From: Onthophagus taurus
Taxonomy: Eukaryota > Arthropoda > Insecta > Coleoptera > Scarabaeidae
Length of the DNA stretch: 64,000 nt
Assembly: GCF_036711975.1 (NCBI RefSeq)
Contig: NC_091972.1
Coordinates: forward strand, 19,287,001 to 19,351,000
Direction of reading: 5' to 3'
The position numbers were made by a program, and so were the translations under genes. Shown piece after piece: positions 1-64,000 of the stretch. Numbering within the stretch: position 1 is the stretch's first letter; every line of letters begins with the position of its first letter. Under the pieces are notes generated by a model that worked only from the letters and a program-made list of their open reading frames with translations, made no database searches and had not been told where the DNA came from.

Positions 1-3000
1 ACACGATGTTGAAGTGTGTCATACAAGAATGCAAACTAATGAATTATTAACAATATACTGAAAGGCTGAACCTACTGAAAAAAGGAATTAAAGGAGAAGG
101 ATCTTAAAGAATGTGCTGCACGATGTTTATATGTGGTAGAAACGAGGTTGAGATATGCCTAAGATGATGTTGAGACTTGTCAAACACAATATTAAGGTAA
201 TAACACGATGTTGAAGAGTGTCATGCAAAAATGCAAACACTATTACAAATCCATTGACATATACATATACATTCCATTAACTAATCAATTATTAACTATA
301 TAATTCTTCATAAAAACACCTGATATCGGTAATGCACTGCACTGAAAGACACGAACTTACTGAAAAAAGGAATTCCCATATTTGTTTTGGAACGGGAGCG
401 ATAATGTTCATTAAGTGTATCCCATATCTTTGACGTTGCTTATAATGTTTCCAAGTGTAAACTTAAGAAGCATTAAGGTAGGTTTTTTCTAGCAATTCAT
501 TCCATTCAAATCCGTATAGCCATATAACCTTGTCATTTATAACCTTGTTACAAAATGGCTTTACAGAAAAATTTTTCAATGACTTAGAAATTACTATCAA
601 TATTGAGATATTGAGACTTGGACTGCTTCTTATTTCATTGGACAAGTTTGCTTGATGAACCAGTTAGGTTCATCCTAGCAATCAGAAAAAGCATATCTAT
701 GTTTTCATGGATGCTGCAGAAAATCATGATCGAATCAACATTGTCTTTGATAAGTCGACAAAAATCTTAGTCTTATATTCTTCGAAACTGCAAGATTGCA
801 AATTTCATGGAAAACTAGAGAAGTGCAAATAATCCTAAAATGGGGGAAAAATTTATCACAACCTGAGAATATAAAACCTATTCACCAAGTCTACTACTCT
901 GGTTATTGAAAATAATCGAATTCTGGGAACGTAGAGGAGACATTGAAGTATAACAAGATGAGAATCTCCCTAGCACATTGGAACTTATTCAGAAAAAGAA
1001 ACAGCGACCATTACAGTACTATTAAATGTCAAAAATACTTGCGCTTCAAAAAAGGGTAATCAGCTGCAGTAATCAGTTAGAAAGAGAATGTAGGAAATTC
1101 TCTTGATTTCTTGAATTCTACTTGATTTCTAGGAATTAAAGTTCGTAACCATGTCTTATTTACGACGAAGCTATGAAGGATACCAGAACCCATATTGGTA
1201 TTCAAATCAATTTGGAAATTTAGTTGGATAATAAGAGAAGTCATTTTGAAAGTATTAAAGACTTTTTAAAAGTGCCGTAAATAAGATTAGAACGTCCATA
1301 CTAAATCCATAAAAGCACCACAAATAAACCAACTTGGTGTACCAAGCAATTTTATTGTGAAAATGGGAGACAAAGGTAAACCCAATTCAGGTTCTTAATT
1401 ATCTCCTCCACTATATAATATATTCTTAAATAATTTCTTGGCGATGAGGTCAAAAACTAAGGAGTAATTGTCTAAATTAGCAAATGATACGGAAATATTG
1501 GCCAAACTGAAGGATGAATATGCCAAAACTTGGCAAATGTAATATGGCAAAATGAGCAGCAAACAAGTTACAAACACAATTCTATGTTTAGCAACTAATA
1601 CAGCTGATAATTATTATGTCAGGAATGCCAAATATGGTGAAAGCATCGGACAATAAAGAATTGTTTGGCATATAAACTAATGCGAAGAGTTTTGCGTGTT
1701 TAGTTCTTGCTTCAATCTATCCATCATTCTATAATATTAGTAAATACTGATAATCTACATGACTGAGTAGAGTTTGGGAAATATTGTAATAAAAAGTCAA
1801 AATAATATATTTGATTTGTTTTTATCAACAAGAGATTAGAACTAAATCCATAAAAGTACCAGAAATAAACGGTGTACCAAGCAAAGCTAAGATGCTTCCC
1901 GAAATTACAACATAATTTCGTTACAACCAGTCTACTGGCACGGTTATCTAAAATTATGGGAAGAATTGGCAGAAAAATACCGAAGTATCAATTTGGGTTG
2001 AAGGAACCATCTCATTCGCACATAAGAAGACTATTACGCTGCTAGATATCTGGCAAGGTTACTTTCTGGAAAAGATGATCGAAGCCAACCTGGAGGAACA
2101 ATTTGATAAGAACTATGGATTTCTGTTTAAAAACCAAAGATTTGTATGGGATTAACTTAATTATCTCTTCTGCTGTATAATATATACTTAAATAATTTCT
2201 GGGCGATAATTAATTAATTATTAAGGCGTAATTGTCTAAATTAGCAAATGATACGGAAATATTGGCGAAATTGAAGGATGTATATGCCAAAACTTGGCAA
2301 ATGTAATATTGCAAAATGATTTGTTTGGCATATATAGCAAATACTAAAATATTATGATACATGAGTGAATAGAGTGGTATACAGTTTGGGAATTAATGTA
2401 ATAAAAAGTTAAAACAAGATATTTGCTTTTTATATCAACATTTAGACACTTTTAATTACCTTTTTGTAACTAAATAAGCAAATCGATGAGGACTCATACC
2501 AATACAGAAGTTATCTGCTAATGAGGAATTTAGCCAAATGCTTAACCAATGATACTAAAATGTCATGTCCTGAATTGTGGGTCACCGTATAGTTGTTGAG
2601 TCATGAACATCTATGAATTACGAACTCTTCAAAATTAATGTTACATAATGTATTATTTCTGGAAATGATGTGCAAGTCCAGTTAGGATTTCCATATTAAT
2701 TAGATTCAATAATAATTTTTGGTTATTACGTTTTAAGTGGTGCCTAATTTATTTCTAATTTACCACTTCATTTTTATGCAAGAAAAATTTTAAGGTATAA
2801 CACGTTCATCGAAAAGAGGAAAATGTGTTCTATTAGAATATTAAAAGAAACATTTACGTTCCTTTTAGGATAATAAACTTAGTTGTCATAGTAACGAAAT
2901 CTAACATAATACAAACAAAACAATTTTTGTATATTTTGCAAATTTTTGTTACACCTTGTATATATCTGTTAAAATACATTAAATAGCGATCAACATTGAT

Positions 3001-3100
3001 CATAGAAAAATGTAATTTGATTGTATCAAAAAAAGTACATCAATATACCATAAAACAAAAAAAAAGCAAGTAAAATAAAAGAGAAAAAGCAATTGAGTTC
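1..3100. repeat. Repeat-rich intergenic DNA with a degenerate direct duplication
   Basis: No convincing gene is seen. A block near 1396-1860 recurs in degenerate form near 2155-2450, with shared stretches such as the run around 1468-1560 versus 2230-2310 and the poly(A)-rich tail of each. A shorter repeat links positions 1-50 and 195-240. Around 2780-2965 is a sequence related to the miniature transposon at 7241-7574; it ends in an imperfect version of the same terminus (ACCTTGTA). The short open frames here carry no recognisable domain. Confidence 0.5.
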
Positions 3101-3109
3101 GACACAGGC

Positions 3110-3656
3110 GACTCGATGCGACCAATTACGAGCTCTCCGCATCCGAACGTTCATCATTTGTCACCCCCACTGTCCTCCTCACTCTCTCTTCGCTCCGCGA
3201 CGTTTTTTTTTTTAAACAAAAAAGAAAAAACAAAACAACGAAGAAATAAAGAGCATTGAGTTGAAAAGAGAAAGAAAATAACCGTGTACTGTGATAACGC
3301 GATGAGAGGCGCAAGGTTCCCCCACCACATGGCTCGTGCCGGTCGACCAATCAAAAATCGCATCAACGCACCGCGGGTAGATGAAGCCTCCTTGGATCTT
3401 AGGGAGTCACTCGTTGTCACACAGTCTTTCGAACGTTACGCTCATGGCACGAGTTGATTTTCTGTTCTTAAGTTGGTTTTAAAGAAATTTTAATTTGAAG
3501 TATTTTTTGTTTTAATACAAACAGAAAAAAGGACGTGATTTATTTTTTTTTTAAGTTTTTGTGCGAATTTTAATTGTGACAATTTCTTCCCCATCACCTT
3601 TTTTTTTTGGTGCGTGATCAAAAAGAAAATTGACTTAAGTGAATTGCAAAAAAAAA
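3110..3656 (+). promoter_or_regulatory. Probable promoter of the hindsight/RREB1 gene
   Basis: A GC-richer block (about 3110-3450) stands out from the AT-rich surroundings. It holds a CCAAT box at 3347-3351 and pyrimidine-rich tracts, and is followed by a poly(T)-rich leader. An arthropod-type initiator (TCAGTT) lies at 3657-3662 and a strong splice donor at 3730. Assigning it to the gene that starts coding at 21481 is inferred from strand, order and the absence of any other gene between. Confidence 0.45.
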
Positions 3657-3729
3657 TCAGTTGAGAAGATATTTTGAAGTTTTTGTTGTGGTTTGTAATG
3701 GATTTGAGATATCTCCATCAACAATTACG
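3657..3729 (+). other. Candidate 5' exon with uORF (hindsight/RREB1)
   Basis: The sequence runs into a consensus donor (ACG|GTAAGC, intron from 3730). An ATG at 3698 in good context (G at -3, G at +4) opens 10 codons plus 2 bases. Joining to the acceptor at 21467 does not keep this ATG in frame with the zinc-finger protein: the frame ends at a TGA at 21471-21473. The exon is therefore read as 5'UTR carrying a short upstream ORF. The alternative is that an unseen intermediate exon restores the frame. The upstream end of the exon is not known. Confidence 0.4.
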
Positions 3730-4034
3730 GTAAGCGGCTTTTCAACGTTCAAAATTGAATATTTTTTCAATTGTTTTCTGGTAAAGTCAATTAAGCAAAG
3801 TGCAGATGCATGTTAACCTTGCCAATAAAAACCACGAAAAAAATCCTAGATAATTTCTCAATTATATTCGTGGAATAACATGTTCAAGGTTCCTTAAAAA
3901 AAAAAGCGATTAAGGGTGCTTTGCTTAAGGATATCTTTAATTATTTGCCAAAAATATTTGTGTGTGTTGTATTAAAGAGATGTTTTTTTAAATTTTTTTT
4001 TGGACCAATTTATATATCAATTTCAACCCCCTTA

Positions 4035-4145
4035 CATAGTGGGTGTGTCCAAACCTATCTCATGAGAGCAGTTAGGTCAAGATGGCCGCCTGCACCTGTA
4101 TTGATCTCGCGTCTCTGTACCTGTCGTTGCCATGGTAACACATGA
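4035..4145. promoter_or_regulatory. Candidate intronic enhancer with perfect RFX X-box
   Basis: A GC-richer island lies 0.3 kb into intron 1. It contains the palindrome GTTGCCATGGTAAC at 4126-4139, a perfect RFX X-box (GTTGCC-AT-GGTAAC). It also has AAGATGGCCGCC (about 4079-4090), close to a YY1/Pho-type site, and E-box-like CACCTG. This is a sequence-motif inference; conservation and activity are unknown. Confidence 0.5.
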
Positions 4146-5190
4146 TACAAAGATATCGTTGAAATAAAACAAAATCAAAACAAAAAATGCAAAAGTTAAA
4201 ATTTTTGCTTAAATATGGCTAAATCAGAAAGAATGTTATGTCGACAAATTAAGTTGCAAAAAATTTTGAAACCACATTCACCTTTTGACATTTAAAAGTA
4301 AATTGATGTTCCAAGAATTGTATTTACAAGGAAATGATTCATTTATCCCTTTAGGTACTAAACGTTTTGATAACTCTTTTTCTTCCTTCTAAGAAAATTA
4401 ATGTTCTTGGAAGTAAATGATTCATACAAGCTTAAAATCATACGAGATCTTATTGAGTGTGGCCTAAAAATCTTCTAGGAAATGATTTTACCCTCTTTAA
4501 AAGGTGGGGGAGAGGTCAGGTCGTTGCTGATAAAAAGGTGATTCCGTGCCGAGTAGTACCACCCTAGTTCATTGTACAAATTTGACTCATCTTCCAACAA
4601 TGGAGATATCCCCTGCTTAGTTGAGTTGAGGAGAGAAACCACCTTTTCCAAATAGGGTGTTTATTACACGCTTAATCTATCCGACAATAGCCATAGATTA
4701 GCTTTTTCACCAACAACCCTTACCTTTATTTTCACCCCCTTTTTTTGATCAACTTTTCGATTTTTATTAAATAAACCAAATTACTTATTTCAAAAACTAA
4801 TATTTATTTTATCTCGCGGATAATTACTAATAAAAAATCTATGGTTGAGTAATTATTACGTAGCAACAAGATTTTTTGATCTCGGCCAATTCTCGGAATG
4901 ATAGAGTCGATACACTTGAATCTCTTAAACTTCATCAGATAGGATTAAAAAAAAACTATCTCTTATCATTTTTCGTCTATATCTCATCGTTCTCGATTTT
5001 GCTGTTTAATTAATACCCAACGTTTGTCTCAAATAACTAAAATCACCTTTGCACTTTACGTAAAATAGTGAGATGACGTGATTTGAGAGATTGAAATGCT
5101 TTGTTTCTGAAAACATTTATAGAAATTGATTAAAACTCATTAAGTAGATTTTTTTTATATAAAAATATTTTGTTTGTGAACTGATTTCTG
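4146..5190. other. Intron 1 DNA, no gene seen
   Basis: AT-rich intronic sequence. Some non-repetitive stretches (about 4490-4700) are less AT-rich and could be regulatory, but no specific element can be named. Confidence 0.4.
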
Positions 5191-7240
5191 TTATTAAAAT
5201 CATCATCAACAAAATATTTCAAACTAACAAAATAACAAAGTATTTCTTGTATTCTTATATTTTTTTAAAATCTCGTTATCCAGTTATCCAGTAAAGAAGA
5301 GACGAGATAAAAAAATGAGAGAATTCTAGGTTGATTGCAAAAAACTGGATCAAATCTTCCACAAAAAAGAGAAAAAGGCAAGATAATTAAAATCCTAGAT
5401 TTAAAATTAATCTTACCTTGCATTCAAGAATCTCAAAGTAGCAACATAGAAGACCAATCTTGATGTAGTACAATTAATCTTCAAAGATGTGGTCGAATTT
5501 TGAAAATTTTGGAACTTTGGCAAAACAGAGATCCTGACAAAATAGCCAGAAGAACTTATTGTTAGTGGTGAACTGCTTTATAACTTTGAAATAATCAGAA
5601 CCTCCATTTATACAAGGGTGAATGCCAACATATATCCGGTGCCTCTGCAAAATAATATTGAAGTGTTGGTGCTTATCATTGCGTAATATTAATTATCTTT
5701 GTATTGGTGTAGGCCTCAGCCGCAAGCAGCCTCGGGTTCATAATCTTTGCTCATCGCTAAAGACCACTGTTTGTAACCACAAAAATTGCGATAACACCAA
5801 GAGTTATGTCGCAAACAGTTAGGCAGTCTAAGTTAATCATGTAATTCTTCTCTTACGCCAAGTTTGACCTCTTCTTCTAATTTGGGAATCCATTTAAATA
5901 ATTTATTGCAGCGAAAATTTAAAGTTTTTGATTAAACTTTCTAATTGTATGGATTTCCATTCTCGATTTACCCATATGTTCAATGATAGTCTTTCCGAGT
6001 AGACATTTCTGCAGGGTGAGGTTGTAATATGTAATCGTTAATATATTAGGTAAATAATATCTAGTGGTCACATATCTATATGACACATAAATACTTGATG
6101 GTGTATCTTCGCCACTACTTGAGATGGCAGAAGATTAGATTCTAATTGCAGAAGACTTAATCACTGTATAAGAGACTAAATGCTACTAATTCAGGGCTAG
6201 GTACTATTAACTGCATTCTGTTTGCAGAAAGATATACAGGGTGTGTCAAATATCTCGAATATAACAAATAACTTCGCTATTTGTAGTTTTAAAGAGAAAT
6301 GTTTCAAATAAAAAGTTCTTTATTAATTGTGGCGCATTTTTTCTCGATTTTTTTCTGTTATATGATTTCGGTTATTAAAATCATCATCAACAAAATATTT
6401 CAAACTAACAAAATTTATTTTGCACATCGAAGTATTTCTTGTATTCTTCAATCAATCGTGAAAGAATAGAAACAAAGAAGAGGCGAGATAAAAAAAAACA
6501 AGAGAATTCTAGGTTGATTGCAAAAAACTGGATCTGATTTTCCACAAAGAAGAGAAAAAGGCAAGATAATTAAAATCTTGGATTTAAAACTAATCTAACC
6601 TTGCATTCAAGAATCTCAGAGTAGCAACATAGAACCAATCTTGATGTAGCACAATTAATCTTCAATACTTCAAAGATTAATACACTTAGAATTTTGGGAG
6701 AAAGTTGCCACTGTCTTTATACATTAACTTTGGCAAAACAGAGATGATGAAAAAGTACCCAGAAGAGCTTAGTGGTGAATTGCTTTATAGCCTTAAAATA
6801 ATCAGAACCTCCATTTAAACAAGGGTTATGCACACAATTCATAACGATCTTTGTGGAGTGTCATATATCCGGTGCAAAATAATATTGAAGTGTTGCTCCT
6901 TATCATTGCGTAATGTATTAATTAACTTTGTATCGGTGTAACATGACGCCTCAGTCACAAGCAGCCTCAGATTAATAATCTTTGCTCATCGCTAAAGACT
7001 GATAGTCTTTCCGAGTAGACATTTCTGCAGGATGAGGTTGTAATATGTAATATTTAATATATTAGGTAAATAATATCTAGTGGTGTAGTGTTCACATATC
7101 TATATAACACATAAATACTTGATGGTATATTTTCACCACTTCTTGAGATGGCAAAAGATTAGATTCTGATTGCAGAAGACTTAATCACTGTATAAGAGAC
7201 TAAATGCATTCTGACTGCATTCTGTTTGCAGGAAGATATA
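5190..7240. repeat. Large direct duplication in intron 1 (offset about 1.18 kb)
   Basis: The block starting near 5190 recurs from about 6360 with matching order of landmarks: the GAGAATTCTAGGTTGATTGC stretch at about 5320 and 6503, the long match around 5390-5470 and 6570-6650, and the same end just before a CAGGG terminus at 6237 and 7241. Small indels separate the copies. It does not appear to code for protein and looks like a duplicated transposon-derived unit. Confidence 0.7.
6237..6355. mobile_element. Truncated copy of CAGGG-type MITE
   Basis: It begins with the terminus CAGGGTGTGTCAAATATCT after a TA and follows the same sequence as the left part of the complete element at 7241-7574, then breaks off after about 120 bp. 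It sits at the end of the first copy of the 1.18-kb duplication. Confidence 0.6.
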
Positions 7241-7574
7241 CAGGGTTTGTCAAATATCTAGAATATAGCCAATAACTTCGCTATTTGCACTTTTAAAGAA
7301 AAATGTTTCGATTTTTTTCTTATACAACTATAAGATTTAATATGTTCATCGCATAGAGGATTTAACCTCTATCAAAGTATGCAAAAAATTTGTGGATCTC
7401 ATTTAAAATTACAATGTTGGTTGCCATAGCAACGAAACAAAAAACAATACAAACAAGCTAATATCACCAAAAAATGCGCCGCCATTAATAAAGTAACTTG
7501 TATTTGAAACATTTTTCTTTACAACAATAAATGGCGAAGTTATTGGCTATATTCCAGACATTTGACACACCCTG
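7241..7574. mobile_element. MITE with CAGGG termini and TA target sites
   Basis: The inverted ends are CAGGGTTTGTCAAATATCTA at the left and, inverted, CAGGGTGTGTCAAATGTCTG at the right. Both ends then read into matching ...CAATAACTTCGC sequence. TA flanks both sides (7239-7240 and 7575-7576), as expected for Tc1/mariner-type movement. At 334 bp it has no coding capacity; the two open frames around 7485-7755 are its palindromic shadows. Confidence 0.75.
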
Positions 7575-7576
7575 TA

Positions 7577-8850
7577 TATTGTTGGTTGAAGACATGATAC
7601 TGCTTATAGAAAATGCTACTTGCAAAAATGTAGATGCTGTTTGCAGTAGACTTAATACTGCTGATAGGAGACTAGAAACTGGTGATGAAACATATTTACA
7701 AATGGAATACTTCATAATATTAATAATAGATGTATACCTGTTGATGGAAGACTAAATATATTGTAAAGAAAACTAAATACTGTTGGCAGAAGATTTAATA
7801 CTAATACCAGAGGGCTACATAATTAACTAGATCCGCTTGACCCGAACAGAAATGCAATAAAAGCCGTTTTTTGCGAAAGTATTTTTCTGGAAAGCCGTTT
7901 GTTGTTCCACCACTATTGTCTGCTTTGGCAATAATTATTTCCTCTTTTGATCTGAATTGTCCCATTTTCATTTTTCATTCAAATTTATATTTGCCTTCTT
8001 CTATAAAACACACAAATTAGTACCAATACGTTAAGCGCTAGGATGAGCAATACTGCGGTGATTAAAGTTTTTAAAATCCACTTTTTGACTTCCTCTTCTG
8101 CTCTTAATTCGTATCAATTTTTTTTTGTTGTCTGTTATTTGGCAGAATCGCCATGTGATGCCCGTTGTTCCTTTGGATCAGGTGAAATTAATTAAAGAAT
8201 AATTCATTTACTTTTCTTTATTAATTTTCTTCTCACATGTCAACAACTACTCTACCTTTTCATACATTACCTCGTATTAATATTACATAATTGCAACGTG
8301 TACCAACTGTCAACCTACTTAGAATCGATTTACAATTACAGTACTGGTACTAGATACTTAATGACTAATGGAAAGCTTGATAATATTAATAATAGATTAG
8401 ATACTTCTTGCAGAAGCTTAAATACTGCTGCCTGAAGATTTGATACTAGTACCAGAGGATTAGATACTGCTACTAGATACCTAATGACTAATGGAAGACT
8501 TGATAATGTTATCAATAAATTAGATAATGCTTTTAAAAGACTAGATATTGTTTATTAGTACCTATTGATGAAACACTAGATACATCTACAGAAGCTTAAA
8601 TACTACTGATGGAAGATTTGATACTAGTACCAGAGAACTAGATACCTAATAACTAATAGAAGACTTCGTTATTAGTAGTAGATTAGCTACTATTTGCAAA
8701 GGACTAGATACTGTTGTGAAAAGACTAATAACTATTGATGGAATACTAGATACTTCTTGCAAAAGAATAGTTGCTGCTTACAAAACACTTATTACTGCTT
8801 GCAGGTGACTAACTACTTATAGATTACTAAATACAACTATCAGTATACAC
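7577..8850. repeat. Degenerate minisatellite (AGATACTGCT-like units)
   Basis: Especially at 7590-7810 and 8330-8850, short phrases of the type 'taGATACTgcttgcAGAAGACTtaatact' recur every 20-35 bases with heavy divergence. The stretch 7820-8330 between is non-repetitive with no gene seen. The same family returns at 11340-11640. Confidence 0.6.
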
Positions 8851-9414
8851 AACGCCTCACAGCGCTTATAGACACATAGATAATGGTTGATGCATAATGT
8901 CAAATTTATGTCTAAATCATCGACAAAACATTGAATCTCGTGTTTGATCTCGGGAATAGTCCATGGCGTATTGGCATAAACTCTAGCCCGATGCCAATTC
9001 GCACGATCTATATGGCTAGTTAATATCGAAATGTCGGAAAATGATACTATCTACAAATCGTCCAGATGAGAACTCAAAAACTTGATTCACTTTATTTTGA
9101 TACATCATCCATTGAACTTATCGAATGCGCTATTTTTGATCTGTTGCTTTGAGCTGAACCTTGTAGAAATGAAAATGAAGATCCTTTATCAGAATTCGTC
9201 GCTTGGTGTTTCTCAAAATTTGAAGTGATTGTGTTATGCCGAATTGATGTTCTCGGATTTTTAGCGAATTATTCATTTGCAGCAAAATTCCGCGAATTTT
9301 ATGGCCAGTTTCAGCGTTAGTTAATGTTTGTAATGTCTTCTCACAATGATAACACGTTAATCCTTTGTGTGTAATTGATGATTTGTGTGAGTTGTTAAAT
9401 TTCAGAGATGCCAC
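8850..9414 (-). pseudogene. Decayed Tc1/mariner-type transposase remnant
   Basis: On the minus strand, 9130-9414 reads ITQSLQILRN...ILIKDLHFHFYKVQLK, the helix-turn-helix end of an insect mariner-like transposase (compare the family pattern RRIL.KDLH.HPYK.QL). Further down, 8880-9060 reads SHIDRANWHR joined directly to ARVYANTPWTIPEIKHEI, which fuses a mid-catalytic segment to the C-terminal segment. This shows a large internal deletion that removed the catalytic core. A related fragment lies at about 11640-11745. Confidence 0.6.
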
Positions 9415-11339
9415 ATGTACCTACAGAACAAAATGGCTGGATCAAATATTTATGTATATGATAAATAAGCATTGAAAATGATTTCTTGTATGATCAGATT
9501 TTCATCAAAAAGTTATAACTTAAATGATGCTACATCTAGCAAGATTCTTTTTTCTCCCAAAGTCTGTACTTAATCTGTCAAGATGTTATTATTGTTATCA
9601 TATATATTTTTCTTTAGTCATTTTTTGTTTGAAATGTTTAAGAGCATGTTTGGACGAATTTAGAAAGTGGAGAAGGAATTTGACGTTTAAAAAATATATA
9701 GCGCAAAATGGTGAACAAATTTGTGATATTAAATTAAAATTCTACTATAAAAATTATTCATTGTACTATAATAAAAGTAGATAAAAAGGGAAATCCAAAG
9801 AGACACTTTCGCATGATGTCTAATTCGTCAATTTCATCCGTTCGTTCTACTTAATAGTTGCATAAACATACAAATTAGTATTTGTTATATGACTCTCAGA
9901 CCACAAACATACTCGCTCAGCACAGAAAATCTACTCACACACGCGGATAGAAAAAATGTATACTCGTCGACGTCGTAACATCACGCTTTCTTGCTCTTGA
10001 GATGATGGGTAGAAGACGAAAGATTCGCGACCGACAGACCGAGACGCCCATCTATAACAATTTACCATCAGTAAAAGTATATCCAATTATTAATAATTAC
10101 CCCGAAAAAGAATTAAATTACACAACGAAGAAAAAATCTTTAAATGTATATACTCAATCATTGGGAATCCCTTTTTTAATATTCAAACTGATACATTTTT
10201 CTTAAAAATGCCACACATAGAATTGTTGATTTTAGATGAGTCTTATGAATGAAAATAAAAAATATCTGGAGATAAATAAATATGTGAAATCTTCGTTTAT
10301 CTGTTTTATGCAAACCGTTTTTTTTTTTGATGACTTTGTTGAGAAATATTGCGTGATTGCGACAGATAATGAGATGTCTTTGTGTTATTCATTGCGTTCA
10401 TGGTGATTCACTTTGCCAACGAACGTCTAGAAACTTTAAAAGAAGTACTACAAAAAAAAATAGTGTAAAAATTTGTACAAATAGGAAATATTATTAATTT
10501 TGTTTGTTTTTAATTAGGAAATTGAGAAATCAATGTTTTTCTCGATTAAAATGTCGCGTGCGTAATGTTGCAATATAATTAAAACAAAACTGAAAAAAAA
10601 AATATGAACACGAGTACCTTTTATCGTTTTTAAAAGAAAATAAATATTTACCGGGAAATTGTTTATTGCTTTATCTGTTATGGTGTCAATAAGGAAATGC
10701 ATGAATATCTGTATCATGGAGTCTGTTTTGTAACTAAAAATAAATATTAAACTTAAGAAAATAATTCTAGTAATTATTAATTCATTGATTCAATAATTTC
10801 ATTGTTAAAAACTGAATGATATCGTAAAAAAAATAATTAAAACCACTCGTGCTATTATTATTATTAACATCTAATCCGATTTTGTGATAACAAAACATGA
10901 GAAACTATTACAACGAGATTGATTGATATTTATTTTATTTTATTTTACATTTATATTTGTATTTAAATAATATTTATTTTGCCGAAACAGTAATCGATAC
11001 CTATACAGAGAGTTGTCTATGAAATTAGATAAGGTAAACCGAGTAACTCATACTGTATTCTCTGATAAATTTCTGGATAGATTCATAGCCCGGATGTTTA
11101 CAATAATTACTAATCAGGCGTGGAGAAAAATGAAAAAAAAAAAACGATAGGAGAGTACAGTTTCAAACTCTCTTGGAAAAAGATAAAATAGTAAATAAAA
11201 CACTCCTTGGTTTTGATAGAAAACTAAATAGAACAACAAAGATATAATAGATTAATTTTTAATTGTAGCTTAAAAATAATCTCTTTATAATTAATGTTTG
11301 ATTAAATTTCAATAAATCAATTTGCAAACTATTGTTAAT
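9415..11339. other. Intron 1 DNA, no gene seen
   Basis: Mostly unique AT-rich sequence. A less AT-rich stretch at about 9880-10060 (CTCAGACCACAAACATACTC..., GTCGACGTCG) could be regulatory. Short open frames at 9524-9784, 10002-10205 and 10514-10717 have no recognisable domain and lysine/phenylalanine-rich AT-driven composition. Confidence 0.45.
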
Positions 11340-11760
11340 TAGTCTAGATACCTATTGATGGAAGATTAGATACTTCTAGCAGAAGCTTAAATACTGCTGG
11401 TAGAAGATTTGATACTAATACCAGAGAACTAGATACCTAATAACTAATGAACTTCTTCATTATTAGTAATAGATTAGCTACTGTTTGCAAAGGACTAGAT
11501 ACAGGATGGAATACTAGATACATCTTGCAAAAGAGTAATTAATGCTTACAAAACACTTGTTACTACTGGCAGTTGACTACTTACTGCTTGTAGATTACTA
11601 AATACAACTATAACAAGCACCTATAGACACGTAAATAATGGTTGGTGCATAATGTCGAATTTAGCCCGATGCCAACTCGCACGATTTATCTGTCCAGTTA
11701 ATATCGAAATGTCGGGAAATGATTCGATCTAGAAATCGTTCCTCCAATAAATTGATTGAT
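11340..11760. repeat. Second copy of degenerate minisatellite plus mariner fragment
   Basis: The stretch 11340-11640 repeats the phrasing of 8540-8870 ('CTAGATACCTATTGATGGAAG', 'CAGAAGCTTAAATACTGCT'). The next 100 bases (11640-11745) match the minus-strand transposase fragment at 8890-9060. The two loci are thus a divergent direct duplication of minisatellite plus transposase debris. Confidence 0.6.
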
Positions 11761-12429
11761 ACATTTCCAAGTTCATACCATCCATCACTTCAATTTGCAA
11801 ACTTTTGTTAATTCATGTTTCAAAAATGGTTTTATAGATTAGTTATGTCTGAAGTATCTACTGCTGAAGACTACAGCATTTTCCTTTTTCTTCTGGTTTC
11901 ATATTGAACATTCTTTTTGGTATTCTTTCCTCATTTATTCGAACCAGGTTGCCATTCCAGCTTTGGTTTATGTTTATCTAACATTGTCCAAGTTTTCGAC
12001 CTGCAAGTGAGTGTAGGTGTCTAAATGGTTTTGGGTAGATGTAGATGTAAAATAAAAAGTTTACTTCTCTCTTGCTTGTAGTTGTGTTGATGTAGTATCG
12101 ACGTACGATCAATGGCTAGAGGCAGGAATCTAGCCATTTATCGTACTTCATCGCTACTTCCTTTATTATTTCATTCTGTCGATTTTGTAGGCTATCTCCT
12201 TTTTCTTCTGGTTTCATATTGAACATTCAGTTTGGTATTCTTTCCTAATTTTTTCGAACCAGGTTGCCATTTTAGCCACATATTTCTATTCTATCTCCTT
12301 TAGCTTAGTTCTCCTCTTACTGTCTTGTATCTTTCTATGTATTCTGGTTCCTCCTGCTATTTTTCGCAAATACTTCATCTTTGGTTTGATTTATGTTTAT
12401 CTAACATTGACCATAAATGGTTTTGTGTA
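11761..12429. repeat. Small internal direct repeats in intron 1
   Basis: Phrases such as 'CTTTTTCTTCTGGTTTCATATT' (about 11885 and 12198) and 'TTGGTTTATGTTTATCTAACATTG' (about 11962 and 12383) occur twice, showing a degenerate 300-400 bp duplication. No coding potential was recognised. Confidence 0.5.
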
Positions 12430-12952
12430 ACTGCAATTTTGCTTTAGTACTCAAGTCTTTATTACTTACCAGGATATTATTTATCTGGTAATAATTAGAA
12501 CTAACACTAGACCTAGAATTAGAAACGTTCGGGTTTAGCTGTTTTAAGAGAGCTCAGAATGTTTCTAGTTCTAGGTCTAGTGTTAATTGTAGTTTTAGTT
12601 CAATGAAAATTTAGAACAATCTAGATCTGAATAACAATTAGAACTAGAAACATTCCATTTAGCAACATGTCTCTCAGTATGGCTAAACCCGAATGGTCTT
12701 GTGTTAGTTCTAGTGATATTGCTAATGTAAAACTAGAGCTAACACTAGACCGAGAACTAGAAATTTTCGTCTCTCAAAACGGCTAAACCCGAATGATTCT
12801 GTGCCTTCAAAGTAAAGAAATTTTTAAACATTTTCTTAAATATTTTCAATAAGGTTTGTGTTAGAAAGATAAAATTTTGCTAAAAATGGATAAAAATGAG
12901 AAATCGTTTAAGATTACTTTTGAAAATATGCAACCTCAGGATCAATGCTATA
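12430..12952. repeat. CTAAACCCGAA / CTAGTTCTAGGTCTAG repeat family
   Basis: Quasi-palindromic modules containing GGCTAAACCCGAA and TTCTAGTTCTAGGTCTAG in both orientations. The same family recurs at 13945-14040, 16430-16845, 17600-17700 and 20395-20480, always next to transposon-like sequence. It is probably a component of one transposon family. Confidence 0.65.
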
Positions 12953-13810
12953 CAGGGGTGTTCGTAAAGGTTATTTCCTCAAAACTTTTTGATTATGTCA
13001 TAAACCCTTTAATTTTCCAACTGGTTCTCAAAGCCTATTTCATTTTAGTTTTCGAGTTATTCGCAAAAAGATACAACCTCAATTTTGAAGTATTTTCATT
13101 AATCGTAAGTACTTATGGAAACTAATTTTGAATAAAGCAGTAAGGCATCTGTCAAATTATTACCCAACATAGTAGTTTAAAATGACAAATAATTAGTTTT
13201 GACATGCTTTTAATGTTGGGAGTGTGCTTAGGCAGTGCTAACACAGCGGCGAGATGATATTGGAACAAATTTCCCAACCGCAGACAACCTGATAAAAAAA
13301 CATTTCTAAAAGTATGTAAATAACGGTAATCAGAAGTCAGTTTGTACACCCGAACTAGAAGAAAACATTTTGGATTTTCTGGCAGATCATAGTACTACTA
13401 GTGCTGTTGATAAATAACAAGACATTTCGGAATATCGAAAAGTACGGCTTGGTAAAGTACGAATAGCAACTGTATCCATACCACTTGTCTTGTACTTAAT
13501 AATACAAAAATTAAATATTTCTGATAATCCGTTCCAAGAACAGTATGGCAAAACTGTGCTGTGATGGAAAAATATTCGTAATTGAACTAAAGAAAATCCA
13601 GATTTTATGCTACGTTGGATAATAATTTAACACATTGCTTTACTAACGATTTGTTTTCATCGGCGCCTACGAGTATCTCAAAAACGAGGTTGTATCTATT
13701 TGTGAGTAACTCTAAAACGATTAAATGGGCTTTTAGAATCAGTTGGAAAATTTAATGGTTTACAACAAAATAAAAAAGTTTTAAGGAAATAACCTTTATG
13801 AACACCCCTG
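12953..13810. mobile_element. Non-autonomous mariner-like element, CAGGGGTGTTC ends
   Basis: The left end CAGGGGTGTTCGTAAAGGTTA and the right end, inverted (CAGGGGTGTTCATAAAGGTTA), form terminal inverted repeats with TA on both sides (12951-12952, 13811-13812). The flanks outside the TA are themselves inverted copies of each other (12880-12950 against 13813-13870), so the element sits at the centre of a larger palindrome or has longer ends than shown. Inside, the plus strand at 13347-13640 reads PELEENILDFLADHSTTSAV and then broken transposase-like text. Confidence 0.65.
13340..13640 (+). pseudogene. Mariner-like transposase fragment
   Basis: Plus-strand translation gives PELEENILDFLADHSTTSAV, then stop-interrupted text including QKLNISDNPFQEQYGKTVL and ENPDFMLRW. 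The order fits the N-terminal and linker part of insect mariner-like transposases. Stops and frameshifts show it is dead. Antisense copies of the same text occur near 18060-18290 and 19020-19170. Confidence 0.5.
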
Positions 13811-13812
13811 TA

Positions 13813-14715
13813 TAGCATTGATCCTGAGGTTGCATATTTTCAAAAATGATTCTAAACGATTTCTCATGATAACATTGCAGTATTAGCCAAATATTATTTT
13901 TTTAAGACAAACAATTTCGAAAATATTTAAATATTTTTTAACGTTTTAGACCTAGAACTAGAAACATTCGGGTTTAGCTATTTTAAGAGACGTTCAGAAT
14001 GTTTCTAGTTTTAGTGTTAATTCTAGTTTTAGTTCAATGAAAATATACAACAATTTAGATTTGAATAACTCGTTGTCCATCAATTCTTACACCTATGTTA
14101 TCTCTCCTTTCTCCCTTTGTGATGTTGTAGAATCCTATTTATTATGATTTCCTCCTCTTGTAGGCAAAATTCTATATTTGGATGATTCTTTGTAGGACAT
14201 CTACTTTGCTTGACATTAGTACAATATTGTCTCGCGTGCAAAACAGAGTTAGGTTGTGGTATCCTAACCTCGTCGAAGAACCCCTATAGGTGCCACTCTG
14301 GTCATATGATTACAAAAATTATCTTGATAATACAAAACATAGAATGTTGCATTTTATCTGATTAAGCCGAGGTCGTTTGCGGCCGAAGCTCTACAAATAT
14401 TACATATGATCCCAAAGATGATCAACACATTGTAGCGCTTCGGCCATAAGCAACTTCGGCTAAACTCGGAACAGAACAACGATTGATATGATATAGTCAC
14501 AAAAATAATTAAATACTGAAACGCCTCGGCTACAAGGGAGGTAAGCCTCTACAATTGATACAATATGATTTCAAAATGTGTTTTCTAAAACAACACAGAG
14601 CAAGCATTTTGCCTAATGAAAGCGATTAATATCATATAGTGACTAAAATGATCAACACTTGGATACATATCACTTTTTATATTAATTTATTTTAATTTAG
14701 TTTTAAAATGATTAA
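13813..14715. repeat. Left arm of a large inverted repeat
   Basis: This arm matches the reverse complement of about 16923-17830. Example: 14225-14350 reads the same as the complement of 17300-17440 with only a few substitutions. The arms also share the GCTTCGGCCATAAGCAAC block (about 14437 and, inverted, 17230). They enclose about 2.2 kb. The left arm carries a short insertion relative to the right near 14362-14390. Confidence 0.75.
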
Positions 14716-14939
14716 GATTTATTCCAAATGATCTTGACTGTGTAAAGATATGTAAATTCGCACTATTATTATGAATAACTCATTAGATTCCACCCTATAT
14801 AAAAAAAACGTTACATTCGAGGACTTTTTTTTTTAAAGAAAATTTATTAAAGATTCTGCAGATGTAAAATAATCCAAGCAGATTTATGAAAAGAAAAAGT
14901 GAAGAATACAAAAAATGAGTCCTTGGTAAGAAGAGAAGT

Positions 14940-15190
14940 ATATCATTTTAATAAGATGTTTATCTCCCGGGATACACTCTCCGCGGTTTTTTATAATATA
15001 ACGGGTGTCTGCGCGGTTAACAAAAGGGGCACGTGTCGGGCAGGTGTTTGCTGGGGCCCCCGAGTTGATGACCGAGCAGGTGTACGCTAAGCTTGAACGC
15101 CCAGACATATGCGGCGGTTGTAGATGTATTAACCGATGGTGTGGCGTGTCCACACATGCAACTCTCCACCAACCAACAGAAAACCCAACT
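14940..15190. promoter_or_regulatory. GC-rich island with E-boxes in intron 1
   Basis: About 250 bp with clearly higher GC than the neighbourhood, containing CACGTG (about 15031), two CAGGTG sites (about 15041 and 15079) and CpG-rich tracts. It lies between the inverted arms. Open frames across it on both strands are a by-product of its composition. It could be an enhancer, an alternative promoter or the interior of a mobile element; a cis-regulatory module is my preferred reading. Confidence 0.4.
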
Positions 15191-15249
15191 CTTTTTTACA
15201 CACAGATAAAAAAATTGTATCCCCCCGAGTTTATTTATTTGTAACAATC

Positions 15250-16429
15250 AGAAAAAAAATGATAAAATCATCTTATAGGATGAAATTGTTTCTACATCTG
15301 TTCTTCTTTTACTTGGATCTGTTGTGTTTCAATGAAAATAATAACAGTAATCATATGTTTTTGAAAAAAAAATCGTTCTGTTATTATTTTGTTGTTGTTT
15401 GGAAATAATTTTGTAAGAAAATCAGGTCCGCTCAGGAAAGCAGAGAGAAACACAATAAAAATATGTTCGCGTGACCGTTTCTTGGAGGCTAATGAAATCT
15501 TTTCTCTGAACGTTCCATCTTCACAGACCGGAACCAGGTATCTCGTTATTCCACCATAATCTAGCTTTGCTTTGTATTTTGTATGGGCAGAATTCCCCTT
15601 TAAAGGAAAAGAGGAGGAGAAGGCTTAAGATACAAAAGGAAATCCAAAAAAAGAATTAAATGGAAAAGATAACATATGAAGAAGAAAGAAGAAGAAGGAG
15701 AGACCGCTTTCTCAACTGATATAATTATACCTCAATAATTATGTGGGGCACCAACCGGATTAATCTCACTATTTGTTTTACTAGTTTGTTTTTATTAAAT
15801 TATAAAAAAAGTTTTCGGATAAAACTCGCAAAGTAAGGATTGCTAAATCTTTGCTTTTTAAATAGGAAAATACAGGAAGTTTAACAAATATTTGATTTCC
15901 TCTTATAAGTTTATTTAAAAAATACGTATCAATCTGTTATTTATTCTTTTTGAAACTATTTCCAATTTACTTCCTGAATAGATAGATGTCACGCTAAAAA
16001 ACAAATTTGTAAACTTCACGTTACTCATTGAGATGTATTTGAACAATAATTCTGGTTATTTTTTTTTTATTTTAAAAAATGATGAACTTTCCATTGGCCA
16101 CGTGCGTCATTAGAATTTTTTAAAAACGAACGGGAATATGAATTGTGCTGAAAACAAAAACAAGATTAATGTGGAAAAAAACTCTTCAAAATTCTATCCT
16201 ATTCTTTGTATGTGTGTGTATAATTAATTTGTAACAGAAAAAAAATTCCGGAATATTAAAAAAAATTTTCATAAATTAATTAACGAAAACGTCGATGAAT
16301 CAAAAAAGAATTAGGCTTGAAAAATTCGTTAACCCATTTAAGTGACAAAGTATGCGCCACTTTGTCATCATTAAATATTTTTTATTATACAGTGCGTCCG
16401 TAAAGTAGACGATAAAATCATTGTAAACA
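15250..16429. other. Intron 1 DNA, no gene seen
   Basis: AT-rich with poly(A)/poly(T) tracts. A less AT-rich patch at about 15420-15720 includes CCGGAACCAGGTATC and purine-rich runs, and CCACGTGCGTCAT occurs at about 16098. These are possible binding-site clusters only. Confidence 0.35.
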
Positions 16430-16922
16430 AATGGTTTTAAGACGCACGGCTAAACCCGAAACTTTTTAGTGTTAGTTCTATTTTTAGTTGTTATTCAGTA
16501 CTTCATTGAACTAATACTAGAACTTGAAACATTCTGAGCGTCTCTTAAAACAACTAAACCCGAATATTTCTAGTTCTAGGTCTAGTGCTAGTTCTAATGC
16601 TAGTGTTAGTTCTACTTTTAGTTGTTATCCAGCGTTTAGATTGTTGTACATTTTCATTGAACTAAAACTAGTACCAACGCAGACACCCGGCTAAACCCGA
16701 AATTTTTTAGTTCTAAGTCTAGTGTTACTTCTAGTTTTAATTAATTATAATTAGAACTAACACTACACCTCAAACTAGAAACATTCGAGTTTAGCCATCT
16801 TAACAGACACACGTCTAACCCGAATGTTTTTAGTTCCAAGGGTCAAATCTGGATTTTCTTTAGTTCAATTATGAATATTTTTCAAATTAATGGTAATCAG
16901 TAAAAAGATAAAAAATAAAATT
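16430..16922. repeat. CTAAACCCGAA / CTAGTTCTAG repeat cluster
   Basis: At least four modules of the 12430-12950 family lie here in both orientations, for example CGGCTAAACCCGAAA at about 16448 and 16691. They precede the right inverted arm in the same way that copies border the left arm. Confidence 0.6.
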
Positions 16923-17830
16923 AATTAATCATTTTTAAACTAAATTAAAATCAATTTTATATAGGATGGCAAATTCACTTTTTGTAGCATACAGCTGTTA
17001 ATATAAAAAGTGATATGTATCCAAGTGTTGATCATTTTAGTCACTATATGGTATCAATTGCTACGCTTTAATTAGGCAAAATACTTGCTCTGTGTAGTTT
17101 TAGAAAACACACTTTGAAATCATATTGTATCAATTGTAGAGGCTTACCTCCCTTGTAGTCGAGGCGTTTCAGTGTTTAATTATTTTTGTGACCATATGAT
17201 ATCAATCGTTGTTCTGTTCTGCGTTTAGCCAAGGTTGCTTATGGCCGAAGCGCTACAATATGTTGATCATCTTTGGGATCATATGTAATATTTCAGACAA
17301 AATGCAACATTCTATGTTTTGTATTACCAAGATAATTTTTGTAATCATATGACCAGAGTGGCACCTATAGAGATTCTTCGACGAGATTAGGATACCACAA
17401 CCTAACTCTGTTCTGCACGCGAGACAATATTGTACTAATGTCAAGCAAAATAGATGTCCTACAAAGAATCATCCAAATACAGAATTCTACCTACAAGAGG
17501 AAGAAATCATAATAAATAGGATTCTACAACATCGCAAAGTTAGAAGGAAGAGATAAAATAGGTGTAAGAATTGATGGACAACGAGTTATTCAAATCTAAA
17601 TTGTTGTATATTTTCATTGAACTAAAACTAGAAACATTCTGAACGTCTCTTAAAATAACTAAACCCGAATATTTCTAGTTCTAGGTCTAAAATGTTAAAA
17701 AATGTTTAAATATTTTCGATATTGTTTGTCTTAAAAAAATTATATTTGGCTTTAGGGCAATGTTATCATGAGAAATCGTTTAAGATCACTTTTGAAAATG
17801 TGCAACCACGAGATCAATACATACTGTATA
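16923..17830. repeat. Right arm of the large inverted repeat
   Basis: Inverted counterpart of 13813-14715. Landmarks in order are the inner TTAATC...AAACTAAATT (16923-16945), the cactttttatatt complement (about 16996-17044), the GGCCGAAGCGCTACAA block (about 17242) and the outer AACATTCTGAACGTCTC block (about 17630). The high similarity suggests a fairly recent duplication or two recent insertions of one family. Confidence 0.75.
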
Positions 17831-17869
17831 CATACATACTGTACATACTGTATACTCATATATACAGGG

Positions 17870-19840
17870 TGTTCACAACGGTTATTTCCTTAAAACTTTT
17901 TTTTTGTCGTAAACCATTAAATTTTCCAACTGATTCTAAAAGCCCATTTAATCGTTTTAGAGTTATTCACAAAAAGATACAACCTCGTTTTTGAGACACT
18001 CGTAGAAGTCCATGAAAAAAAATCGTTAGTAAAGCAATCTGTCAAATTATTATCCAACGTAGCATAAAATCTTCAATTATGAATTTTTCCATCATAGTAC
18101 AGTTTTGCCATACGTGTACTATTAAGTACAAGAAAAGTGGTATGGGTACAGTTGCTATTCGTACTTTTCCAAGCCGTACTTTTCGATATTCCGAAATGTC
18201 TTGTTATTTATCAACAGCACTAGTAGTACTACGATCTGCCACAAAATCCAAAATGTTTTCTTCTAGTTCGGGTGTACAAACTTCTGATTAAAGTTATATA
18301 CATACTTTTAGGTTTGGAATTTTTTTGCAATATCATGTCACCGCTGTGTTAGCACTCCATCCCAACGTTAAAAGCATGTCAATTTGCTCACTAAAACTAA
18401 TTATTTGTCATTTTAAACTATTCTTAGCGGCTAACGTATGTTGGATAATAATTTGGCAGATGCCTTATTGCTTTACTTACAATTTGTTTTCATAAGCACT
18501 TACGATTAATGAAAACATTTCAAAATTGAGGTTCTATCTTTCTGCGATCCTTAAATAGCATTGATCCTGAAGTTGCATATTTTTAAAAGTGATCTAAAAC
18601 AATTTTTCTTGATAGCATTGTACAGTTTGCCAAATTTTGTCGTTCTAAGACAATGCTTAACAATTTCTTAACTTTGAAGGCTCATATCTTAATCGTTTAC
18701 GGGTTTAGACCAAAAAGTTTTACACGAATCGTCATCATTGTGACTCTAGTATTTGTGATTAAAATTATGCCACGACTTACAGAAACACCCATTGCCACTC
18801 AGTTCGGACATAACAATTTTCCAAGCAGAATTTCTTGCTATAAACTTCTGCACCGCTTTGAACTAACAGAATGGACAGAAAGGTGTATCCATAAACATTT
18901 TTGAACGTTTTTGAGATACTCGTAGGTGCCCATGAAAACAAATCGTTAGTAATTGCTTTACTAGCTGTTAGATTATTATCCAACGTAGCGTAAAATCTGG
19001 ATTTTCTTTAGTTCATTTATGAATATTTTTCCATCATAGTACAGTTTTGCCACACTGTTCTCGGAACGGATGATCAGAAATTTTTAATTCTTATATTTAT
19101 CAACAGTACTAGTAGTACTACGATCTGCCACAAAATCCAAAATGTTTTCTTCTAGTTCGGGTGTACAAATTGATCTCTGATTACCGCTATTTACATACTT
19201 TTAGAAATGTTTTTTTATCAGGTTGTCTGCGGTTTGGAATTTTTTTGCAATATCATCTCGCCGCTGCTTTAGCACTGCCTAAACACACTTCTAACGTTAA
19301 AAGCGTGCCAGTTTACTCACTAAAACTAATTATTTGCCATTTTAAACTACTATTAGCGACTAACGTATGTTGGGTAATAATTTGGCAGATGCCTTATTGC
19401 TTTACTTACAATTTGATTTCATAAGCACTTACGATTAATGAAAACATTTCAAAATTGAGATTCTATCTTTCTGCGAACCTTAAATAGCATTGATTCCGAG
19501 GTTGCATATTTTTAAAAGTGATCTTAAACGATTTTTCATGATAGCATTGTACCGTTTGCCAAATTTTGTCTTTCTAAGACAATGCTTAACAATTTCTTAA
19601 CTTTGAAGGCACATATCTTACTCACTTACAGGTTTAGACCAAAAAGTTTTACACGAATCGTCATCATTGTGACTCTAGTATTTGTGATTAAAATTATGCC
19701 ACGACTTACAGAAACACCCATTGCCACTCAGTTCGGACATAACAATTTTCCAAGCAGAATTTCTTGCTATAAACTTCTGCACCGTTTTGAACTTACAGAA
19801 GGGACAGAAAGGTGCATCCATAAACATTTTCACAGACAGT
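17870..19840. repeat. Tandem direct duplication of mariner-derived sequence (offset about 0.93 kb)
   Basis: The stretch of about 18310-18905 recurs at 19230-19835. The open frame starting MLNNFLTLKAHIL appears at 18653 and again at 19582. The first CAGGGTGTTC end is at about 17872. On the minus strand around 18225-18285 and 19095-19170 the text PELEENILDF reappears, so these are antisense transposase relics. The plus-strand frames are therefore shadows, not genes. Confidence 0.65.
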
Positions 19841-19844
19841 CGGG

Positions 19845-20160
19845 CCGCCTTAAAGGCAATTTAGGCCTACACGTGTGACTCCGCACTGATTAGAGAGTAT
19901 ACCAGCAACCTGAGAGAACCAATGATGTTACCTTATGGTGGGTTCCAGGTTATTGCAACATTGAGGGCAATGAGAAGGCGGACAAGTTGGCCAAAAAGCA
20001 GCGAACCCCAACCTGTACAAAAAAGCCACCTAAAACAAATAATCAACAATTGGGAGGTCTCACACAAGAACAACTTTCTGGCCTTGCTGAATGAGATGCA
20101 ATCGCATATTTTCATGAGTTTCGCTCCGATATTCTGTATTAGTCTCTGTTTCTAAGCTAT
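19845..20160 (+). pseudogene. Non-LTR retrotransposon RNase H fragment
   Basis: The plus strand at about 19920-19995 reads NDVTLWWVPGYCNIEGNEKAD, then KLAKK. This matches the RNase H C-terminal signature (VTLxWVPGHxxIxGNExAD) of R1/I/Jockey-type retrotransposons. It is a short 5'-truncated relic with frame breaks. Confidence 0.7.
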
Positions 20161-20480
20161 CGAGGTTCATGTCTAGACATACAGATGTAGACTCTAATTG
20201 AGTAGATGTTGTTAGAATTTGATCTTCAAAAACTATGTTAATGTTTCGAACAGGTATCAGATCAACAGTGGCAAGTTCTTGTACTTTTTAGGTTGTTGGC
20301 TTGAAAGGCCCAGTTATCTTTGACGAATTTAAGCCCAAGGTGGAGCTGACATCTCCAAGAAGTTTTCCAACTTAGCTCTTCTTTTATAATGGTACGAGTT
20401 GTGACTTAGCTGTCTTAAGAGACGCATGGCTAAACCCGAAAATTTCTAATTCTAGGTCTAGTGTTAGTCCTATCACTAAT

Positions 20481-21466
20481 CCTCAAAGCAATACACAAAA
20501 AGAAGTTGCTCTTTTCATTTCTTTTTTATCAAGTGAATTGGAATTGCTAAGCTACAATATTTTGTTAAACCTAAAATAACTTTATCACTCGATTTCTTAA
20601 TCATTTTAGCATTAAATCGTTTTTTGTCAGTTTTTTCTCTATGAACAAACAATCTTTTTATAGATCGTGAAAATAGATACAAATATGTTTTTTTTTTCAG
20701 ATATTTTTAAAAACTGAGATCATTATTTAAGATTCTTTTCTATGATTTCTAAAAATTGTTTCAAGGAATTTTTAAATTTGTTTGAAATAAACTGTAACAA
20801 ACAAAAAAAAATCGATTCTTGTTATGAGTAATCTAAAGAAGTCACCATATCAATTTGAACTGGATTTTCCAAAGAATTTCCTGACCATATTATTTCAAAA
20901 TAAAACGAGTCATGATGTTTGTAGTTTCTGCATTAATACTTGAAGATTAAATCTAAATCATGAATTGCTTGCTTCTCTTATCTTTTCCTGAATGAGTTGG
21001 TTCAAAAAAAATTTCATTCAAAGATAAAAACACGTTTATTCGATATTACTTAGTAAAGATGGAATTACCATCTATGACTACGATAATTAACAATAAATTA
21101 TAACCCATTTTGTTTTAAATTACAGTAATTATCACATTACAGAGAATAATAAACAAACAATCATAAATTATAACAAGTTTTCAAATCTGTATTAAACGAT
21201 AAATAAAACGGTAAACACGATATCGTTTACGCAATTAATCTCGTAAAATACGCTTTTTTTTCAAACTTTTCAAAGTCAAAGGACACTTTTAAATTGGTTC
21301 TATCTCAATTGAATGATACAGATAGAGGAGATAAAGGATTCTGAATTAAAAAATAGATATATAGATAAAAACAGATTTAGTTACTTAATAATTTTTAAGT
21401 AAATTTCGAATTAAATAGATTTTTATTGTCAAATTTGACGTTTAACGAATTAATTTTTGGTTTCAG
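20481..21466. other. End of intron 1, no gene seen
   Basis: Very AT-rich, non-repetitive intronic DNA ending in the acceptor TTTGGTTTCAG at 21466. Nothing further is recognised. Confidence 0.5.
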
Positions 21467-21480
21467 GCGCTGAAAGCGAA

Positions 21481-24400
21481 ATGCAAGGCAACGTTTGTAT
21501 GCCTCAAGATCTGGAAACTGGGTCGTCGCCGCCACCACAGAACAATTCAGGTACAAAGATTATAATTTAAATAATATTTTTATGTTGGTGTAAATTGTTC
21601 GTGTCGAGGAATTCCATAAACAAGTGGTTTGTTGTATCAATTTTATGCGGTTCCATATCTTTCGTATTGCTTCCTTACCAAAAACCAAAAAAGATAATCT
21701 TTTTTTTATAAACAAAAATAGAATTTGCTTTAATTCGTTTTTTTTTTTAATTTTTTTAGATATCAATGAGAGCGGAATGGACTTAAGCATGAACGAACCA
21801 AAGATAAAAGCAGCCAAAGAGCTGATACAAAATCACCAAAGCATTATCAACGACTCCGGATTTATATCCTCGAGCAACACAACCCATCATACAGATAATA
21901 ACCAAAGCGATTCGGATAATCGAAGCGATTGTAGCAGTTCGCCAGAAAAAACTTATTGTTGCCCGATTTGTAACAACATGTTAACCGGCCAACACGAATT
22001 TACCCTCCATATAAGATGTCATAACGAATCAGCAACAACCAACGAGAAAGGAGCTGGGTATATTTGTCGAATTTGCGGCAAAGTTTTGTGTTCAAGTTCA
22101 AGTTTAGATCGACACGTTTTAATACATAGCGGGGAACGGCCATTTTCATGCAACATTTGTGGCGATACATTTACTACAAATGGAAATATGCATCGGCATA
22201 TGAGAACACATTCGATTAAAAACGATTATGAATCGGATAGTGGTGGAAGTAGTGATGGAAGAAGCGATACAAGAAGTGAAACAAGAAGTGAGACAAGAAG
22301 TGAGACGAGAAGTGAGACAAGGAGTGAAACTAGGAGTGAGGCAAGGAGTGAAACGAGAAGTGAGGCAAGAAATTCTTGTATTAAAGAGTTTAACAATAAT
22401 CAAATTGAAAAAAGTTTTAAAAGAAAGCTCGAAGATATGGATGAATTTAAAAATGCAAGAATCAAAATTGAGTTAGATGATGAGCAATTTAAATGTCCTG
22501 TTTGTGAAAGAGAAGATTTTAATTCGATTGAAAATTTAAAGATTCATTTAATAGATAACCATCCAGATCATCCTGCTGAATGTGATTTATGCAAAGCGAA
22601 TTTCCCCAATATAAAAGCGTTAAACTTACATCGAAACACAGTTCACGCCGATCAAAACGGAAAAAAATCCTCAATTATAGGATTTAGGGATTTAACTGAT
22701 ACCGATTTTTCGAGCGAAAAGTTTCCTCACATTGCTAAATATCGTTGTGAAGAGTTCCTGCATAAATCGTCATCGAGCGATGTTAAATATCAATGTCAAA
22801 AATGTCCGAGGGCTTTCCCATGCGCAACTTCGTTACAGTTACATGAAAAAGATTGCGCTGCGACCGGAATTAATTTTCCCATTCCAAAAATGGATCCTTC
22901 CTTAGTCAGAAAAACCGAATTTTTTAATACGCTAGACCTCCAAGATAACTCCCCAGAAAAAATCCATAAAAAAATCCTTGATAACGTCAAATTTGATAAC
23001 ACCAAAGACCTTGCTGATATTCAAAGCATCATTTCAATGACAGCGAACGGAAGCTTTCTGCAACACTTAACAAAAACCGATTCGCTCCCCCAAGATAACC
23101 TGCAATCAGAAAAAACTGAAGAAGAAGAAGCCCAAGATTTATTCGCGATCGAATTCAGAAAGATGAAATTACGCGGGGAGTTCCCCTGCAGGTTATGCAC
23201 CGCGGTTTTTCCGAATTTGCGAGCTTTAAAGGGCCATAATCGAACCCATTTAAACGGAAATAACAACGGAACTTATCATTGCAATATGTGCCCTTACTCC
23301 TCACCCGATAAAGCAGCTTTAATCCGACACATGAGGACCCACAACGGAGATAGACCATACGAATGCTCTTTATGCAAATACGCCTTCACCACCAAAGCTA
23401 ATTGCGAGCGGCATTTGCGAAATCGCCACGCTAAATCAACAAGGGAAGAAGTTAAAAATGCAATAATTTATCACCCCTCCGAAGACCCAACAAACGACGA
23501 ATTAAATAAATTGGCGAAAGACGACAAAAAATTAAACGTTTACGGAGATGAAATCGAAAAGAGTTCGCCTAAAACATCATTGAATGAGCCATATCCAAGA
23601 AGGGAGATGAATCAATTTCCGTGGGGGAACCAAAACGTTCCAAAAACCCCTCCTAAACCATCTTATAGCATCCAAGAGATCATAAAAAATTTAAGCGAAA
23701 ATAAATCTCCGATGATTCCGTTAAATTATTCAACACCCCCATTGATAACTCCCCCTAACTCAATGCATACATCAACCCCGCAAAAACCAAAGATCCATGT
23801 AAAAAATTTAGAGGCCCTCCAACACATCGATTATGAATCCGACGACCATATCGACAAACCAATCGATTTAAGCACAAAAAAATCAATCTCAATGGAAAGC
23901 ATCAACAACGACGACGATAAATCAGAAGATGATGACTCGGATCATCGCGAAACCCCGGAAGATTTAACCAATAAAACCCCCCCAATGATGCGCTTCAACA
24001 ACATGTTCCCCCAATTGCTTCAAAATAGCCCCAACCCCAACCTATACACCCAATTAGCTTTGATGAACATCTCAAACATCCCCCCATGGGGGGCATTTTC
24101 CCCATTATTCCTCCAAGCGATTCAAAACCCTTTATTACAACAAGAACAAGAAAGACTCAAAAGGCAATTAAGCGGGGGTTCCGTCGTTAACATGACAAAC
24201 AAAGAAGTATTCCCAATCCCCCAATACCCCCATCAATACTCCCATCAACCCCCACTAATAAAACCACCAATCGAAGACATCAAACCTTTATCAATCACAG
24301 TCGATCCAAATTTCACCGAAAACATCAGCAAAATTCAAAGCCCCCAACAACCAAAACAATCCGAAATCACCCACTCACCAAATTCCGTTAAAATGGTCAT

Positions 24401-27400
24401 CAAAAACGGGGTTTTAATGCCAAAACAAAAACAAAGAAGATACCGAACCGAACGTCCTTTCGCTTGCGAACACTGCTCTGCGAGATTTACGCTACGTTCG
24501 AATATGGAGAGACACATCAAACAACAACATCCTCAATATTGGTCGCAACGACAACGTTCGAATTCGAATCCCGGACGAAAACCCAACGGAAATCAACCGA
24601 TTTCGATTCCTAATTACGAACCGCAAAGGATTAATCCGAATCAAAACGATGATTTAAAAGATAACAATCAAATTTCTTATAAATTAAAACACGCCATTTT
24701 GGCGCAACATCTACGTGGTACTCATAATAGTCAAGAATATAAAGCGGCGAATTTGTTGAATCCGATTCCGATTCAACCGAAACGCGAGGAGGATGATGAG
24801 TGCGCGTTGATTATTGATGAACCGGTTGATGATCGTATGGATACCGAAGAAGATGAATGCGTTGAAATGGAACGAAAACAACGGTTGTGTTTGGAGGAGA
24901 AATTGAGGGAATTTCAACAACCGAAATTCGATGTGTTGTTGAATCAGAAAAGGAATGAGGATGGACAGGATTTAGTTCCGGTTTCGAGGTTGTTGGATAA
25001 TGCTTCTCAACAACCTTTTAAAGATTATTTTAAAAGTGAACGGGAGGAACACGATGGTGATATTGTTAGTGAGGAGGATGAAGAGGGTTTAGTTGCTAGT
25101 GGAAGTACAAGTGAAGCTAATTCTGGAACGGATGAGAATAAGTAAGTTAAATATTTTTGTTCATTTAAACTTTTCAAAATTTTTCACTTAAGTTGAACCT
25201 ATCTATCTCCACGATGATTTAATTATTAACAATATATTTATCCTAATAACATATACAAAATGTGGCAAATAAATGTTATGTGGTAAACATGTCATTTAAA
25301 GTAAGTCGACGGAGTCAGAGCAGAAATCAAAGCAAAAATGTTTGTTCTAAGCTTATCGTCAAGATGTGTAAACTTGTGTAAGCAAATCTGATCATGTTCT
25401 TAACTCATGGAGCCCAGAACAAAAATACGTGATGGGTTGGCTTTGATCATATTCGCTCTTTCCTTCAAACGCTTTGATGTTAGGGAGATTACTTGGCCTC
25501 TAGACTCCGTATCATCTTAGACTATTGTTTATTGTACACTTTAACTGTATCAGATTACTATTGTAAATAAGCAGTGTGGTATCATCAGCAAAGAAAATCA
25601 TAATCAGCAACATGCCAAAAACACTACGCCAGTCTCAACACTTCTCAGTGTTCAAACCACAATGATACACCTTGTTTGTGATTGGTCAGAAATCATTTCT
25701 TTGAGTTAGCGACACTGAATAGTGTTCAAGGTGCTCCAGGAAATGGGTATGATGGATGTTGTCAAAAAAGCCTCAATGATGATTTTGACAAGCAGTCGAG
25801 CATCTATCACTATGGAATTATTTCTCCTAAAACTTGGTTAAATTGAACAAATTATTATACTCAGAATATGATTAAAGCCTGTTCATAATTATTACCTCAA
25901 AAATTTTATCAATGATGGCAATAATAGCTATGAGGTGATAGTTGGTGATATCATTTCTATCTCCTTTCTTGCTAATGAGGGTAACTTTACACAGCAGTTA
26001 GTTAGAAGCAGAATTAAATACCCTGCTACTAGTAATACATTTTTACACGAAATTTTTGATTTCATTGCATAAACCACCAAGCTATCGCGACCATGTATAT
26101 CACTTTTTAAATCACTTGTCTAGGCCACAAATGGTAAATTTAGACTTAGATTACGACTTCTTGTAAGCTATTTAACCAAGCAAGTTATGCTAGCAAATAC
26201 GCTTTGGGCAATTTCATCACTGCAAGACTTCCCTTATTTTCTTTGAACCTCAGTAGTCAGCTTTGATGCGGATAACTTTGGGTTTGACGCATTATTGGCT
26301 GTTCTTCTTTTTCTTCCTCATATGCAATTTATACCTTACTGCGTTGTGGTTGTCATTCTCTTTGAGCTATAGATTTTGCAAGTAATGGCAATAACAGCTA
26401 TGAGGTGGTGGTGATATCATTTCTACCTCCCTTCTTGCAAATGAGGACAACTTTACACAACAGTTAATTAGAAGCAGTTGAATTAAATATCCTACTACTA
26501 GTAATAAATTTTTACACTAAATTTTCAATTTCATTGCATAAACCAGCAAGCTACCGCAACCATCTATAACATCCATATCACTTTTTAAATCTCCCGTTAG
26601 AGTCAAAAATGGTAAATTTAGATTTAGTTGATTTCTTCTGTTCATAAACGATTTGACCAAGGAAATTATGCTAGCAAGTACGCATTGGACTGCAAGACTT
26701 CTCTTATTTTTCTTGAACCTCAGTAGTCAACTTTGATGCGGATAAATTTGGGTTTGTAGCATTGTATTATCGGTTGTTCTTTTTCTTCATATGCCATTTA
26801 TGCCTTACTACTTTGTGGTTGTTCTTCTGCTTGAGCTATAACCTCACTTCTTGGATATTTCTTTTTCTCGTCTTCAATCAACTTGATTTCTGCTAGTCCC
26901 AGTACTTCTACTTTGTACTTTTCCATTTCCTTTATTATCTGTAACTCTCTCTCTCTGCTAAAGCTGTTGATCTTTGTTGATCGTGAAATTTTATCGTAAT
27001 CGATTTCTCGCGATCTAAGTACTTGGTGGATAATTTCTTTGACAATAAATGCATATTTATGTTGCATCACTCTATAATTAAGTTGTGATTCAATATAAGT
27101 TAAATACAAAGTTTTTACAAATGAATTTAAATCCTTAAGTATCTAACAGTTTCTGAATATTGAAACGGTGTGTCATCATTTCCGCCATCAATTCTGAATC
27201 CGTGCAATTAAGACTCTAATTTTTGAATCCCAAGAAATTGTATACTGCAAAAATACAATGTACGAAGTGTTCTAATCCTTGCATACTGGTTTTGGCGTTC
27301 CTCAATGTTATTCCTAATCAAGCCATATCAAATACTAAGTCTAAGATATCTTCGAATATTTTCTCTGATGTTGTTCAAAACTATCGTGTTCTTCTCAGCG

Positions 27401-30400
27401 TCTTCTCCATCAATTATTGACATCCTTATAAGCATCCTCGAGATAATCGGATAATCTGTGACACATCTCACTGTCATTCAGATTTCTCTTAATATTTTCC
27501 TTATCATCTATCAGCATCATCTTTGATATGTCTAAATATTGTCCCTGATATCCTTGACTAATGATTCTGGTGTTCTTCAATGTTATTCCTAAGCAAGTCG
27601 TCTTCAACATCTCTCAACATCGTCTAATTGTAAAATATCTTCGAATATCTTCTCTGATGTTGTTCAAAATCATATATTGCATCAAAGTCGCTAAGATATA
27701 CTTCAACAATGTCGTCTTCTCCATCAATTATTAACATCGCCTTTGACATCCCCATACACATCCTCGAGCATAATTCTTGATACATTTCACTGCCATTCAG
27801 ATTTCTCTCAATATTTTCTTGAACATCAACTTTGATATGTCTCAATATTGTTCGTGATATCCACGAATATTATCTCTGGTGGCTAAGGTATCTACAAATA
27901 TCAATTCTAACATTCCTCAACAGCGTCGTGTTCCTCTCAACGACTTCTCTATCATTTATCAATCTCGTCTTAGGCAGCTCTAATTATCTCATCAACATTT
28001 TTTACTTGATATCGCTAAACATCGTCCACGTCATCTATCTCAACACAGTCGTGCTCCCCTCAACATCTTCCCCATCATCTAACATAAGCAACCTTAATAT
28101 ATTTAATCATCGTTTCAAAATCAACCTTATTATACTCTAATATCGTTAGTGTATTCCCCAAATCATCTCCCTATGGCATATCAACATTCCTCTTTATGTT
28201 TTTAAACATGTCCGTGAATATTGACTCCGATGTTCCTCAATGTTATTCCTAACCATGTCGTCTCAAACATATCTTAACATCGTCTAAGATATCTTCTCTG
28301 AAGTTATTCAAAATTGTGCATTGCATCAAACTCGCCTAGATATACTTCAATACCGTCGTGCTCAGGCATCTCAAGTTATCTCATCAACATCTTCTCCTTA
28401 ATATCGCTAAAGATCATCCTAGATATCCTTAAATATTGTCTTTGGTGTTCCTTAACTTCGTCTATGGTCTATGGAATTAAAATAGACCATGTCATATATC
28501 TCACCACACTCGTGCTCTCCTCAACATCCTCCTCATCATCTATCAATAGCAATCATAGTGTATTTAATCATCGTTTCAAAATCAACCTTATTACACACTA
28601 ATATCGTTAGTGTCTTCCCTCAAATCATCTTCCCCGTGGCATATCAACATCCCTCTTGATGTTTTAACCATGGTCCCTAATATTTCTCAACATCATTTCT
28701 TGTATCTTCTGATATCGTTCCAAGCAGCTCAGTACATAATCTATAAGATTTTTTAAACTTTTCTCTATAATCCCTAACATCTCTCAATGATGTTTGGCCT
28801 CCCTCAATGTATTTCCCATCACAGGTCAACATCTTTCTTGATATATCTTAAAAACATCACCGATATTTTTCAATATCATCCCTGATTTCCTCTAATATCA
28901 TTTCTGACTCTTGGTATTTCTCTATATAATCATTAACATCTCTCAACACTATTCTGTCCTTCCTCAATGTTTTTTCCATCAGTTATTAACATTTCTAATT
29001 ATCATCCCCAACATCTCTCAACTACCTCGATATCTCTAAGCATACGATCTCTTAAAATCGTTTTTGATCTTCTTCTACATCGCCATTGGCCACCCTTACG
29101 ATCATTCTTATCATCTATCAACGTCGTAAGAGACATCTCTTAGCATCATCATCACCCATATCGTTCAATATCTTTCTTAATTTTCTCCAATATTGCCGCT
29201 TGTCTTTGTCAACATCCTTATATATCCTATCTTTAAGATATATTCTTTTTTTAATCTTATCTTATCTTTAAGGTATCTTTAATAATCGTCTCCAACATTT
29301 TTCAATATCATCCGTGATATATCGTTCCCATGACGTATCAATATCGTTCTTGATGTTTCCTGGTATTCCGGAATATCAGTCCTCGCCTCTCTCAATGTCT
29401 TCTCCACTTTCTATCAACATCGTCCTTGATATCTCTTAGCATCATCATTACCGATATTCTTCAATATCATTCTTAATTTCCTCCAATATTGTCTTTGTCA
29501 ACGTTTATGCCTCATCTTTGTGCATAATTTCTGATATATCTCTCATTATACCAATATCGCTTTTTGATATCATGTTTGATGTCTCAACATTGTTCCTGAT
29601 CTCCACGAATACTCTCTATGGTGTTCCTCAACATTTGTCTTCAACTAATTTACTATGATAGCTTCAAAATTAGTCTCTGGAGTCCTTTGATATCTCAACA
29701 TCAAATGTTATATCTCAACATTGTTCCTGATATCCACGAATATTTCCTCCGGTGTTCCTCTAGGTTGTTCTTAAGCAAGTTGTCCGAAACATATCTTAAT
29801 ATCGTCCCTTATATCTTTCAATATCGTTTTTGGTGTTTCTCAACATCGTCTCCGACAACAAAATCAACATCTTTCACATTATTTATCAATATCAATCATG
29901 GTATCTTTAATAATCGTCTCCAACATCTTTCAATATCATCCGTGATATATCTTCCCCATGTATTCCGGAATATCATTCCTCGCCTCTCTCAATATCTCTC
30001 TCATTATACCAATATCGCTTTTTAATATATGTTTGATGTCTCAACATTGTTCCTGATATCCACGAATACTCTCTATAGTGTTCCTCAACGTTTTTGATAT
30101 CTTAACATCAACTGTTATATCTCAACATTGTCCCTGATATCCACGTATATTGTCTCCGATGTTCCTCCAGGTTATTCCTAAGCAAGTTGACCGAAACATA
30201 TCTTAATATCTTTCAATATCGTCTTCGGTGTTTCTCAACATCGTCTACTACAACAAAATCAACATCTTTCACATCATTTATCAATACCAATCATGGTATC
30301 TTTAATAATCGTCTCCAACATTATTCAATATCATCCGTGATATATCTTCTCATGACGTATTAACATCCTCCTTGATGTTTCCTGGTATTCCGAAATCGTC

Positions 30401-31738
30401 CTTATCAACATTGTCCTTGTCATTTCTCAACATGACTCGACAACTCGCAAGTATGCAACCAAATACGCAAATCGCGTATTGCGCTACCTATACTGTGATA
30501 TTGGTTGCATACTTGCAATGATGACGTCGGGTACGATAATTAATTAATACACTGTATTTTGAATGACAAATTTTGTTATTATTAATTTTTTTTTTAGATC
30601 TGAATCTGAAAATCCAACTCAAGGCCCGGTAAAAAAGAAATCAGCATACTCTTTGGCCCCAAATAGAGTAAGTTGTCCGTATTGCAATCGAAAATTTCCA
30701 TGGACATCTTCATTGCGTCGTCATATTTTGACTCACACCGGTCAAAAACCGTTCAAATGCAGTCACTGTCCCTTATTGTTCACAACAAAATCGAATTGTG
30801 ACCGCCATTTATTAAGAAAGCATGGAAATTCCGCAACAACCATCGTTAACGACGTCACCAATAATAATTCCAACAATAACTTTCTTGTTAGAAACGTACC
30901 AGAGCGTCCGTACAAGTGCAATAATTGCCCGAGTAGCACATTTTCGACAGCCTCAAATTTAAAAAAACACATCCACGGCAAACATCAATCGAATGAAGAT
31001 AAAATAAGTCACGGTTATGATGCTGGAAGTAGTGAGGATGAGAAGCAACATCATGAATGGGAACATCAAAATTTAAATGTGAAAAGTACCGATGTAATAG
31101 CGTCATCTTCTGATTTACCATTTAAGTGCCATTTGTGTGATGGATCTTTTTCGGAACGAAACGATTGTTTAGATCACATAAGAGATAAACATCCGTCCGA
31201 ATTTGATTTGTTACTATCGAAAAATGCTCTTGATAACAACGCATCTTCACCTCAAGAAGAGAACTCTCCGAACCATCATAATCAAAACAACAACGACGAA
31301 GACGACCAAGAAAATCGCGGTAAATTTCCAGATTATTCAAATCGGAAAGTAATATGCGCATTTTGTATGCGACGTTTTTGGTCCGCCGAAGATTTAAGAA
31401 GACACATGAGAACACACACCGGTGAACGACCATTCAGTTGCGACATATGCCGTAGGAGATTTACATTAAAACACAGCATGTTACGTCATCGTAAAAAACA
31501 TAGTGCTTCGAGTGAAAATGACACGAATATTAATAGCGATGAGGATGTTAATCCAAGTTTAGAAGTTAAAATGAAAAATTTAATGAAAACGAATCTAACT
31601 GAGGATTCCGATGGAAACGAAAGCGGCGATTTGATTAGTAATTTACTTGGTATTCAAGGATCGATTGTTGATCAAGTTTTGACAGCTACAGCCGATGACG
31701 CTGCTAAACTTTTGGGGGTTAAAAATCAAGAAAAATAA
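21481..31738 (+). CDS. hnt: Hindsight / Ras-responsive element-binding protein 1 (C2H2 zinc-finger transcription factor)
   Basis: Coding exons are 21481-21550, 21760-25141 and 30598-31738, all GT-AG and phase-consistent, giving about 1,530 residues. Sixteen zinc fingers are visible, at about residues 89, 124, 152, 267, 298, 367 (last ligand Cys), 498, 529, 557, 924, 1175, 1203, 1256, 1325, 1402 and 1430. The exon-4 block (NRVSCPYC...PWTSSLRRH) and the paired-finger layout are typical of RREB1/Hindsight. A PIDLS motif at about 724-728 and a PEDLT motif at about 756 match the CtBP co-repressor motif PxDLS. Hindsight (pebbled) in Drosophila is a nuclear regulator downstream of Notch and EGFR/Ras, acting in epithelial morphogenesis and follicle cells. 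The start at 21481 was chosen because the frame upstream in exon 2 (AESE) has no ATG before the splice acceptor. A missing 5' coding exon cannot be excluded. Confidence 0.9.
21760..25141 (+). CDS. hnt: hindsight/RREB1 main coding exon (fingers 1-10)
   Basis: This 3.4-kb exon follows a poly(T) acceptor (TTTTTTTAG|AT) and ends at AATAA|GTAAGT. The open frame also runs upstream to 21624 through the intron, so a longer ATG there would be an artefact: the splice to exon 2 gives a continuous SSPPPQNNS-DINESGM reading. It encodes fingers 1-10, a (RSET)n repeat, acidic and proline-rich low-complexity linkers, and the CtBP-type motifs. The phase (two bases left over) matches the acceptor at 30598. Confidence 0.9.
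22260..22377 (+). repeat. In-frame 12-bp minisatellite coding (RSET)n
   Basis: Nine consecutive 12-base units of the type AGAAGTGAGACA encode RSDT, RSET (five times), RSEA, RSET, RSEA at about residues 191-226 of the zinc-finger protein, between fingers 3 and 4. The unit is divisible by three, so copy-number changes keep the frame. The open frames this creates on other frames and on the minus strand are shadows. Confidence 0.85.
25480..27110 (-). pseudogene. Non-LTR retrotransposon relic with tandem duplication
   Basis: On the minus strand, 25530-25610 reads IMIFFADDTTLLIYNS, the FADD catalytic motif of a non-LTR reverse transcriptase. Upstream in the element (26798-27109) the frame reads RERELQIIKEMEKYKVEVLGLAEIK, resembling the start of an apurinic-like endonuclease domain (EMEKYKVDVLGLxETK). 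Between them about 480 bp is tandemly duplicated (about 25905-26350 and 26378-26830). Many stops break the frames. It lies antisense in intron 3 of hindsight. Confidence 0.65.
27110..27400. other. Intron 3 DNA, no gene seen
   Basis: AT-rich intronic sequence between the retrotransposon relic and the minisatellite. Nothing is recognised. Confidence 0.4.
27400..30455. repeat. 3-kb degenerate minisatellite (CTCAACATCGTC / GATATCT units)
   Basis: Variants of 'tctcaacatcgtctttgatatctctcaatatc' recur throughout at irregular 25-35 base spacing, with higher-order copies such as 29560-29800 and 30030-30190, and 29890-29960 and 30290-30360. The strand is C/T-rich with few G. It creates many short open frames on both strands (such as 27832-28140 and 29618-30025), none of them conserved domains. 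It fills most of intron 3 of hindsight. Confidence 0.75.
30598..31738 (+). CDS. hnt: hindsight/RREB1 last coding exon (fingers 11-16)
   Basis: The acceptor TTTTTTTTAG|A at 30597/30598 completes an AAA codon with the previous exon and gives ENK-SESENPTQGPVKKKSAY. Six C2H2 fingers follow as two linked pairs and two single fingers. One pair uses the TGQKP linker and the C-terminal pair the TGERP linker. The tail is acidic and serine-rich, and the stop TAA is at 31736-31738. An ATG at 30563 lies inside the intron and is not used. Confidence 0.92.
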
Positions 31739-33400
31739 GTTTTAAAATAAAGAAAGAATCTAGTCAAAATAGAAAAAAGAATTTGGTTGAATTTAATTTT
31801 TTAATGTAAGTAAATATGGTAAAAATTTAAGTTGGTATTTTTGAAATTTGACGTTTATTATGATTATGTCAAATTTAACATATAATTATTTTATGTATTT
31901 ATTTTCAATTTTAAATGTTTAGTTTGATAATTTTCTCTAATTTAGTTCCAAATAATTCTTAAAAAATGTATTTAATTTTCTATTATCGATATTTTTTTCC
32001 GGGATAACTTTGTAAATAATAATCAAAATAAAAAAAATATGATGCAAGAAAAAAATAGTACGGTCTAGGATACCAAATATTAGTTAATAAACAAAAAAGG
32101 CAACGAATCTGTAATATATAAAAAGCCTTATTTAGTGTCTTAACTTGAATGATAAAGCAAAGATGTAAACTTAAGAGCAATATAGATTTTAATATATTTA
32201 CTTAAAAAGAAGAGAGATATTCTTATTCTCGGGCTTGTGAGGCAAAACGTAAATTATAATTATAAAAAATTAGTTTTTAATAAATTGCACGAGTGTTTAT
32301 TCGAATTTAGCTTTTTAAAAAGGATCACCGCTAACTTCACGTTTGTTTATTTTTTTTTTGAATAAAATCAAAATTAATTTAGAGAAAAATATTAAAGGTG
32401 GTAATAATAATAAAAATATTAAGCATATTTATTATTATTAATAATAATAAATTAGAAATAAAAAGTATTCAATAAAATAAAAATGATTTCCAATTAATTT
32501 TTTTGAGGTTGGTATATAAATTTGACATTAAATCTGTCTAAATTAAATTAATTTTGTAATTGAGGTTATGTCGCTAATAAAATTTTTTATTTTATTGAAT
32601 ACGTGATATTATATTGAACACATTGAAAAGTGCACTTACCTAGTTTGTTTATCTTTTCGTTTTTTGGGTATTTTTGATGATGAAACACATTCACGCTGTG
32701 TCTTAAAAAAACGGTCGAATCAAACGTAGGAAGTGTTCCTTTTAACATTTCTCCTTAAAAAATAACGTTCGATCGACTGATAGCTTATTATATTATTAAA
32801 AAAAAACGAGATGAAGTAATAATGATTACATGTATTATTATTATAGAAAAAAATGTATACAAAAAACATATCCTATTTAAATTTAAAATTGAGTGAAGAT
32901 ATATCTATATATAAATATATATATTATAAAGTTTAAAAATTAATCTGAATAATGTTATTTAATTAGTTTAAAAAAAACAGGGCGTTTTTAATCATTTTGT
33001 GTTTATTAGTTATTATTTTGAGGTTAATAAATTATTATGTAATTGTAGAAATTAAAAAAATATTTTGAGAGAAGTAAATTTTGAGTACCAATCTGGTCAA
33101 AATGGTAATTTTAACGTACTAAACTACGTACTGATATCATTATTGTATTTGTAAAATGCCATATCTACGTAAAAATAAGTAAGGTTAACGTGCGTTTTTA
33201 TGATTAATATTTCTTTTTAAAAAAGTCCACTCTGTAACCTATTTAAATGTATTTGTATTGTATTTAACAAGCCGGAGCGAAGACTTTTTTCTGTTTATTG
33301 AAATTTTTTATGTTTCGGTTTATTTTTGTTTGTTTTCGTAGTTTATTTTTGTGAAACGAGTTTAATAAACGAATTATGCTCAAAATAAAAATAATTATTT
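31739..33400 (+). other. hindsight/RREB1 3'UTR and poly(A) region
   Basis: AT-rich sequence without repeats follows the stop codon. Several AATAAA signals occur (from about 31747), and a cluster near 33362-33400 (AATAAAC, AAAATAAAAATAATT) sits just before the first repeat of the adjacent foldback element. The true cleavage site cannot be chosen from sequence. A long 3'UTR of up to 1.65 kb is inferred. Confidence 0.45.
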
Positions 33401-33589
33401 GTTTTATTTATAACCAGCAATTTATATTTTATTTTAATTAGCCGTCAAGAAGTCAAAAATTTTGAAACTTTGTGACAGAATTAAAACGCTATCAAAATAC
33501 AATCAGCAAAGGCCTTTGGAATCAATTTTAGCAAAATATGCAATTTCCTATTTTCGCATAATCTAAGTGTCAAAAAAGATGCTAATTCA

Positions 33590-35105
33590 AAAATTCTTGG
33601 AAGCCGTGTTTATTGAAATTAAGAAATTAAACTTATTTTAAATTGAAGCTTAAATCTTTCTGTTTAAATTGATGTATAATAATCGTTGGGTTGAATTAGA
33701 AAAATATTGAGAAGAAAGATGTTGAAATAAAACTTACGTTTTCATGTAACCTAAAAGTGTCAAAAAAGATGCCAATTTAAAAGTTCCTGGAAGCCGTATT
33801 TATTGAAATTACGGAATGAAACTTATTTTAAATTAAAGCTCAAAGCTTTCTCTTTAAAATGATGTATAATAATTGTTGGGTTGGATTGGAAAAATATTGA
33901 GAAAAGAAATATTGAAACAAAACTTAAATTTTCGTATAACATAAAAGTGTTAATAAAGATGCTAATTTAAAAATTCCTGGAAGTCGTATTTATTGAAATT
34001 AAGGAATGAAACTTATTTTAAATTAAAGCTCAAAGCTTTCTCTTTAAAATGATGTATAATAATTGTTGGGTTGGGTTGGAAAAATATAGAGAAAAAAAAT
34101 TTTTAAATAAAACTTACATTTCCGTATAACCTAAGAGTGTCAAAAGAAATGTTAATTTAAAAATTCCTGGACGCCGTATTTATTGAAATTAAGGAATGAG
34201 ACTTATTTTAAATTAAAGCTTAAAGCTTTCTTTTTAAAATGATATATAATAATTGATGGGTTGGATTGGAAAAATATTAAGAAAAAAAATGTTGAAACAA
34301 CACTTACATTTTCGTATAACCTAAAAGTGTCAAAAAAGATGCTAATTTAAAAATTCCTGGAAGCCGTATTTATTGAAATTAAGGAATGAAACTTATTTTA
34401 AATTAAAGCTCAAAGCTTTCTCTTTAAAATGATGTCTAATAATTGTTGTGTTGGATTGGAAAAATGTTAAGAAAAAAAATGTTGAAATAAAACTTACATT
34501 TCCGTATAACCTAAGAGTGTCAAAAGAAATGTTAATTTAAAAATTCCTGGACGCCGTATTTATTGAAATTAAGGGCTGAGGCTTATTTTAAATTAAAGCT
34601 TAAAGCTTTCTTTTTAAAATGGTGTATAATAATTGATGGGTTTGATTAGAAAAATATTTTAAAAAAAAATGTTGAAATAAAACGTACATTTTTGTATAAC
34701 CTAAGACTGTCAAAAACGATGCTAATTTAAAAATTCCTGGAAGCCGTATTTATTGAAATTAAGGAATGAAACTTATTTTAAATTAAAGCTCAAAGCTTTC
34801 TCTTTAAAATGATGTATAATAATTGTTGGGTTGAATTGGAAAAATATACAGAAAAAAAATGTTGAAATAAACCTTACATTTTCGTATAACCTAAGAATGT
34901 CAAAAAAGATGCTGATTTAAAAATTCCTGGAAGCTGTATTTATTGAAATTAAGGAATGAAACTGATTTTATATTAAAGCTCAAAGCTTTCTCTTTAAAAT
35001 GATGTTTAATAATTGTTGGGTTAGATTGGAAAAATATAGAGAAAAAAAATGTTGAAACAAAACTTACATTTTCGTATAACCTAAAAGTGTCAAAAAAGTT
35101 TTGTT
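33590..35105 (+). repeat. Array of eight 190-bp repeats (forward arm)
   Basis: The landmark (A)AGCCGTATTTATTGAAATTA occurs at 33601, 33791, 33981, 34171, 34361, 34551, 34741 and 34931, exactly 190 bp apart. Copies at 34171 and 34551 share private variants (ACGCCG, TCCGTATAACCTAAGAGTGT), which suggests a 380-bp higher-order unit. No coding function is seen. Confidence 0.9.
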
Positions 35106-35107
35106 TA

Positions 35108-36106
35108 AATTTTTTTTTTTCAATTTTTTTCCAATCCAACCTAACAATTATTAAACATCATTTTAAAGAGAAAGCTTTGAGCTTTAATTTAAAATAAGTT
35201 TCATTCCTTAATTTCAATAAATACGGCTTCCAGGAATTTTTAAATTAGCATCTTTTTTGGCACTATTAGGTTATACGAAAATGTAAGTGTTGTTTCAACA
35301 TTTTCTTTCTTAATAATTTTCCATTCCAACCTATCAATTATTATACATCATTTTAAAAAGAATGCTTTAAACTATAATTTAAAATAAGTGTCATTCCTTA
35401 ATTTCAATAAATAGGACTTCCAGGAATTTTTAAATTAGCATCTTGTTTGACACTTTTAGGTTATACGAAAATGTAAGTTTTATTTAAATATTTTTTTTCT
35501 CAACATTTTTCCAATCTAACCCAACAATTATTATACATCATTTTAAAGAGAAAGCTTTAAGCTTTAATTTAGAACAAGTCTCATTCCTTAATTTCAATAA
35601 ATACGGCTTCCAGGAATTTTTAAATTAGCATCTTTTTTGACACTTTTAGGTTATACGAAAATGTAAGTTTTATTTAAATATTTTTTTCTCAATATTTTTC
35701 CAATCTAACCCAACAATTATTATACATCATTTTAAAGAGAAAGCTTTGAGCTTTAATTTAGAACAAGTCTCATTCCTTAATTTCAATAAATACGGCTTCC
35801 AGGAATTTTTAAAATAGCATCTTTTTTGACACTTTTAGGTTATACGAAAATGTAAGTTTTATTTAAATATTTTTTTTTCTCAATATTTTTCCAATCTAAC
35901 CCAACAATTATTATACATCATTTTAAAGAGAAAGCTTTGAGCTTTAATTTAGAACAAGTCTCATTCCTTAATTTCAATAAATACGGCTTCTAGGAATTTT
36001 TAAATTATCATCTTTTTTGACACTTTTATACGGTTATACGAAACTGTAGGTTTTGTTTCAAAATTTTTTTTCTGAATATTTTTCCAATCCAACCCAACAA
36101 TTATTA
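35108..36106 (-). repeat. Array of 190-bp repeats (inverted arm)
   Basis: The complement of the same unit is repeated with the GGCTTCCAGGAATTTTTAAAT landmark at about 35225, 35415, 35605, 35794 and 35985. A sixth copy is cut by the transposon at 36109 and resumes at 40002. The two arms could form a hairpin more than 1 kb long. Confidence 0.88.
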
Positions 36107-37482
36107 TACAGTATGTCCCCGGACCGAGTTACAAAGAGGAAAAAAATTTTTGTTACTGATTTTTCAAACTTATCTCAGCATAAATAATGCGTCGGATATG
36201 TTCAAACTACTAGATCGCACGAATTTTATACTCTAACTATAAAAGTTAACTAATTATTCCAATGTTTATGTAACAATTGGACTTTTGTCTAAATTGAGAA
36301 TTGAAATTGAAGTTCAATTTATGATATGTAACCATAGAAACCATAAAACTTACAACTTATGTTGGTGAGATTAAGTCTTTTCATGCGATGTTAAATGCGA
36401 TGAAAGAGAGAATTTATTTAGTACTGTACTATGGTACTAGTGAATCATGTTTTCGTGTAGTTATACAAAAATTCTAGCAAAAATATCCGGACACAAGAAT
36501 ATCTCATGTGGAGCTCGCAAACTGATGACAAAATAATTGGAAACGGGTTTGTATTATCCATAAAGAGGCAGATAAAGAGACTAAATGAGGAAGACGCTGC
36601 CTTTCAGATAGCTTTTCAACAAATGACATTGTTTCTTCCCAGCATTGTCGTTATTGGAGCGATGTAAATCCAATTAGCTTTAAATTTTATACGGTCAATG
36701 TACAGGGTGTCCCAATTTCGATGTCCACATAGGCTATCTCCGAAACTAAAAGAGATAGAAAAAAAGTAGCTTACATGTCATGATCTCGTTTTTCGAGAAA
36801 ATGCTAATGCCGAAAACTCCGAACAGCTATCGTCTTTTGTTTTCGCCCTATCGGCAAAAACTGAAAATTTTGCGAAAACGACAATCGCGAATATCTCACT
36901 TATTATCAAAGATGGAGTATTATAAATAAAACATTATATGGGCAACTTTTTACGAAGAATTCAGTGGCGTAGGTAGAATTTTTTTCCCATCTTTTATTTT
37001 CGAGATTTGAGACATAACTTTATTTTTTTAAATGGAAACCATAGTTGGCTATGACCTAAAATAATTTGTTATTTTCTTCTGATAACAAATATATATAGTT
37101 TGTGGGGCATATTTCTTATAGTTATTGAATAATTAACAAAAATTCATTTTGTTCTATCTAAACATAATGTATGTATTTAAAAGTTAATGTTGCTATGGTG
37201 ATAACCATACATACTATGATGGAACATAATGTATCAAATAATTGCCAAAGTTTGTATTTAAAAATTCGATAACAACTCTGGCATTATGAGCTGGTATGAT
37301 GCACCGGCATGTTAGGTGTCAAAGTATAACAAAACTAAATAAAACTTAATGTTGCTATGGTGATAACCATACATACTATGATGGAACATAATGTATCAAT
37401 TTTTTTTGTTCTTTCTAAAACTATTTATGTATTTAAAACTTAATGTTGTTATGGTGATAACAATGCCACGATGGAAAACATT

Positions 37483-37902
37483 GGGTACGTTCAGCAGGTG
37501 TCAACAGTTGAATTAAATCAGTCAGCTAGTTGTATGAGCTTTAATACAGCGGAACGAAATCGGCTGAACAAGCAAATGAGAATTAGCAGTTCAGCATAAC
37601 CTAAAACTATGGCCAACAATAATATTTTTGAAAATTTTGTGTTATTACAAGAGATAATGGATGATGATGTTGATTTTAAGGCTCATTTCATTTTATACAG
37701 TTCTGCCAGTTTTCAAAATTAAAGGGGAGACACAAAAAATATTAATCCTAACCTAGAATTTCACAACCGCTGACAAACTAAGCGCAGATTACTTACGCTG
37801 AGATATTTACTAAACTGCTGCGTAACAGCGCTGACTTAGCATATCGTTCAGCCGCGACTGCTAATATAGCAACTTAACAGTTGACACCGGCTGAACGTGC
37901 CC
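37483..37902. mobile_element. 420-bp MITE with GGGYACGTTCAGC ends
   Basis: The left end GGGTACGTTCAGCAGGTGTC and the right end, inverted (GGGCACGTTCAGCCGGTGTC), form terminal inverted repeats with ATT on both sides. A 3-bp target site suggests a PIF/Harbinger-type element, though this is tentative. It interrupts the antisense transposase right after FGNNW and is the innermost of four nested insertions. Confidence 0.65.
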
Positions 37903-37904
37903 AT

Positions 37905-38604
37905 TGTTTCCAATTATTGCCAAAGTTTGTAGTAGTATTTAAAAATTCACTGACAACTCTGGCATTATGTGCTGGTGCTCCGCCATATTGAAAATATATC
38001 ATTTGAGACTTATTTAATGACAAATTGTCGACCAAAGGCACAATGTGCTGCCTTGATATATTGAGGTATTACCTGAGTTTAAATTTTTATGGTAGATACT
38101 ATATGCCAACATTCTATTATCTAAAAGGGCACATCATACATTGAACCTCAACCTTCTTTGAACACTCAGAGACTTCATTGGTCCAGATGACATTTTGAAC
38201 AAACAGCAGATTATTTAATTTTTCTAAATATCATCTACAAAATTCTAATCTTAGATTGACATCTCCTGCACGTAAATAATGAGTTAGGCCCGCTTTGTAT
38301 GGTTTATACATATTTTTCTTTCATATTCGGAAGCAGCGGTTTTTGGGTCAGACGTCTTGTTCAATTTCTCTGCAAGATGTTGATGGATTTATCGCAAGTG
38401 AAGCCACCACATTGACTTCATCCTCTTGCAGGCTATTTTGGTATGTTTTTGCACGTGGTTTGGGGTGGACCAAAAATCTATTAAATTTTCTGCTAACCGG
38501 CTGAAGGTTCTTACGTGCGGTTGTCTTCTTTCTGAATACCTTGTGAAATATAATTCCGCGGCTAACGTCGCATTCTTATCTGATAACATATAGCATTCCA
38601 TCAT
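37905..38604 (-). pseudogene. Decayed transposase with DUF4817-like N-terminus
   Basis: The minus strand 38604-38389 reads MMECYMLSDKNATLAAELYF and then RYSERRQPHVRTFSRLAENL, the DUF4817-type helix-turn-helix of insect mariner-like transposases. Near 37920-38000 it reads YFQYGGAPAHNARVVSEFLN, where the usual FQQDGAPAH has lost its catalytic aspartate (D to G). Stops and frameshifts lie between. It is dead. Confidence 0.7.
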
Positions 38605-39299
38605 GTTACATTTTCATAATTTTCGAAGTTCATTGTAAAGTTTTATTTAGTTTTGTTATACTTTGACACCTAACATGCCGGTGCATCATACCAGCTCATA
38701 ATGCCAGAGTTGTTATCGAATTTTTAAATACAAACTTTGGCAATTATTTGATACATTATGTTCCATCATAGTATGTATGGTTATCACCATAGCAACATTA
38801 ACTTTTAAATACATACATTATGTTTAGATAGAACAAAATGAATTTTTGTTAATTATTCAATAACTATAAGAAATATGCCCCACAAACTATATATATTTGT
38901 TATCAGAAGAAAATAACAAATTATTTTAGGTCATAGCCAACTATGGTTTCCATTTAAAAAAATAAAGTTACGTCAAAAATCTCGAAAATAAAAAATGGGA
39001 AAAAAATTCTACCTACGCCACTGAATTCTTCGTAAAAAGTTGCCCATATAATGTTTTATTTATAATACTCCATCTTTGATAATAAGTGAGATATTCGCGA
39101 TTGTCGTTTTCGCATAATTTTCAGTTTTTGCCGATAGGACGAAAACAAAAGACGATAGCTGTTCGGAGTTTTCGGCATTAGCATTTTCTCGAAAAACGAA
39201 ATCATGACATGTAAGCTACTTTTTTTCTATCTCTTTTAGTTTCGGAGATAGCCTATGCGGACATCGAAATTGGGACACCCTGTACTTTCAGTAAGACAG

Positions 39300-39611
39300 T
39301 TGCCCAGCTTACCATTTACACATTATGCCAAATGGTTAAATTTACAATTTCGTCAAAAATGGATTGAACGAAATGGTCTTATTTGATGGCCAGCACGTAG
39401 TCCTGATCTTACAATTATGGATTTTTATTTTTGGGGACGATTCAAACAAATTGTTTACAGTGAACCATTACAAGATGATGCAGAACTATTAAAACTAAGA
39501 ATAATTAATGCGATAGAATCTCTACCACTGGCGGAAATTCGTACTTCTTATAAAGAATTTAGAACTCGTCTTCAAATGTGTGCCGAATTGGGAGGGAATT
39601 TGTTTGAATGA
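39300..39611 (+). pseudogene. Mariner-type transposase C-terminus
   Basis: The frame ending at 39611 reads SPDLTIMDFYFWGRFKQIVY and continues to MCAELGGNLFE. This is the SPDLTPxDFxLWGxxK signature, with the last catalytic aspartate, of insect IS630/Tc1/mariner transposases. The upstream half of the gene lies before 36703, so the open frame from 39417 is only a fragment. Confidence 0.75.
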
Positions 39612-40433
39612 GGATTTGTTCACTTACAAATAAATAATATTTATTACTTACATAGTGTGTTATTACATAAGTTTACATTTAAAATATTTTATTCAATTAG
39701 CCATATTTTAATTTGATTTGTCCGTATATTTTTCACTGGCATAAGTTGTAACTTATATTTTATTTTATTGGTTTCTATGGTTACATATCATAAATTGAAC
39801 TTGAAAAATTTTTAATTTAGGAAAAGTATAATTTTTACATAAAAATGGGAATAATTAGTTAACTTCTATAGTTAGAATATAAAGTTCGTGCGATTTAGTG
39901 GTTTGAACATATCCGACGCATTATTTATGCTGAGATAAGTTTGAAAAATCAATAATACATTTTTTTTTCCTCTTTGTAACTCGATCCGGGGACATACTGT
40001 ATATCGATTTAAACAGAAAGCTTTAAGCTTCAATTTAAAATAAGTTTAATTTCAATAAACACAGCTTCCAGGAATTTTTAAATTAACATCTTTTTTGACA
40101 CTTTTAGGTTATGCGAAAATGTTAGTTTTTGCTCAATATTTTTTTTGTTCTCAATATTCTATCAGATTTTCGTCGTTCTGTAGCTACAGGTCTGATAAAT
40201 AAATATTCAAATTTACTGCGTCCACGAAAATGTAGCGCAAGTTCAAAAGAAAAAGGAAGTGCAATGCTTGTGGTACTCTCAAGTACCATTATCCCCTGGA
40301 ATGGGGAGATTGCATATTTTGCTAAAATTGATTTCAAAGGCCTTTGAGAAAGGCCACTGAGTGTGTTTTGAAACCGTTTTAATTTTGTCACAGAGATTCA
40401 AAATTTTTGACTTCTTGAGACACAAAGGGTTAA

Positions 40434-41587
40434 GAAAAAATTTTTATCTCCAAAACGGTTTGACGTTGGGAAATGAAACTTATTAAAGTTGTTAAAGGTT
40501 ATTAAAGATTATTTGAGGTTGTAATATACAAAGTTTAAAATTTCCAGGTTGAACGGCGTATTTACAAAAAAGTTTATAAATCGTACTTTTTAATTTGTCA
40601 AATTTTGAAAGTGAGGGACAAATTTTTTTCTTTAAATCTATTTGAAATTCAGAAGTTAAACTTTTTGAGGTTATAAAAGTTCATTATTACAGTTCTTTGG
40701 ATGAATAGTTTTTTTTATTGCAATGTTTAAAGCTCACTCATTCCAAGTTGATAAATCTTGAAAATAATGTTAATGTAAAACATTGTTTTCTCCGAAATAA
40801 ATTAAAGGAATTGTAGGAATAGAAAAACCATTATAATATTATAAAAATCAATAACTTAATAATTAATTTTCAAAATTATTAATTTAAATAAATTAAGTGC
40901 CACCTATTAATCAGTTGTCAAAACTATTAAATTTATGGGCAATGTTAATTAATAGTTCATTAAATATAATTTTAATTAGTGGGCTATACATCAAATAAAA
41001 AAAGCTTTATTTAAATATTAAGAATATATAATTGGGGATTATTATTAAAAAACGATTTTTGAAGTTTTAAATTTATTCTTCGAATGCGCCATCTATTAAA
41101 GTATTTTTAAAACTAAATTTATTTACAACAATGAATATTTGTAATTTTTCTTTAAAGAAACTATTTATCAACAATCATCTTTGCTTAAATAATTAAAATC
41201 GGCTTAAACAACGCAAATTAAAGAAGAACTTTAATAATAACAAGATTCAACGGTAATAATAAAAGTAAGGTTAAACTAATTTTTATATTTAAAATCTGAT
41301 TTCACCAAAACTTTCAATATAAACATTTTATGCGATAATTTAATTAATTAATATATCAATATTCTTATAAATATTAGTAAATATATTCTTATAAAGCACC
41401 TCAAGGTTATGATTATTAGTGTCGCTATTTAATAATAGATAGCGACACCGAATTCAAATATGAATTGGATTTAAATTTGAAATATAGCTTCAATTTATTA
41501 ATAACAATGCATATAAAGTATATAAAGTTTCCAAAATATAAGATTATTAAAATTCCTCAACCATATAGAAAAAAAGTAACAGCGAAA
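40434..41587. other. Intergenic AT-rich DNA
   Basis: No gene or clear repeat is seen. The right part presumably contains the 3'UTR of the V-ATPase G gene (minus strand), with AATAAA-like signals in the complement around 41490-41560. A short perfect palindrome GTCGCTATTTAATAATAGATAGCGAC lies near 41420-41446. Confidence 0.4.
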
Positions 41588-42482
41588 TTAATTATTTTCG
41601 ATTTTAATCTGACTCTTTGAAACGTCTCTTAACGCAGTGGGATTCATAACGAAGTAATTCGGATGCACCTTTGGTTTTATATCGTAAACGAGTTCCAATA
41701 AATCACTGACAATCTAAAATAAAACGCTAATAAGTTCACAACAAAATAAATTTATCATAAAAGATTTACTTGGTCTTTGTTTTGCTCAACATCTTGAGCC
41801 ATTTGTTCCATAACACTTTCGGTATTTTTATCGATTTTCGCTGCTATATCATCCTTAGAACCCAATTTTTTCGCTTCATATTCCAAAAATTGTTTTTCAC
41901 GTTCTTTCCTGTACTTTTCAATTTCAATTTGAGCTTCTTCGCGAGCCTGTTTAATTCTTTTGGCTTTTCCTAAAGAAAAATTAAATTAAATACGATTAAA
42001 TAAGGCTGTGTAACAACTATTATTGTCCAGAAAGCAATTAATTGCTATGTTTTTACGATCTTATATAACAACAATGTTTTCCATGTGTGGAATAGCAATT
42101 ACCATTAAACGCCGGACGTTTAAATTGAAGAGGACGTTCTTAATTTCCTATTCAAATCATTTTTAGGACAATTTAAAAGGGATTACAAGAAATTTTTAAA
42201 TAAATTTTTGATCAAATCGATTTGAAAATGTTTAAAAATAAACTGTTAATGTCTCGAATCTTGGTTTGGAGTCGATGAAATTAAAAATAGAAGTGTCACT
42301 GTGTTTTTTTTTTTTAATTTTTGAGTTATGACAATTGAAAAATATCAAAAAAGCTTCAACGAAAAGTTTATTTTTAGGGGAAATCTTTTTTGTGACTTAC
42401 TTTTTCGTGCTTCGGCGACTTTTTCAGCGGCCCGTTTTTCAGCTACGAGTAACTGTTGGATTCCGTGCGTTTGGCTCGCCAT
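41588..42482 (-). CDS. Vha13: V-type proton ATPase subunit G
   Basis: Three exons, 42482-42401, 41969-41770 and 41713-41588, join in frame to a 135-residue protein. It begins [20 protein letters not shown] and runs through the charged coiled coil ([20 protein letters not shown]) to the conserved VYDIKP motif. Subunit G is part of the peripheral stalk of the V1 sector and links the catalytic head to the membrane sector; it acts in acidification of endosomes, lysosomes and epithelia. The usual length is about 115-120. Here the C-terminus runs about 17 residues past the normal end ([18 protein letters not shown]), which is unusual. COX7C lies just upstream on the same strand. Confidence 0.93.
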
Positions 42483-42978
42483 CGTGCACTCAAATGAACA
42501 AATATTGAGCAGCTGCACATAAAATTGTACGCCAAGTAACAAAAAGTTGCGGTTTGTAAACAATTTAAATTAAAAAACGATTATTTTTCCAACTACTACG
42601 CATGTTTCAACTAATTGAAACACCGTTTGGTATTTATTACTCAATAGAAATGTGCTTTTGAAACTTCAAAAATGCAACATTCACCGTTATCGCCAATTAT
42701 TGTTGCTTTAGTCATTTCGTTTTAATAACATATTGTTTAAACTCGTAATATCAAAGGAAATTAAACGCTTATTATTGATATTTATGAAGATATGATAATT
42801 TTATCTCAACATTTTTGAAAAATAACACCATCTCAAAAATACCTCGATAGATGGCGCTTCAATAAAAGGAATCTGTTTTATTAATAATTAACAAATTCTT
42901 TTTACTTATTTATTACATTCTAAAATACATAAAAGTACTAATAATGCTTTACAAACATCCTTTTTTAATTGATTAAAT

Positions 42979-43312
42979 TTATTTCTTAAGAAGTTGATGT
43001 CTTAAGACGATGAAAGGTGCGGCCAAACCCGATCCGAAGAAAACAATGAACCAAGCTGTTAATCTAAAACGGTTGGTCAACGAAAATGGTAAATTCTGCA
43101 AAGAGAAAACGTTATAATTAATCGACTCATTTAAAACTTATCATCTATAATTTTTTATGACCGATAACGATAATCCTAACCTAACTTTTAGTTATGTAAT
43201 AAACGCAAAAAAAATTATTAAAACAAACCTCTCCGGGTTGCCCACCGTGACTCCCGTGCCTCACGAAGCTATTAATCGCCCTCCTTACTAAAAGCGAACT
43301 TGGATTCAACAT
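42979..43312 (-). CDS. COX7C: Cytochrome c oxidase subunit 7C
   Basis: Exons 43312-43229 and 43095-42979 give 66 residues, the normal family size. Residues 1-20 (MLNPSSLLVRRAINSFVRHG) form a basic mitochondrial targeting presequence. The conserved NLPFSLTNRFRLT motif and one membrane helix (about 44-62, AWFIVFFGSGLAAPFIVL) follow, ending RHQLLKK. The protein is a small nuclear-encoded structural subunit of respiratory complex IV in the inner membrane. The intron falls right at GE|NLPF. It is divergently arranged with MCCC2. Confidence 0.95.
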
Positions 43313-43788
43313 TTTCAAGAAGAAATTTAAGAAAATTCGTCGAAATCTAACACACTCGGAATCAATTCGCTAGTTCGAGAAAGTAACGAAACGTCATTGA
43401 TGGCGCTGAGAACAAATAAACGAGTGAAGTTAGCCTAATTCAAAAATTATTTTTATTTAATACTTTATTTATTAATTAAATTTTAACAATAATTTTAAAA
43501 CATCTCAACAAATTAATTAAATTAATTAATTAACTAATTTATTAATCACAATTAATATTAAAATTAAATCTTAAACAAATGACGTCACAATCAACAAAAA
43601 CGTTATTATCGCACCTCTTAATCTAAAAAATAAAAATTATAACTTCCTTATGTGTTACGTTAAGTAAAGCTTATTTAAAAACTGTTCAAAGGTTAAACTA
43701 GTAATAACTCGAAACTCTTTAACGCAACAGCTTTATTATTTCTGTTTCAGAACAAGGTCGTCGTAGTGGTCACTTTCGTGGGATAAAA
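43313..43788. promoter_or_regulatory. Shared upstream region of COX7C and MCCC2
   Basis: Only 476 bp separates the two divergent start codons, so the promoters must lie here. An acceptor-like TTATTTCTGTTTCAG ends at 43750, suggesting a 5'UTR intron in MCCC2. A palindromic TAATTAATTAA tract (about 43515-43540) and an ATGACGTCAC element (CRE-like TGACGTCA at about 43579-43586) are visible. Both genes serve mitochondria, so co-regulation is plausible but unproven. Confidence 0.5.
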
Positions 43789-46700
43789 ATGTTGTCGAAA
43801 AAGGTTTTAAGAAATTACCGAGCTTTTACACGTTTCCTCCACATCGAAAGCTCGAATGTAATACAAACGAAATGCGATCAAAATTCAAAAAGATACAAAG
43901 TAAGTTTTAATTTGCTATAAAATGTTTATCTTTTAGTTCGTCCACGTTTTCTAAACGTTTTTAGCCCCCTCTATTTTTAGATGTGAGAATTAAAAATTTA
44001 AATTTTTTAAAATTTCTATGTTTTAGGAGAATTATTCTCAAATGAACGATTTAGTAGAAAATTTAAGGAAAAGAACGCAAGATATTTTACAAGGTGGTGG
44101 AGATAAAGCTATAAAAAGACACACTTCGAAAGGAAAGTTATTGGTTAGGGACCGAATTGATTTATTATTAGATAAAAATTCAGCTTTTTTGGAACTCAGT
44201 ACTTTCGCTGGATTTAATATGTATGATGATGTTATTAATTCGGCTGGTGTTATAACTGGAATTGGTAAAATTCATGGGTAAAATTTTTTTGTGGTTATGC
44301 AACCAAACTTACTTGTGTTTTAAATTTTATTATTTTAGTAACGAATGTATTATTGTTGCTAATGATGCCACCGTAAAAGGAGGAACTTATTATCCTATGA
44401 CTGTTAAAAAACATCTCAGAGCACAAGAAATTGCCCAAGAAAACAATTTACCTTGCATTTATTTGGTTGATAGCGGTGGGGCTAATTTACCACATCAATC
44501 GGAAGTGTTTCCTGATAAGAATCATTTTGGGAGAATCTTTTTTAATCAAGCTAATTTATCATCAGAAGGAATTCCACAGGCAAGTTAAATTCTCAAACCT
44601 TTTTAAACTTCACTTCTAAAAATCAAGCAATGAAATCTTCATCTCTCAACTGAATAAATTGTCTTGGCAATGTTACCATTTATTACATAATAATAAGTTT
44701 TATTATTTACTATTATAGATCTTTTACAATGTGCTAATTGAAAAATTAGACTTAAACTAAGCCCAGGTAACGTTTTTTCTTGGTATTTGAGGATTATAAA
44801 GGTTTTTGCAAATTTTTTGATAACTTTATAAGGTCTTTATAATGAACTAGAAAGAAGTGGTTCAATTTCTGCCGATTAATGGGAATCCACAAAAAATTCA
44901 CCGCGTAGCTTAAGCGTCTGGCCATACAATAGCTCTAAAGAAGAACAACAAAGATCTTCTTTTAGAGAGCAACGAAGTCCTAAAAGAATAATGGGAAGAT
45001 CGTTATTTCATTTGTTACCAGCTCCGCGGGCAGTAGTGGCTGTTTTGAGAGTTCTGTAAAACGTTATTAAATTGCCTAAAAAGTTGGAACTCAAATTGCC
45101 TTCCCTGTCATGTGGTATAGTGTGGCGGATATACGAGCAATAAGATACTGGAGTCATCCATTAAAAATTAGAATCAATCACTATATTCTGGTTCTCAGCA
45201 TTATGGAAACTGCGTCTATCTTCTGGATGCTGGAACTAATCACTATTGATACTTCACCCAACAATGAAATACTAGAATCAACAACTTACATCTATCCATA
45301 TTTAGTATTCATGACATTCAAAGTATGATACTTTTGGGACTGGATTCTAAAACCAATCATTATAGTTGCTATTCTCAACAAGTGGATACTGAAATGATGC
45401 ACTAGGTGCTAGAAGCAATTACAAATACTGCACCCAACAACAGGATAGATCCTAGATCTATTCACTGTGGAAATTAATTAAGTAAGTTTTGCTTCTCAGC
45501 ATTATAGAAATAGTGTCTACCTTCTGGATACTGGAATCAATTACTATTGATACTGCACCCAACAACTAATTATTAGAATCAACAACTAAAATCTAGTTTA
45601 ATTAATATTTATAGTATCTAGTAACTATTAGTATCATGATACTTTTGGGACTAGAAGCTGAAAACTCACTATAGTTACTGTTTCCAACAAGTGGATACTG
45701 AAATGATGCACTGGATAATGGAATCAATCATTACAGATACTGCATCCAACAAAGGGTGGGTTGGAATCAACCACTAGATTCTCGATCTACTGTGGACACT
45801 GAAATTCCAACACCCAACACCTAAATACTAGAATCAACAACTAATATCTAGTGTATTTAGTATTCATAGCTTTTAGAGTATCTAGTAACTATTAGTATTA
45901 TAATAAATTTAGGACTGGATGCTAAAACCAATCATTGTAGTTACTATACGTAACAACTTCATACTGGTGTAATAAACTGAAATCTACCATCATAGATACG
46001 CAACAACAGGATTTTTTGGTAGTTGCTTTTTGAAGGGCGTAAAAAACTGACGCAATTTTGACAAGTCTCTATCTTATAGCGAATCGACATTTATATTCAG
46101 ACTACACCTCTCACTGAAATTTTTGCTGCAATCCTAAGAGACTGTTTGCCATAATAACTGTATCGTCAGGGTACCGAAAGTTATTCAGTTTTTTCCAAGT
46201 TACAAATATTCCTTTATTGACATCCTTACTATTTGCGAGATATTTATGGCATCTCATTAGTCTTCTTCAATGGTTATGCGTGCTGTCTGATCCCAATGTA
46301 GTCGCAACATTATGTTCAGATCTTTCTATTTCCGTCAATCCCAATATAGCTTAGTATTTTCACTAGTTTATAATGTTAAAGTCAGTTGAAAGCATTTCTG
46401 TAGTCGACAAAACAAGCATACACATCGTGATTGACGTCTCTGCACTTCTGAAACAGCTCTTGTGTAGCAAACAGTACTGATCTCAGACATCTTCACACTT
46501 TTTATGTATTCTATGAATAATGTTCAGGAATACTTTTAGTAAGTGGATCATAAGCTTCTTAGGTAAAAAGACAAATTTTGACACCAACCACTCCCTCGAT
46601 ATTTCGCTCGTTTCGGAGATGGAGTTGAACTCACTGTGGAAACTGAAATCATTCATAGGACATTAAAATCATCTACAGAATACTTGAATCGTCCATTAGA

Positions 46701-49700
46701 TACTGGAAACATCCACTAAAAATTGGAATCAATCACTATATTCTAGTTCTCAGCATTAGGGAAAGTGCGTCTAACTTCTGGCTACTGGAACCAATTACTA
46801 TTGATACTGTACCTAACAACTCAGAACTAGAAGCAACAACTTACATCTAGAGTATTTAGTGTTCACGGCTTTCAGAGTATCGAGTAACTATTAGTGTCAT
46901 GATACTTTAGGAACTAAATGTTGAAACCAATCATTACAGTTACTATTCCCAACAACTGGATAGAACATATTTATCATCTGTATAATAGCAGGTGTGTCCA
47001 GAGAAAAGACATTCCCTGTTCGTGAACCATCAGTGTAGATCTTGGAGATTTTGTGTGTATTTACTGCTGTGGGACTGATGTAGGTGAGGTAATTCTTTGA
47101 AAATACAGGTTTTGTTGGCATGCAGTCCGTCTTGGATTCAAGTAGGGGTGTGTCTAACACTGCTCCCCTCCAAAGTGTCGAACAGCTGCTCGCGTCCGCA
47201 TCCTTCATAATTCCAACTGATTGTAGTCTTATCATGGTTGTCAACGCCACCTCTTGAACATATAGGTTAAGTGGAGCAGACACGCGAGTCTCTGTATTCT
47301 ATTAAGTGCGGTGCTGGAGGTAGACTTGGAAGTTCTAGTCCACCGCACCATAGGTTAGCATTGGCCGGGTTAGCAGGGCTATCTTAGCGGACAAACCCCA
47401 AGTCCACCGACAGCCCTTCGGCACTGGCCGAAAGCGGCGCAAGCTTTATTTACCTTATTTTCTAGGTGGGATTTCCCCGTTAACTTACTATCTATTACTA
47501 AGCCCATGTACTTAACCTCTGTAGACAGTTCAAGTGGAGGTTTAGCGAGCATTGGCAGTCTAGGATTGCCTATGTTACGCATGCGTGTAAAAAGAACCAC
47601 CTCTGTCTTGTTGGGATTGACGGAAACGGATCCTACGAACAGTGTAGCTTGTTGGCACGATGGACCTTTCCTGACCGAACCCACGTCGACGCTGCCGATG
47701 GACCCATCCTCCACCAGGGACGTAAAGAAATAGCACCGTCGCCTACATATACTGGTGCATTCACCACAGCCGGCCTGACAACCGATTTTATGTCATTGTT
47801 GACCAAAGATACGTTTTAATTAATTTTAAACGAGAGAAACTTCTTTCTCCACTGGCCACACTAACAGGAATTGTTTATAGGATTTTCAAAGCGATATAAT
47901 TAAAGATTGGATATACAACAATTAAGTTGTTGTTTAAAATATATTTCAAAACTTCATAAGATGTATCACCTGGGTTTAAAAGTTTTGAAATGAAAGTCAA
48001 CTGTTCCGCCAGCTGAATGCCGTCGATGTTTTTTCTATTGTTATGTGTAAGAGTAATCTCTAAATTCATACTTTGCTTTATGTCGTCCTCTTTTTCCCAA
48101 TTTCTTAGGTCGGCATGATTGTGCAAAGATCCGAATGTACTATTAAATAAGGAAAACGGTCCTCTATTGAATGAATCGCTATGGGGGGGTTAAATAAAAA
48201 AGTAGTACATACTAATGTTTGAGGAAAAAGAATTTACTGTATAGCAAATACTTTCGGATGTAGTACGCCATTAGTTCCGGTAGAATTTACTTACATATGT
48301 AGTACGAGCTATTTAAAGTAAATACTACTAGGAGGAAGTAAATACTTTCAAAGAGTAGTACGCACTTCAAAAGTGCAACAACGTGTTAATTCACGTCTCA
48401 CCAACGTTTACTCATTTGTTTTCTATAGGTGAATACCTCGTGACTCAGGTATCAGTATTCGAGTATTCAGTATTTTGAGTACTGTTAGATATACCATATT
48501 TTTGTTGTGAGGACGACAGCAAAACGCGACAGTAAGTAACCCATTATTTAATGATAAAGATCTTAATGATATTCTTGATTTTCTCATCATTGTGAAGCCG
48601 TTTTGTCGAGAAATATCAGCTGTCTTCGATACAATTGAGTTTTCATGGTGGAGATAGCAGTTCTACATCGCTTCTCAAAGCTTTTTGAAATTTTGTAGTG
48701 AATTTTACTATTTATCAGCTGGCGATCTTGAATATCTAGTCCTAAACAAATCCGCTGTACAACTTTTTGAGGAACTTTCGCCATGTTTAATACTGTAGCA
48801 TCTAGCAAATAGAGTAGTACATGCTACTTTGTAGCATTTCGACGTATTAATCTGATTTCTGTAAAGTTTGGTTGTACGTTTACTGAATTTGCTAGTTCAG
48901 ACTCAGACGCTACATCCAACAATTTTTGATACTCTTCGTCACTTCTTAATTTTTTTTAGATTATTTGTAACCTGTTCAATTGTTTCAACTGCTGCACAAA
49001 CCGTGCACTTTGGGCTTTGTAGTACAAAATTTACTCTGTGAATCTAAAAGTACAGTTATACCAAATTATTGTAATGCATATGAACTGATAATTTAACTGC
49101 TTGCTTCTACTTTAGTATTATTTCCATGAGAACCGAGCAAAGACGTGTCTTCTACAATAAGAAAATGTGACGGGACAAAAATCTAACGGTCCTGATCGCA
49201 ATAGTCAGTTACTTCAATACAATCAATTGGAAGAACATTTTCTTCCACCAAATACGTATTCTTTGACTCGGTGTTAACAAATCGAATTATTAATGTAAGT
49301 TGTTCTTTGTGGTTGATATCGGGACTTGTTTCCATGATTACAGAAAAAATTCGCTTTTTTGCCATTTTTATAATTTTCTTTTTAGTCATTTCTGCCAAAA
49401 AAACTACTAATTCATTTTGTATGTCTTTAGTAAGATAATGAACCTGTGTCTCTTTAGACGAAAAAACACTCTGTTATCTTTTTCAAAGAGTACATCAAAT
49501 TTTCCTCTAAATGGCAAATTTAATTCAGCTAGTGTAAGAATAACTTCTGATAGTCGTGATATCCATTTCTTTAATGACATTACGAACTTTTATCCCGGTT
49601 TGATAAAGCATTCTCGCATTCCATTATATTGCAAGAGTTTCGCAGACTAACCTTACAAACTTTAACTTTTCCTCGGCCCAAGGACAAAAAGGTGCCCTAA

Positions 49701-51570
49701 CTCCAGTAGTTCTTCAACTCGAAGCTGTTGGTTATTCGAGGAAACCTTTCGGTCCTTGCCTGTGTTAGTCTTCTATTTAAGAACATTGCCCGCTTCCTAT
49801 CACATGGAGGTACTGGTTCGGGTTTCTCTTTCATTGAAGTTACGACCATATGGCATTTTCTAACTTCTTTAAGATCTTTAGGAAACACCTGGAATATATT
49901 GGTATTTACTGGTAAATATTCATTTGCAGCAGTATAATTCTCTTATTCCAGGGTCAAAGTTAGTAACATGCCTTCAGCATCTTTATTAGCGATTTATCCT
50001 ACTCCATGTTCATGCTTTCCATGGATTGATCCAGAATAGTATACTTATTAGCCATGAAGCCATCTATGTCACAGTAGCTAACTTTAGGCCATCTCATCTT
50101 ATTCAGCCCCCATGATCTCTATTCTCATTTTCTTAGTATACTTTAGTAACATATTTTCTTCTCAATCCGCAGATTGTGTAGTTCGCTTATCCCGATGGAG
50201 GTAAGCTTCATTTTCATCCTTTGAGACCTGAAAGGATTTTCTCAATCTCTCCAGATCTTACTGAGAATCAAGTTGATGTTCATTGTTTCTTCATAAAGCA
50301 CCTTATCCCATCCCAAGTATCAGTGTTGCCACCAGGCCATTTCTACCCAAACAATACGGTTTTAAGGTTATTGGTCCGGGTCAGTTTTTGTGAACAATTT
50401 TCCAACACTGCCAAATATTAATTTAATTAAAATTTTGTTTACAATAATAATTTATTTTCCTTTAGATTGCTGTAGTTTTGGGTTCATGTACAGCTGGTGG
50501 TGCATATGTTCCAGCAATGGCAGATGAATCAGTAATAGTAAAACAACAAGGAACGATTTTCTTAGCAGGTCCACCATTAGTAAAAGCAGCAACTGGTGAA
50601 GAAGTTTCCGCTGAAGAATTAGGAGGAGCCGATATGCACTGTTCCGTATCCGGCGTAACAGATCATTACGCATTAAACGACGAACACGCGATTCATATCG
50701 CAAGACAAATCATTAAAAACATCAATAAGCAACCGAATGAATTATTTAACACCCCATTTGAAACTCCTCTATATAACCCTGAAGAACTTTATGGAATTAT
50801 CGATCAAGATCTAACGAAATCTTTCGATGTTAGAGAGGTGATTGCAAGAATTTTTGATGGATCAAAATTTGACGAGTTTAAAAAAAAATTCGGGGCGACT
50901 TTAATTTGTGGTTTTACAAAGCTTTATGGAAAAACGGTTGGGGTTATTGGAAATAACGGGGTTTTATTTGCTGAAAGTGCTGTAAAAGGGGCTCATTTTG
51001 TACAATTATGCACTCAAAGGAACATCCCATTAATTTTTCTTCAAAACATAACTGGATTTATGGTCGGTAAACAAGCCGAAACCGGCGGTATTGCTAAACA
51101 CGGCGCTAAACTAGTTACAGCCGTAGCTTGCGCTAAAGTTCCTAAAATCACTTTGATTATTGGAGGCTCTTACGGAGCCGGAAATTACGGAATGTGTGGC
51201 AGATCTTATTCACCAAGATTTTTGTATATGTGGCCGAATGCGAGGATTTCTGTTATGGGTGGACAACAAGCTGCGGGTGTTTTATCACAAGTTGCTGTTA
51301 AAACTAAAGGAAAGAATTGGAGTAAAAAAGATATTGAGGATTTTGAAAAACCAATTATTGAGCAATTCGATAATGAAAGTTCTGCTTATTTTAGTAGTGC
51401 AAGGTAAAATAAAGCTAAAATATTAATTTCTCTTTTTACATTTGATTTTTAGGATATGGGATGATGGAATTATTGATCCAAAAGATACTCGTAAAGTACT
51501 TGGATTAAGTTTAGCAGCTGCTTTAAATAGTGAAAAGAAGAAAACAACTTTTGGTGTTTTTAGAATGTAA
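43789..51570 (+). CDS. MCCC2: Methylcrotonoyl-CoA carboxylase beta subunit, mitochondrial
   Basis: Five exons (43789-43899, 44027-44277, 44339-44579, 50466-51403, 51453-51570) join in frame to 552 residues, close to the usual 560-580. This carboxyltransferase subunit moves CO2 from biotin on the alpha subunit to 3-methylcrotonyl-CoA in leucine breakdown, in the mitochondrial matrix. The N-terminus is basic and acid-poor, like a targeting peptide. Family motifs include [37 protein letters not shown] (about residue 207) and [14 protein letters not shown] (about 434), the glycine-rich oxyanion-hole loops, and the terminal FGVFRM. Intron 3 is 5.9 kb, starts with GC (CAG|GCAAGT) and is full of transposon relics. 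Exon joins match the known protein without gaps. Confidence 0.95.
44580..44586 (+). other. Non-canonical GC splice donor of MCCC2 intron 3
   Basis: Exon 3 ends ...GGAATTCCACAG and the intron begins GCAAGTT. The acceptor at 50465 is TTTCCTTTAG. The joined protein reads [18 protein letters not shown], exactly the family sequence, so no GT alternative is needed. Strong exon-side complementarity (CAG|GCAAGT) is the known pattern for GC-AG introns. Confidence 0.85.
45100..46890. repeat. Degenerate minisatellite in MCCC2 intron 3
   Basis: Phrases such as 'ctGGAATCAATCACTATtgatactgcacccaacaac' and 'TATTAGTATCATGATACTTTTGGGACTGGATGC' recur many times, for example 45280-45420, 45620-45740, 45870-45960 and 46800-46960. 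Unit boundaries are blurred. No coding function is seen. It resembles the repeat style in introns 1 and 3 of hindsight, but the units differ. Confidence 0.65.
46890..47830 (-). pseudogene. Non-LTR retrotransposon relic (R1/I-like, with RNase H)
   Basis: Minus-strand frames read [19 protein letters not shown] and [20 protein letters not shown] (47379-47714), the end of a reverse transcriptase domain. Next come [13 protein letters not shown] and [11 protein letters not shown] in shifted frames, then [18 protein letters not shown] and [11 protein letters not shown] (46897-47283), the start of RNase H. The order is right for an R1/I-type element. Frameshifts and truncation make it a relic. Confidence 0.75.
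47870..49650 (-). pseudogene. hAT transposase relic (ZMYM1/DUF4371 type)
   Basis: Reading down the minus strand, 49398-49183 gives [20 protein letters not shown] followed by [20 protein letters not shown], the DUF4371 signature. About 48850-48970 gives [15 protein letters not shown], and about 48126-47875 gives [20 protein letters not shown] followed by [12 protein letters not shown] from the hAT C-terminal region. The segments keep the right order, with stops and missing middle parts. It lies antisense in MCCC2 intron 3. Confidence 0.75.
49660..50465. other. End of MCCC2 intron 3, unassigned
   Basis: Open frames at 49697-49937 and 50221-50421 have fairly balanced codon content but no domain I can name. 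They are probably further transposon debris. The acceptor polypyrimidine tract ends at 50465. Confidence 0.4.
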
Positions 51571-51600
51571 AAAAAATTAATTAAAAGATATATATTTAGA

Positions 51601-52084
51601 TTAATTAGTGTCCCTTTTTTCAATATGTCTTAATTGTTTCTTTTTCATCCTCTTCAATTTTGCTGTATTTTTAATAACCTGCACTATTTCGGATTTTTTC
51701 CTATTCTCTTCTTGTCGCTTTAAATTTTCACGTCGTCGCTCCTTTTTCTTCTCCTTTTCCTCTTCTTTCGCCGCTTTAATAGCTCTCGAAGCCTCTTTTA
51801 CCCTTAATAACTCTTTTCTTAATGTTTCTTTTTTCTCCATTGGATTCTTTAAACCTTTAGATTTTATTATTGAAGAGAATCGTTGTTTTTGTGATTTCCA
51901 AACTCGACCAGATTTTGGTTTACCTTTTGGAATGTCTTCTTTTATAGGATACTTTTTCCTAAAGAAATTTGATTAAAGTATGTTTTTAAAAAGGTAAATT
52001 TCAAACTTACTTTTGAGGTTTTTTGATTTCTTCGTTATCCTTTGGCTGAGTTTCAATGATATCTTCCATTTTAATTATACCCAT
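51601..52084 (-). CDS. CCDC86: CCDC86 / Cgr1-family nucleolar protein
   Basis: Exons 52084-52011 and 51958-51601 give 143 residues. The conserved core PKGKPKSGRVWKSQKQRFSS (about 35-54) is diagnostic of the Cgr1/CCDC86 family. A long basic and acidic coiled coil (EEEKEKKKERRRENLKRQEE) follows, and then the family tail KKKQLRHIEKRDTN. Yeast Cgr1 works in nucleolar processing of the 60S rRNA precursor; the insect role is inferred from that. The start could also be the second Met (residue 6). The stop codon is 30 bp from the MCCC2 stop on the other strand, so the 3'UTRs probably overlap. Confidence 0.9.
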
Positions 52085-52227
52085 TTTTTTAATTAATTGT
52101 TATTATTAGTTTTATTTGAATATTTTTAATCGATTGACGTGAATTATTTTTTGAGGTTATGTCGCGAACATGAGGCCTTTTCAGCGCTGCCAACCATGCC
52201 GACCAAATGTCGATAGAATCAGTGTGT
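52085..52227 (-). promoter_or_regulatory. Upstream region of CCDC86
   Basis: Short, less AT-rich interval (CAGCGCTGCCAACCATGCCGACC at about 52171-52193) between the CCDC86 start and a transposon. It must contain the promoter; no core motif can be named with confidence. Confidence 0.35.
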
Positions 52228-52231
52228 TTAA

Positions 52232-52385
52232 CCCTTTGTCTACCAGCGGTACTTAAAAGTGTTGCAAAATATACATACGTTCAGCTAATCAAAGCTAACG
52301 TGATTATTAGAATTTAAGTGGGACTTAAAAGTACCGCTGGATGATAAATGACGTTTTATAAAATTTAATTCTGGTACGGAAGGGG
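52232..52385. mobile_element. 154-bp piggyBac-like MITE
   Basis: TTAA flanks both sides (52228-52231 and 52386-52389). The inverted ends are CCCTTTGTCTACCAG and, inverted, CCCCTTCCGTACCAG. An internal inverted pair (CCAGCGGTACTTAAAAG and complement, about 52241 and 52325) adds a hairpin. TTAA plus CCCTTTG is the piggyBac pattern. Confidence 0.8.
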
Positions 52386-52494
52386 TTAAATATTAATATT
52401 TAAAGACAATGGTAGAATCAACGGTAAAAAATCGGTAGGTTTAAACACAAAGTGACAAAATGTTGTTTGGTAAAAGTTTATAAATGAATTTATA

Positions 52495-54170
52495 ACCTCT
52501 CCCACCCCGACCGGCGAACTTACAATATTTAGACAAATAAATATATGAATCGATGTATTTCTATTTCCTCCATCTAATTATGCAATAATTTTAAATTTCT
52601 CCACTTTAGTTTACGAAGAAAACAAAAAATAAAAAATTAACTTTTTGCAAATTTCAGACGTTGATACCTCCGTTAATACTGCAAATTCCCGTGTGATCTT
52701 TACACTAATAATTTCCTCCAGTGTTTCTTAAATTTGCTCCATCGTTTTTTTTAACAAAAGATGCATTAAATTTTTTGTATACAATATCTTGTTGTATGTA
52801 TGCAGATCCTTAGACGTTGTGCGCATGCACGGAATACGTCTACGCGGGTTATTCTAAATGGCGGTAAATGGCAGGTTTACCGATTTTACAGACTTATTAA
52901 GTGTGATAACTAGTTCTCTTTCGCCGATGAAAAAACGAATCCCAAGCTCTACAGCGGTTATGCTATTCATCATTTTTGCAACAGTATTGTAGGAATGGCG
53001 TGAATAATAGCTTATATTTGAACCGTGGCTATATTAATTAAAATCTGTTTTTCAAATAGAAAGTAATATTATTGACTGCAACACGAACATAACATTCTTG
53101 TTCACACAACTAATGGAGGTTTATGGATATATTAAAGAACAATATTCGTGCTTGAAATGTCAAGAACATCAAGTATTTCATAAAATTGCAATTTCTATTC
53201 CAAATTTAAGTATTGTATGGAATTACAATTATTCAAACCTTGTAGAGTCAATTAATAATTATTTACGAACAGAAATATACCCATGTCATAAATGTGGAAA
53301 TAATTCAACTAGAAATTACCTGTTGGGGGCATATCTGTGGATTGACACTGAGGATGCATACAAAAATTCAAGCTATGCGAAGACCTTCATTTTTAGCCTA
53401 ATCAGAACAGACTTAATTTATTGAAACGAGCAAAAATACAAAAGAAAAAGTGCTATCTACTTACAGAGAAACAATACTATTTATTATAAACATTAATTGT
53501 TATGTTTTTACATTTCAAAACACTTATTCCAGATGAGTAAACATGTTGAAACTGACAATTCAAAATTGACAATAATCATTTCAAAATATTTTTGTAAATG
53601 TCAAATAGATTTTTTTAAAGAAATTGATTTTTTAGTAATTTTTAGCAGTTGTAGATAAAATGCTGTATATCACACGTGGGCTAGAGCATAATTACAGTAC
53701 TCGTGTGATTACACGACTCGGTCTACGACCTCGTCGTGCAATTCTCCACACTCGTACTGTAATTATGTTTCTAGCCCACTTGTAATATAAATAACTATTA
53801 CATTTCATGCCATTTAGAATAACACGCCCAAATGTATTCTGCGCATGCGTACAAAGTCCAGGCATCTGCACACAACAAGATATTGTTTACAAAAAATTTA
53901 ATGCATATTTTGTTAAAATAACGACGGAGGAAATTTAAGAAACACTGGAGGAAATTATTGGTGTAAAGATCCCACGCGAATTTGCAGTATTAACGGAGGT
54001 ATCAACGTCTGACATTTGCAAAAAGTTAATTTTTTATTTTTTGTTTTCTTCGTAAACTAAAGTGGAGAAATTTAAAATTATTGCATAATTAGATGGAGGA
54101 AATAGAAAAATATCGATTCATATATTTATTTGTCTAAATATTATAAGTGCGCCGGTCGGGGTGGGGGAGG
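52495..54170. mobile_element. Long-TIR DNA transposon with about 10-bp target duplication
   Basis: The terminal inverted repeats are about 350 bp (52496-52870 against 53815-54170), starting CCTCTCCCACCCCGACCGGC at the left and CCTCCCCCACCCCGACCGGC when inverted at the right. TGAATTTATA occurs directly outside both ends (52485-52494 and 54171-54180). Long TIRs with a 9-10-bp duplication point to a Mutator-like (MULE) element, though the family is not proven. It carries one short open frame and no recognised transposase. Confidence 0.75.
53098..53424 (+). CDS. Cys-rich fragment inside the long-TIR element
   Basis: A 108-residue open frame between the two TIRs. It has two CxxC pairs (SCLKCQ at about 17-21 and PCHKCGN at about 61-67) with 41 residues between, then LLGAYLWIDTED. 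The CxxC...CxxC...IDTE layout recalls the finger region of the ubiquitin-peptidase-like domains carried by some insect transposons, but the match is weak. No catalytic residues are present, so it is at best a remnant. Whether it is expressed is unknown. Confidence 0.35.
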   Translation: MFTQLMEVYGYIKEQYSCLKCQEHQVFHKIAISIPNLSIVWNYNYSNLVESINNYLRTEIYPCHKCGNNSTRNYLLGAYLWIDTEDAYKNSSYAKTFIFSLIRTDLIY

Positions 54171-54180
54171 TGAATTTATA

Positions 54181-54404
54181 TCCATATACAGTGTCCCATA
54201 TCTTCCGCATCAGAACATTATACGGTCCGTGCGGTTATTATAACCATTTCGAAAAATTTTTATTAAAAAAATCGCTTCAGAATAATATATTCTGTATATA
54301 CGTTATGAGTTACACAAGGGACGTTGTATTTTTAAAAAACCTTGTTGAATGTTTGATTAAAATTATTGTTTTTCGGGATCGAACCTATTGGCAAGTTGTT
54401 AATC
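54181..54404. other. Junction between transposon and satellite
   Basis: Non-repetitive AT-rich sequence beginning CAGTGTCCCATATCTTCCGC (about 54189), which could be the end of another element. No gene is seen. Confidence 0.3.
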
Positions 54405-57400
54405 TTTGGAATCGGAGGATGTTACGAAAAACTTTTAAAATAAAAGTTGTAGCAAATTTTATTCTTAACAATATTGCTCTCTTGCACTTTTGCTCTTAGA
54501 TACGTCAATATCGAGATATATACAAAAATATGAAAATCTTATGAATTTGCTGCTCTTTAAAGTTATTCTTATATACTTATACACTTGAGAATCGGAGCTT
54601 GCTATAAGAAAACTTTTATAACAAAAATTGTTGCAAATTTTATTGTTAACAATATTGCTCTCTTGCGCTCTTGCTCTTAGATATGTCAATATCGAGATAG
54701 ATCCGAAAATAAAAAAAAATTATGAATTTGTTGCTCTTTCAAGATATTAAAGGAAACACTTGGGAATCGGAGCATGCTATAGGAAATCTTTTATAAGAAA
54801 AATTGTAGCAAATTTTATTGTTAACAATATTGCTCTCTTACACTTTTGCTCTTAGATATGTCAATATCGAGATAGATCCGAAAATATGAAATTTTAAGAA
54901 TTTGTTGCTCTTTCAAGGTATTAAAGGTAACACTTGAGAATCGGAGCTTGCTATAAGAAGACTTATAACAAAAATTGTTGCAAATTTTATTGTAAACAAT
55001 AAATCTCTTGCACTTTTGCTGTTACATACGTCAACATCCAGATAGATACGAAAATATGAAATTTTAAGAATTTGTTGCTCTTTCAAGTTATTAAAGGTAA
55101 CACTTGAGAATCGGAGCTTACTATACGAAAACTTTTAAAACAAAAATTATTGCAAATTTTATTGTTAACAATATTGCTCTCTTGCATTTCTGCTCTTAGA
55201 TACGTCAATATCGAGATAGATACGAAAATATGAAAATTTTATGAATTTGTTGCTCTTTCAAGTTATTAAAGGTAACACTTGAGAATCGGTGCTTGCTATA
55301 AGGAAACTTTTATAACAGAAATTGTTGCATATTTAATTGTTAACAATATTGCTCTGTTGCACTTTTGCTTTTCGATACGTCAATATCGAGGTAGATACGA
55401 AAATATGAAAATTGTATGAATTTGTTGCTCTTTCAAGTTATTAAAAGTAACACTTCGGAATCGGAGCAAGCTATAAGAAAACTTTTATAATAAAAACTGT
55501 TGCCAATTTTATTGTTAACAATATTACTCTCTTGCACTTTTGCTCTTAAATACGTCAATATCGAGATAGATACGAAAATAAGAAAATTTTATGAATTTGT
55601 TGGTCTTTCAAGTTATTAAAGGAAACACTTGGGAATCGGAGCATGCTATAGGAAATCTTTTATAACAAAAATTGTTGCAAATTTTTTTATTAACAATATT
55701 GCTCTCTTGCACTTTTGCTCTTAGATACGTCAATATCGAGATATATACGAAAATATGAAAATCTTATGAATTTGTTGCTCTTTAAAGTTATTAAAGGTAA
55801 CACTTGAGAATCGGAGCTTGCTATAAGAAAACTTTTATAACAAAAATAGTTGCAAATTTTATTGTTAACAATATTGCTCTCTTGCACTTTTGCTCTTAGA
55901 TACGTCAATATCGAGATATATACGAAAATATGAAAATCTTATGAATTTGTTGCTTATGAAGTTATTAAAGGTAACACTTGAGAATCGGAGCTTGCTATAA
56001 GAAAACTTTTATAACAGAAATTGTTGCAAATTTTATTGTTAACAATATTGCTCTCTTGCACTTTTGCTCTTAGATACGTCAATATCGAGATAGATACGAA
56101 AAAAAAAATTTGATGAATTTGTTGCTCTTTCAAGATATTAAAGGTAACACTTGGGAATCGGAGGATGCTATAAGAAAACTTGTGTAACAAAAATTGTTGC
56201 CAATTTTATTGTTAACAATATTGCTCTCTTGCACTCTTGCTCTTATATATGTCAATATCGAGATAGATACGAAAATAAAAAAAAATTATGAATTTGTTGC
56301 TCTTTCAAGATATTAAAGGTAACACTTGGGAATCGGAGGATACTATACGAAAACTTTTGTAATAAAAATTGTTGCCAATTTTATTGTTAACAATATTGCT
56401 CTCTTGCAGTTTTGCTCTTAGATATGTCAATATCGAGATAGATACGAAAATATGAAAAATTTATGATTTTGTTGCTCTTTCAAGTTATTAAAGGTAACAC
56501 TTTGGAAACGGAGCATGCTCTTGGAAATCTTTTATAACAAAAATTGTTGCAAATTTTTTTATTAACAATATTGCTCTCTTGCACTTTTGCTCTTAGATAC
56601 GTCAATATCGAGATAGATACGAAAATATGAAAATGTTATGAATTTGTTGCTCTTTCAAGTTAATTAAGGTAACACTTGGGAATCGCAGCATGCTATAACA
56701 AACCTTTTATAACAAAAATTGTTGCCAATTTTATTGTTAACAATATTGCTCTCTTACACTTTTGCTCCTAGATACGTCAATATCGAGATAGATACGAAAA
56801 TATGAGAATTCTGTGAATTTGTTGCTCTTTCAAGTTATTAAAAGTAACACTTGGGAATCGGTGCATGCTATAAGAAAACTTTTATAACAAAAACTATTGC
56901 AAATTTTCTTGTTAACAATATTGCTCTCTTGCACTTTGGTCTTAGATACGTCAATATCGAGATAGATACGAAAATATGAATATTTTATGAATTTGTTGTT
57001 CTTTCAAGTTATTAAAGGTAACATTTGAGAATCGGAGCTTGTTATAAGAAAACTTTTATAACAAAAACTGTTGCAAATTTTATTGCTAACAATATTGCTC
57101 TCTTGCACTTTTGCTCTTAAATACGTCAATATCGAGAAAAATACGATAATATGAAAATTTTATGAATTTGTTGCTCTTTCAAGTTATTAAAGGAAACACT
57201 TGGGAATCGGAGCATGCTATAGGAAATCTTTTATAAGAAAAATTGTTGCAAATTTTATTGTTAACAATATTGTTCTCTTGCACTTTTGCTCTTAGATATG
57301 TGAATATCGAGATAGATACGAAAATATGAAAAGTTTATGAATTTGTTGCTCTTTCAAGTTATTAAAGGTATAGAGTATATTTATTTGTAACTCTATATTT

Positions 57401-58565
57401 ATTAATCGTACAATAAAATATTAAAAATTAAAATGGAGTATTTGATAGACTGTTTTATATGTGTGTCTACCAGTTTATTTATTATTTTATGACTATAACA
57501 AAATCGCCATGGGAAAATACATTATGTTGATATAACAACCCATGGTGATATAACATGATGTTTCTATATAAAAATAATAAGAGTGCGTGATGCGCTACAA
57601 AAGGTAACACCTGAGAATCGGAGCTTGCTATAAGAAAATTTTTCAAGCAGAAATTGTTGCAAATTTTATTGATAACAATATTGCTCTCTTGCACTCTTGC
57701 TCTTAGGTACGTCAATATCGAGATAGATACGAAAATATGAAAATTTTATGAATTTGTTGCTCTTTCAAGTTAATTATGGTAACACTTGGGAATCGCAGCA
57801 TGCTATAACAAACCTTTTATAACAAAAATTGTTGCAAATTTTATTGTTAACAATATTGCTCTCTTGCACTTTTGCTCTGAGATATGTCAATATCGAGAAA
57901 AATACGAAAATATGAAAATTTGATGAATTTGTTACCCTTTCAAGTTATTAAAGGTAACACTTGGGAATCGGAGCATGCTATAGGAAATCTTTTATAACAA
58001 AAATTGTTGCAAATTTTATTGTTAACAATATTGCTCTGTTGCACTTTTGCTCTTAGATACGTCAATATCAAGATAGATACGAAAATATGAACAATTTATG
58101 AATTTGTTGCTCTTTCAAGTTATTAAAGGAACACTTGGGAATCGGAGCTTGCTATAAGAAAACTATTACAAGAAAAATTGTTGAAAATTTTATTGTTAAC
58201 AATATTGGTCTCTTGCACTTTTGCTCTTAGATACGGCAATATCGAGATAGATACGAATATATGAAAATTGTATGAATTTGTTGCTCTTTCAAGTTATTAA
58301 AGGTAACACATGGGAATCGGAACTTGCTATAAAAAAACTTTAGTTGCTCTCTTGCACTTTTGTTATTAGATGCGTCAATATCGTGATAGATAAGAAAATA
58401 TGAAAATTTGATGAATCTGTAGCTTTTTTAAGTTATTCAAGTTAATACTCGGGAATCACAGCGTGTTACGAAAAGACTTTTACAATAAAAATTGTAGCAA
58501 ATTTTTATGTCAACAATATTGCTCTCTTGCACTTTTTCTCTTAGATCTCTTAGATACGTCAATAT
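54405..58565. repeat. 174-bp satellite array, about 22 copies
   Basis: The unit contains GAGAATCGGAGCTTGCTATAAG, TTGTTAACAATATTGCTCTC and GATACGTCAATATCGAGATA in fixed order. GCTAT landmarks fall at about 54601, 54776, 54950, 55120 and 55295, a spacing of 170-175. Copies differ by scattered substitutions and small indels. The last copies (58280-58565) are more decayed. A 229-bp insertion breaks the array at 57371. Minus-strand frames such as those at 55690 and 57482 repeat because the satellite repeats. Confidence 0.93.
57371..57599. mobile_element. 229-bp insertion in the satellite
   Basis: Foreign sequence between two copies of AAAGGTA (57364-57370 and 57600-57606), where intact units read ATTAAAGGTAACAC. 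The 7-bp duplication indicates a transposition event. The ends show no convincing inverted repeat. The interior has an imperfect palindrome around CCATGGG...CCCATGG (57510-57545). Confidence 0.6.
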
Positions 58566-59290
58566 CCCATAAGTTAGGTGTTCCCATAAGATCCAATTTT
58601 TGTCACAATGGTATTGATTTTAAGTACGATGTGTTTTATAAAGTATTATAAAAATTCAAATTTTCAAATTTTGAAAATCGGTAGATTAAGTCGTATATCG
58701 GTATATTATCTTCTATATCGATAGCGTTGGCAACGCTGGGCCTTTTTGTGATTTTAGCGCCATCTATGATTTAAGTAAAATATATTTTTTTTAATTATTC
58801 ATTTTTATTATTTTTTGTGTCTTATCTTAAAAACTAGATAAGATTTCAATACATTTTATCACAAATCATTCGATTTGATTCATTAATTACATCCTATTTA
58901 TTTTATAAACATGTAAGCTTTTTTATGATTTTAGCCCCATCTAACATGGCGGGTTTTAACTAATAATATAATTTAAAAAATTTAATTTTTAATGTTTTTT
59001 CTATCTTATCTTAAAAACTAGATAAGATTGCTATAGATTGTATCAAAAATCATTCGAATTAATTCATTAATTACATCCTATTTATTTTATAAACATGTAA
59101 GCTTTTTTATGATTTTAGCTCCATTTAACATGGCGGGTTTGAACTAAAAATAAAATTTTAAAAATTATTAATTTTTAATGTTTTTTTCTATCTTATCTTA
59201 AAAACTAGATAAGAATTCAATAGACTGTATCAAACATCATTCGTATTGATTCATTAGTTACATCCTGTAGTATTTTTATTAATAAATAAG
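58566..59290. repeat. Three 185-bp repeats upstream of the thyroglobulin-domain gene
   Basis: CTTATCTTAAAAACTAGATAAG recurs at about 58821, 59005 and 59192 (spacing 184 and 187). Each copy also has GCTTTTTTATGATTTTAGC-like text and two have ACATGGCGGGTTT. The last copy ends about 40 bp before the start codon, so it overlaps the expected promoter. Confidence 0.85.
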
Positions 59291-59308
59291 AAAGAATTTG
59301 TTGCAATA

Positions 59309-59935
59309 ATGTGGAAAATATTAATATTTAACGTTTTATTTTGTGCGGTAAATTGTGATTTGGATTGTAAATATCAAGTACACACCGATTTCGGCCCTGA
59401 AGATTGTGATAGTGAAGCTGGTAATTATTATAATCCAACAATGTATGATGGTTGTATACCAGGGTGTGAAAAACGAATGAGTAAGTTTTAACACATGATT
59501 ATAAAAATGCTTTAACTGTTTAAATAGAAATAACAGATCTTTCTGGACTTTATAAATGTTCTTCATTACATCTTTGTCCTCCTGGTTATGAATGCAAGGA
59601 AGAAAAGTGCGTACTTGATGAGGGTAAGAAAAAAATAATAAGGTATAAAGAAAACCTAAGAAAAATTCTTGCTTTTAGACTCTTGTTTTAAGTATGTCTA
59701 TAAAACAGGAGACTATGAGAATGCTAGATTTCAACCAAAATGTTTAGTAGATGGAACATGGGCACCTAAACAATGTAAAGGAGATAGATGTTTTTGTTAC
59801 GGACCTAAAGGAAATCGGATTTTTGGGGATGCATTTCTTAATCAAGCTTCAAATATGACTTGCGGTAAATTAAATGAAGCTCTCTTCTTCATGAATCTAA
59901 TCATCCCTCCTAACCATCTCTCGTCCTTCTTTTAG
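59309..59935 (+). CDS. Small secreted protein with one thyroglobulin type-1 domain
   Basis: Exons 59309-59480, 59528-59623 and 59679-59935 join in frame to 174 residues. Residues 1-16 are a signal peptide (MWKILIFNVLFCAVNC). A Cys-rich middle (8 Cys, PPGYECKEEKC) precedes a thyroglobulin type-1 domain at about 92-151 with six cysteines (92, 111, 122, 127, 129, 151). It also has the PKCLVDGTWAPKQC pattern, but CFCY replaces the usual CWCV. Such domains often inhibit cysteine or other proteases or sit in matrix proteins; the role here is unknown. The tail after Cys151 (GKLNEALFF...) may be read-through, because TGCG|GTAAAT at 59865 is a possible splice donor; a further exon could then lie downstream. 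Confidence 0.75.
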
Positions 59936-60059
59936 TCCTCTTCATGATGATCTTGCAAAGAATATTAAAATTTGTGAATATTTATAAAGATTAATCACTT
60001 ACATTAGTATAATATTACTTGCATCTGTTTTAATTATAAACGGTTATTTAGAGTCTGAA

Positions 60060-61830
60060 TAAGCGAGAACAGGATCATTGCAAAAAGTAATCTATATTTC
60101 TCGAAACATTTTTTATAATTGTGGTCTCTATAATTGGTATAGTCTTTTGAAAGAAATTTTGTTAAAGGTTTCGTAATTTGAGCGAAATTTTGTCTAAATC
60201 TTATGTAATATCCGACAAGTTCTAAAAATGCTTTTCTTGGTATACGGAATTGTCGATTATTTAAAAAATTTGTTTCTCAAGAACTAAAAGTGCCTTTTTG
60301 CATTAAAAAGAGGATACTATAATTAATAATTGGTGATATTTCCACAAGGATCCTTCAAGAAATTATTTTATAGCGAATTTTGAAAGTTATCGATCAAAAT
60401 TTTGCAACATCCAAAATTTTATCAAAACTTCAAATATTGTTTTCTTAAAAACTAAACGTTATTTTTCAAAACGGGTTGGTTCATTGGAAAGAGGACACTT
60501 TTATTAACACTTTGGCTAATTTTCATACTCATATTCCAATAAATGGATTTTATACGAATTTTTAAAACTTAATCTGCGAAAATTGCAAAATTCGAAAAAA
60601 TTGTCAATTATTTCAAAAATTTTTTTCTCAAGAACTGAAAGTGATTTTTCAAAACGGCTTTTTGCATTAAAAAGAGGATACTATAATTAATAATTGGTGA
60701 TATTTTCACAAGGATCCTTCAAGAAATTAATTTTATAGCGAATTTTGAAAGTTATCGATGAAAATTGCAACATCGAAAGTTTTATCAAAACTTCAAATAT
60801 TGTTTTCTCGAAAACTAAAAGTTATTTTTCAAAACGTGTTGGTTCATTGGAAACAGGACACTTTTATTAACATTTTGGGAAATTTTCATACCAATATTCG
60901 AAGAAATGGATTTTATACGAATTATTAAAATTTAATTCGAAAAATTGTCGTTCATTTCAAAAATTTATTTCTCACGAACTGAAAGTGATTTTTCAAAACG
61001 GCTTTTTGCATTAAAAAGAGGATACTATAATTAATAATTGGTGATATTTTCACAAGGATCCTTCAAGAAATTAATTTTATAGCGAATTTTGAAAGTTATC
61101 GATGAAAATTGCAACATCGAAAGTTTTATCAAAACTTCAAATATTGTTTTCTTAAAAACTAAAAGTTATTTTTCAAAACGTGTTAATTCATTGCAAAGAG
61201 GACACTTTTATTAACATTTTGGGAAATTTTCATACCAATATTCCAAGAAATGGATGTTATACGAATTATTAAAATTTAATCGGCGAAAATTGCAAAATTC
61301 GAAAAAATTGTAGATTATTACAAAAATTTATTTCTCAAGAACTAAAAGTGATTTTTCAAAACGGCTTGTTGCATTAAAAAGAGGATACTATAATTAATAA
61401 TTGGTGATATTTCCACAAGGATCCTTCAAGAAGTTAATTTTATAGCGAATTTTGAAAGTTATCGATGAAAATTGCAACATCGAAAGTTTTATCAAAACTT
61501 CAAATATTGTTTTCTTAAAAACTAAAAGTTATTTTTCAAAACGTGTTAGTTCATTGGAAAGAGGACACTTTTATTAACATTTTGGGAAATTTTCATACCA
61601 ATATTCCAAGAAATGGATTTTATACGAATTATTAAAATTGAATCGGCGAAAATTGCAAAATTCGAAAAAATTGTCGTTCATTTCAAAAATTTATTTCTCA
61701 CGAACTGAAAGTGATTTTTGAAAACGGCTTTTTGCATTAAAAAGAGGATACTATAATTAATAATTGGTGATATTTCCACAAGAAAATCGAAAACATTATT
61801 AAACATCGAAAATTTTATTAAAACTTCAAA
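60060..61830. repeat. 363-bp tandem array, about 4.5 copies
   Basis: TGGTGATATTTYCACAAGG occurs at 60331, 60695, 61039, 61402 and 61765 (spacing 364, 344, 363, 363). Each unit includes two related halves: TTATTTCTCAAGAACTGAAAGTG and TTGTTTTCTTAAAAACTAAAAGTT with CAAAACG. So the unit may itself derive from a roughly 180-bp dimer. The inner copies are very similar. Confidence 0.9.
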
Positions 61831-61904
61831 TATTGTTTTAAAATGCGTAAAATACATGTTGAAGGTTAAATTTAAATAAAACAATACGATGTATGATTAA
61901 ACTT

Positions 61905-62160
61905 CTTTCTTGCTATATTTTTATTCAATTCGTCCGTACCTAATTTATAAGGTCATCATCAGCCGAATCTACATGACCAAGAAATCACAATTACAAAAAT
62001 TCTTTAAATAAGTCAATCGATACAAAATCTATAATTAGAATTTTAACTTACGGTCAAATAAAAGTCTTTCCAAAATGGAGACACGAAATACACATCATGT
62101 AAACATTTAAAAAACATAAGTTATAATATATTAAAATTTCCACACACACCATATCTTAAA
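61905..62160. repeat. Penelope-like element terminal sequence with degenerate hammerhead-like motif
   Basis: The minus strand of 61937-61962 reads CTGATGA followed by ACCT...AGGT, which looks like the start and stem II of a hammerhead ribozyme, but the following GAAA core is replaced by ACGGA. It borders the plus-strand Penelope fragment. This is a weak motif and the assignment rests on context. Confidence 0.35.
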
Positions 62161-62590
62161 AGTATGGAAAAGAAACCTAATCACAATAATTTTTCTCAAA
62201 TTCAACAATGGAAAAATATAAAGTCTATTAAAAACAAATTGAAAGAAAATAATGCAATTTATATAAAAGCAGACAAAGCAACTGGCATCGTTATAATAAA
62301 AAAAGATGTATATATTAAAAAAACTAATGAATTCATGAAAGGTAACAACTATATAGAACTTGTGAATTAATAAACTATTTTAGTTGACTATAGTTAATTA
62401 GTAAACTTGTGTCATTTAATAATTCCCCAAGATATAAACTCGCAAATTTCATGTTAAATATTTTCAAAGAATTGAATTTCAAACCTACATACTCTATACC
62501 GAATATAACCAAATGCATAAAAGAAGTTGAAAACATAGATCTTACAAATAGATTAATATTCATTTTTGTTTTCTTTTCACCTGGGTAATT
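62161..62590 (+). pseudogene. Penelope-like element RT N-terminal fragment
   Basis: The plus strand reads IYIKADKATGIVIIKKDVYI at about residues 37-56 of the open frame, the KADKGxxVVI motif of Penelope-like reverse transcriptases, followed by NNYIEL. After a deletion, 62430-62580 reads SPRYKLANFMLNIFKELNFK, then LTNRLIFIFVF at the position of the LVSFDV motif. It is broken and runs opposite to the piece at 63050-64000. Confidence 0.7.
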
Positions 62591-62640
62591 CAATTAAACA
62601 AATTTTGCACTTAAAGGTGAAATGTGTTTATTATCACTCT

Positions 62641-62675
62641 ACCGGTTTCGCTCCTTTCGGAGCATCTTCAGGAGT
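62641..62675 (-). ncRNA. Hammerhead-ribozyme-like motif of a Penelope-like element
   Basis: The minus strand reads CTGAAGA (62671-62665), a hairpin GCTCC-GAAA-GGAGC (62663-62650, one bulged base) and then GAAAC (62649-62645). That is the CUGANGA...stem II...GAAA hammerhead core. It lies 3' of the minus-strand Penelope ORF, where such motifs occur in this retroelement class. Stems I and III are not obvious in a single copy, so self-cleavage is uncertain. Confidence 0.45.
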
Positions 62676-63051
62676 TCCTAAAGTTATTAATTTTACAACA
62701 CGTTCTATTATTATATAATTTTACATTTTAACTTACGTAAATTTTTTGAACAACTAAACATGTATGTGATACTTTATTGAATTAATTCACTATTAAAATG
62801 TTAATCTCTAAACATGTGCTATCATACATCACTTTTTATTATATTTTAGGTTATGTTGGAACTGTCAATGGTATATTTTCTATTTTAATGTTGGTAATCT
62901 GTCAAATGTGATTGTCGTGTATTGAATTTAAACTTTCTTGTTTTGAATAGGTTAATTTTCAACAGGTTAAAATGAGGTATTACAACATAAACATATTAAC
63001 TCCCTACATCAAACACACTGAAAAATATAATGGTACAGAGAGAGCAGCTAT

Positions 63052-64000
63052 TTTTAGAGTTCGGGAGGTTTTCGTGGAGGTGTGTATGGTTGTTTGAGAT
63101 AGGTATATAGTGGTCTTCTTGTAGGTATAATTTGTTCGTTTAGGCATGTTACATCAGGGCAGTTGTTGAGGAATTTATTAATTCATAGTTTTCCATTATT
63201 TCTAAATAGTAACTTTTATTGATATGATGAAGGATTCTCTAATTTTTATCTTCGTTAAATTCATGTTTTGAGTTAAATGTTAAGTGATTTCCGAAGTTGG
63301 AGTTATTTTTGTGTTTATGTTCTCTTATTCTTTTTCTAAGGCTTCTTCCTGTTTCTCCAATGTACGCTGCTTTACAAGTGTCGCACTCTAGTATGTACAC
63401 ACCATTGTTGTCCGGTTTATCTATTTTGTCCTTATTGTTTATAAGCATTCTTTCTAATGTTTTATTTGGTTTGAAATTAAGATTTATATTATATTGTTTT
63501 AAACTCTGTTTTATTTTATTGGATATGTTGCCTTGGAATGTTATAGCTCTATAATAAATACTTTGATCTTCATTGTGTTGATTCTTTAGAATGGTACAAT
63601 TAATCATTTTTTGTTTTTTCTGTTGTTTGTTTATAATATTATTTATTATGTAAGTTGGGAAGTTATTATTTTTCGCAACTGTGAATGTGTCTGTGTGATC
63701 TAAAAGCAGCTAGTTTATGTGCGTTACAGTGATATGAGTCGTAGGGTATGACTGCATCTGTCTGTGTTGGTTTTCTGTATGTGTTAAATATAAAACCGTT
63801 ATCCTGTGTTCTTTTTATGTTTATGTCTAGGTAGTTTATTTCGTTATTTTCCTCTTGTTCTATCGTAAATTATATCTTGCTGTGTATTGAGTTAATATAT
63901 TTATGAATCTTGTTTATAGTGTTGTTGTCTTTAGTATTAACAATGACTAGTGTGTCATCTACATACCTTTTCCAAAATTTTATATTTTCAAAATATGGAT
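63052..64000 (-). pseudogene. Penelope-like retroelement: RT catalytic part and GIY-YIG endonuclease
   Basis: Entering from beyond 64000, the minus strand reads FWKRYVDDTLVIVNTKDNN (63998-63915), with the YVDD catalytic motif, then a stop at about 63868. It continues INYLDINIKRTQDNGFIFNT and NTYRKPTQTDAVIPYDSYHC. After a frame change, 63607-63239 encodes NNGVYILECDTCKAAYIGET and GRSLRKRIREHKHKN, the GIY-YIG nuclease (GVYxL, YIGxT, RxxxH). A stop and a frameshift precede the true C-terminus (ending PRKPPEL at about 63053). Because of at least two stops and two shifts it is inactive as a protein-coding copy. Confidence 0.85.

Follow-up and report, generated by a model that had tools for sequence, protein, structure and literature searches.

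The locus at 33434-40433 of the window, the 64,000-nt stretch of Onthophagus taurus DNA analysed here, is very probably a composite built from two copies of a single non-autonomous family in the piggyBac superfamily. The left half of a short subtype (A) and the left half of a long subtype (B) are joined head to head within arrays of a 190-bp unit, where they share a 3-nt microhomology. The locus adds an example to a known phenomenon and does not represent a new element class. An earlier note, made from the letters of the window, had proposed a foldback element, perhaps of a little-known class. A single rearrangement can mimic a foldback transposon, and caution is needed when classifying an element from one copy.

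Structure of the locus

The features of the locus, in window coordinates, are as follows.

33434-33437, no strand: TTAA, the left boundary in the earlier note, probably a chance occurrence; 9 nt, not 13 nt, before AAGAAGTC
33446-33564, plus strand: element 1 (short subtype A), left domain without the terminal 13-bp repeat, from the match to the family left end
33565-35098, plus strand: forward array, 8 full 190-bp units and 14 nt
35096-35098, no strand: head-to-head junction with a 3-nt microhomology (AAG); unit position 14 (arm 1) meets position 171 (inverted arm 2)
35099-36106, minus strand: first part of the inverted array of element 2, about 5.3 units
36109-39999, no strand: mariner-like insertion between TA dinucleotides, with inverted ends that read CAGTATGTCCCCGG..., splitting a 190-bp unit
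36703-39282, no strand: long-palindrome element with CAGGGTGTCCCAATTTC ends, at a TA inside the mariner-like insertion
40002-40149, minus strand: remainder of the split unit, together with one incomplete unit of the inverted array
40150-40433, minus strand: element 2 (long subtype B), left domain with the terminal inverted repeat (TIR) CCCTTTGTGTCTC and TTAA (40430-40433) at its end
40159-40278, plus strand: scrap of the C-terminus of a partner transposase, DFRRSVATGLINKYSNLLRPRKC..., from a protein search

The eight forward and at least six inverted units described earlier were largely recovered. The eight forward units of arm 1 (33565-35084) are spaced at exactly 190 nt. Inverted units lie at 35096-36110 with a spacing of 189-191 nt, and a further 0.75 unit or so at 40008-40149, past the nested insertion, therefore brings the inverted copies to about six. 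The two arms are mutually complementary (85-94% over 158-593 nt), which is far above chance.

TIRs with TTAA had been placed at both ends. This holds on the right, where TTAA-CCCTTTGTGTCTC is present on the minus strand (40417-40433), but not on the left. The end pattern of the family was sought at the left end of the locus and was absent: the alignment begins only at family position 17, with window positions 33446-33572 corresponding to positions 17-145 of the family left end (92% identity). The terminal 13 bp is missing, and the window copy itself consequently has the TIR at one end only. In the family, AAGAAGTC stands after the terminal repeat, 13 nt from TTAA, versus a gap of 9 nt in the window. 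TTAA begins at 1.4% of window positions, and the chance of finding one within 12 positions is 0.16.

The facing arms were confirmed, but they probably do not belong to the single element spanning 33434-40433 that had been proposed. Approximately 3.9 kb of these 7 kb is a separate TA-flanked insertion holding a second, nested one. The outer insertion has inverted ends of 182 nt (91%), with TA at 36107-36108 and 40000-40001. Near 39390-39600, a transposase-like remnant reads WPARSPDLTIMDFYFWG, taken here as a mariner-like motif. Since the remnant has no match in Pfam, the mariner name is based on TA, the ends, and this motif. The inner element has inverted repeats of approximately 650 bp that are 99% complementary. 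The TA sites are ordinary, and the unit sequence picks up again beyond the nested elements.

Origin of the facing arms

The units of arms 1 and 2 share an identity of 0.905, which ranks 14 and 21 of 27. On this measure, neither arm is nearer to the other than to the units of other elements, and the two look like different elements. The left domain of subtype B matches at least 270 of 315 query nt at 10 other places (best 40 of 514 candidates scored), and the fetched examples L029, L030, and L032 have arrays.

We propose that the transposase of a coding partner moved deletion derivatives by cut and paste, with the array carried along as cargo and altered in length through unequal exchange. Two nearby, oppositely oriented copies may then have undergone a deletion that reached from a point in one array to a point in the other, via end joining or palindrome revision. 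Afterwards, a mariner-like element would have entered the right arm, and the long-palindrome element would have entered the mariner-like one.

Alternatively, in a reading that we regard as unlikely, a chromosomal inversion took place between distant copies in the same orientation, and the fusion marks one of its breakpoints. The breaks would lie in both arrays, with inverted rejoining; the two flanks would derive from sites far apart, and a right-right fusion would exist elsewhere. A left-left fusion that links two different subtypes through 3 nt, with arm units that are unrelated, is exactly one of the expected products, and the family is found on ten contigs (best 40 matches scored). However, a local deletion requires no distant breaks, and the reciprocal junction had 0 matches in the fetched loci, though these are few. 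The pattern used for this tail-to-tail junction was AAATTARCATN{0,20}ACATTTYCGTATAACC; its anchors occur in 168/232 and 149/232 units, and roughly half of such junctions would therefore be matched exactly. On an extension of this reading that is likewise unlikely, the locus would mark an inversion breakpoint between satellite-carrying piggyBac copies, with the reciprocal right-right fusion elsewhere, and the family would act both in spreading a satellite unit and in breaking chromosomes.

An assembly error, in which arrays from separate places were joined by the assembler, is very unlikely. Tandem arrays are prone to misassembly and the junction was seen once. However, the head-to-head join runs via only 3 shared bases, unlike a collapse of units that share one orientation. 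The nested elements, with ordinary TA sites and units resuming beyond them, also speak against an error, in the right arm only.

A distinct class of mobile foldback elements, with satellite units making up the long TIRs, is an extremely unlikely reading of the locus. The facing arms do lie between two left domains, with the right TIR and TTAA present, but the left TIR is missing and the arms are not each other's closest relatives. A second whole copy of the head-to-head junction was sought, and the junction is whole in the window alone (best 40 of 45 candidates scored). Furthermore, in all 26 other loci with at least 3 full units, the full units in the fetched sequence all share one strand (20 loci over 10 kb and six over only 4 or 1.35 kb). 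Recurrent mobile inverted arms, as in the FB/Galileo/Tetris type, were thus not found, and the assignment to a foldback class was abandoned. This survey could have overlooked a foldback subclass, because most loci were fetched by their likeness to the left end in the window or to its relatives, some spans were short, and the assessment of arm 2 used 4 full units.

The family and its coding partner

The family is a non-autonomous derivative in the piggyBac superfamily, as the earlier note had supposed. Its TIR is the 13-bp CCCTTTGTGTCCC at both ends, starting with CCC. The end TTAA-CCCTTTGTGTCCC has 516 exact occurrences in the genome, and the reversed control has 0. Both ends are present in 17 of the 24 fetched relatives, at lengths of 1195-5472 bp, with TTAA intact in 15/17 (left) and 17/17 (right). 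On contig C1, 44 of 78 ends make 22 convergent pairs (1084-2812 bp); neighbouring ends within 10 kb include 2 divergent and 0 same-strand cases. When the flanks of one copy (L013) were joined, 24 of the 41 matches ran through the joint (best 40 of 363 candidates scored). The 12 of these 24 sites that cover most of the query were fetched. All 12 are empty sites of the kind that the earlier note had suggested looking for, with a single TTAA at 9 of them and a variant differing by one base at the other 3; they are paralogous target sites within the genome. One account gives piggyBac TIRs as 12-19 bp with a CC[C/T]T motif (PMC2872659), and CCCTTTGTGTCCC is of this kind; such a TIR is not exclusive, because coding piggyBac copies in this genome also have ends such as CACGTT. 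A text search of the literature for the TIR strings gave occurrences only in works that, by their title or the start of their abstract, do not concern transposons.

The earlier note had also suggested looking for an autonomous partner encoding a piggyBac transposase. A coding copy was found in decayed form, but an intact one was not among the matches scored. The decayed copy (L061) has DDE_Tnp_1_7 between terminal domains of the family, and through this one copy the family shares its terminal domains with a coding element. The 5' end corresponds to the family right domain (81% over 275 nt) and the 3' end to the family left domain (87% over 126 nt); the 5' terminus is lost and the 3' end has 3 mismatches. 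Two of its three coding pieces match PF13843 (E 3e-26 and 6e-21), and phmmer gave the piggyBat transposase 9c0f (E 6e-12) and 'Transposase' 6x67 (E 2e-5). TTAA is used by Kolobok elements as well, but membership in Kolobok or another TTAA-using superfamily is scarcely credible for a family with a TIR starting CCCT and with coding relatives that match PF13843 and a solved piggyBat transposase.

At matches of at least 70% identity, the longest open frame was 204 aa (best 150 of 381 candidates scored). Since no intact partner is among them, we infer mobilisation from fossils. None of 10 strong piggyBac genes examined, out of the best 116 of 3102 candidates scored, has CCCTTTGTGTCCC ends: clear TTAA ends (12-14 of 14 matching) stand at L034, L035, L039, and L042, weaker ones (9-11) at L037, L038, and L040, and three lack convincing ends. 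A partner was also sought via family ends with an unusual next base, at 3 + 12 places, of which the five stretches fetched cover 6 of 15. Three of these are ordinary arrays, L055 has no array within 1.4 kb, and L056 holds transposase pieces. The transposase scrap in the window (C7:19327159-19327278) was matched at 60% identity (E 1.6e-8) in the protein search. A Pfam search of five pieces, four from L056 and this short scrap, gave one L056 piece at E 0.013, below the cut-off, and no match for the others.

The 190-bp arrays and known systems

In the family, the array consists of direct repeats placed where most of the transposase gene was, with 3 to 26 full units. Edge units have an identity of 0.910 among themselves versus 0.865 to inner units, and in 19 of 22 cases the best match of an edge unit is another edge unit. 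Across elements, the edge unit is thus conserved according to its position, and the inner units resemble one another more closely. On this comparison, arrays seem to be inherited together with the element. This edge effect, with a distinct edge unit and a more uniform interior, allows array turnover after transposition to be followed.

That transposons seed free satellites by way of these arrays is unproven, and no long free array was seen among the best 40 of 587 candidates scored. On contig C5, units are present throughout 201500-202300; in 204300-205100 they start only at base 731, and no left domain precedes them. The array is not continuous, and a 10-kb satellite at this place was rejected. 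The unit has no significant match to the coding copies (best E 0.06, L056), and an origin of the array from the transposase gene was also rejected. A hairpin formed by the unit was set aside as well; one unit as DNA folds no better than shuffled sequences (z -0.63).

Known systems are compared here as they appear in excerpts of the published accounts. Pokey, a piggyBac-superfamily element of Daphnia, resembles this family in TTAA, short TIRs, and a varying number of internal repeats, each about 200 bp long, with deletion-derived MITEs alongside (PMC3849761). However, Pokey keeps its transposase, its 2-5 repeats were taken from the rDNA spacer, and its MITEs are described there without repeats, whereas 3-26 repeats stand in the non-autonomous form here and the 190-bp unit was compared with coding copies only. 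The coral piggyBac-type MITEs termed CMITE share TTAA, TIRs of 13-14 bp, internal sequence of unknown origin, and, for one family, a link to a coding piggyBac element; they differ in being about 100 bp long and in forming tandem arrays of the CMITEs themselves, not of an internal unit (PMC2872659).

Tetris, a foldback element of Drosophila virilis, is likewise a non-autonomous DNA transposon with internal tandem repeats of approximately 220 bp, and its copy-number change is put down to unequal exchange. In Tetris, however, the repeats are in both TIRs and produce kb-size satellite arrays, whereas here there is a single direct array and the facing form occurs once (PMC4079207). The TCAST transposon-like elements of Tribolium, also an insect, place satellite-related sequence in a genome-wide TIR element, but hold roughly one monomer in long TIRs, with an ACT target duplication and, in one relative, a mariner-type transposase domain (PMC3411249). 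In miDNA4 of Xenopus and other MITE-borne satellites, a MITE similarly holds and spreads a satellite unit, but these belong to Tc1/mariner, Pearl, Helitron, and other superfamilies, and the part of the review table seen contains no piggyBac case (PMC9659126). With 516 exact ends in one genome, the present piggyBac-type case joins other DNA transposons with a satellite unit that they carry and disperse.

Structure of the head-to-head locus

The locus at window 33434-40433 (G000:C7:19320434-19327433) lies in an assembly of 290.8 Mb in 33 contigs. It consists of two facing arrays of a 190-bp unit, the second of which is interrupted.

Features of the locus (window positions)
33565-35084, forward array (arm 1): 8 units, each exactly 190 nt, followed by 14 nt
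35096-36110, inverted array (arm 2), first stretch, directly after the 14 nt of the forward array
36109-39999, insertion splitting the inverted array: TA-flanked, 182-nt ends, 91% complementary
36703-39282, second element nested at a TA site in this insertion: arms of ~650 bp, 99% complementary
40002-40149, inverted array (arm 2), second stretch, beyond the nested insertion
40430-40433, minus strand, right end: TTAA, with CCCTTTGTGTCTC before it

Since the inverted array resumes at 40002-40149, it totals about six units, in agreement with the eight forward and at least six inverted copies counted in the earlier note. The insertion is mariner-like, judged by its TA sites, its ends and a motif in a transposase-like remnant that we take to be of mariner type; a Pfam search of this remnant yielded no match. 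The earlier note also described TTAA and terminal inverted repeats on both sides, which held for the right side only. On the left there is no proper element end: family homology starts only at family position 17 (window 33446), the 13-bp terminus is absent, and the spacing between the TTAA at 33434 and the left-domain sequence does not fit the family (the chance of any TTAA inside 12 positions is 0.16).

Elsewhere in the window, 13060-19480 is a large imperfect palindrome (arms at ~13.1-14.7 kb and 17.0-19.5 kb; piecewise complementarity 88-96%). Further tandem arrays at 54404-58480 and 58796-61822 have units of 175, 184 and 180/363 bp, periods that differ from that of the 190-bp family.

Family plan and the fusion of two members

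With the left 467 nt as DNA query, 70 matches were listed (40 of 1117 candidates scored). For 20 of the 39 other places we fetched 10 kb each, and for four that carry the other left-end subtype 4 kb each. In the family plan, TTAA and CCCTTTGTGTCCC are followed by a left domain (~130 nt in subtype A, 300-330 nt in subtype B), the direct array of 190-bp units and a right domain of at most 300 nt ending in GGTACTTTAAAGTACCGTC, then GGGACACAAAGGG and TTAA. Both ends were found by pattern in 17 of 24 loci, 1195-5472 bp apart. The TTAA was intact on the left in 15 of these (CTAA in L013, ACAA in L025) and on the right in all 17, counts that are mildly biased because the pattern itself held TTAA, with mismatches allowed. 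No right end was found in L014, L015, L016 or L027; L029 and L031 showed one end each within the 4 kb fetched, and L032 had a right end by pattern and a left end by BLAST only.

Genome-wide, the exact string TTAACCCTTTGTGTCCC has 246 forward and 270 reverse occurrences, and its reversed control has none. Among the first 100 places listed, 78 exact ends are on contig C1; 44 make 22 convergent pairs (1084-2812 bp) and 34 are unpaired, while neighbouring ends within 10 kb were divergent twice and never same-strand. Among the same places, 48 of the 78 fall within the outermost tenth at either end of C1 (44 Mb); thus, family density on this contig rises near its ends.

Arm 1 belongs to subtype A and arm 2 to subtype B, with a unit identity of 0.905. 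Of the 27 unit groups, arm 2 is the 14th closest to arm 1, and arm 1 is the 21st closest to arm 2, for which 4 full units were available. Therefore, the arms do not look like halves of a single inverted duplication. They have three bases in common at the meeting point, and the 80-nt junction is complete in the window only (40 of 45 candidates scored). The fusion most likely reflects two nearby copies in opposite orientation, between which a deletion would leave head-to-head arms. The next candidate is an inversion breakpoint, which would place a reciprocal fusion of right ends elsewhere; none was present among the few fetched loci. The foldback transposon proposed in the earlier note is very unlikely, since the arms are not each other's closest relatives, the junction was complete in the window only among the candidates scored, and full units are on one strand in 26 of 26 other loci (10 kb was covered in 20 of these, 4 kb in three and 1.35 kb in the remaining three, such that in the six shorter stretches an inverted arm may lie beyond the sequence covered).

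Behaviour of the array

We compared 232 full units from these 26 loci and the window, dropping units with fewer than 176 aligned query positions; L014 and L015 represent the same insertion in two copies. Arrays held 3 to 26 full units, and identity was 0.936 within arrays vs 0.918 between them. The L020 array has a period of three (identity 0.956 at lag 3 vs 0.907 at lag 1). Edge units were compared in 22 of 28 unit groups, leaving out L015, L032, L057-L059 and the inverted arm of the window, and including L013 and L014, which are not independent. First units were 0.910 identical to first units of other elements vs 0.865 to inner units, and the best cross-element match of a first unit was another first unit in 19/22 (expected ~15%). 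We therefore consider the array to have probably been present in the founder and to have travelled with the element. Its interior would meanwhile have turned over, as unequal exchange predicts.

The earlier note also raised satellite seeding. A unit search gave 176 matches (40 of 587 candidates scored), and those listed include a cluster at C5:200475-210373. One of two 0.8-kb samples from C5 was all units; the other had units only from base 731 and no left domain ahead of them. Thus, an array lacking a proper left end exists on C5. No long free array was seen in these samples or among the scored candidates.

Coding copies, target sites and known systems

Transposases of the piggyBac type abound in this genome (PF13843 search; 116 of 3102 candidates scored, 116/116 over the cut-off). 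Ten such loci were checked: TTAA ends were clear in four and weaker in three, and none carried the family TIR. Several piggyBac families are represented at L033-L042; their open frames are long, their TIRs are diverse, and matches included identical-score groups of up to eight members, which suggests that other piggyBac families were recently active. Window 52228-52389 (162 bp, TTAA-bounded, ends CCCTTTGTCTACCAG and CCCCTTCCGTACCAG) resembles a piggyBac-type MITE and has a GCGGTACTT motif like the right end of the family.

The link to a partner came via L056, in which two same-orientation family right ends enclose pieces of a transposase (one piece had a Pfam match, at E 0.013, below cut-off). 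One 81-aa piece, used as a protein query, had 150 matches (150 of 381 candidates scored), including window 40159-40278 (60% identity, E 1.6e-8); subtype B still holds part of the tail of a piggyBac gene. Copies at least 70% identical had open frames of at most 204 codons at the match, and thus no intact partner was seen among those scored. Two coding copies were fetched. L061 begins with the family right domain (81% over 275 nt, 5' terminus lost), has three open pieces, two matching PF13843 (E 3e-26 and 6e-21), and ends with the left domain (87% over 126 nt, 3 mismatches in the terminal 17), then TTAA. For one L061 piece, two protein chains matched: piggyBat transposase (9c0f, E 6e-12) and 6x67 (named Transposase, E 2e-5), presumably piggyBac of Trichoplusia. 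L060 has a 204-aa piece (PF13843, E 4e-12) and the left domain on its 3' side, cut off at the edge of the fetched stretch. This layout equates the left end of the family with the 3' end of a piggyBac gene. The 190-bp unit had no significant match in the coding copies. These results bear out the assignment to the piggyBac group made earlier; among the copies scored, the autonomous partner sought was found decayed, not intact.

L013, L014 and L015 are inserted at the identical point of another repeat. Of the 41 matches to the joined L013 flanks (40 of 363 candidates scored), 24 cross the joint, 16 stop there (2 being L013 itself) and 1 is a fragment from another part of the flank. Twelve of the 24, chosen by near-complete query coverage, were fetched, and all 12 were empty sites, with the single TTAA anticipated in the earlier note in 9 and a one-base variant in 3. 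Since C1:42554536, one of the 16, is 1.5 kb from the exact end C1:42553052, the insertion seems to be present in further copies of the host repeat. Hitchhiking in this repeat may also have helped to spread the family and may explain part of its copy number.

In the literature searched, chiefly non-subscription papers, we found no piggyBac-type non-autonomous family with long internal arrays. CMITE, Tetris, the TCAST elements and the MITE cases of a review are looser parallels than Pokey of Daphnia. Pokey is the nearest relative in kind found; this piggyBac element contains 2-5 internal repeats, each about 200 bp long (PMC3849761).
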